In this document: positions 1 to 36,147 of the stretch, one piece after another
How the letters are laid out: each line of letters starts with the position of its first letter
Position numbering within the stretch: position 1 is the first letter of the stretch
Source of the DNA: Oscillospiraceae bacterium
GTDB taxonomy: Bacteria > Bacillota > Clostridia > Oscillospirales > Oscillospiraceae
DNA length: 36,147 bases
Direction of reading: 5' to 3'
Assembly (NCBI GenBank): GCA_029257695.1
Contig: JARIAU010000049.1
Location: forward strand, 1-36,147
Program-made: the position numbers and the translations under genes
The notes under the pieces: model-generated
Databases searched by the model: none
Told to the model about the DNA's origin: nothing
What the model saw: only the letters and a program-made list of their open reading frames with translations

Positions 1-1775
1 ATAACACGATCTACACCACTTCCATCGTCCAAAACGAACTTTAAGAGCTTCTTGGACTTCTTCACAGCCACGCATTCCTTGCACTTCACGGCACGGAAAT
101 CGGACTTCTGGAAGGTTTCAAAATCCACCATTTCTTCAAACAAAGGCTCAACCTTTACCTTGGAGAGATCAAAGGAAGCCTCTGCATTTTTCGGAGCAAC
201 AATGGAAGAAGCAGTTGTCGATGTGCAATCTTCATTTTCGCAAACGGCTTCAGGAGCAGAATCGCTTACACCATTTTTCTTCTTTACATCATCCAGGGGT
301 TTCATTGTGGGGAAGAGGATGACATCACGGATAGAATCGCTGCCGGACAACATCATCACGCAGCGGTCGATGCCGATGCCCAGACCACCCGTGGGGGGCA
401 GACCGTATTCCATGGCATTCAGGTAATCCAAATCCATCATGTTGGCCTCTGCATCACCACGGTCACGCATCTCGACCTGCTTGAGGAAGCGCTCCTTCTG
501 GTCGATGGGGTCGTTCAGCTCGGAGAAGGCGTTGCCCAGCTCGCTGCGGCAGACGAACAGCTCAAAACGCTCGGTGACACGGGGGTTGGAGGGAGACTTC
601 TTGGCCAGAGGAGAGATATCCACGGGGTGCATGGTGATGAAGGTGGGCTGGATCAGCTGATCCTCGACCTTGGCGTCAAAGACCTCGGCCAGAGCGTTGC
701 CCCATGTGGGATCCTTGGTCTTGTCCAGTTCGCAGCCGATGCTCTTGGCGGCGGCAACGGCCTCGGCATCGTCCTGAATGGCATCAAAGTCGATGCCGGT
801 GTATCTCTTGACGGCCTGAGCCATGCTCAGACGCTCCCAGCCGGGAGCCAGGTTGATATGCTCGCCCTGCCACTCCACCTCATAGGTGCCAAGCAGCTTC
901 ATGGCAGCGGAGGACAAGAAGTCCTCGAAAATATCCATCATGTCGTTGAAATCGGCATAAGCCTGGTACAGTTCAACGGAAGTGAACTCGGGGTTGTGCT
1001 TGGTGTCCATGCCTTCGTTGCGGAAAATGCGGCCGATTTCGTACACACGCTCCAGACCGCCGACCATCAGACGCTTCAGGTGCAGCTCGGTGGCAATGCG
1101 CATGTACATATCAATGTCCAGCGTGTTGTGGTGCGTGATGAAGGGGCGAGCAGAAGCGCCGCCGGAGATGGTGTTCAGCACGGGGGTCTCCACTTCCATG
1201 TAGCCGCGGCTGTCCAGGAAGGTGCGGAGGTAGGAGATGAACTGGGAACGCAGTTCAAAGGTGCGGCGCACCTCGGGGTTTACGATCAGGTCCACATAGC
1301 GCTGACGATAACGAGCCTCCTTGTCGGTGAGGCCGTGGAACTTTTCGGGCAGGGGCTGCAGAGACTTGCTCAGCAGAGTGACAGAGTCGGCACGGACGGA
1401 AATTTCGCCCTTTTCGGTGCGGAACACTTCGCCGACGATGCCAACCAGATCGCCAATGTCATATTTCTTAAACCAGCTGTACTCTTCCTCGCCGATCAGG
1501 TCCTTGCGCACATAGAGCTGCACGCGGCCCATCTTGTCCTGCAGATCGCAGAACGAAACCTTGCCCATGCCACGCTTGCTCATCAAGCGGCCGGCAAGGG
1601 AAACGGTCTGCCCCTCCAGGGTATCAAACTGATTGATGACATCGGCGGAGTGGTGGGAAGCGACAAAACGGGTCTGTTCAAAGGGGTTGCGTCCGGCCTC
1701 AACAAGAGCCTGAAGCTTGGCCAAGCGGACCTGCTGCTCGGAGACCTTCTGATTATTGTTCTGATGTTCAGCCAT
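1..1775 (-). CDS. lysS: Lysyl-tRNA synthetase (class II) with C-terminal tRNA-binding domain; partial
   Basis: Charges tRNA-Lys with lysine in the cytoplasm. The reading frame is open from the ATG at 1775 to the left edge (591 codons seen), so the 3' end is missing. The N-terminal OB-fold anticodon-binding region is followed by the class II catalytic core; motif 3 (GLPPTGGLGIGIDR) lies near residues 455-470. Bacterial LysRS usually ends near residue 500. Here a Ser/Ala-rich linker follows, and from about residue 545 a segment with FRAVKCKECVAVKKSKKLLK and FVLDDGSGVDRV looks like the EMAP/Trbp111-type tRNA-binding OB domain found at the MetRS C terminus. The start is supported by AGAAGGA just upstream. 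It lies 59 bases behind greA and is probably cotranscribed with it. LysRS identity is very secure; the appended domain is a motif-based call. Confidence 0.96.
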   Translation of the reverse strand, partial: MAEHQNNNQKVSEQQVRLAKLQALVEAGRNPFEQTRFVASHHSADVINQFDTLEGQTVSLAGRLMSKRGMGKVSFCDLQDKMGRVQLYVRKDLIGEEEYSWFKKYDIGDLVGIVGEVFRTEKGEISVRADSVTLLSKSLQPLPEKFHGLTDKEARYRQRYVDLIVNPEVRRTFELRSQFISYLRTFLDSRGYMEVETPVLNTISGGASARPFITHHNTLDIDMYMRIATELHLKRLMVGGLERVYEIGRIFRNEGMDTKHNPEFTSVELYQAYADFNDMMDIFEDFLSSAAMKLLGTYEVEWQGEHINLAPGWERLSMAQAVKRYTGIDFDAIQDDAEAVAAAKSIGCELDKTKDPTWGNALAEVFDAKVEDQLIQPTFITMHPVDISPLAKKSPSNPRVTERFELFVCRSELGNAFSELNDPIDQKERFLKQVEMRDRGDAEANMMDLDYLNAMEYGLPPTGGLGIGIDRCVMMLSGSDSIRDVILFPTMKPLDDVKKKNGVSDSAPEAVCENEDCTSTTASSIVAPKNAEASFDLSKVKVEPLFEEMVDFETFQKSDFRAVKCKECVAVKKSKKLLKFVLDDGSGVDRV

Positions 1776-1834
1776 GGATCGAATCCTTCTTTCTGTAAAT
1801 CAATCGTTAAAGACGGTCATTTAGGGTTGTTCGT

Positions 1835-2308
1835 TCAGCGGATGGAAACGACGGTGTAGTGCATCGCGCCGGCGGGTGCTTCCACCATGACGGTGTCGTT
1901 GACACGCTTGCCCATCAGTGCACGACCAAAGGGGGACTCTTCGGAAATGCAGCCGTTCATAGGATCTGCTTCCTGAGAGCCGACGATTTTGTATTCAAAC
2001 TCCTTGTTGCCCATGTCCAGAGCCATCACTTTGACAAAGCAGCCGGGATGAATGGTAGCGGCGTCAAATTCGGACTCATCGATGATCTCGTAGTTGGACA
2101 GGATGTCCTCCACCTCGGCCATGCGGGAGTAGAGCTTGCCCTGCTCGTTTTTGGCCTCATCGTATTCACTGTTTTCGGACAGGTCGCCGAAGGATCGAGC
2201 TTCTTTGATGAGATCGGCCACTTCTTTTTCGCGAACGGTCTTCATCCATACCATTTCGTCCTGCAGTTCCTTCAAACGAGCAGCAGTAAGTTTATAAACC
2301 TTTGCCAT
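1835..2308 (-). CDS. greA: Transcription elongation factor GreA
   Basis: Rescues backtracked RNA polymerase by stimulating transcript cleavage in the secondary channel. The 157-residue product has the usual GreA length. An N-terminal coiled coil carries the GDLSENSEYDEAKNEQ signature around residues 40-55, with the acidic tip residues. A C-terminal FKBP-like domain contains SPFGRALMGK. ATG at 2308 is chosen because GGAAGG lies 12 bases upstream; the TTG at 2320 abuts that SD and is unlikely. A consensus sigma-A promoter lies about 105 bases upstream, and the leader holds a GC-rich hairpin. The greA-lysS order is common in Firmicutes. Confidence in function is high. Confidence 0.97.
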   Translation of the reverse strand: MAKVYKLTAARLKELQDEMVWMKTVREKEVADLIKEARSFGDLSENSEYDEAKNEQGKLYSRMAEVEDILSNYEIIDESEFDAATIHPGCFVKVMALDMGNKEFEYKIVGSQEADPMNGCISEESPFGRALMGKRVNDTVMVEAPAGAMHYTVVSIR

Positions 2309-2361
2309 AACAATACACAACCTTCCAAAATGTTGAAAAATTTACTCTTGTTCTGATTGAA

Positions 2362-2384
2362 ACCGGCGAAATCAAGCCGCCGGT
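2362..2384 (-). other. Hairpin in greA 5' leader
   Basis: In the greA transcript ACCGGCG and CGCCGGT form a perfect 7-bp GC-rich stem with a 9-base loop. It starts about 30 bases after the predicted transcription start. No U-run follows (TTCAATCAG), so it is not a classical terminator. It may stabilise the leader or cause pausing. Confidence 0.55.
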
Positions 2385-2420
2385 ACAAAGAAAAGGGTAG
2401 AATGCTACATTATCTAAAAC

Positions 2421-2449
2421 ATTATAGTTGTAATAATATGGTGTGTCAA
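2421..2449 (-). promoter_or_regulatory. Sigma-A promoter of greA-lysS
   Basis: TTGACA (2449-2444), a 17-base spacer and TATAAT (2426-2421) match the sigma-A consensus perfectly. The TGA stop codon of the upstream gene lies inside the -35 hexamer. Transcription should start near 2413. Confidence 0.9.
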
Positions 2450-3105
2450 GTGCTAATGGCACAGATTTGCAGTTGCCTCGGGTCGATTCGACCCTGCTGC
2501 GCCAAGGCGGAAAACAGTGGAAGAGCCGGGCAGCCATCAGGCAAAGGAAAGTGCTCCAAGGTAAGTGTGAGCCCTGGAATCACAGGTGTTTTCATCCAAA
2601 GAGGAAGAGCACAGCTTCGCTGCGCCGGAGAAAGACAAAGGGATACATGACCGGGGCAGGAGAGCGGCGCTACACCGTAATCGTGCTGCAAGAGCCATGC
2701 AAAGGAGTCGGGGATTGGAGCAGAAAAGGAAAGGTGTCCCACTCGGGGAAGCAGTTCCAGCGCAAGCTGCTGCATGAACGGAGAAAACTGGGAGTCCACC
2801 AGTTCGATGATGCTGCATTGGGGAGACCGCTGCTGCAGCTCCAGTAAAGCCAGTGCCGCATCTGTGGCGTGAAGTTTCCAAAGTGGTCGGGTTTCGGTAG
2901 AGGGTGGCAGGAGCGCTGCGTGAAGGCTTGGAGGCAGGGAAAGACATCGGTGTACACCGAGACGGTGCAATTTGTTTGCCATCTGCCGCTCACTGCGTTC
3001 TGAAAAACGGGAGGGAAGCGCTACCCGCAGCAGGGGCATTCCCAGTATCGTTTGTCGGACATACTGCGTTCGTAAGCGAGTGCCGGATACAAAATAAGCA
3101 TACAT
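2446..3105 (-). CDS. Hypothetical protein, 219 residues
   Basis: I do not recognise this family. The start is the ATG at 3105, because GGGAGGA sits 7 bases upstream; an in-frame ATG two codons earlier is too close to that SD. The product is soluble, without signal peptide or membrane segment. The N-terminal part is basic (SGTRLRTQYVRQ, RFSERSERQMANKLHRLG), followed by a Leu-rich, Cys-containing remainder, a pattern that could fit a Rossmann-like fold. The product reads like a real protein and has a good SD, so it is kept despite lacking a known domain. It ends inside the -35 box of the greA promoter and could read through into greA-lysS. It is divergent from the FAD-dependent oxidoreductase gene. 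Confidence 0.65.
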   Translation of the reverse strand: MYAYFVSGTRLRTQYVRQTILGMPLLRVALPSRFSERSERQMANKLHRLGVHRCLSLPPSLHAALLPPSTETRPLWKLHATDAALALLELQQRSPQCSIIELVDSQFSPFMQQLALELLPRVGHLSFSAPIPDSFAWLLQHDYGVAPLSCPGHVSLCLSPAQRSCALPLWMKTPVIPGLTLTLEHFPLPDGCPALPLFSALAQQGRIDPRQLQICAIST

Positions 3106-3153
3106 GAACATTCCTCCCTAGTCAGTCTATGAAAAATGTAGAGAAAATATGGA

Positions 3154-3182
3154 TTGGCAGCGGTACCGGGCTATGATAAAAT
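3154..3182 (+). promoter_or_regulatory. Probable promoter of the COG2509 oxidoreductase gene
   Basis: TTGGCA (3154-3159), a 17-base spacer and TAAAAT (3177-3182) with an upstream TG (TGATAAAAT, extended -10). Predicted start is only about 12 bases before the ATG, giving a very short leader. Confidence 0.55.
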
Positions 3183-3200
3183 GAATACGGTGATAAAATT

Positions 3201-4781
3201 ATGCTTCAAATCAGTAATTTAAAGATAAAAGTTGGTGCAGGGGAAGCAGAGCTTCGCAAAGCGGCGTCCAAACGGCTTGGGGTTCCGGCCTCGGAGCTGG
3301 GTGATTTGCGGATGGTGAAGCAGTCCATTGACGCCAGAAAAAAAGAGCAGATCCATATGGTTTGCACGGTTCAGGTGGAAGTCCCCCAAGAGCAGGCGAT
3401 CTTACGGCGGGAGCCGGGACAGGTGAAGCAAGTGGAGCGGAAGGTGTATGAATTTCCTGAAGTCCACCGCACCCGAAGGGATGCACCTCCAGTGATTGTG
3501 GGAATGGGACCGGCCGGACTGTTCTGCGCCCTTTATTTGGCCCGCAACGGGATCCCTTGCATTGTCTTGGAACGGGGCAAGGCGGTGGAGGAGCGCACTC
3601 GGGATGTGGAACGCTTCTGGCACACCGGAGTGCTGAATCCTGCCTCCAATGTTCAGTTTGGCGAAGGTGGGGCCGGGACCTTTTCTGACGGAAAATTGAC
3701 GACTGGAACCCATGATGCCCGCATTACCACGGTGTTGGAATCACTGGTGGCAGCCGGGGCACCGGAGGATGTGCTCTATTCTCACAAACCGCACATCGGC
3801 ACCGACATCCTGCGGGAGGTGGTGCGCCGGGTTCGGGAGGAATTGATTACACTGGGCTGTGATGTTCGGTTTGAGCATCAGATGATTGGCTTGCGGCGAG
3901 AGGGAGACCACCTTACCGGGGTGCAGGTTCAGTCTCCGCAGGGCATCGAGTGGATCGACACAGATGCGGTGGTACTGGCCATCGGGCATTCGGCCCGAGA
4001 TACCTTTGCAATGCTGCGGCAGGAAGGCTTGCCAATGGAGCAGAAGCCGTTTGCGATAGGTGTGCGCATTGAACAGCATCAGGATGCCATCAGTGCGGCG
4101 CAGTATGGAGAGGTCTGGCATTTGCTTCCGCCCAGTGATTATAAACTGTCCTGTCATCTGCCGAATGGACGCAGTGCCTATACATTCTGCGTCTGTCCCG
4201 GGGGGCAAGTCGTAGCATCTGCCTCGGAAGAAGGGCGGCTGGTGACCAATGGCATGAGCGGTCGAGCCCGGGATGGAGAGAACATCAACGGCGGTTTTTT
4301 GGTTGGTGTGGGTCCGAAAGACTTTGGTGGAACCGATCCGCTGGCTGGAGTTGAATTTCAGCGCAAGTGGGAGTCGCTGGCCTATCAGGTTGGCGGCGGT
4401 GGTTATCGTGCGCCGGCCCAGTTGGTGGGGGATTTTCTTCAGGACCGGCCCTCGACGGCCTGCGCCGGAGTGCGCCCCACTTATACGCCTGGAGTCACTT
4501 GGACGGAACTGGGGCTTTGCCTGCCGGAGTATGTGACAGAGTCTTTGCGTATGGCACTGCCTGTATTTGACCGCAAGGTGCATGGATTTGCCCATGCAGA
4601 GGCGGTGCTGACTGGAATTGAGACTCGGTCTTCCTCTCCGGTGCGGGTCTTGCGGGATGCGGCGTATCAGTCTATCCTGCGGGGTGTGTATCCCTGCGGA
4701 GAAGGCTGTGGCTATGCCGGCGGTATTGTGTCCGCAGCGGTGGATGGAATCCGTGTCGCCGAGGCTGTAGCGGTAAATTGA
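3201..4781 (+). CDS. NAD(P)/FAD-dependent oxidoreductase, COG2509 type
   Basis: A 526-residue flavoprotein. After an N-terminal domain of about 95 residues (KIKVGAGEAELRKAASKRLG) comes a Rossmann FAD-binding motif, GMGPAGLFCALYLARNG (about residues 100-116), ending in VLERG. The segment FGEGGAGTFSDGKLTTG near residue 153 is typical of the COG2509 family of uncharacterised FAD-dependent dehydrogenases. A C-terminal FAD contact (GEGCGYAGGIVSAAVDGI) closes the fold. The substrate is not known for the family. The start ATG has only a weak SD (GGTGAT) but lies right after a plausible promoter. It seems monocistronic, with a hairpin at its end. The family call is secure; the reaction is unknown. 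Confidence 0.88.
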   Translation: MLQISNLKIKVGAGEAELRKAASKRLGVPASELGDLRMVKQSIDARKKEQIHMVCTVQVEVPQEQAILRREPGQVKQVERKVYEFPEVHRTRRDAPPVIVGMGPAGLFCALYLARNGIPCIVLERGKAVEERTRDVERFWHTGVLNPASNVQFGEGGAGTFSDGKLTTGTHDARITTVLESLVAAGAPEDVLYSHKPHIGTDILREVVRRVREELITLGCDVRFEHQMIGLRREGDHLTGVQVQSPQGIEWIDTDAVVLAIGHSARDTFAMLRQEGLPMEQKPFAIGVRIEQHQDAISAAQYGEVWHLLPPSDYKLSCHLPNGRSAYTFCVCPGGQVVASASEEGRLVTNGMSGRARDGENINGGFLVGVGPKDFGGTDPLAGVEFQRKWESLAYQVGGGGYRAPAQLVGDFLQDRPSTACAGVRPTYTPGVTWTELGLCLPEYVTESLRMALPVFDRKVHGFAHAEAVLTGIETRSSSPVRVLRDAAYQSILRGVYPCGEGCGYAGGIVSAAVDGIRVAEAVAVN

Positions 4782-4792
4782 GAAGAAAGAAC

Positions 4793-4825
4793 TGCGCCGC
4801 AGAGTAGGTTTTGCTCTGTGGCGCA
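4793..4825 (+). terminator. Hairpin downstream of the COG2509 gene
   Basis: TGCGCCGCAGAG (4793-4804) pairs with CTCTGTGGCGCA (4814-4825), 12 bp with one G-U. The following bases are ATAAAAT rather than a U-run, so termination may be incomplete. Confidence 0.55.
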
Positions 4826-4855
4826 TAAAATATAGCGCAAAATAGGGCGGTTTCC

Positions 4856-4884
4856 TTGCAATTCGACATTTGTATTGATATAAT
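4856..4884 (+). promoter_or_regulatory. Promoter of the smc operon
   Basis: TTGCAA (4856-4861), a 17-base spacer and TATAAT (4879-4884). A second TATAAT at 4897-4902 with TTGATA 16 bases before it could form a tandem promoter. Confidence 0.7.
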
Positions 4885-4946
4885 AAATTGTTAATCTATA
4901 ATTTTATGCATGGTTTGAAATTTGAAGGACAGGAGAGGTGCTTGCG

Positions 4947-7900
4947 TTGTATCTGAAGGCGTTAGAAATACAGGGATTCAAGTCCTTCCCGGATAAGACG
5001 GTGCTCACCTTTGGCGAGGATATCACCGCCATTGTCGGCCCGAACGGAAGTGGAAAATCGAACATTTCCGACGCGATCTTGTGGGTGATGGGCGAGCAGT
5101 CCTCTCGTGCGCTGCGTGGCGGAAAAATGGAGGATGTTATTTTCGGCGGCACCCAGAAGCGCAAGCAGATGGGATTTGCGGAAGTATCTCTCATTCTGGA
5201 CAATTCCAACCATATCTTCGATCGTCCGGAAGCGGAAGTGATGGTGACCCGCCGCTATTACCGCAGCGGAGAAAGTGAGTATTTCATCAATAAGGCATCC
5301 TGCCGTCTGCGTGACATCAACGAGATGTTTATGGATACCGGTCTGGGTCGAGAGGGCTATTCTATTATCGGACAGGGTAAGGTCGATGCAATCCTGTCGG
5401 TGAAAAGTGCCGATCGGCGTGAGGTGTTTGAAGAAGCAGCGGGCATTTCTCGGTATCGCCATCGAAAGGAAGAGGCGGAGCGAAAGCTGGGACATACGGC
5501 GGACAATCTGGTGCGTATTTCCGATAAAATCGAGGAGTTGGAGCTTCAGGTAGAGCCGCTCCGGGTACAGTCCGAGAAGGCAAAGAAGTTTTTGGTTTGT
5601 CGGGAAGAACTGCGAGGATTGGAGATTTCCGTTTGGATGGAGCAGTTGGACCGGCTGAAGGAAAGCAATCGGAAGCTGATGAGCGACTATGAAACTGCTG
5701 TGTCGGATCGGGATGCGGCAGCACAGGCACGAGAACAGCTGTATCGTCATGCAGAGGCGCTGGCAGAGGAGATGCAGGAGCGGGAGCGGGCGGTAGAGTT
5801 GGTCCGTACCGAGGCATCGCAGCTGGAAGAGGCGGCGGCTGAACTGGAGGCAGACCTTGCGGTCTTGAAAACGGAAGCCAGAAACAATCTGGAAAATGCG
5901 GAGCGGCTGCGTCGGGAAATGGATCAGCATGGCGGTCGGGCGCAGGGTATAGCGGATCAGATTGAGGAACGACGGCAGCGGCTGGAGGAAATCCGGTATC
6001 GTCGTGGCGAGGTAAGCCGTCAGCTGTCCGAACAGCAAAAGCAGGCAGCGGAAATGCGAGCTTCGGCCGGCACATTGGCCGGAGAACTGGAAGAGCTGCG
6101 CCGACTGGAGAAAATTCAGGCAGCCTCGGCCGGAGATGCGAAAGCGTTGCTGTCCGCCCTTGCGGCGGCGCAGCAGGAACTGGAAAACCGAGAGCAAATG
6201 CTGCAATCGGCACAGCAGGAAACCACGACCCGGCTGGAGGATGCAGAGCGAAGAGCCGATGAGAAGCGGTGTGCGCTGAAGCAGGCGGAGGAAGAGCGAG
6301 ATCAGCTCGGAAACATGATTTCCGGCTATGAACTGCGCTGTCAGTCCCGACAGAAAAAGGTGGATGCGGTCAATGAGCAGGTGGTCAAACTCACGATGGA
6401 TGAGCACGCGGCTGCTTCCCGTATCCATATGCTCAGCGAAATGGAAAAGCTGTATGAAGGCTATTCCAAAGCAGTTAAAATCGTCATGCAGTGTGCCGAT
6501 CGGGGGCAGCTGCGGGGAATTCATGGCCCGGTAGCGGGCTTGTTGAAGGTGCCCGATGCCTATACCGTTGCCATAGAGATCGCATTGGGCGGTGCTATGC
6601 AGAATGTGGTCGTGGAACGGGAGGAAGACGGCAAGGCTGCGATCTCCTATCTGAAACGCAGGGATGGCGGTCGGGCTACCTTTCTGCCGATGGATGCCAT
6701 TCGGGCCAATCGCATTCAAGAGCCGGATTTGGATCGTCACAGCGGTGTTGTTGGTGTGGCCAATGAGCTGATTGAATATGAACCGCAATATAAAAATGTG
6801 TTTGCGAATCTGCTTGGTCGTGTGATCATTGCGGAGGATATGGATGCAGCCATTTCCATCGCCCGGGCCTATCATCATCGGTATCGCATTGTAACCTTGG
6901 ATGGTCAGGTGCTGAACGCTGGCGGCTCTATGACGGGTGGCAGCGTCAGCCGCAGTGCCGGCATTCTAAGCCGCAGCAATGAGTTGGAGCGACTCCAAAC
7001 GCAGATTGAGCATGTGCGAAGCCAACTGGATGAGAGGAAGCACAGCTTGTCGGAGGCGCAGCGAGAGCTGGCGGAATCCAAATACGATTTGGATGTGGCA
7101 CAAAGTCAAAGGCAGGAGTGGGACAGCACGGTTCTTCGGCTGCAAGGCGAGCAGGGCCAGTTTGACATTCTGCGCAAGAGTCTGCACCAGAGCTTGGAGG
7201 GATATCGAGCGGAGCTGGTGAGCTTGAAGGAGCGGCTGCGCCAGAACGAGAGAGACACCGAGTCAGCCAAGCAGCGTATCTCCGAATTGGAGGGAGAGAG
7301 TGCTGCCTTGCGGGTGCAGGCGGAAGGCAAGGAGGCGGGAGAAGCCGCCTTGCAGGAGCAAAGTCGCTCGATCATCGATCAGGTGGCCGAACTGAATCTG
7401 GAACTTGCCTCTCTGGATGCAGAATCCGGTGCAGTGCAGCAGGCCATGGAGGAACTGCTCTCGCTGCAAAGTGGACTTGCTACCGATCAGGATCTGCGCC
7501 GAGATATGATACGGGACTGTGGAGAAAAAGAAACACAGCTGACCCGACGGATGGAGCAGCAGCTGGAAACGCTGACACAGCTGCGTGGGGAAAAACGAAA
7601 ACTGGAGGAACGCATCCATGCCTTGACGGAGGAGCGTCTGCAGCTGGAAGGAAAGCGGACGCAGGCAGACCGGGATGCCAGGGCGGAAAATGAAACGCTG
7701 ATGGCGTTGGAACGAGACTGTGCCCGTCTGGAGCAGAAAAAAGTGTCTGCGGAGATGGAGGAAAAGACCATCTTGGACAAGTTGTGGGACAACTATGAAT
7801 TGTCTCATTCCGAGGCTGCGAAACAGCGAAAGGAAATTGATAACCTACAGAAGGCCACCCGCCGAATCGGTGAATTGAAACGCACCATCAGCGGGCTGGG

Positions 7901-8516
7901 CCCAGTCAATGTGGGTGCAATCGAGGAATATCAGCGGGTCAATGAGCGCTATACCTACCTCTCAGAGCAGAGGGCAGATGTAGAACAGGCCAAAACGGAA
8001 TTGGAGGGGATCATCGCTTCCATTACGGAAGAAATGAAGGAGATTTTTGCCGTCCAGTTTGATCTGATTGCAAAATCCTTTGCGGAAACCTTCCAAGAAT
8101 TGTTCCGAGGTGGAAAAGCTTCACTGGAATTGGAGGACAAGTCCGATATTCTGGGTTGCGGCATTGAAATCAAGGTGCAGCCGCCGGGCAAGAGCCTGAA
8201 AATTATTTCGCTGCTGTCTGGCGGAGAGAAGGCCTTTGTGGCCATTGCGCTGTACTTTGCGATTTTGAAGGTTCGACCGACTCCATTTGTGGTGATGGAT
8301 GAGATTGAGGCTGCTTTGGATGATGCCAATGTGTCACGCTTTGCTCGATATATGCGGAACTTGACCGAACACACACAGTTCATCGTGATTACGCACCGCC
8401 GTGGCACGATGGAAGAGGCTGATGTGCTTTATGGTGTCACAATGCAGGAACAGGGGATTTCCCGCATGCTGACCATCAACCTCAACGATGTTGAGCGTGA
8501 ACTTCATATTAAATAA
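4947..8516 (+). CDS. smc: Chromosome segregation protein SMC
   Basis: The ATPase of bacterial condensin, which loops and organises the chromosome with ScpA and ScpB. The 1189-residue length is normal. Walker A GPNGSGKSN is at residues 31-39. Two long coiled-coil arms flank a hinge at about 515-665 (GPVAGLLKV to GGSMTGGS). The ABC signature LLSGGEKAF is near 1090 and Walker B FVVMDEIEAALDD near 1114. I chose TTG at 4947: it gives the canonical N terminus MYLKALEIQGFKSF and a correct distance from AGGAGAGG. The GTG at 4938 lies inside the SD region. It is first in a long operon and stops 12 bases before ftsY. Confidence 0.97.
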   Translation: MYLKALEIQGFKSFPDKTVLTFGEDITAIVGPNGSGKSNISDAILWVMGEQSSRALRGGKMEDVIFGGTQKRKQMGFAEVSLILDNSNHIFDRPEAEVMVTRRYYRSGESEYFINKASCRLRDINEMFMDTGLGREGYSIIGQGKVDAILSVKSADRREVFEEAAGISRYRHRKEEAERKLGHTADNLVRISDKIEELELQVEPLRVQSEKAKKFLVCREELRGLEISVWMEQLDRLKESNRKLMSDYETAVSDRDAAAQAREQLYRHAEALAEEMQERERAVELVRTEASQLEEAAAELEADLAVLKTEARNNLENAERLRREMDQHGGRAQGIADQIEERRQRLEEIRYRRGEVSRQLSEQQKQAAEMRASAGTLAGELEELRRLEKIQAASAGDAKALLSALAAAQQELENREQMLQSAQQETTTRLEDAERRADEKRCALKQAEEERDQLGNMISGYELRCQSRQKKVDAVNEQVVKLTMDEHAAASRIHMLSEMEKLYEGYSKAVKIVMQCADRGQLRGIHGPVAGLLKVPDAYTVAIEIALGGAMQNVVVEREEDGKAAISYLKRRDGGRATFLPMDAIRANRIQEPDLDRHSGVVGVANELIEYEPQYKNVFANLLGRVIIAEDMDAAISIARAYHHRYRIVTLDGQVLNAGGSMTGGSVSRSAGILSRSNELERLQTQIEHVRSQLDERKHSLSEAQRELAESKYDLDVAQSQRQEWDSTVLRLQGEQGQFDILRKSLHQSLEGYRAELVSLKERLRQNERDTESAKQRISELEGESAALRVQAEGKEAGEAALQEQSRSIIDQVAELNLELASLDAESGAVQQAMEELLSLQSGLATDQDLRRDMIRDCGEKETQLTRRMEQQLETLTQLRGEKRKLEERIHALTEERLQLEGKRTQADRDARAENETLMALERDCARLEQKKVSAEMEEKTILDKLWDNYELSHSEAAKQRKEIDNLQKATRRIGELKRTISGLGPVNVGAIEEYQRVNERYTYLSEQRADVEQAKTELEGIIASITEEMKEIFAVQFDLIAKSFAETFQELFRGGKASLELEDKSDILGCGIEIKVQPPGKSLKIISLLSGGEKAFVAIALYFAILKVRPTPFVVMDEIEAALDDANVSRFARYMRNLTEHTQFIVITHRRGTMEEADVLYGVTMQEQGISRMLTINLNDVERELHIK

Positions 8517-8528
8517 GGAGTCAACGAC

Positions 8529-9395
8529 ATGGGTTTTTTTGATAAGATTAAAAAGTTGGGTATTTTCAACGGCTTTACCAAGCTGACCGACGAGTTTTTC
8601 GATGAGCTGGAAGAATCCCTGATCCTTGCGGATATGGGTATTGACACCACGATGAAGGCGGTGGAAGAGCTGCGCCGGCGCACGAAGGCCAATCACATCA
8701 AGGATGTGGAAGGCGGTCGGGAATGCATGAAGGAAATCCTGGCGGAGATGCTGCAGGTGGGTGATCTGGCGTTGGATCTGTCCGGCAAGCCGGCTGTGGT
8801 ACTGTTTATTGGTGTCAATGGTGTGGGCAAGACCACGACCATCGGCAAAATCGGACATGACCTGAAGGCACATGGGCAGAAGGTGATTTTTGCTGCGGCA
8901 GATACCTTCCGTGCGGCTGCGGCAGAACAGCTCACCATCTGGGCCGATCGCTGCGGCGTGGAAATTGTGAAGCAGGGGGAAGGTGCAGATCCTGCCGCTG
9001 TGGTCTATGATTCTCTGACGGCAGCCAAGGCGCGGAAGGCGGATGTGGTGCTGATTGACACGGCCGGCCGTCTGCACAATAAGGCAAATCTGATGAACGA
9101 ACTGAATAAGATCAGTCGTGTTGTGGATCAGGTCTGCCCCGAGTCCAGCCGGGAAACACTGCTGGTGCTGGATGCGACCACGGGACAGAATGGCCTGATT
9201 CAGGCCAAGCAGTTTAAGGAGGCAGCCGGAATCACAGGCATCGCCCTCACGAAGCTGGACGGAACCGCTAAGGGCGGCATTGCGATTGCAATCGCACAGG
9301 AACTGGGTGTTCCGGTCAAATTTGCCGGTGTGGGAGAGGGAATTGATGATTTGAAGCCTTTCGATCCGGCTGCGTTTGCAGATGCTTTGATTTGA
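8529..9395 (+). CDS. ftsY: Signal recognition particle receptor FtsY
   Basis: SRP receptor GTPase that docks Ffh-ribosome complexes at the membrane for cotranslational insertion. The 288-residue protein is essentially only the NG domains; the long acidic A domain of proteobacterial FtsY is absent, as in many Firmicutes. G1 [10 protein letters not shown] starts at residue 95, DTAGR is at 177-181 and TKLDG at 241-245. The SD (AAGGAG) overlaps the smc stop codon, so the two genes are probably translationally coupled. smc-ftsY adjacency is typical of Firmicutes. Confidence 0.96.
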
Positions 9396-9414
9396 TTGTG
9401 AGGAGGTCGTACCT

Positions 9415-10137
9415 ATGGCAAGAATGGATGGCCGAGCCAACGATGAGCTGCGCCCGGTCGTAATTACGCCCGATGTCAATGGATTTGCGGAAGGCAGTGT
9501 GCTGATCCGGTGCGGTCAGACGCAGGTGATGGTCACCGCCTCTGTGGAGGACTGCGTGCCACCGTTTGTTCCGGAAGGACAGGGCTGGATCACGGCAGAG
9601 TATAATATGCTGCCTCGTGCCAACCGTACCCGCTCTCGTCGTGACATTTCCAAGTTGAAATTGAATGGACGCAGTGCGGAAATTCAGCGCTTGATCGGCC
9701 GTTCGCTCCGAGCCGCAGTGGATATGAAGAAGCTGGGGCCCCATATGATTACTGTGGACTGTGATGTACTTCAGGCAGACGGTGGAACCCGAACGGCATC
9801 CATTACCGGCGGTTTTGTGGCACTGGCACTGGCAGTGAAAAAGCTGATGGCGGAAGGTGCGGTGACAGAAAATCCGATTCTGCACACGGTGGCGGCGATT
9901 TCTGCCGGTATTGTGAACGACGAACCGATGCTGGATCTCCAATATTATGAAGATTCGTCTGCGCAGGTGGATTTCAACTGTGTAATGACGGAAACAGGGG
10001 AACTGATCGAAATTCAGGGCACTGGCGAGGGTCGTTCGTTCACTTTGGAAGAGCAGGCGGAGTTGATTCGACTGTGCAGCAAGGGCATTCGGGAATTGAA
10101 TGCCCTTCAGCAGAAAGTGGTAGGTGATTTGCGGTGA
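9415..10137 (+). CDS. rph: Ribonuclease PH
   Basis: Phosphate-dependent 3'-to-5' exoribonuclease that trims tRNA 3' ends. The full-length 240-residue product begins RMDGRANDELRPV and has the RNase PH core: EYNMLPRANRTRSRRD near residue 62, IQRLIGRSLRAAVD, DCDVLQADGGTRTASITG, and EIQGTGEGRSFT near the C terminus. The SD GGAGG precedes the ATG by 8 bases. Its GTGA end overlaps the GTG start of rdgB by 4 bases, a pairing common in bacteria (rph-rdgB). Confidence 0.97.
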   Translation: MARMDGRANDELRPVVITPDVNGFAEGSVLIRCGQTQVMVTASVEDCVPPFVPEGQGWITAEYNMLPRANRTRSRRDISKLKLNGRSAEIQRLIGRSLRAAVDMKKLGPHMITVDCDVLQADGGTRTASITGGFVALALAVKKLMAEGAVTENPILHTVAAISAGIVNDEPMLDLQYYEDSSAQVDFNCVMTETGELIEIQGTGEGRSFTLEEQAELIRLCSKGIRELNALQQKVVGDLR

Positions 10138-10751
10138 AAGCGGTTTTGGCAAGCCATAATCCGGGAAAGCTGAAGGAAATGCAGCTTTGGCTGGAGCCTT
10201 TGGGAATTGAATTGGTGCTGGAAAGCGATTTGGGCATTGATATCGAGGTGGAGGAGATCGGCCGCACCTTTGAAGAGAACTCTCTGCTGAAGGCAGCAAC
10301 CGTAGCCCGTGCCACCAAGATGATGGCCATTGCGGATGATTCCGGCCTCTGCGTGGAGGCACTCAATGGCGAGCCCGGCATCCGAACTGCCCGATACGGC
10401 GGCGAGGGATTGACTGATCGGGACCGCTATGAGCGGTTGCTGGAGAATATGAAAGAAGAGAGCAACCGCAATGCAAAATTTGTGAGCGTGGTGACCTGCG
10501 TGTTCCCGAATGCAGACATTGTGTCTGCACGCGGAGAATTGCACGGAGCCATTGGGTATAATCCCATTGGAACCGGCGGGTTTGGATATGATCCGGTGTT
10601 TATTGTAACCAATATGCGAAAGACATTGGCTCAGATGACCATGAAGGAACGGCAGAGCTGTTCCCATCGGGCTGCTGCCATCCGTTCGTTGGCAGTTAAG
10701 CTGGAAGAATATAAGAAACAGAAAAAACAGGAGGGCATGGAATGGAATTGA
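10134..10751 (+). CDS. rdgB: XTP/dITP diphosphatase (RdgB/HAM1)
   Basis: Hydrolyses the non-canonical purine nucleotides dITP, XTP and ITP to monophosphates, keeping them out of DNA and RNA. The 205 residues contain SHNPGKLKEM at 7-16, the metal-binding ADDSGLCVEALNGEPG near 66, GTGGFGYDPVF and SHRAAA near the C terminus. The GTG start overlaps the rph stop, so translational coupling is likely. The 3' end overlaps yhbY by 10 bases. Confidence 0.96.
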   Translation: MKAVLASHNPGKLKEMQLWLEPLGIELVLESDLGIDIEVEEIGRTFEENSLLKAATVARATKMMAIADDSGLCVEALNGEPGIRTARYGGEGLTDRDRYERLLENMKEESNRNAKFVSVVTCVFPNADIVSARGELHGAIGYNPIGTGGFGYDPVFIVTNMRKTLAQMTMKERQSCSHRAAAIRSLAVKLEEYKKQKKQEGMEWN

Positions 10752-11050
10752 CCAGCAAGCAGAGAGCGCAGCTCAGAAGCCTTGCCAATGGCATTGACAC
10801 CATTGTAATCGTAGGTAAGGACGGTGTCAGTGAGAATCTGATCACCCAGGTGAACGATGCGCTGGAAAGCCGGGAACTGGTGAAGGGCAAGGTTTTGGAA
10901 ACCTGCGAGTACACCCCCAGAGAGATTTGCGATCAGTTGAGCAAGCTGACCCGCAGCGAGCAGGTCCAGGTGATCGGCTCCAAGTTTGTGCTGTATCGTC
11001 AGTCTCATAGAAAAGATAAGAAAGACAAGATCGTTTTGGTCAGAAAGTGA
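10742..11050 (+). CDS. yhbY: YhbY-family ribosome-associated RNA-binding protein (CRM domain)
   Basis: Small single-domain CRM protein of 102 residues, associated with the maturing large ribosomal subunit in characterised bacteria. It begins LTSKQRAQLRSLANG and carries the CRM GxxG-like loop in IVGKDGVSENLI, followed by ELVKGKVLE and the TRSEQVQVIGSKFVLYR C-terminal strand. GGAGGG 6 bases upstream supports the start, which lies inside the end of rdgB. It leads directly into the nadD fusion gene 10 bases later. Confidence 0.93.
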   Translation: MELTSKQRAQLRSLANGIDTIVIVGKDGVSENLITQVNDALESRELVKGKVLETCEYTPREICDQLSKLTRSEQVQVIGSKFVLYRQSHRKDKKDKIVLVRK

Positions 11051-11060
11051 TGTGTGACCT

Positions 11061-12266
11061 ATGCGGATTGGAATTTACGGTGGAACCTTTGACCCCATTC
11101 ATCGGGGACATATGGCAGCGGCAAAGGCGGCGGCACAGCGACTTGCGCTGGAGCGCCTGTTGCTGATTCCTGCCGGCGTTCCTCCCCACAAAGCGCTTTC
11201 CAATGCCAGTGCGGAAGGAATGCACCGATTGGAAATGACCCGATTGGCAGCAGATCGGTTGGATCTTTCGATTCCGGTGGATGTGTTGGACATTGAGCTT
11301 CGCCGGGAAGGAAAGAGTTATACCTGTGAAACCCTGCGCACCTTACACGAGCAATTTCCGGGGGACGAACTGTGGCTACTGATGGGAACGGATATGTTTC
11401 TGACCCTGCACCAGTGGCGCTGTCCGGAAGAAATCTTGTCCTTGGCGAGGGTCTGTGCCTTTGGTCGAAGCACGGAAGATGTGAAGGAGCTGTTCCCGAA
11501 GCAAAAGCAGTATCTGGAAGAAACTTACGGAGCCACTGTGGTTGCAATGGAACTGAATCCCCCCGTGGAAGTATCCTCCACAGAGATCCGTGCTGCATTG
11601 TCGGAAGGGAAGCGCCCTGTGGAGTTGGATGAATCCATCTATGGCTATATTCTGCGCTTTGGTTTGTATGGAACCAACAAGGATTTGAAACACCTTAGCT
11701 GGGAAGATCTGCGGGCCTGCTCCTACTCCATGATCCGTGCTAAGCGGATTCCACATGTCCGTGGATGCGAGGAAGAGGCGGTGCGCTTGGCCGGAATCTG
11801 GGGCGTGGATCCGGATTTGGCTCGGGCAGCGGCGATTCTCCATGACTGCACCAAATATTGGACCATGGAGGAGCATAAGGCATTGTGCGAAACCTATGGG
11901 ATTGTGCTTGACGATTTGGAACAATCTGCTGTAAAATTACTCCATTCCAAAACCGGCGCCTGCATTGCATATGCGGTGTTCGGTATGCCGGACTCGGTGT
12001 GCAGAGCCATTTATTGGCATACCACCGGAAAGGCGGATATGACAACACTAGAAAAGATCCTGTATATTGCCGATTATATGGAGCCAAACCGCAACTTCAG
12101 CGGAGTGGAGCGGCTGCGTGCGCTGGTCTATACGGACCTGGATGCTGCGTGTCTGCTGGGGCTTGAGATGAGCATTGAGGATCTGGAGCGCCGGGGAAAT
12201 CCGGTGCATCAAAATACCCGGGAAGCGAGAGACTTCCTCAGAAAGGAGCAAAACAATGGCTGTTGA
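11061..12266 (+). CDS. nadD: Fused NadD (nicotinate-nucleotide adenylyltransferase) - YqeK (HD-domain Ap4A hydrolase)
   Basis: A 401-residue bifunctional protein. Residues 1 to about 195 are NadD, which converts nicotinate mononucleotide and ATP to deamido-NAD. It has GGTFDPIHRGHM at 8-19 and SSTEIR at 172-177. Residues about 205-395 are YqeK, an HD-superfamily phosphohydrolase that cleaves diadenosine tetraphosphate symmetrically in characterised homologues. Its metal residues are visible: RIPHV, ILHD (H261, D262), LLHSKTG, and YWHTTGKADMTTLEKILYIADYMEP. In B. subtilis these are adjacent separate genes; here there is no stop between them. The gene overlaps rsfS by 11 bases, and nadD-yqeK-rsfS is the standard Firmicutes order. 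Confidence 0.95.
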   Translation: MRIGIYGGTFDPIHRGHMAAAKAAAQRLALERLLLIPAGVPPHKALSNASAEGMHRLEMTRLAADRLDLSIPVDVLDIELRREGKSYTCETLRTLHEQFPGDELWLLMGTDMFLTLHQWRCPEEILSLARVCAFGRSTEDVKELFPKQKQYLEETYGATVVAMELNPPVEVSSTEIRAALSEGKRPVELDESIYGYILRFGLYGTNKDLKHLSWEDLRACSYSMIRAKRIPHVRGCEEEAVRLAGIWGVDPDLARAAAILHDCTKYWTMEEHKALCETYGIVLDDLEQSAVKLLHSKTGACIAYAVFGMPDSVCRAIYWHTTGKADMTTLEKILYIADYMEPNRNFSGVERLRALVYTDLDAACLLGLEMSIEDLERRGNPVHQNTREARDFLRKEQNNGC

Positions 12267-12621
12267 ATCCATTGTCACTATGGAGGCCGCCGTCAAGGCG
12301 CTGGATCAGAAGAAAGGTAAGAACATTCGTGTGCTGCGCACCGGAGAACTGACGACTCTGGCAGACTACTTTGTGCTGTGCACCGCTGGTTCTACCACGC
12401 AGGTTAAGGCACTGTGTGACATCTGCGAGGAGGAAGTGGAGAAGGCCGGCGGCGAGCTGCATCACAGAGAGGGCTTCCGTGACGGAGGCTGGGTCCTGCT
12501 GGACTTTTCCGATGTTGTGGTGCATGTGTTCTTGGACGAAGAGCGTGACTTTTACGATTTGGAGCGCCTTTGGTCCGATGCAGAAGAGGTGGACATCTCT
12601 TCGTATCTGAGCGAGGATTAA
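12256..12621 (+). CDS. rsfS: Ribosome silencing factor RsfS
   Basis: Binds uL14 on the large subunit and blocks subunit joining when nutrients fall. The 121-residue product shows the Iojap/RsfS pattern: LTTLADYFVLCTAGSTTQ near residues 34-51, REGFRDGGWVLLDFSDVVVHVF and RDFYDLERLWSDA. ATG at 12256 is chosen because AAAGGAG lies 7 bases upstream and the protein then begins MAVESIVTMEAAVKAL, as expected; a longer in-frame start inside nadD-yqeK has no SD. It overlaps the previous gene by 11 bases. Confidence 0.95.
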   Translation: MAVESIVTMEAAVKALDQKKGKNIRVLRTGELTTLADYFVLCTAGSTTQVKALCDICEEEVEKAGGELHHREGFRDGGWVLLDFSDVVVHVFLDEERDFYDLERLWSDAEEVDISSYLSED

Positions 12622-12654
12622 AGCTCAAATTCGATTAGAAAGCGTGGATTTAAG

Positions 12655-15081
12655 TTGAAGTACGATTTTACTGCGATTGAGAAGAAATGGCAGCAGCGCT
12701 GGAAGGAACGCGATTGTTTCCGAGCTGTCACCGGTGACACCAGCCGCCCTAAGTGGTATGGTCTGGTGGAATTCCCCTATCCCTCCGGACAGGGGCTGCA
12801 TGTGGGCCATGCCCGTCCTTATACCGCAATGGATGTGATTGCCCGCAAAAAGCGCATGGATGGCTACAATGTGCTGTTCCCCATCGGCTATGACGCCTTT
12901 GGTTTGCCTACGGAGAACTACGCCATCAAGATGCATATTCATCCCTCTAAGGTCACGGCGGATAACATTGCCAATTTCCGCGCTCAACTGGAAATGCTGG
13001 GCTATTCCTTTGACTGGGATCGGGAGCTGGATACCACCGACTCCAATTATTACAAGTGGACGCAGTGGATTTTCCTGCAGCTGTTCAAAAAGGGACTGGC
13101 TTACAAGTCCAGTATGCCTGTAAACTGGTGCACATCCTGTAAGTGTGTGTTGGCCAATGAAGAGGTGGTCAATGGCGTTTGCGAGCGCTGCGGATCTCCG
13201 GTTGTCCGCAAGGAGAAGAGCCAGTGGATGCTGAAGATCACCGAGTATGCACAGAAACTGATTGATGGTCTGGATACCGTTGATTTCCTTCCCCGTGTCA
13301 TTACACAGCAGAAGAACTGGATCGGCCGTTCCACCGGCGCTGAGGTGAACTTTGCCACCACCGAGGGTGATGTGCTGACGGTGTATACCACTCGCTGCGA
13401 CACCCTGTTTGGTGCAACCTATATGGTCATTGCCCCCGAGCATGAGGTGGTGACAAAGTGGAGCGACAAGCTGGAAAATCTGGATGAGGTGCAGGCCTAT
13501 GTCCGAGCCGCAGCGGCGAAGTCTGACTTTGAGCGCACGGAACTGGCCAAAGAAAAGACCGGTGTGGAGCTGAAGGGAGTCCGAGCCATCAACCCCATCA
13601 ATGGGAAGGAAATTCCCATCTTTATTTCCGACTATGTGCTGGCCACCTACGGCACGGGTGCTATTATGGCCGTCCCGGCCCATGACTCCCGTGACTGGGA
13701 CTTTGCGAAGGCATTCCAGCTGCCCATCGTGCAGGTGGTGGCCAAGGATGGCGAAGAAGTGGATGTGGAACAGGCTGCCTTTACTGATGTGGCAACCGGC
13801 GTGATGGTGAATTCCGGGTTCCTGACCGGCATGAGCGTTGCCGATGCCCAGCAGGCTATGATCGAGCATCTGGAGAAGGAAGGGATCGGCCACGCCAAGG
13901 TGAACTTCAAGCTGCGTGACTGGGTGTTCTCCCGTCAGCGTTACTGGGGTGAGCCCATTCCGATTGTCAAGTGCCCGAAGTGCGGATATGTGCCGCTGCC
14001 GGAGGATCAGCTGCCTCTGGTGCTGCCCGAGGTGGACAGCTATGAGACCACGGATGACGGTGAGTCCCCCTTGAGTGCCATCCGTGACTGGGTGGAGACG
14101 ACCTGTCCCTGCTGCGGCGGCAAGGCCGAGCGTGAAACCGACACGATGCCGCAGTGGGCCGGTTCCTCTTGGTACTTCCTGCGTTATATGGACCCCAAGA
14201 ATCCGGATGCGCTGGCCTCCAAGGAGGCATTGGATTACTGGGGACAGGTGGATTGGTACAATGGAGGCATGGAGCATACCACCCTGCATCTGCTGTACAG
14301 CCGGTTCTGGAACCATTTCCTCTATGACATTGGGGTTGTACCCAATGCAGAGCCTTACCACAAGCGGACCAGCCACGGCATGATCTTGGGTGAGGGTGGC
14401 GAAAAGATGTCCAAGTCCAGAGGCAATGTGGTCAACCCCAATGACATTGTGGCCGAGTATGGTGCAGATACCATGCGGACCTACATTATGTTCATCGGTG
14501 ACTTTGCCAAGGCGGCAGCTTGGTCCTCCAAGGCCGTGGCCGGCTGCAAGCGCTTCCTGGACCGTGTCTGGAACCTGCAGGAGATGGCTGGCGACAGCAT
14601 GGAGTATTCCGAAGCCAATGTGGCCGAGATCCACAAGGCCATCCGCAAGGTCAATGATGACATCGAGGCGATGAAGTTCAATACCGCCATTGCAACGCTG
14701 ATGAGTCTGGTCAATGGCTTCTATGCCAACGGCCTGACCAAGGGGGATTTGAAGGCGCTGGTTTTGATGCTGTCTCCTGTGGCTCCCCATATGTGTGAGG
14801 AGATCTGGTCCAATCTGGGCTGCGATGGTCTCGTTTGCGAGCAGAAGTGGCCGGAGTATGACGAGAGCAAGACCGTAGCCGCCACCACGAATTTGGCGGT
14901 GCAAATCGGCGGTAAGATGCGTGGCAATATTCAGGTGCCCACCGATGCGGAACAGGACACTGTGGTGGAAATCGCTTTGGCAGATCCGAAAATTGCCAAA
15001 TACGCCGAGGGCATGGAAATTGTGAAGGTCATTCTGGTCAAGAACCGTCTGGTCAACCTCATTTTGAAACCCAAAGCATAA
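12655..15081 (+). CDS. leuS: Leucyl-tRNA synthetase
   Basis: Class I synthetase that charges tRNA-Leu, with an editing domain that removes mischarged amino acids. The 808-residue length is normal. The HIGH motif HVGH is at 49-52, zinc-binding Cys pairs occur near 155-180 (CTSCKCV, CERCG) and 440-485, and the CP1 editing domain contains [14 protein letters not shown] and [20 protein letters not shown] is at 584-588. The start is a TTG at 12655, giving the typical [14 protein letters not shown] terminus, but the SD is weak. It lies 33 bases after rsfS, with no room for a T-box leader, so it is presumably transcribed from the smc operon. Confidence 0.97.
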
Positions 15082-15108
15082 AAAAGTTCCAATCGGAGAA
15101 AGTTTCTA

Positions 15109-15137
15109 TTGACAGAATGCATTGAACAGCGTACAAT
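15109..15137 (+). promoter_or_regulatory. Sigma-A promoter of rpsU
   Basis: TTGACA (15109-15114), a 17-base spacer and TACAAT (15132-15137), with a leader of about 70 bases before rpsU. Confidence 0.85.
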
Positions 15138-15166
15138 AGTCAGGTAAGGCTATAAATGCCTGTTCG

Positions 15167-15208
15167 TGCCCTGTTGAATATAACTCCCTGGGCATTTTGG
15201 AGGGAGGG
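15167..15208 (+). promoter_or_regulatory. Possible SD-masking structure in the rpsU leader
   Basis: Two short pairings exclude each other. TGCCC (15167-15171) can pair with GGGCA (15190-15194). CTCCC (15184-15188) can pair with GGGAG (15202-15206), which is the rpsU Shine-Dalgarno. Each pairing puts a partner of the other in its loop, so the leader could switch SD access. Seen in sequence; regulation is inferred. Confidence 0.35.
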
Positions 15209-15215
15209 AAATTAG

Positions 15216-15398
15216 ATGTCTGAAGTCCGCGTTAGAGAAAATGAGTCTCTGGACAGCGCCCTGAAGCGCTTCAAGCGCAGCTGCGCCAAGTCCGGTGTTC
15301 TGGCCGAAGTTCGTCGCCGTGAGCACTACGAGAGCCCCAGCGTCAAGCGTCGCAAGAAGTCTGAGGCTGCCCGTAAGAATCGCAAGAAGTTCTATTGA
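15216..15398 (+). CDS. rpsU: 30S ribosomal protein bS21
   Basis: Small basic protein of the 30S subunit near the anti-SD region of 16S rRNA. The 60 residues match S21: [19 protein letters not shown], then [21 protein letters not shown] strong GGGAGGG SD precedes the ATG by 7 bases. It has its own promoter and a perfect intrinsic terminator, so it is a monocistronic unit at the end of the smc-leuS operon. Confidence 0.98.
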
Positions 15399-15411
15399 TC
15401 GTTTTGATCAG

Positions 15412-15442
15412 AAACGCCCCCTGCTTGATGCAGGGGGCGTTT
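15412..15442 (+). terminator. Intrinsic terminator of rpsU
   Basis: AAACGCCCCCTGC (15412-15424) and GCAGGGGGCGTTT (15430-15442) form a perfect 13-bp stem with loop TTGAT, followed by AGTTTTGCTT. Confidence 0.9.
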
Positions 15443-15574
15443 AGTTTTGCTTAGTAGGGAAGAGACATGCATCGTCAAGTGTGTTTGACCGAGAAAACAT
15501 TCGTGTCTATGAGTGCTCGTAATAATATGCAGTGTCGATGTGAGTTATGTTTGTGCGGTGTACAGCGAAACTGC

Positions 15575-15603
15575 TTGACAGAATGTGGGCGTAGTGATAT
15601 AGT
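15575..15603 (+). promoter_or_regulatory. Promoter of the MFS efflux attenuator unit
   Basis: TTGACA (15575-15580), a 17-base spacer and TATAGT (15598-15603). The transcript should start near 15610, 30 bases before the leader peptide. The stretch 15443-15574 before it holds no convincing gene. Confidence 0.85.
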
Positions 15604-15628
15604 ACAGTAAACTCAAAAGTGAAAGCGA

Positions 15629-15683
15629 GGTGGACAAAATGAAACAGTTTATTCTGATAAAATCAACCGTCATTTTGTCCGCT
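15629..15683 (+). promoter_or_regulatory. Leader hairpin A and antiterminator strand
   Basis: GGACAAAATG (15632-15641) and CATTTTGTCC (15671-15680) form a perfect 10-bp stem, extendable to 13 bp with G-U pairs. It encloses the leader ATG and overlaps its SD. The 29-base loop contains TCTGATAAAATCA (15653-15665), the exact reverse complement of the terminator segment 15724-15736. Hairpin A therefore cages the antiterminator strand. A ribosome held on the last leader codons would open the 3' arm and free it. Confidence 0.72.
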
Positions 15684-15689
15684 GATTGA
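15639..15689 (+). CDS. 16-residue leader peptide of the MFS efflux gene
   Basis: A short ORF encoding MKQFILIKSTVILSAD lies between the promoter and the terminator. The SD GAGGTGG (15627-15633) is 5 bases before the ATG. The peptide is hydrophobic with a Ser-Thr-Val centre; STV also occurs in the ErmC and ErmB leader peptides known from the literature, which may be coincidence. Its start codon lies in the 5' arm of a perfect inverted repeat. Codons 5-9 contain the 13-base antiterminator strand. The position, SD and overlap with mutually exclusive RNA structures suggest a ribosome-stalling sensor. It is too short for homology, so the call rests on architecture. Confidence 0.72.
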   Translation: MKQFILIKSTVILSAD

Positions 15690-15717
15690 GTAGCCTTTCT
15701 CATATGGATGGAAATGC

Positions 15718-15746
15718 CGCCTCTGATTTTATCAGAGGCGTTTTTT
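15718..15746 (+). terminator. Conditional intrinsic terminator (attenuator) before the MFS gene
   Basis: CGCCTCTGAT (15718-15727) and ATCAGAGGCG (15731-15740) form a perfect 10-bp stem with loop TTT, followed by six Ts. It lies 30 bases before the MFS start codon, so it must be read through for expression. Segment 15724-15736 can pair instead with 15653-15665 (13 bp). Confidence 0.88.
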
Positions 15747-15775
15747 ATTCTTTATTTTGAGAAAGAGGTAGTTGA

Positions 15776-17050
15776 ATGAAAGAAAATGTGTATATTCATT
15801 TGTTAAAACACCGTGATTTTATGTCCTTTTGGGGTTCGACGACATTACTGCGGTTTGCGTCCAATATTCTGCAATTTGCAGTAGCTATTTATGTTCTGGA
15901 TCTGACCGGATCGGCATTTGTTTATGCTACTGTGCTATCGATCATTATCGTTCCCCGCATTCTTTGTACTTCCGTTGCTGGTTATTTGGCGGATTTCAAG
16001 GACAGTATCAAAGTTTTGCGCTTGGGAACTTTTGGCATCAGCGTGTTGATGGCTTGTTTTTTCCTGATTCATGTGTTTGCTGTTCCGCTGACAGTGCCGA
16101 TGATATACGCTTTGGTCAGTGGTTTGGAGCTGTGCGAAACCTTTCTTGGACCTACGGAGGGAAAACTGTTGCTCCGTGTTGTTACGGAAGAAGAGATTGC
16201 ACCAGCAAGTAAACTTTCCTCCTTGGATGATGGAATCGTTGAAATTTTATCTCCGGTCATTGCTGCATTGATTTACGGTGCATTCGGACTGACCGGTGTG
16301 TTGGGAATTACATTTGCGCTGGAAGACATTGCGTTTGCTTTGTCCATACGGATTCATTGCAAAGAGAGGCGGGAACATGCTGAAACTATGCCAGAAGAGG
16401 TGCATTTGGTTAGAAAACTGGTGGAAGCTTATCAAGAAACCTTCAAAGGTCTGAACTCCCATCCCTATGTTATCGGAATCATTTTGTTTGCGCCGCTGTA
16501 TAATTTTTTTGTTGCACCACTCTTTTCGGTGACAGTACCCCATTATTTTCGTGTGACAATGCAGGCTGATGTAAAAATGTATGCTATGTTCAATATGGTG
16601 CTAGGCGTTGCGGGATTGATTGCACCGTTTTTGGCGATGTTTTTGATCCGTGATGAAGATGAGTGCAGAGCAAATCGAGGCGGAACTGTAATTTCTGCCA
16701 CCATTCTGCTGTGTCTGTGCGGAATTATGTATTTTGCGCCTAATATGATTTCTGCCGATGGGTCATTGTATACCCTGACCGGAACCATGGCATTTCTTGT
16801 GGCCGTTGTGACCATCATGAATATAGCAACATCAATCACGCTAAAAAAACGGGTTCCAGAGCAAATTATGGGGCGTGTCATTTCTATGATCCAGTTAAGT
16901 GCGACTCTCTCTTTGCCATTGGGGCAGCTGTTTTATGGTCTATGCGCCGATCAAATGCCAATCACAATTGCACTTTTGTGCTCTGTTGTTGGACTTGCGA
17001 TCACATTTGTAGTTATGACTCAGACATACCGAGCCATCAGAAAAATGTAA
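15776..17050 (+). CDS. MFS drug-efflux transporter, MefA-like
   Basis: A 424-residue integral membrane protein of the major facilitator superfamily, closest by pattern to the macrolide/multidrug efflux (MefA-like) branch. The N terminus FMSFWGSTTLLRFASNI leads into TM1 with AIYVLDLTGSA. A motif-A-like loop GYLADFKDSIKVLR follows TM2, and about 12 hydrophobic segments can be placed. The substrate is inferred, not shown. SD AGAGGT precedes the ATG. The gene reads AT-richer than the smc-leuS block, which suggests acquisition. It is expressed only if the upstream terminator is bypassed, the organisation of translation-inhibitor resistance genes under leader-peptide attenuation. A long hairpin follows it. 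Confidence 0.87.
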   Translation: MKENVYIHLLKHRDFMSFWGSTTLLRFASNILQFAVAIYVLDLTGSAFVYATVLSIIIVPRILCTSVAGYLADFKDSIKVLRLGTFGISVLMACFFLIHVFAVPLTVPMIYALVSGLELCETFLGPTEGKLLLRVVTEEEIAPASKLSSLDDGIVEILSPVIAALIYGAFGLTGVLGITFALEDIAFALSIRIHCKERREHAETMPEEVHLVRKLVEAYQETFKGLNSHPYVIGIILFAPLYNFFVAPLFSVTVPHYFRVTMQADVKMYAMFNMVLGVAGLIAPFLAMFLIRDEDECRANRGGTVISATILLCLCGIMYFAPNMISADGSLYTLTGTMAFLVAVVTIMNIATSITLKKRVPEQIMGRVISMIQLSATLSLPLGQLFYGLCADQMPITIALLCSVVGLAITFVVMTQTYRAIRKM

Positions 17051-17101
17051 ACAGGAGTTATCCTGCTTTGCTCGATGTGTGAAAGCTGAACGAGAGAATG
17101 C

Positions 17102-17138
17102 AAGAACCACCGCCCTCCGATGGAGAGCGGTGGTTCTT
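17102..17138. terminator. Bidirectional hairpin between the MFS gene and the GH18-like gene
   Basis: AAGAACCACCGC (17102-17113) and GCGGTGGTTCTT (17127-17138) form a perfect 12-bp stem, with an inner CTCC/GGAG extension. It lies between convergent genes; the T-runs are short on both sides. Confidence 0.75.
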
Positions 17139-17167
17139 TGTGATCGGAGTTCGTCACAGGGATAAAG

Positions 17168-17911
17168 TCAGACTTGCAAATCGCCCCAAGCCACCAAACA
17201 GCGGTTGAGGCCCAGCTCACTAGCCAGGCGCAGCTTGGCCCGCAAACTTTCGCCGTCATCAAAGAGGACAAAGTGAGGTTGTCCCTGTTCGGAATAAGTG
17301 AAATAACGGGCACAGAGATCGGAGGACCAGTAGAGGTCGGGACGCACCCGAGCCTGTAGCAGGGAAAGGGATTCGCTGGAGAGAGAAGTGCCCTCACCGG
17401 TTTGAGATGGGAGAAGAAAATCTGCGGTAGTGCGTTCGAGGGCCGGAATCACCCGGTCTCGTCCGAAACAACGAACAGCATCCAGTAAGCGATGGCGCAG
17501 ACTGCCGCCGGAGATAGCCGTGGACACCATCAGTTTGGCGTGGGGCGCTTGTTGGGCGTAGCAGTCCGGCACATAGAGGGCAAGCCCTTGCGCATGGAGC
17601 AAGTGGTCCATATCCGCCGCAAGAGCGGCTTGATGGGGTGGAAGGTCGGCGATAACTCCGGAATATCGGCGTGCTTGGCATTCCCGAAGCAGTTGTTGTA
17701 GAAAGAAAGAATAATTTCGGCCCAAAACGGAAGGAGCGGGGGAGATGTACAGGAATCCACCTTGTCCAGGCATCTGGGTTCCGGCACGCATCAGTTTTGG
17801 TCCGGGTGCTACCTGATAGGCAATGTGGGCAATATCCGGATGCTGTTCACTTGGAATGTGATTTTCTTGATTTGGATTGGCGGCCAAAATCGGTGTGGAA
17901 TGCTGTGGCAT
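17168..17911 (-). CDS. Hypothetical protein with a degenerate GH18-like (YaaH-type) pattern
   Basis: A 247-residue soluble protein without an evident signal peptide. The C-terminal part (FVLFDDGESLRAKLRLASELGLNRCLVAWGDL, given here only as motif pieces: FDDGESLRAKL and ASELGLNRCLVAW) resembles the last strands of GH18 spore-cortex proteins such as YaaH, where a Glu-Ser-Leu-Lys helix precedes a final Trp. The strand that normally carries DGxDxDxE appears as RYSGVIADL, so catalytic residues seem missing. It may be a non-catalytic TIM-barrel relative. The start ATG has AAGGGGGT 9 bases upstream. It is divergent from yqeG and convergent with the MFS gene. Family assignment is tentative. Confidence 0.6.
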   Translation of the reverse strand: MPQHSTPILAANPNQENHIPSEQHPDIAHIAYQVAPGPKLMRAGTQMPGQGGFLYISPAPSVLGRNYSFFLQQLLRECQARRYSGVIADLPPHQAALAADMDHLLHAQGLALYVPDCYAQQAPHAKLMVSTAISGGSLRHRLLDAVRCFGRDRVIPALERTTADFLLPSQTGEGTSLSSESLSLLQARVRPDLYWSSDLCARYFTYSEQGQPHFVLFDDGESLRAKLRLASELGLNRCLVAWGDLQV

Positions 17912-17926
17912 AACGATGCAACCCCC

Positions 17927-17955
17927 TTGTTCCTGGTGTTAGAATCATGTATAAT
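17927..17955 (+). promoter_or_regulatory. Probable promoter of yqeG
   Basis: TATAAT (17950-17955) with a weak -35 TTGTTC (17927-17932) at 17 bases. It lies in the divergent gap before yqeG. Confidence 0.6.
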
Positions 17956-18006
17956 GCAACATATGAAATTAACAGACCGAATAGAACGGGCTGATTGGAG
18001 GAATTT

Positions 18007-18510
18007 ATGCCTTTTTCGCTTGTACCCCGCCATATGGAGCGGAGTATTTATACAATGGATCTGAATTTGCTGGAACAGCAAGGAGTTCGGGTGATTTTTG
18101 CTGATTTGGACAACACTTTGGCACGCTATTCAGAGCGCACACCATCTGAACGCTTGCTTGCGTGGAAACAGTCGCTGGAACAACATGGTATCCGGCTGTT
18201 TGTTGTGTCCAACAGTCGGAAATCTACTCGGGCGGATGAATTCTGCCGTGCGGGTGACATCCCCTATATCAAGCATGCCGGAAAACCCAAGAAGCAGGGA
18301 TTTGTGCGCGCGTTGGAATGGAATGATGTGACACCGGAGCAAGTGGTGATGGTGGGAGACCAGATTTTCACGGATATTCTCGGGGGAAATCGCTGCGGAA
18401 TCGACACCGTATTGGTACGGCCAGTAGCCAATGATACGATATTTCGAGTGCTTCGCCATGGATTGGAGGCACCCATGCGTTGGTTGTGCCGGGATCGGAG
18501 GAGTTGGTGA
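18007..18510 (+). CDS. yqeG: YqeG family HAD phosphatase
   Basis: HAD superfamily (IIIA type) hydrolase of 167 residues. The nucleophile motif FADLDNTLARY places D33 and D35. VVSNSRKS is the second motif, and KPKKQGF with VGDQIFTDILGGNRCGIDTVLV the third and fourth. Physiological substrates are not established. ATG at 18007 has GGAGG 5 bases before it; a TTG four codons upstream overlaps that SD and was rejected. Its TGA overlaps the ATG of the next gene (TGATG), suggesting translational coupling. Confidence 0.93.
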   Translation: MPFSLVPRHMERSIYTMDLNLLEQQGVRVIFADLDNTLARYSERTPSERLLAWKQSLEQHGIRLFVVSNSRKSTRADEFCRAGDIPYIKHAGKPKKQGFVRALEWNDVTPEQVVMVGDQIFTDILGGNRCGIDTVLVRPVANDTIFRVLRHGLEAPMRWLCRDRRSW

Positions 18511-19370
18511 TGGGCGCTCGGTTTGGTGTGGCAGGCAATTCCGATACCTACACCACCACGGTCAGCAAGGCCTCTGCCAAGGCTCCGGCATGGCTGAAAT
18601 CCATTGGACTGGATGCCTATGAATACCAGTGCGGAAAAGGAGTGCATGTGGGAGAGGCTACGGCGCTGCAAATCGGAAAAAATGCAAAGGCAGCTGGGAT
18701 TGCTATGTCCCTGCACGCCCCGTATTTTATCAATTTGGCAAACCCGGCGCCGGAGAGTCTGGAAAAAACCGTGGGGTATATCACCTCTGCCTGTCATGTG
18801 GCGGATCTGCTGGGGGCGGATCGTGTGGTGGTCCATTCAGGTGCTCTGATGAAACGCACCCGCCGGGAGGCACTGGAGATTGCCTTGTGTTCCATGAAGG
18901 AAATCCTGAATCGCTGTGATGACATGGGCTATGGACACATCCATCTGTGCCCGGAAACGATGGGGAAAATCAATCAGCTGGGTGATTTGGATGAGGTGCT
19001 GGAACTTTGCACATTGGATGAGCGGCTGATTCCCTGCATTGACTTCGGACATCTCTATGCCCGATCTCTGGGGAGTCTAGAGGGAGAAGAGGCTTGCGAG
19101 CAGATGCTGGATCGTGTGGAGGCGGTGCTGGGATCTGACCGTGCATCCCAATTTCACAGTCATTTTTCGCACATTGAGTATACACCCAAGGGGGGTGAAT
19201 ACCGTCATGTGTGCTTCCGAGACGGTGTGTGGGGGCCGGATTTTCATCCTTTGGCGGCAGCGGTGGCAAGAAGAGGCTGGAGCCCCACCTTTATTTGTGA
19301 ATCGGCTGGAACGCAAAGCGAGGATGCGCTGGAAATGAAACAAATATATTTGGAACAGATTGAAAAATGA
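18510..19370 (+). CDS. TIM-barrel protein, endonuclease IV (Nfo)/xylose-isomerase-like
   Basis: A 286-residue TIM-barrel protein related to AP endonuclease family 2 and sugar-phosphate isomerases. Candidate metal ligands appear in the usual order: LHAPYFIN (His), VVVHSG (His), CPETMGK (Glu), CIDFGHLYAR (Asp, His), FHSHFSH (His), PDFHP (His) and FICES (Glu). This set is like Nfo, so DNA repair at abasic sites is possible, but the sequence differs from classical Nfo and another substrate cannot be excluded. ATG at 18510 follows GGAGGAG by 6 bases and overlaps the yqeG stop. A strong terminator follows 2 bases after the stop. Confidence 0.82.
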   Translation: MGARFGVAGNSDTYTTTVSKASAKAPAWLKSIGLDAYEYQCGKGVHVGEATALQIGKNAKAAGIAMSLHAPYFINLANPAPESLEKTVGYITSACHVADLLGADRVVVHSGALMKRTRREALEIALCSMKEILNRCDDMGYGHIHLCPETMGKINQLGDLDEVLELCTLDERLIPCIDFGHLYARSLGSLEGEEACEQMLDRVEAVLGSDRASQFHSHFSHIEYTPKGGEYRHVCFRDGVWGPDFHPLAAAVARRGWSPTFICESAGTQSEDALEMKQIYLEQIEK

Positions 19371-19372
19371 GA

Positions 19373-19410
19373 AAAACCGCATTTGGAAGAAACCTTCCGA
19401 ATGCGGTTTT
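19373..19410. terminator. Bidirectional terminator
   Basis: AAAACCGCATTTGGAAG (19373-19389) pairs with CTTCCGAATGCGGTTTT (19394-19410), 17 bp with one G-U and a 4-base loop. It serves the TIM-barrel gene and the convergent DivIVA-like gene. Confidence 0.85.
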
Positions 19411-19424
19411 GTCATGCAATTGGG

Positions 19425-19997
19425 TCAACGGTTGGGGTCTGCTTCGTTGGTCAGCTTGGATTGCAGCTCCTGCAAATGGGAAAGAGAAGTGCGGAGCTCA
19501 CAGAGGCGGTCAATCACTTCGTTCAGTGTGGTTTCTGCAGAAAGGCCGGTGCGACTGTATTCTCCCATCACCTGATCCAGCAGCTGTTGTGCTTCCGTGC
19601 GTGTTTCGGCGGCGGTCTCTTCGGCATCTTTGATGATCTGTGCAGCTCTGGCCCGAGCATCCAGTTCGATGTTGGCCAAGGTATCCTTGATTTCAGCATA
19701 GGTTTCTGCCTGAGGCTGATAAAGTTCTACGGAACGGCGAAGTTCCTCTACCTCGGATTCCAACGGTTCCAGCACATCCAAGCGGGCAGAGAGTTCGCTG
19801 CAGCGCTCACTGAGGGTGTCCGCCCGTGCTTTTTCACCCGTCAAGGCCTTGACGGATGCCTGAGCCTCGTTCAGCTCCTTCCGCAGGGCGTTGAGCTGAG
19901 CGGCGTGTGCTTGTGATGTCGCTTCAATATAATCAACCACATCCTGACGGTGGAACCCGCCGAAAGCAGCAGTGCGGAGATGCAAGGTATCGTTCAT
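19425..19997 (-). CDS. DivIVA-like coiled-coil protein
   Basis: A 190-residue protein with the N-terminal DivIVA lipid-binding pattern FGGFHRQDVVDYIEA (residues 12-26), followed by an almost continuous coiled coil rich in Ala, Glu and Leu (about residues 28-180). DivIVA relatives bind curved membrane and scaffold division, septum or polar proteins. It is shorter than many homologues and monocistronic. The ATG lies 9 bases after an AGGGG SD, with a promoter 33 bases further upstream. The precise partner is unknown; membership of the DivIVA superfamily is likely but motif-based. Confidence 0.75.
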   Translation of the reverse strand: MNDTLHLRTAAFGGFHRQDVVDYIEATSQAHAAQLNALRKELNEAQASVKALTGEKARADTLSERCSELSARLDVLEPLESEVEELRRSVELYQPQAETYAEIKDTLANIELDARARAAQIIKDAEETAAETRTEAQQLLDQVMGEYSRTGLSAETTLNEVIDRLCELRTSLSHLQELQSKLTNEADPNR

Positions 19998-20030
19998 GGG
20001 AGAGACCCCTTTCCTACTTATAGTGCATTT

Positions 20031-20059
20031 ATTTTATCATAGCCGAGCAAAACTGACAA
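20031..20059 (-). promoter_or_regulatory. Promoter of the DivIVA-like gene
   Basis: TTGTCA (20059-20054), a 17-base spacer and TAAAAT (20036-20031), preceded by TG (TGATAAAAT, extended -10). Confidence 0.75.
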
Positions 20060-20068
20060 GACACCAAG

Positions 20069-20104
20069 AATCCCGGCACAGAATGAAGGTTCTGTGCCGG
20101 GATT
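20069..20104 (-). terminator. Terminator hairpin downstream of glnA
   Basis: AATCCCGGCACAGAA and TTCTGTGCCGGGATT form a perfect 15-bp stem with a 6-base loop, followed on the minus strand by CTTGGTGTCTTG. The U-run is weak, but the stem is very strong. Confidence 0.75.
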
Positions 20105-20127
20105 GTGACAGAATATGGAGGAGTGGA

Positions 20128-22233
20128 TCAGACCTCAAACATCAGATCGCCGTAGGTGGGAACCGGCCAATAATCCTTGTTGACCAGCAGCTCCAGCCCG
20201 TCGATGGGAGTGCGGAGTGCATTCATAGCAGGTACGACCTGATTGCGGAACGCCTGAGCCATGGCAGCCACATCGGTCATGGCATTGGTTTCTGCCGTGA
20301 CCTGCTCCAAATGGGCACGGGCGTTGCTGGCCTCGGTGAGCAGATCGGACACCTGACACAGCAGCTGTTCCTGCACCGTCGTGTTGGCGCAGGGGCAGGC
20401 GGCCTTGACCTGATTGATGGAAGAGGCCAGCTCCGTTACATAGTTGATGACCGCAGGGATGTAGTGCTTGGAAGACATATGCAGCATAGTCTGGGCTTCG
20501 ATATTGATGCCCTTGGAATAGCCCTCATACAGCACATCACAGCGGCTGCGAAGTTCGGCTTCGGTGAAAATATGGAATTTCTCGAACAGGGCGATGGCCT
20601 TGGGCGTGCAAAGCATGGGGATGGCATCCACAGTAGAAGGGATGTTTGGCAGACCACGACGGGCAGCTTCCCGCACCCATTCTTCGGAGTAGCCGTCGCC
20701 GTTGAAGATGATACGCTGGTGTGCTACGAAATTGGTGCGGATCAGTTCACGGCAGGCCGACTCAAAATCTTCAGCCTGCTCCAGTTGGTCCGCAGCCTCG
20801 CAGAAGGCTTCGGCAACGATGGTGTTCAGGACGGTGTTGGCATCGGCAATGGAGTCGGAGGAGCCGACCATGCGGAACTCAAACTTATTGCTGGTAAAGG
20901 CAAACGGAGTGGTGCGGTTACGGTCTGAACCGTCTTTGGTCAGCACGGGAACCGTGGATACGCCGGAATCCAGAGGAGTCCGTCCGTGTCCGCTGGAGGA
21001 GGTGCCGTTGACGATGTGTTCGATCACGCTGTCCAATTCATCGCCCAGGAACACGGAGATGATGGCCGGAGGAGCTTCCTGAGCACCCAAGCGCAGGTCG
21101 TTGCCCACATTGCAGGCACTTTGGCGGAGCAAATCCGCATGGGTATCGACTGCCTTCAGAATGCAGGACAGTACCAGCTGGAATTGTAGATTGTCGGCCG
21201 GATGGCTTCCGGGAGAAAGCAGATTCTCGCCTGTATCCACACCCAGAGACCAGTTGTTGTGCTTGCCGGAACCATTGACGCCGGCGAAGGGCTTTTCATG
21301 CAGCAGACAGACCAAACCGTGCCGGGTGGCAACACGCTTCATGGTTTCCATGGCCAGCTGGTTTTGATCGACCGCCACATTGGCCACGCAGTAAATGGGC
21401 GCCATTTCGTGCTGTGCCGGGGCGGCCTCGTTGTGCTGGGTGGTGGCCGTGATGCCCAGCTTCCAAAGTTCTTCGTTCAGATCCTTCATAAAGGAGCCAA
21501 CACGCTCTCGGATGACACCGAAGTACTGATCTTCCAGCTCCTGTCCCTTGGGGGCGGGGGCTCCGAAGAGGGTGCGGCCGCAGTAAATCAGGTCCCGGCG
21601 TTTGAGGTACTTCTCCCGATCTACGAGGAAGTACTCCTGCTCTGCACCCACAAATGCAGAGGCTTTGGTGGCCTTGGTGTTGCCGAACAGACGGACAATG
21701 CGGATGGTCTGTTCGCTCAGAGCCTCCATAGCGTGGAGCAAAGGGGTCTTGGTATCCAGTGCCTCGCCGGTGTAGGAAACAAAGATGGTGGGAATGCAAA
21801 GAATGTTGCCGCAGGACATTTCCTTTACAAAGGCAGGGGATGTCATATCCCATGCGGTGTAACCACGAGCGTAAGAGGTGGCGCGCAGGCCGCCGGAGGG
21901 GAAGGAAGATGCGTCGGATTCACCCATAATGAGCTGTTTTCCGGTCAGCTGCAGCAGGGTCTTTCCTTCCACAGGGTAGGTGATGAAAGAGTCGTGCTTT
22001 TCGGCAGTGGCACCGGTCAGGGGCTGAAACCAATGGGTGTAGTGGGTTGCGCCTTTTTCTACAGCCCAATCTTTCATTGCGGTGGCAACGATGTCAGCAA
22101 TGCGCATCGAGATCTGGCCGCCGTGTTCCTTGACCTGCATGACCTCGTTGAACACATCTCTGGGGAGACGGTCTCTCATAACGGATTCGTTAAAAACATT
22201 GGAGCCAAAGATCTGTGTGATATTCATAGACAT
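20128..22233 (-). CDS. glnN: Glutamine synthetase type III
   Basis: Makes glutamine from glutamate, ammonia and ATP. The 701-residue length fits GSIII (GlnN), much longer than GSI. The N terminus NVFNESVMRDRLPRDVF and the GSIII signatures are visible: GAEQEYFLVD near residue 220, TQHNEAAPAQHE with QLAMETM, and KPFAGVNGSGKHNNWSL near 355. ATG at 22233 is chosen because AGGAAAGGG lies 6 bases before it; the frame remains open upstream to 22593, but that part lacks family similarity and runs through the promoter. A 127-base leader separates the promoter from the start. The gene is followed by a strong hairpin. Confidence 0.95.
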   Translation of the reverse strand: MSMNITQIFGSNVFNESVMRDRLPRDVFNEVMQVKEHGGQISMRIADIVATAMKDWAVEKGATHYTHWFQPLTGATAEKHDSFITYPVEGKTLLQLTGKQLIMGESDASSFPSGGLRATSYARGYTAWDMTSPAFVKEMSCGNILCIPTIFVSYTGEALDTKTPLLHAMEALSEQTIRIVRLFGNTKATKASAFVGAEQEYFLVDREKYLKRRDLIYCGRTLFGAPAPKGQELEDQYFGVIRERVGSFMKDLNEELWKLGITATTQHNEAAPAQHEMAPIYCVANVAVDQNQLAMETMKRVATRHGLVCLLHEKPFAGVNGSGKHNNWSLGVDTGENLLSPGSHPADNLQFQLVLSCILKAVDTHADLLRQSACNVGNDLRLGAQEAPPAIISVFLGDELDSVIEHIVNGTSSSGHGRTPLDSGVSTVPVLTKDGSDRNRTTPFAFTSNKFEFRMVGSSDSIADANTVLNTIVAEAFCEAADQLEQAEDFESACRELIRTNFVAHQRIIFNGDGYSEEWVREAARRGLPNIPSTVDAIPMLCTPKAIALFEKFHIFTEAELRSRCDVLYEGYSKGINIEAQTMLHMSSKHYIPAVINYVTELASSINQVKAACPCANTTVQEQLLCQVSDLLTEASNARAHLEQVTAETNAMTDVAAMAQAFRNQVVPAMNALRTPIDGLELLVNKDYWPVPTYGDLMFEV

Positions 22234-22366
22234 GTGACGCCCTTTCCTGAAAAATAACCCAGTGATGGGATGAAAAAGAAAACGGGGGACCAAAGCACCT
22301 GTGGCGTGCATTGGAATGGCTTGCCAATCGACATTCTTTTCATCAATTTGAATCAAGAATACATCA

Positions 22367-22395
22367 ATTATATGGGCTTTGCAAGGCAATTCCAA
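22367..22395 (-). promoter_or_regulatory. Promoter of the type III glutamine synthetase gene
   Basis: TTGGAA (22395-22390), a 17-base spacer and TATAAT (22372-22367). The start near 22360 leaves a leader of about 127 bases in which I see no known riboswitch. Confidence 0.75.
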
Positions 22396-22410
22396 ACTTT
22401 TGGCCATGTG

Positions 22411-22438
22411 TTGAAAACGAATGAAAAAAAGGTAGTAT
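22411..22438 (+). promoter_or_regulatory. Candidate promoter of the small ORF at 22470
   Basis: TTGAAA (22411-22416), a 16-base A-rich spacer and TAGTAT (22433-22438), back to back with the glnN promoter. Confidence 0.45.
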
Positions 22439-22469
22439 CTTTGGGAAAAAATGACGGAAGGAGGAGAAA

Positions 22470-22577
22470 ATGTCCGATGGGAAGAACTGGAGAAACTGTT
22501 TTTTGTGGATCTACCGTGCAGAGCCAACCCCATTTTATGCGGCTTGGTGCAAAAAGATAGCACGGGCGAGAAAATAG
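22470..22577 (+). CDS. Candidate small protein, 35 residues
   Basis: An unlisted short ORF with an excellent SD (GGAAGGAGGAG, core 22460-22464, 5 bases before ATG). The product starts MSDGKNWRNCFLWIYR, continues with AEPTPFYAAWCKKIA and ends in RARK. It has three Trp, two Cys, an aromatic patch and a basic tail, and no recognised family. A candidate promoter lies 32 bases before the start, and the TAG stop directly abuts a hairpin terminator. Promoter, SD, ORF and terminator together form a complete small transcription unit divergent from glnN. It may be a membrane-associated microprotein, but function is unknown and an sRNA with a chance ORF is possible. Confidence 0.5.
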   Translation: MSDGKNWRNCFLWIYRAEPTPFYAAWCKKIARARK

Positions 22578-22615
22578 AAAACAGCCCCCGCAAGCCTTGC
22601 TGCAGAGGCTGTTTT
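22578..22615. terminator. Bidirectional terminator
   Basis: AAAACAGCC (22578-22586) pairs with GGCTGTTTT (22607-22615), with an inner GCAA/TTGC. T-rich tails lie on both sides (GTTTTGATTT on plus; TTTTCTATTTTC on minus). It serves the small ORF and the lipoprotein gene. Confidence 0.8.
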
Positions 22616-22618
22616 GAT

Positions 22619-23158
22619 TTATGGTGCGTTCACATGCAGACCGATCAAATCCACATGATTCCATCGCCCCAGTGTATGCTGTTTCTGGGTGTTTGGGTTA
22701 TAGATTGACAGGATGCAGGGGTCGTTCCAATTGACATTCAGACTGATGAAGGTGAAATAATATCCAGAATCTTTGATTATGGTAAACCTATATAGGCTGT
22801 GTGGTATAGATAGAGCAACGGATGTGACTAAAGTTTCCAAGATGGGGTCAGAGACAGGATTTCCCTCGGAATCTGTGACACGAACGAGGTCCACCTGGTT
22901 CTGAACCTGTCCATGCACCACAGTTGCAGTAATTTTGCTGCAATCCACCTCATAAATCTCGACTGCATCTGGGGAAAACGAAGTGATGCGTTTGGGCTTT
23001 CTGCCGGGCCGAAGGATCCAGTGGTCCGGTTCAGATGCATCTTCGTTCTTTGCTTGTGTGATGGCATAAACAGTGGGGATCGCCGATTTATCAGGGTTGC
23101 ACCCGGTGAGGGAGAACAGAGTGAAAAGAGTGAGCAGCAACGCAAGGACTTGTTTCAT
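22619..23158 (-). CDS. Putative lipoprotein, 179 residues
   Basis: The N terminus MKQVLALLLTLFTLFSL followed by TGC is a type II signal peptide with lipobox LTGC (Cys near residue 20), so the mature protein is probably lipid-anchored outside the membrane. The rest has no family I recognise; it is a beta-rich-looking sequence with VDLVRVTDSEGNPV and DPCILSIYNPNTQ. An AGGAGG SD lies 6 bases before the ATG. It starts 15 bases after the membrane protein gene and is likely its partner in an operon. A bidirectional terminator follows. Confidence 0.78.
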   Translation of the reverse strand: MKQVLALLLTLFTLFSLTGCNPDKSAIPTVYAITQAKNEDASEPDHWILRPGRKPKRITSFSPDAVEIYEVDCSKITATVVHGQVQNQVDLVRVTDSEGNPVSDPILETLVTSVALSIPHSLYRFTIIKDSGYYFTFISLNVNWNDPCILSIYNPNTQKQHTLGRWNHVDLIGLHVNAP

Positions 23159-23173
23159 GACATACCTCCTGAA

Positions 23174-24409
23174 TCAAATAAAGTCAGACCAAATTTTCCC
23201 GGTGTATTGCACGCAAATGCGATCCTCTGGATTGGGTACAGTGAGGTACAAAACCAGAAGGAAAAGCCACTCCAGTGGTTTCATCATAAAGTACACCACA
23301 TCAGCGGCAAGCGGGGTGCGAATCCGCTCTGCGATTGGAAACCCGTAAGTATCATAGAAGTGTCGGATATGCCGGTGGAGGCGAGGCGTTTTTTCCTCCA
23401 GTACCTGTTCAAAGGCGTTGGCGATACACAGCTGGCGATTGACAATGATTGTATGGTTTTTACGAATGCCTTTTCGCAGTGGTTTTACAATGGCTGCATC
23501 ACCTCCGGCGGCTACCGTGCAGAGATAATGGTCATCACGAATCAAGTTCTGGGGAGGGATGCGTTGGCTGAGGGTCCAGTCTGCGGTTTCGGTCCAAGCT
23601 CGAATGAGATCGTTGGGCTGCTGCCCAAACAGAATCAAGAGACAGAGAAGGACACCGAGAAGCGGCAGAGCGGCCACCAAAGCCAGGATGGGCCAGAGTG
23701 CAGATTTCGCTAAAGCGGTGCGGACCCAGAACAGCACGGGATGTCCGGCCATCGGGGTTGGGTGCGAGGCTGTGTTCCATGCCCAGATGGTGTCCCGAAT
23801 CGTGCGAGCGGCAATACATATGCAGTTGACGGGCAGTAAAATCAGAAAAATTGAAAAATGCTTGGTGATTTGCACGCACCACATAATCATGGTACCGCAG
23901 GTCAAATACATTCCGGCGATGGCACTTACAATCACCAGAGGTGGCAGGCGATTGATGTTTGTGAGGGAGAGAAGCAGATAGCCTGCCAAGCCACAGAGCA
24001 GCAGAACGAGAATTGTGGGAATGGATTCGGTAAAGATGGGAGTGTGTAGTTCGGTGTTATAGAGGGTTTGGTCAAAATCGGCCGTATAGAGGATGTCTTG
24101 AAAGAAACCGTACAGCAAGGTAAGCGGGCATCCCAGAGCCAGGGTCACTGCGTCAAATTGCAGAGCAACTCTCTTCTGTTGTTTGGTCAAGAGCATCGCT
24201 CCTTCACAGACGGTGAGTACAAAAGGGTATAGCACACAGAAGCCGGCGAACACCAACATGAATATGCAATGACAAAGGCTTGCGGCAGAATCAATTTGGG
24301 TTCCGGTGCAGATCTGCTGCAATATCCAGACTAAGGAGAACACCAGAAGGATGCCGATGGTCAGCAGGATAGATGCAAGCAAAGGATGTTCTTTTCCGTA
24401 TTTTTTCAT
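23174..24409 (-). CDS. Polytopic membrane protein of unknown function
   Basis: A 411-residue integral membrane protein. About seven hydrophobic segments fill residues 10-280 (for example LLASILLTIGILLVFSLVW and PTILVLLLCGLAGYLLLSL). A soluble region of about 110 residues with DDHYLCTVAAGGDAAIVKPLRKG follows, and one more hydrophobic segment lies near the end. It may belong to a domain-of-unknown-function family from Clostridia (possibly DUF6688), which I cannot confirm. ATG at 24409 is chosen because AAAGGAG lies 8 bases upstream; a longer in-frame start overlaps the promoter. The lipoprotein gene follows 15 bases later, suggesting a joint envelope role. Confidence 0.75.
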   Translation of the reverse strand: MKKYGKEHPLLASILLTIGILLVFSLVWILQQICTGTQIDSAASLCHCIFMLVFAGFCVLYPFVLTVCEGAMLLTKQQKRVALQFDAVTLALGCPLTLLYGFFQDILYTADFDQTLYNTELHTPIFTESIPTILVLLLCGLAGYLLLSLTNINRLPPLVIVSAIAGMYLTCGTMIMWCVQITKHFSIFLILLPVNCICIAARTIRDTIWAWNTASHPTPMAGHPVLFWVRTALAKSALWPILALVAALPLLGVLLCLLILFGQQPNDLIRAWTETADWTLSQRIPPQNLIRDDHYLCTVAAGGDAAIVKPLRKGIRKNHTIIVNRQLCIANAFEQVLEEKTPRLHRHIRHFYDTYGFPIAERIRTPLAADVVYFMMKPLEWLFLLVLYLTVPNPEDRICVQYTGKIWSDFI

Positions 24410-24434
24410 AGAGCAAGCTCCTTTCGATGGTTTC

Positions 24435-24463
24435 ACTATAAACTGGGAAATATCAAAAGTCAA
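24435..24463 (-). promoter_or_regulatory. Promoter of the membrane protein-lipoprotein operon
   Basis: TTGACT (24463-24458), a 17-base spacer and TATAGT (24440-24435), 25 bases before the ATG. Confidence 0.8.
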
Positions 24464-24522
24464 GAAAAATATATTGATAAACAATAAAAATAGGGTGAAA
24501 AACGGAGTGGAAGGGGAAGTGC

Positions 24523-24551
24523 TTGGAAAAAAACAAAAGCTGTGATAAAAT
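24523..24551 (+). promoter_or_regulatory. Promoter of mrnC-rqcH
   Basis: TTGGAA (24523-24528), a 17-base spacer and TAAAAT (24546-24551) with TG before it (TGATAAAAT). The leader is about 97 bases long. Confidence 0.75.
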
Positions 24552-24593
24552 GTACTCTAGCTTTATATTGCTTCGCTGCAAAGGGGGGCATGG

Positions 24594-24653
24594 ATGGAAA
24601 TATCCAATGAAAAATCATTTGCGGTGGAAGAGGCCCGGAAAGGGGAACAATGA
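24594..24653 (+). CDS. Possible 19-residue upstream ORF before mrnC
   Basis: ATG at 24594 follows AAGGGGGG and reads MEISNEKSFAVEEARKGEQ, stopping 1 base before the mrnC ATG. It could couple translation to mrnC or be a chance ORF; no family is seen. Confidence 0.25.
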   Translation: MEISNEKSFAVEEARKGEQ

Positions 24654-24654
24654 C

Positions 24655-25068
24655 ATGGATTATTTTGATCTGCATCTCACCAAGGAGGAACAGCTGTCCG
24701 TCAGTGCGCTGGGACTGGCTCATTTGGGAGATGGTGTATATGAGTTGATGGTGCGCTCTTGGCTGATTGCCAACGGCTACAGCAAAAAGCACAATCTGCA
24801 TCGGGAAACGGTGTCCCGCGTGCGTGCGCCGTATCAGGCCGCTGCACTGAAGCGAATTGAGTCGATGCTGGAAAAGGATGAGGTGGCGGTGGTTCACCGT
24901 GGCCGCAATGCCCATGTGGGAAATATCCCCAAAAATGCGAGCCGAGGAGAGTATGCCTATGCAACAGCATTGGAGGCGTTGTTTGGGTATCTCTATCTGA
25001 ACGGACGCCGGGAGCGGCTCAATGTACTGTTTGATGCGATTATGGAGGGGGATTCGGATGCCACTTGA
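24655..25068 (+). CDS. mrnC: Mini-ribonuclease III
   Basis: Dimeric RNase III catalytic domain without a dsRNA-binding domain; matures 23S rRNA in B. subtilis. The 137-residue product has the MrnC pattern LAHLGDGVYELMVRSWL near residue 20, with the catalytic Asp, then GRNAHVGNIPKNAS and ATALEALFGYLYL near 105-115. ATG at 24655 is chosen from GGAAAGGGG 6 bases upstream and the family's start; a longer in-frame start lacks an SD. In many Firmicutes it follows cysS; here it leads a two-gene unit with rqcH, which starts inside its 3' end (11-base overlap). Confidence 0.93.
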   Translation: MDYFDLHLTKEEQLSVSALGLAHLGDGVYELMVRSWLIANGYSKKHNLHRETVSRVRAPYQAAALKRIESMLEKDEVAVVHRGRNAHVGNIPKNASRGEYAYATALEALFGYLYLNGRRERLNVLFDAIMEGDSDAT

Positions 25069-26815
25069 TGCAGTATGCCTGAATGCTCTGGTTCGTGAGC
25101 TGAAACCGGTGCTGGAAGGTGCCCGTGTGGATAAAATCTACCAACCGGTGCGGGATGAGGTGGTGTTGGCGCTTCGAGGCAAGGAGGGAACCGCCAAGTT
25201 GCTGCTGACGGCGAATCCGGCGCACCCCAGACTTCAGCTTACAGAAGTGTTTCGGGACAATCCTCCGACACCGCCGATGTTTTGTATGCTGCTGCGAAAG
25301 CATCTGTCCGGCGGCCGAATTTTGAGTGTCACTCAACCGTCGATGGAGCGGGTGGTGGACTTGGAAATGGAAGCACTGGATGAATTGGGGATCCGCAGCT
25401 CAAAGCATCTGATTTTGGAGGCCATGGGCCGTCGGGCCAATCTGATCTTGACGGATGCAGAGGGGCGTATCGTGGACTGCCTGCGCCGGGTGGATGCGGA
25501 AATGAGTGAACAGCGGCAGGTACTGCCGGGGCTGTTTTACCACCTGCCGCCGACCCAGGACAAGTGGAATCCGATGGAGCGGACGAAAGAGGAATTAACC
25601 GGACTCTTTGCGGCGCAGCCGGAGGAACGGAAAATTGTGGATGTGCTGTTGGATCATTTTTCCGGTTTGTCTCCACTGATTTGTCGGGAGATGGCCTTTG
25701 CTTTAACCCAGGATGTAGATGGTCGGATGATGGAACTGGACGGACCGGATGTCCTGACGGATTTTTTCTGGGCTTGGATTGAGACGGTTTGCAAGGGAGA
25801 ATTTGCCCCTGTTCTGTTGCGGAAAGACGACCAGCCCAAGGACTTCACCTATATGCCGATCCATCAATATGGCGACGCTATGCAGATGCAGCAGGAGAGC
25901 ACCTTCTCTGCATTGTTGGATCATTTCTATGCCCAGCGTGAGGCGGCGGAGCGGATTCGCCAGCGTGGATCGGAGCTGATTCGTTCGGTGACCAATCTTC
26001 GCAACCGAGTGTCTCGGAAGCTGGAACACCAGCGCAAGGAGTTGGCAGAGGCAGAGGATCGGGATTTGCTCCGTGTTCGGGGGGAACTCATTACAGCCAA
26101 CCTGTATGCCATGCAGAAAGGGATGTCGGTGCTGGAGTGTCAGAACTACTATGATCCCGACGGAGGGATGATTTCCATTCCGCTGGATCCGCTGATGACT
26201 CCGCAGCAAAATGCATCTGCTTACTATAAACGATACACCAAGGCAAAAAATGCCCAGAAAATGCTGACAGAGCAGATTGAAAAGGGCGAGAGCGATCTGG
26301 ATTATCTGGACAGCGTTCTGACCTGCATCCGTTGCAGCGAGGAAGAACGGGATCTGGTGGAGATCCGGCAGGAGTTGGAGGAGAGCGGATACCTTCGAGC
26401 TAAGAAAACGGCTAAGAAGGGGATGAAGCGGGTGCGTTCCAAGCCGTTGGAATTTCGGTCCAGCAGCGGAATGCGCATTTCGGTGGGGCGGAACAACCTG
26501 CAAAATGATCAGCTCACCTGCAAAATGGCATATCGCAGTGATTTATGGCTCCACACGCAGAAAATCCACGGCTCCCATGTGATTTTGTGGACGGAAGGCG
26601 CCGAGCCGGATGTACAGAGCATTACGGAAGCGGCGCAGCTGGCAGCATGGTTCTCCCAAGGGAAGGACGGGAAAAATGTGCCGGTGGATTATACCTATGT
26701 CCGCTATGTCAAGAAGCCGGCCGGCGCCAAACCGGGCAAGGTGATTTACACCACCTATTCCACGGCCTATGTGACACCGAATCCGGAGCTTGTGGACAGG
26801 CTGCGGCAGCGATAA
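25058..26815 (+). CDS. rqcH: RqcH (NFACT family; Rqc2 homologue)
   Basis: Binds stalled 50S subunits and recruits alanyl-tRNA to add poly-Ala degrons in ribosome-associated quality control. In older annotations it appears as a fibronectin-binding protein. The 585-residue protein begins MPLDAVCLNALVRELKPVLEGARVD (NFACT-N). ILEAMGRRANLILTD lies near residue 130. A coiled-coil middle runs at about 300-430, with a C-terminal NFACT-R domain at about 465-580 (SGMRISVGRNNLQNDQL, DLWLHTQKIHGSHVIL). ATG at 25058 has GGAGGGGG just upstream; a longer in-frame start is rejected. It overlaps mrnC, so coupling is likely. A perfect terminator follows. Confidence 0.95.
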   Translation: MPLDAVCLNALVRELKPVLEGARVDKIYQPVRDEVVLALRGKEGTAKLLLTANPAHPRLQLTEVFRDNPPTPPMFCMLLRKHLSGGRILSVTQPSMERVVDLEMEALDELGIRSSKHLILEAMGRRANLILTDAEGRIVDCLRRVDAEMSEQRQVLPGLFYHLPPTQDKWNPMERTKEELTGLFAAQPEERKIVDVLLDHFSGLSPLICREMAFALTQDVDGRMMELDGPDVLTDFFWAWIETVCKGEFAPVLLRKDDQPKDFTYMPIHQYGDAMQMQQESTFSALLDHFYAQREAAERIRQRGSELIRSVTNLRNRVSRKLEHQRKELAEAEDRDLLRVRGELITANLYAMQKGMSVLECQNYYDPDGGMISIPLDPLMTPQQNASAYYKRYTKAKNAQKMLTEQIEKGESDLDYLDSVLTCIRCSEEERDLVEIRQELEESGYLRAKKTAKKGMKRVRSKPLEFRSSSGMRISVGRNNLQNDQLTCKMAYRSDLWLHTQKIHGSHVILWTEGAEPDVQSITEAAQLAAWFSQGKDGKNVPVDYTYVRYVKKPAGAKPGKVIYTTYSTAYVTPNPELVDRLRQR

Positions 26816-26822
26816 CGAAACG

Positions 26823-26857
26823 AAAACAGCGTCTGACAAAAAGTCAGACGCTGTTTT
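26823..26857. terminator. Bidirectional terminator of rqcH and rodA
   Basis: AAAACAGCGTCTGAC (26823-26837) and GTCAGACGCTGTTTT (26843-26857) form a perfect 15-bp stem with an AAAAA loop. The rodA stop codon touches its edge. Confidence 0.9.
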
Positions 26858-28020
26858 TAGTGAATGTCGGTGCGGTCGCTCAGCCAGCTGGGCAGGGAAC
26901 GCATTTTGACGCTGGACACCAACCCCATGGCTGCAAAAAGCGTGATAATGGAGGAGCCGCCGTAGCTGATGAACGGGAGGGTGATGCCAACCACCGGAAG
27001 GACAAACAGGCACATGCCGGTATTCAGCAGCACCTGAAAGAATAGCATCCCAGCAAATCCCATAGCAACCAGAGCGGAGTAAGCATTGCGAGCGGAAAGG
27101 CCTACATAGATGCAGCGCAGAATGATTGCGGCCAGCAGACCCAGTAAGAGCATACAGCCCACAAGCCCTAGTTCTTCAGCGCAAGTGGAGAAGATAAAGT
27201 CGGTGTAGCGTTCGGGGAGGAAATGCTTGCTGGGGTTCTGGGTCAGCACACCTTGCAGATAGCCTTGTCCGGTCCAACCGCCGGAACGGATGGCGAGCAG
27301 ACTCCGGCTTTGGTTCCAGCCGCGGTAGAGGGGATCCAAATTGTGATCCAACACTACCCGAATACGCATGATCCAATAGTTGTCCGGGGGAAGCAGATGC
27401 CAAAGAGCAAATCCGCCTGCGGCGGCACCGCCCAGCCCCAGAAGAAACCAGCGCCGTTTCAGTCCGGCGACCCAACACATAATAACAAAAATGGCGGCAT
27501 AGACCAGAGCGGACCCGGCATCGCCGGAGATGACAAAGATCAAGCCGCAGAACCAGCCGAGATGAGCCACCAGCTGTGCAACCGAGGAGACTCGACTCAG
27601 CTGTGAGGGATTGCGCCGCTGCAGATAGACCAGCTGCTTGGCCAGAAGGGGGACAAAGAACAGTTTCACAATTTCAGCGGGCATTAGGTTAAAGGGCAGC
27701 CAAGAAAACTCCAGCCAGTTTTTGTTTCCTTGGTATCCGGTGCCGAAAATAGCAAGGGAACCAATGAATAGAGAGCTGAAGATCAGAACGCCCTTCCAGT
27801 GCTGGGAGAAGAGCTCTGGGTCAATGTGGCTGGTCAGAAAATAGACAATTACGCCCAGAATAATGGCAATTCCCTGCTTGAGAGGCAAAGAATGATAAGT
27901 GGGGCTGAAGCGAGTGGCGGAGTAGACCAAAATTAAACCGAAGCCGCTGGCGGCCAGACATAAGGTCAGCAAAACCCAATCCACCCGCTTGAAAAAATGT
28001 TTGATGGAATCCAGTATCAT
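26857..28020 (-). CDS. rodA: RodA/FtsW family peptidoglycan glycosyltransferase (SEDS)
   Basis: Integral membrane SEDS protein that polymerises glycan strands, usually with a class B PBP, during elongation or division. The 387-residue protein has about ten membrane segments. It starts FKRVDWVLLTLCLAASGFGL. SEDS signatures are LPFNLMPAEIVKLF near residue 115 (a variant of the usual QPSE.K), GWTGQGYLQGVLTQ, LPERYTDFIFSTCAEELGL near residue 270 and FVLPVVGITLPFISYGGSS near residue 340. The RodA-type motif order is clear; RodA versus a spore or division FtsW paralogue cannot be settled. GGAGG is 14 bases before the ATG, a long spacing. Divergent from tsaE. Confidence 0.9.
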   Translation of the reverse strand: MILDSIKHFFKRVDWVLLTLCLAASGFGLILVYSATRFSPTYHSLPLKQGIAIILGVIVYFLTSHIDPELFSQHWKGVLIFSSLFIGSLAIFGTGYQGNKNWLEFSWLPFNLMPAEIVKLFFVPLLAKQLVYLQRRNPSQLSRVSSVAQLVAHLGWFCGLIFVISGDAGSALVYAAIFVIMCWVAGLKRRWFLLGLGGAAAGGFALWHLLPPDNYWIMRIRVVLDHNLDPLYRGWNQSRSLLAIRSGGWTGQGYLQGVLTQNPSKHFLPERYTDFIFSTCAEELGLVGCMLLLGLLAAIILRCIYVGLSARNAYSALVAMGFAGMLFFQVLLNTGMCLFVLPVVGITLPFISYGGSSIITLFAAMGLVSSVKMRSLPSWLSDRTDIH

Positions 28021-28059
28021 GAATGAAGAAACAACCTCCGAAATGAGCTGATACTGGTA

Positions 28060-28088
28060 AGTTTAGCATGGTTACAAAAGAAAGTAAA
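28060..28088 (-). promoter_or_regulatory. Promoter of rodA
   Basis: TTTACT (28088-28083), a 17-base spacer and TAAACT (28065-28060), with TGC just before it (extended -10). Confidence 0.6.
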
Positions 28089-28092
28089 CTGC

Positions 28093-28122
28093 TTTACAAG
28101 GTGGAAAATGCTGTGTTATAAT
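28093..28122 (+). promoter_or_regulatory. Promoter of tsaE-tsaB-upp
   Basis: TTTACA (28093-28098), an 18-base spacer and TATAAT (28117-28122), back to back with the rodA promoter. Confidence 0.65.
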
Positions 28123-28170
28123 ACACACTTGGATAGACAGAATCGAATTTGAACAGAAAGGGGGGATACT

Positions 28171-28596
28171 GTGACTTTTTACACGGAAAGTGCGGTGGAA
28201 ACGGAACAGTTGGGGTGCCGTTTGGCACAGAAACTGCAGGGCGGCGAAATCGTTGCGTACACCGGAGATCTTGGTGCTGGAAAGACGGCATTTACCCGTG
28301 GGATTGCCAAGGGCCTTGGAATCACAGAGCGGGTCACAAGCCCCACTTTTACCATTGTCAATGAGTATGAGGGCGGAAGACTGCCTTTGTTCCACTTTGA
28401 TATGTATCGCCTTGCTTCTTCTGATGAGTTGTACGATATCGGATGGGAGGATTATCTGGCTCGGAACGGTGTGTGTGCCGTGGAATGGAGCGAGATTGTG
28501 GCGGATGCCATAGAAGGTGATGTCATTTCGGTTGATATTCAGAATGAGTGCGGGAACAATCACCGCAGCATCACCATTACAGGGGTGGAATTATGA
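28171..28596 (+). CDS. tsaE: tRNA t6A synthesis ATPase TsaE
   Basis: P-loop ATPase that works with TsaB, TsaC and TsaD to make N6-threonylcarbamoyladenosine at position 37 of ANN-decoding tRNAs. The 141 residues have the TsaE Walker A GDLGAGKT at 32-39, TSPTF near 62 and HFDMYRL with VEWSE near 115. The start is GTG at 28171, with AAAGGGGGG 7 bases before it. The end overlaps tsaB (ATGA). Confidence 0.95.
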   Translation: MTFYTESAVETEQLGCRLAQKLQGGEIVAYTGDLGAGKTAFTRGIAKGLGITERVTSPTFTIVNEYEGGRLPLFHFDMYRLASSDELYDIGWEDYLARNGVCAVEWSEIVADAIEGDVISVDIQNECGNNHRSITITGVEL

Positions 28597-29303
28597 AAAT
28601 CTTGGCCTTTGAATCAACGGCGAAGGCGGCCAGTGTTGCCTTGTGTGAGGATGAAATACTGATTGCCCAATCGTTTCAGAATAGTGGCCTGACGCACAGC
28701 ACAACGCTGATGCCGATGGCAGAAGCTATGTTGAATCACTGCGGCGTTTCGCTGAGTGAGGTGGAATGCTTGGCTGTAGCGGAGGGTCCCGGCTCATTCA
28801 CCGGACTGCGCATCGGTATCTCCACGGTCAAGGGACTGGCTTGGGGAATGGAAAAGCCCTGCACCGGTGTGTCTACACTGGAGGCCATGGCATGGAATTT
28901 GGCGCACATGGACGGCGTACTGGTGTGTTGTATGGATGCCCGCCGCAAGCAGGTCTACAACGCCCTGTTCCGAGCACACCACGGCACTTTGGAGCGGTTG
29001 ACGGAAGACCGGGCCATTTCGCTGGAGGATCTTTGTGAGGAATTGAACCAAATCTCTGCGCCGATGATGGCAGTGGGTGACGGAGCGCACCTCTGTACGG
29101 CGGAGTGTGAAGTGCGTGGTATTGCGATTACGCAGGCGCCGCCGCATTTGCTGCACCAGAGTGCCTGGGGAGTTGCCCGAGGTGCGGTGGAGCGAATGAA
29201 GGATGGAGCATTGGTGTCCGGCGAGGCATTGACTGCGAATTATCTTCGGCTGTCCCAAGCGGAACGGGAACGGCTGGAGCGAGAAAAAGCAACCAAAAAC
29301 TGA
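28593..29303 (+). CDS. tsaB: tRNA t6A modification protein TsaB
   Basis: Non-catalytic partner of TsaD in t6A synthesis, with an ASKHA-like fold. The 236-residue protein starts [17 protein letters not shown]; the conserved [12 protein letters not shown] lies near residue 66. ATG at 28593 is chosen because it overlaps the tsaE stop and gives the family's N terminus; a longer in-frame start inside tsaE has no SD. No tsaD or rimI follows; instead upp follows after 17 bases, so tsaD must lie elsewhere. Confidence 0.95.
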
Positions 29304-29320
29304 AAGGGGTTTCTATTATA

Positions 29321-29947
29321 ATGAGCGTACATGTTTTGAATCATCCTCTGTTGGAGCACAAGTTGTCTGTGCTTCGTGACAAGAATACCGGTACCCGTGA
29401 TTTTCGGGCAGCAGTCTCTGAGATTGCCATGCTGATGTGCTATGAGGCCACCCGTGATCTGCCTATGGTGGATGTCAAGGTGGAAACGCCTCTGGCCATT
29501 GCCGACTGCAAGAAGATTGCAGGAAAGAAGATTGCGTTGGTTCCGATCCTTCGTGCCGGTTTGGGCATGGTGGACGGCGTTCTGGCCATGATTCCCGCGG
29601 CAAAGGTGGGCCATATCGGTCTGTATCGGGATCCTGAGACGCTGAATCCGGTGGAGTACTATTGCAAACTTCCGGCGGATATTGAAGAGCGTGTCATTAT
29701 GGTGGTGGACCCCATGCTGGCTACGGGCGGCAGCGCAAGTGCCGCGTTGCAGTTCATCAAGGATCGTGGCGGCAAGAATATTATCATGATGAATATCATT
29801 GCAGCTCCGGAAGGCATTGCTCGGCTGGAAAAGGAGCATCCGGATGTAGAAATCTATGTGGCGGCCATGGATGAGAAGCTGAACGATCACAGTTATATTC
29901 TGCCCGGTCTGGGAGATGCTGGCGATCGCATCTTTGGTACCAAGTAA
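29321..29947 (+). CDS. upp: Uracil phosphoribosyltransferase
   Basis: Converts uracil and PRPP to UMP in pyrimidine salvage. The 208-residue length is typical. The PRPP-binding loop [12 protein letters not shown] is near residues 127-138, [14 protein letters not shown] near 73, and the uracil-contacting C terminus ends [18 protein letters not shown] lies upstream of the ATG. It is the last gene of the tsaE-tsaB-upp unit and is followed by a perfect terminator. Confidence 0.97.
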
Positions 29948-29953
29948 TCGCAA

Positions 29954-29990
29954 AGAAAAGCACCTGACGAACTCCGTCAGGTGCTTTTCT
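29954..29990 (+). terminator. Intrinsic terminator of upp
   Basis: AGAAAAGCACCTGACG (29954-29969) pairs perfectly with CGTCAGGTGCTTTTCT (29975-29990), loop AACTC. From here to 30165 I see no gene; a 7-bp hairpin at 30028-30045 has no T-run. Confidence 0.9.
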
Positions 29991-30165
29991 GTTTCGTGTG
30001 GCATGGATGAGAGAAGTGGCTGTTGTGTGTTGAAATGGTTCAACAGAGGGAGAATCTGGCGTGGGAGGAAGGGCGTTCGGCATTGTAAAAGTGTGCCTTT
30101 AATGAAAAAGAGGGTTGGAATGATTTCAAAGATACAGAAGGGACGTTTGAGATATGCAAAAAAGA

Positions 30166-30195
30166 AAAACAGCTTATCCGAAGATAAGCTGTTTT
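30166..30195 (-). terminator. Terminator of the tRNA-Ser pair
   Basis: AAAACAGCTTATC and GATAAGCTGTTTT form a 13-bp stem with a 4-base loop, followed on the minus strand by TCTTTTTT. It begins at the tRNA 3' end. Confidence 0.88.
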
Positions 30196-30285
30196 GGCGG
30201 AGAAGGAGGGATTTGAACCCTCGCGACGGTTACCCGCCCTACGCCCTTAGCAGGGGCGCCTCTTCGGCCACTTGAGTACTTCTCC
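30195..30285 (-). tRNA. tRNA-Ser (GCT anticodon)
   Basis: Type II tRNA with a long variable arm and acceptor GGAGAAG/CTTCTCC. The anticodon GCT (30251-30249) sits in the loop CTGCTAA, the T-loop is GGGTTCAAATCCC, and the discriminator is G with an encoded CCA. It is read together with the second tRNA-Ser upstream. Confidence 0.95.
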
Positions 30286-30330
30286 AGCCGAGGTGTCTGT
30301 CAAGGTGTATTCGATTTTGCGGGAAAGAAA

Positions 30331-30420
30331 TGGCGGAGAGAGTGGGATTCGAACCCACGGCTCCTTTTGAGAGTCACCGGTTTTCAAGACCGGCTCCTTA
30401 AACCGCTCGGACATCTCTCC
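30331..30420 (-). tRNA. tRNA-Ser (TGA anticodon)
   Basis: Type II tRNA with acceptor GGAGAGA/TCTCTCC. The anticodon TGA (30386-30384) sits in the loop CTTGAAA, the T-loop is GGGTTCGAATCCC, and the discriminator is G with an encoded CCA. It is first of the pair after the promoter. Confidence 0.96.
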
Positions 30421-30449
30421 AATCGGTGTAACCCACAAGTACAAGCGAT

Positions 30450-30478
30450 ATTCTAATACAAAAAATGGCACTTGTCAA
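30450..30478 (-). promoter_or_regulatory. Promoter of the tRNA-Ser operon
   Basis: TTGACA (30478-30473), a 17-base spacer and TAGAAT (30455-30450). Directly upstream is an A/T-rich tract (30481-30525) that could act as an UP element. Confidence 0.85.
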
Positions 30479-30480
30479 TT

Positions 30481-30509
30481 CCTTTTTTCAAATCTTTTTT
30501 GAAAAAAGG
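30481..30509. repeat. Perfect 12-bp A/T-rich inverted repeat
   Basis: CCTTTTTTCAAA (30481-30492) and TTTGAAAAAAGG (30498-30509) with a 5-base spacer, just upstream of the tRNA -35 box. It may be a curved UP element or a regulator site. Confidence 0.6.
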
Positions 30510-30567
30510 AAAAATTTTTAAAAACCAGCCGAATAAAAAAGGGTTTTTGGGATTTGGAGCGTATAAC

Positions 30568-30573
30568 TATAAT
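30568..30573 (+). promoter_or_regulatory. Possible -10 box of the dgt-dnaG-rpoD operon
   Basis: TATAAT, with only a poor -35 candidate (TTTTGG, 17 bases upstream). It lies 40 bases before the dgt-like start. Confidence 0.4.
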
Positions 30574-30612
30574 ATCAGGGGAAATATGGACCATGAAAAG
30601 GGAGGGGTGGCT

Positions 30613-31617
30613 ATGAATCATCGGACCCGCACACAGGCCAATGAACGGCTGGTGCTATCTTCGCATGCCTGTTTCTCGGATGCGTCTCTGGGGCGGCAGC
30701 GTCCGGAAGAGGAGGAGGAACTTCGTACCTGCTTCCAGCGGGATGTGGATCGTATCATTCATTCCAAATCCTTTCGACGCCTCAAGCATAAGACGCAGGT
30801 CTTTTTGCGCCCGGAAGGAGACCATTACCGAACCCGCATGACCCACACACTGGAGGTTACCCGGATTGCCCGCACGATTGCCCGTGCTCTTGCGTTGAAT
30901 GAAGATCTGACGGAAGCGGCGGCGTTGGGGCATGATTTGGGGCATACACCCTTTGGACATGCCGGTGAACGCAGCCTGAACGAGGTGCTGCCGGGCGGGT
31001 TTCATCATAACGAACAGTCGCTCCGAATGGTGGATGTGCTGGAACGGGATGGAGAAGGACTGAACCTTACTTATGAGGTGCGCCGAGGGATTTTGTGCCA
31101 TACGGGAAAGGAACTTCCGGAAACAATGGAGGGGCAGATTCTTCGGGTGGCAGATCGCATTGCCTATCTTAATGCGGATATTGACGATGCCCTCCGTGGT
31201 GAGATTATTTACCCCATGGATCTTCCGGTGTATCTGAAGGAAACGTTGGGATACACCTACTCTGAGCGGATTAACACGATGACCTGTGATGTGATCCATG
31301 CCAGTGAGGGACAGGATCACATTTGTCAGAGCGAAACCATCGCTGCGGCCATGAGTGATCTTCGTCAGCTGCTGTTTGAGCAGGTTTACCGAAACCCCAA
31401 AGCAAAAGGGGAAGAGGGAAAGGCGCAGGATATGATTCTGCGGTTGTTTGAATATTACGAAACACATCCGGACGAACTGCCTCGGGAGTTTCAGTTGATT
31501 CGAGAACGAGAGGGCGTGGCCCGTGCGGTTGTGGATTACATTGCTGGTATGACGGACTGTTATGCCGTGGAGAAGTATGCGGAGCTGTTTCTGCCGGCAG
31601 CATGGACGGTAAAGTGA
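30613..31617 (+). CDS. dGTP triphosphohydrolase-like HD protein
   Basis: HD-superfamily dNTP triphosphohydrolase (Dgt-like), which splits dNTPs to nucleosides and tripolyphosphate. The 334 residues include KSFRRLKHKTQVF near 43, the HD metal site RMTHTLEVTRIARTI near 76, ALGHDLGHTPFGHAG near 112, and RVADRIAYLNADIDDAL near 180. ATG at 30613 is chosen from GGGAGGGG upstream; an upstream in-frame extension lies in the A/T tract. It is first in the dgt-dnaG-rpoD order, common in Clostridia. Confidence 0.92.
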   Translation: MNHRTRTQANERLVLSSHACFSDASLGRQRPEEEEELRTCFQRDVDRIIHSKSFRRLKHKTQVFLRPEGDHYRTRMTHTLEVTRIARTIARALALNEDLTEAAALGHDLGHTPFGHAGERSLNEVLPGGFHHNEQSLRMVDVLERDGEGLNLTYEVRRGILCHTGKELPETMEGQILRVADRIAYLNADIDDALRGEIIYPMDLPVYLKETLGYTYSERINTMTCDVIHASEGQDHICQSETIAAAMSDLRQLLFEQVYRNPKAKGEEGKAQDMILRLFEYYETHPDELPREFQLIREREGVARAVVDYIAGMTDCYAVEKYAELFLPAAWTVK

Positions 31618-31662
31618 CGGCTGTGTAAGGAACAATGACAGCGTGAAAAAAGGGGTGGAAGA

Positions 31663-33405
31663 ATGCCGATTCCGGAATCGTTTCTGGAAGAATTGAATAG
31701 CCGGACGGATATTGTGGATTTGGTGTCCAGTTATGTGGCACTGACAAAAAAAGGCACCAAATACTGGGGGTTGTGCCCGTTTCACAGTGAAAAGACAGCG
31801 TCCTTCTCTGTTTCGCCGGACCGGCAGATGTATTACTGCTTCGGCTGTCACAAAGGCGGAGGAGCCATCAATTTTGTCATGGAGCTGGAAGGGCTTGGAT
31901 TTGTGGATGCGGTAGATGTACTGGCCAAACGAGCCGGACTGCAAATGCCGGAAACCACACCGGGGGATTCGTCCACACGAAAAAAACGGGAGCGGATGCT
32001 GGGTTTGAATAAAGAGGCGGCTCGCTGGTTCCATGCCAATCTCTCGCTGCCGGAGGCACAGGATGGTGTGACTTACTTCCGCAATCGTGCATTATCCCCC
32101 CGGACGATCACTCGGTTTGGATTGGGCTATGCTCCGGAAGGATGGGATCACCTGATTCGAGCCATGTCGGAGAAAGGATATGACAAGGCGGAGTTGTTGG
32201 AGGCTGGCCTGGCGGTGAAAAACAGCAATGGCCGGATTTATGACCGCTTCCGTCATCGGGTGATGTTTCCTATTATTGATGTGCGGGGAAATGTCATTGG
32301 GTTCGGAGGGCGTGTCCTGGATGACAGCGTACCGAAGTATTTGAACTCACCCGATACACTGGTGTTCAACAAAAGCCGGAATCTGTTTGCGTTGAATATG
32401 GCAAAAAAGAGCACGCTTGGCCGTATTATCCTGACAGAAGGTTATATGGATACCATTGCGCTGCATCAGGCTGGGTTTGACTGTGCAGTGGCTTCCCTTG
32501 GCACTTCGTTGACCGAAGACCATGTGAAATTGCTTGGCAACTACACGCAGGAAGTGGTGATTTCCTACGACGGTGATCAGGCAGGAGTCAAAGCTGCCCA
32601 GCGAGCCATTTCGCTTCTGGGAAAGACAGGAATGAAGGTTCGGGTGCTGAAAATGAAAAACGCAAAGGACCCGGATGAATTTATCAAGAAATTTGGACCG
32701 GCAGCGTTTGCAGACCTGCTGAATGAGTCCGACAATGATGTGGAGTATCGCCTTAATCAGGTCAAGAGCCAGTATGACCTGACGCAGGATGATGAGCGGA
32801 TTTCCTACCTGAAAGAAGCGGCAGCGGTAGTTGCTCGGTTGGATAGTCCCGTGGAGCGGGAAGTGTATAGTACCCGAGTGGCAGAACTGGCGGGGCTTTC
32901 TGCGTCAGCGATGCAGGAGGAAGTGAAACGGCTGCGCTCCAAAAGTCGATGGAAACAGCGGAGAGCGGAAGAACGCCGTGCGCTTTCGCCGGCACAGGCG
33001 TCGCAACCGACGGAGCGTAGCCTGCGCTATGAAAATGTGCCTTCGGCCAAGGCGGAAGAAGGTGTGATACGCTTGCTTCTACTGGACGACGATTTTTATG
33101 AGCAGGCACAAGTGCTGAAGCCGGAGGAATTTTCATCACCTACTTGGGGGAAAATCTTTTCTGTGCTGATGGAGCATTGGAGGCAGGGAAATGCCTGTAC
33201 GGGGGCGGCGTTGGCTGCCTATCTCAGCCCGGAGGAAATGAGTTTGCTGGCTCGGATCCGGGAAGAGCCGGAATCGGTCGCTCAGGGTGAGCGGGCGATG
33301 GCGGATTACATCCACGCAATCCAGCGGCAGCGCAGGGCGGATGACGACCAAGCGCTGATGAAGTTTAGATATAGTAAAAAGAGCAATGGAGGAACTGGAA
33401 CATGA
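31663..33405 (+). CDS. dnaG: DNA primase DnaG
   Basis: Makes RNA primers at the replication fork, contacting DnaB helicase. The 580-residue protein has the CHCC zinc ribbon (C38, H41, C59, C62), the catalytic core with YAPEGWD, and a TOPRIM domain with E259 in LTEGYMD and D303/D305 in YDGDQAG. The helicase-binding C terminus is present but poorly conserved ([20 protein letters not shown]). GGGGTGG precedes the ATG. The stop overlaps the rpoD start (ATGA), so coupling is expected. Confidence 0.96.
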
Positions 33406-34646
33406 GTGAAAAGAAAGAAACCGGAAAGTCCAAGAAGGAAGGTCTGCTGCGTTTTCCTGATACCTATGCCAACAGCGAACGGCTGAACGAGATTCTGGAA
33501 AAGGCGAAGAAGAAAAATAAGCTGACTTCCGCAGAGATGATGGAGCTGGATGCTCTGGATCTGGATAATGAGCAGTCCGATCTCTTTTATGACATTATTG
33601 CAAATCTGGGTGTTGAGTTGGTGACCGATGAGGATTTGTCGGTTGTTGTGGAACCGACCGACGATGTGATGGAGGACATTCCGGAAGAGGAAATCGTCGA
33701 TCCCAACACGCTGGTGGATTCCTTTGGCATTGATGATCCGGTGCGTATGTACTTGAAGGAGATCGGCAAGGTCAATTTGTTGACTCCGGAGGAAGAGGTG
33801 CGGCTGGCACAGGGAATCGCCGCCGGTAACGAGGCGCATGCGCAGATGGAAGAGCTGGAGGAAATGGGAGAGGAAATCCCTGCTGAGGTTCGTACGGCGC
33901 TGAAGAAGGCGATTGCTGAGGGCGAGCGTTGCAAGCAGCGTCTGGCAGAGGCTAACCTTCGACTGGTGGTTTCCATTGCCAAGCGCTATGTGGGCCGTGG
34001 TATGCTGTTCCTGGATTTGATTCAGGAGGGCAATCTGGGTCTGATCAAGGCGGTTGAAAAGTTTGACTTTACGAAGGGTTACAAGTTTTCAACCTATGCT
34101 ACCTGGTGGATTCGCCAGGCAATCACCCGTGCCATTGCAGATCAGGCTCGCACCATCCGCATTCCGGTTCACATGGTGGAAACCATCAATAAGGTGATCC
34201 GTGTCTCTCGTCAGCTGCTGCAGGAGTTGGGACATGATCCCTCTCCGGAGGAAATTGCAAAGGAAATGAATATGCCGGAGGAGAAGGTGCGTGAGATTCT
34301 TAAAATCGCACAGGAGCCGGTCAGTCTGGAAACGCCGATTGGTGAGGAGGAAGACTCTCATCTGGGTGACTTTATTCCGGACGAGGATGCCTCTGAGCCT
34401 TCCGAGGCTGCTTCCTTTACCCTGTTGAAGGAACAACTGGTGGAGGTGCTGTCCACACTGACTCCTCGTGAGGAGAAGGTGCTGAAGCTGCGCTTCGGTA
34501 TTGAAGATGGCCGTACTCGTACGCTGGAGGAAGTGGGCAAGGAGTTCCATGTTACCCGTGAGCGTATTCGTCAGATCGAGGCGAAGGCGCTGCGCAAGCT
34601 GCGTCATCCCAGCCGCTCTAAAAAGCTTAAGGATTTTTTGAACTGA
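33402..34646 (+). CDS. rpoD: RNA polymerase primary sigma factor (SigA/RpoD)
   Basis: Housekeeping sigma factor, directing polymerase to promoters like the TTGACA-N17-TATAAT sites seen here. The 414 residues contain a region 1.1-like acidic N terminus, [11 protein letters not shown] (1.2) near 110, region 2 with [17 protein letters not shown] and [14 protein letters not shown] near 225-240, region 3 with HMVETINK, and region 4.2 with [20 protein letters not shown] near 368-388. The ATG overlaps the dnaG stop. A strong terminator follows about 70 bases later. Confidence 0.98.
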
Positions 34647-34713
34647 ATCCAAATATAAACCGCCCTTTGGATAAGCCAGAGGCTTTAAAGGATGTTTTTT
34701 GAAAAGATTGGGT

Positions 34714-34751
34714 GCAGCCCCTTTTTTTGGGGGGCTGCGCTCTTTTTTTTT
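34714..34751 (+). terminator. Intrinsic terminator of rpoD
   Basis: GCAGCCCC (34714-34721) and GGGGCTGC (34731-34738) form an 8-bp stem, followed by GCTC and nine Ts. The T-run contains the stop codon of the convergent recombinase gene. Confidence 0.88.
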
Positions 34752-36147
34752 ATGCGGGTTTTAAGCTGTTCTGTTCTGCTTTTGCTTCTTCAAGCAGTTT
34801 GGCAATTTCTTCTGCGGTTGGCAGATTGAAAAGTCCCACGGCTGTAAAATAAATATCTACCTGAACAAAGCAGTGACCACTGGATTTGTCATTGTTATGA
34901 ATTTCAATCCTCTGGATCAGCTTGTTTACAAGCGTTGGTGTGAGCTTTTTAACTTCGGTAAATTCCCGAAGTCCGGAATATAACATACGCATATCCACCT
35001 GTGTTTTCTGAAGCTCTGCCAGCTTTTTCTCATTTTCAGCAAGCGAGGCTGTGAGTTCCGATTGCTGCTTTTCGTATGAGGCAAACATTTTCTGGAAACG
35101 GTCACCGGGAAGATTCCCAAGCGTTGCATCCTCATAGATTTTTTCAATCAGTCTATCAATCTCTTGGATTCGTTTTTTACCGCTTTCAATACTGATTTTC
35201 AGCTGCTTCTTTGTTTTTCTTCTGCCATCATCGCATTTTCGCATAATCAGATATTGGAACACCGGCTCATAGCATTTTACAAAGTCCGCCATCCCTGATA
35301 CAGCATCTGTTACAATCTGCTCCAAAACCATATCACGGATATAATGAATGGTACAGGTTCCTCTTCCTGATTTATACTGGGAGCATCTGAAAAACTCCTG
35401 ATTTCGTTTCAGGCTTTTGGCTGCACAGAAGTGTAGCGGAGATTTACAGTCATAACAATAAACCAATCCGGAAAATAAACTCTTTCTGCCGGTGGCAGTT
35501 GGACGAATCCGATGCTCTCTCAATTCCTGTACTCGAAGCCAGGTGTTTTCGTCGATGATGGCTTCCTGTGTATTTGGAATGATCTGAACATCCTCTGCTT
35601 TGTTGTAAATGACTTTGTGTACCTTGTAGCTGACCGTTGTAGAAAGAAAATTTACAGTGCAACCGGTGTATTGGCGGTTTGCCAATATGTTTTGAATAGA
35701 ACTGTCAGACCATCTGTATGGATATTCCGGTGCAGCATTGCTCGTTTTCTTTCCAATCGATTCGTAGTATGCGGTGGGCGTTAGAATCTTTTCCTGTTCC
35801 AGCTGCTTTGCAATTTGCAGTGGGCCTTTTCCGCTCAGACACAATGCAAATATTTTGCGGACTACTTCCGCCGCAGGCTCATCAACGAGCCATTTTGTTT
35901 TGTCATCGGGATCTTTCTTGTAGCCAAACGCTACGGCAGAACTGACTCTTTTTCCTTGTTCTGCTTTCATTTTGTTGACCGCACGAATCTTTTTACTGGT
36001 TTGTGCCGCATACCATTCATTGAAAATGTTATTGAAGGGCATCATTTCTGTGCCGGTTTCGTTGAGGGTATCTACATTTTCCTGAATGGCGATAAATTGG
36101 ACGCCCAATGTAGGGTACTTGATTTCCAGAAAGTTTCCTACATCCAG
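34750..36147 (-). CDS. Large serine recombinase; 5' part outside the window
   Basis: Site-specific recombinase of the large serine (resolvase/integrase) family, used by integrative and conjugative elements. The frame is open to the right edge, so the catalytic serine and the start are not visible. The last part of the resolvase domain (GVQFIAIQENVDTL, MMPFNNIFNEWYAAQTSKKI) is present, followed by the recombinase domain with GPLQIAKQLEQEKILTP and NRQYTGCTVN, a zinc ribbon (CYDCKSP, FFRCSQYKSGRGTC), a coiled coil at about 35000-35200 and a DUF4368-like C-terminal tail. It reads AT-richer than the rpoD block. Only about 100 bases separate it from the rpoD stop, so the edge of an inserted element probably lies between 34647 and 34750. 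Confidence 0.9.
   Translation of the reverse strand: MDVGNFLEIKYPTLGVQFIAIQENVDTLNETGTEMMPFNNIFNEWYAAQTSKKIRAVNKMKAEQGKRVSSAVAFGYKKDPDDKTKWLVDEPAAEVVRKIFALCLSGKGPLQIAKQLEQEKILTPTAYYESIGKKTSNAAPEYPYRWSDSSIQNILANRQYTGCTVNFLSTTVSYKVHKVIYNKAEDVQIIPNTQEAIIDENTWLRVQELREHRIRPTATGRKSLFSGLVYCYDCKSPLHFCAAKSLKRNQEFFRCSQYKSGRGTCTIHYIRDMVLEQIVTDAVSGMADFVKCYEPVFQYLIMRKCDDGRRKTKKQLKISIESGKKRIQEIDRLIEKIYEDATLGNLPGDRFQKMFASYEKQQSELTASLAENEKKLAELQKTQVDMRMLYSGLREFTEVKKLTPTLVNKLIQRIEIHNNDKSSGHCFVQVDIYFTAVGLFNLPTAEEIAKLLEEAKAEQNSLKPA

Follow-up and report, generated by a model that had tools for sequence, protein, structure and literature searches.

A gene for an MFS transporter in an Oscillospiraceae bacterium (contig JARIAU010000049.1 of assembly GCA_029257695.1, 36,147 nucleotides, analysed as a whole and called the window below) is preceded by a short ORF and an intrinsic terminator, and part of the ORF is complementary to part of the terminator. 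This arrangement raises the question whether a ribosome on the short ORF decides if RNA polymerase reaches the transporter gene and, if so, at which codon that ribosome would have to be held. An earlier note on this DNA had proposed a leader-peptide attenuator, in which a ribosome stalled by a 50S inhibitor on codons about 11-16 opens an upstream hairpin (hairpin A) and frees an antiterminator strand. As a whole, that interpretation is partly supported by our analysis.

Organization of the leader

The promoter, the 16-codon ORF with its Shine-Dalgarno (SD) sequence, hairpin A, the terminator with six T residues and the MFS start, as listed in the earlier note, are all present, with small shifts (Table 1). 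A short SD-bearing ORF, whose translation is putative, lies between promoter and terminator.

Table 1. Elements of the leader and the MFS gene in the window
Element	Positions	Strand	Remarks
Promoter-like site TTGACA-17-TATAGT	15575..15603	+	11/12 consensus positions; TG before second hexamer
Leader Shine-Dalgarno AGGTGG	15628..15633	+	All but T invariant in 13 aligned leaders
Leader ORF, 16 codons + TGA: MKQFILIKSTVILSAD	15639..15689	+	ATG 15639, TGA 15687-15689
Hairpin A (anti-antiterminator)	15629..15683	+	15629-15642 pairs with 15670-15683; covers leader SD and ATG
Antiterminator strand TCTGATAAAATCA, within leader ORF	15653..15665	+	Exact complement of 15724-15736
Antiterminator partner TGATTTTATCAGA, within terminator	15724..15736	+	Complement search and covariation
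Intrinsic terminator	15718..15746	+	Stem 15718-15740, 10 pairs, 3-base loop, then TTTTTT
Helix C, anti-SD arm, just 3' of leader stop codon	15693..15702	+	Folding and shuffles
Helix C, partner arm 15758-15762 + 15765-15769	15758..15769	+	Includes most of the MFS gene's Shine-Dalgarno
MFS transporter gene, 424 aa	15776..17050	+	MefA/TIGR00900-like, under cut-offs of those models

The 13-nt exact complementarity between ORF and terminator was confirmed. With the terminator held fixed, none of 5000 dinucleotide shuffles of 15609-15717 reached 13 nt, the longest complement being 12 nt (in 5 shuffles). The TCTGATAAAATCA pattern, with at most one mismatch allowed, matched the window only twice, at the ORF strand and at its complement in the terminator, and two matches occurred in 0 of 100 window shuffles. 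The 13-nt complement in this leader is not due to chance. The transcript 15610-15776, whose folding the note had recommended, gave an energy of -54.2 kcal/mol, compared with a shuffle mean of -33.9 (z -5.25).

Other pairings can be drawn in the same region. GAGGTGG at 15627-15633, in the leader SD region, is pairable with CCGCCTC at 15717-15723 of the terminator first arm and represents a second possible antiterminator in the window. GAAAG and AGGT are common to 15621-15631 (leader SD) and 15761-15769 (MFS SD), so that the anti-SD arm of helix C could pair with either SD.

The MFS gene as a probable inserted unit

The 424-aa protein matched PF07690 (58.2 bits) and PF05977 (44.2 bits) in Pfam and, below the cut-off, TIGR00900 in NCBIfam (123 bits). 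It resembles the Mef(A)-type macrolide efflux proteins (NF000245) in being an MFS protein with a weak profile match, but its score of 42.4 bits is far under the cut-off of 675 and places it outside Mef(A). A protein search returned 82 proteins at E<=1e-10, its own included, among 7997 scored candidates. In an alignment of 45 MFS proteins headed by our own, the other 44 are 48-73% identical to it. No sequence match to the MFS profile was found among solved structures at E<=0.001, and no relative was found with the profile in viral contigs. In sampled genomes the profile matched at E<=1e-60 in 2 of 394 of the order and 1 of 391 of the class, own gene included; the single non-own match has no leader by covariance model. 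When contigs were searched with the single MFS protein, a relative was encoded in 0 of 19 stretches.

GC content drops to 0.44-0.45 over 15001-17000; the 1-kb windows covering 1-15000 and 17001-22000 have 0.51-0.57. For the right-hand neighbour gene (17171-17911, minus strand), 20 other genomes among the 60 searched contain a homologue at E<=1e-20 (21 with our own). Comparison of 19 of these 20 loci, about 1.5 kb per side, showed rpsU adjoining the homologue in 9 and an MFS match in none. In genome G001, from the same genus, the 2.2 kb compared have a different gene after leuS and rpsU and no MFS. Given the GC drop and the MFS-free sites in relatives, promoter, leader and MFS gene resemble one inserted unit; within the region 15300-17920, leader and MFS gene have the look of a single-gene insertion. 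A strong terminator-like hairpin at 15412-15442 lies directly 3' of rpsU, upstream of the MFS unit. Elsewhere in the window, two tRNA genes are found at 30198-30420 on the minus strand.

Distribution of the leader

A profile search of genome contigs yielded four MFS loci, L024-L027. The same leader precedes the MFS gene in a Faecalimonas MAG (L024), a Limivicinus MAG (L025) and a Ruminococcus MAG (L026), whose MFS proteins are 61-68% identical; these three further loci support a leader-peptide attenuator before the MFS gene. In the most distant of the four, L027 from Neofamilia (MFS 48% identical), the leader is absent. At L027 a different ORF of 41 codons (3864-3989) lies directly 5' of the MFS gene and is perhaps another leader. 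Between the window and L024-L026, leader DNA is 0.80-0.84 identical, the four-fold sites of the MFS genes 0.29-0.46 and the upstream promoter region 0.31-0.52; by these identities, the leader is conserved beyond the synonymous sites of the MFS gene.

Scanned by pattern, viral contigs yielded the same arrangement in IMGVR_UViG_3300025154_002797, where a tandem-GNAT gene follows. On viral contig L030 (8266-9890, minus strand), leader and GNAT genes lie antisense between ORFs that, judged by eye, resemble phage head and connector genes; leader and GNAT look like a cargo gene there.

A covariance model was built from five leaders (the window, L024-L026 and the viral-contig leader). On the genome of the window it found the known copy and, on the opposite strand at that site, a match of 23.5 bits (E 0.29), and on 398 genomes of the phylum the window's copy alone at E<=0.001. 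On 391 class genomes it gave 15 matches at E<=0.01, own included, and on 240 family genomes 8, own included. Matches were read by eye for an SD, an ATG, a short ORF and hairpin A at the model position, and 4 of the 14 non-own class matches and 5 of the 7 non-own family matches were kept as leaders. The ten class matches L083-L087 and L089-L093 and the family matches L097 and L099 lack the SD-ATG short ORF plus hairpin A and were rejected. The nine added leaders bring the family to 14 with the window. Two of them, L098 (34.8 bits) and L100 (31.1 bits), are weak matches to the model.

All 14 leaders have a short ORF with SD and ATG starting at the same model position, followed by an MFS gene in 4, a GNAT gene in 6 (L080, L081, L082, L088 and L096 among them), a NAT_N/GNAT_C gene in 2 (L094 and L095) and a gene for a PF09818-type ATPase in 2. 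The ATPase behind the L098 leader matches PF09818 with 309.6 bits; the ORF behind the L100 leader has no Pfam match of its own and is 40% identical to that of L098 over 242 aligned positions. The PF09818-type ATPases possibly represent an unrecognised resistance-type family. At L081 (1-1503, minus strand) the GNAT protein has a C-terminal continuation that resembles a kinase when judged by eye, and for which Pfam named no kinase.

DNA searches of plasmid and phage collections with the window or L026 leader gave no leader and at most 31-42-base matches. Further pattern scans of viral contigs added nothing beyond L030: of 17 pattern-matched contigs one was L030 and the other 16 had no model match at E up to 1, and in four further viral contigs the best match (14.4 bits) lay elsewhere in L103. 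Rfam, searched with the window at gathering scores and with 12 leader loci (L024 and L025 left out) at E up to 1, matched none of the leaders; its sole matches at those loci were two tRNAs outside them. No description of such a leader was found in the literature searched, largely at title level, and the peptide letters ILIKS retrieved no related work among the matches listed.

Covariation of antiterminator and terminator

Thirteen of the 14 leaders were aligned on the helix structure of the window; the covariation figures are qualified by this choice of structure and by the kinship among the rows. L088 was left out because its antiterminator is in another register; L096 was retained despite a poorly aligned helix, and its alignment is uncertain. 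In the 12-pair antiterminator, 95.5% of 156 cells are paired, with double changes in 5 pairs (11 cells). The paired fraction, the number of double-changed cells and the covariation score were each reached by 0 of 500 shuffles and the number of double-changed pairs by 2 of 500, whereas further pair types were not raised (455 of 500 shuffles as high). Slid registers paired in 26-51% of cells (best 51.4%).

The cleanest covarying pair is 15659-15730, A-T in the window and G-C in 3 of 13 rows (L082, L096, L098). Since 15730 lies in the terminator loop, the antiterminator alone explains this covariation. Positions 15655, 15665, 15724 and 15734 change jointly in L081 and L082. The terminator covaries as well (95.4% of cells paired, 14 double-changed cells, 0 of 500 shuffles). 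The mutual exclusion of terminator and antiterminator that the note had derived from the window alone is therefore supported by covariation over 13 leaders. Hairpin A is kept, with 90.6% of its cells paired, a level also reached by 49 of 500 shuffles; it covaries little, with 2 double-changed cells.

Ribosome position and RNA structure

When the complete nascent RNA was folded at equilibrium, the window terminator prevailed at every stall codon (P 0.94-0.95). Among the 14 leaders, fewer than 2 terminator-internal pairs were left only in L024 with the ribosome on codon 16 and L096 with the ribosome on codon 1; L082 retained 2.0 at codon 22, where the ribosome itself covers the terminator. Because the terminator is kept in the complete RNA at equilibrium, any control by the ribosome would have to be kinetic (co-transcriptional). 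Partial-transcript folding agrees with a structure decided by ribosome position, whereas complete-RNA equilibrium does not.

In partial transcripts whose second terminator arm had not fully emerged, a ribosome on codon 1 gave 7.6-14.3 expected ORF:terminator pairs in all 14 leaders, and in 11 of them terminator-internal pairs stayed below 2 at every end examined. The exceptions, with higher values at some ends, were L025 (3.5), L088 (5.0) and L098 (8.7); with the largest footprint, L098 dropped to 4.2 ORF:terminator pairs. With no ribosome, ORF:terminator pairs were at most 3.6 in 12 of 14 leaders and already present in L082 (10.0) and L096 (14.3). Ribosomes on codons 6, 8 and 10 allowed at most 2.6 such pairs in all 14 leaders with four footprint sizes.

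Ribosome-controlled antitermination is, with good confidence, the probable general mechanism of this leader. Its particular form is more tentative, and we lean towards a transcription switch in which the terminator would be prevented by a ribosome that a translation inhibitor holds, most likely at the leader start codon. With no ribosome, hairpin A would hide SD and ATG and the terminator would form, as was clear in models of 11 of the 14 leaders. A ribosome at the start codon would mask the 5' arm of hairpin A and, in partial transcripts, leave 15656-15665 free; the first arm of the emerging terminator could then pair with the freed strand, and RNA polymerase would presumably read through in the cell. 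A ribosome in mid-ORF would cover that strand, so that the antiterminator is not formed in the models, with a terminator outcome that varies by leader. Helix C, which joins the MFS SD to the segment following the stop codon, may add translational control. Start-codon stalling is favoured because the codon-1 antiterminator forms in 14 of 14 leaders and start-codon stalls have been published for vmlR and toiL.

Stalling late in the ORF and other explanations

A possible reading, though one we consider less probable, is that the same switch responds to a late stall, on codons 9-16 or on the last codons L-S-[A/S/T]-x, caused either by a 50S inhibitor that acts in a particular sequence context or by an arrest specific to the peptide; at that position the ribosome would in addition cover the anti-SD arm, leaving the MFS SD free. 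The motif KSxxxLS occurs in 11 of 14 leader peptides, with its L at codon 11, 13, 14 or 19, and the stop codon follows LS by exactly two codons in 9 of 14. Most of the peptides end with S-A/S/T plus one to four further residues; chloramphenicol and linezolid favour Ala, then Ser or Thr, as the penultimate residue, according to the available text of PMC8987054. KSxxxLS in 11 of 14 leaders exceeds the peptide conservation that a peptide-blind sensor would need, and synonymous changes (K as AAG in L080 and L081, S as TCG in L081 and L082) hint at selection on the peptide. The peptide conservation anticipated in the earlier note thus holds for most of the family, and fails in L082, L096 and L100, which lack the motif. 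However, L-S-A/T is also dictated by complementarity to the SD in this frame, and the peptide is confounded with hairpin A for that reason. Given this and the three leaders without KSxxxLS, the RNA architecture is taken as the more general feature.

Folding speaks on both sides of the late stall. A ribosome on the last codons (footprint -12..+16) gave at least 7 ORF:terminator pairs, with the 13-nt antiterminator, in 8 of 14 leaders, but at most 1.0 in L094, L095, L088, L098 and L100. For the window, ribosomes on codons 1-2 let the covarying 13-nt antiterminator form, while those on codons 15-16 do so only weakly, with a probability of at most 0.23 (2.8 expected pairs). Freeing of the 13-nt strand by a stall at codons 11-16 therefore does not hold as the note had it. 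Such a stall could still give read-through by another pairing: a ribosome that opens hairpin A from the 3' side leaves the SD arm free to pair with the terminator first arm, and in the window this capture reached 10.7-11.6 expected pairs at codons 9-16 and 9.0-11.0 at codons 4, 5 and 8. Terminator-internal pairs were then 0.2-1.4 (0.2 at codons 9-16), as against 4.8 without ribosome. A ribosome on any of these codons hinders the partial terminator by way of the SD arm, so the start codon is not the only effective position in the window, and a late stall gains support there.

Across the family, SD-arm capture was strong in L025 (codons 10-15), in L094 (above 10), L088 and L096 for part of the codons, and weak in L080 (at most 0.4 for codons 9-13), L098 and L100; L031 showed SD-arm pairing even without a ribosome (9.8). 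In these models the SD-arm route is less uniform across the family than the ORF strand, which argues against the late stall.

Helix C was as stable in 3 of 1000 shuffles for the window. At most 21 of 1000 shuffles were as stable in 8 of 14 leaders, with 66 for L031; L095, L082, L088, L098 and L100 had no shuffle support, L095 depending on the chosen gene start. In five leaders modelled, a ribosome near the ORF end raised the accessibility of the MFS or GNAT SD (for the MFS SD, from 0.26 to at most 0.48 in the window and from 0.00 to 0.70 in L025), in line with a late stall.

It is improbable that the leader is a metabolite- or protein-sensing RNA (a riboswitch or the target of an antiterminator protein) with an incidental ORF. 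The structure is kept more widely than the peptide, and a ligand might bind at helix C and hairpin A; against this, all 14 leaders retain SD, ATG and a short ORF, the covarying strand lies inside the ORF and is controlled by ribosome position in folding, and the Rfam search recorded above matched none of the leaders it covered. We give even less credence to a simple, unregulated terminator whose inverted repeat is fortuitous or duplicated. Complete-RNA equilibrium folding, in which the terminator nearly always persists wherever the ribosome is placed, would suit it, but the 13-nt complement absent from all 5000 shuffles, the covariation, one terminator-loop position included, and the same layout before unrelated genes speak against it. 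Classical amino-acid starvation attenuation, with which the layout of leader peptide plus terminator agrees, can practically be discarded, as none of the 14 peptides repeats a single regulatory codon in a run and the genes that follow have no biosynthetic role.

Comparison with described leaders

Among the nearest described systems is the vmlR leader of Bacillus subtilis. As described in the available text of PMC9226507, its uORF lies within an anti-antiterminator hairpin; the leader also has an alternative antiterminator, an intrinsic terminator and one more hairpin, over the SD of the gene, and the inducing drugs stall the initiating ribosome. The present leader shares the uORF in the anti-antiterminator, the antiterminator, the intrinsic terminator and, in the window and part of the family, the gene SD in a separate helix. 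It differs in that the vmlR uORF has three codons (MIN) and precedes an ABCF gene, against 16 codons before an MFS gene in the window and GNAT or PF09818-type genes elsewhere in the family, which sets the window leader apart from the vmlR type; in addition, the antiterminator strand sits inside the ORF here. vmlR has a NusG pause motif TTNTTT, whereas the only TTNTTT found near the window leader lies about 102 nt past the ATG, in the T-tract.

The toiL-topAI uORF of E. coli, in the available text of PMC12121999, responds to several drug classes, with stalls proposed at the start, codon 5 or the stop. It resembles the switch predicted here in that start-codon stalls are among those proposed, and differs in acting on translation and Rho-dependent termination; that text describes no intrinsic terminator/antiterminator pair. 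The mef(E)/mel and msrD leaders, in the available text of PMC4335068 and PMC10314930, show macrolide-dependent arrest with the peptides Mef(E)L MTASMRLR and MsrDL MYLIFM. In common are a short leader peptide and, ahead of an MFS efflux gene or msrD, a Rho-independent terminator, but none of our 14 peptides has the RLR or MTASMRLR-type motif of the mef/msr/erm group, and no similarity to KSxxxLS was seen. As far as the available text of these four sources goes, no shared sequence with the vmlR, toiL, mef(E) or msrD leaders was seen.

Significance of the leader family

Taken together, the leaders form a genuine class of covarying, probable attenuators, whose kind is known and whose spread over unrelated genes is unusual. 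Each is likely a portable RNA switch, predicted to turn its gene on if a translation inhibitor holds a ribosome on the leader. In view of the MFS-free site and the varied downstream genes, gene and leader likely travel jointly, as what may be a resistance-type cassette. To our knowledge, described drug-sensing leaders are mostly bound to one gene or gene family. Here, a single RNA module that can be followed by sequence and covariation precedes genes of at least three unrelated families. We regard it as an even call that the leaders make up a portable, so far undescribed class of translation-stress sensor, found in bacteria and a viral contig before MFS, several kinds of GNAT and PF09818-type ATPase genes, and usable as a tag for genes that act against ribosome-targeting antibiotics and have gone unrecognised, the PF09818 ATPases included. 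Whether the stall lies at the start codon or late in the ORF is a sharp question that the family poses. If the leader responds to ribosome inhibitors, it would flag resistance-type genes that are invisible to sequence similarity alone, and its swapping between genes would show how inducible control spreads.
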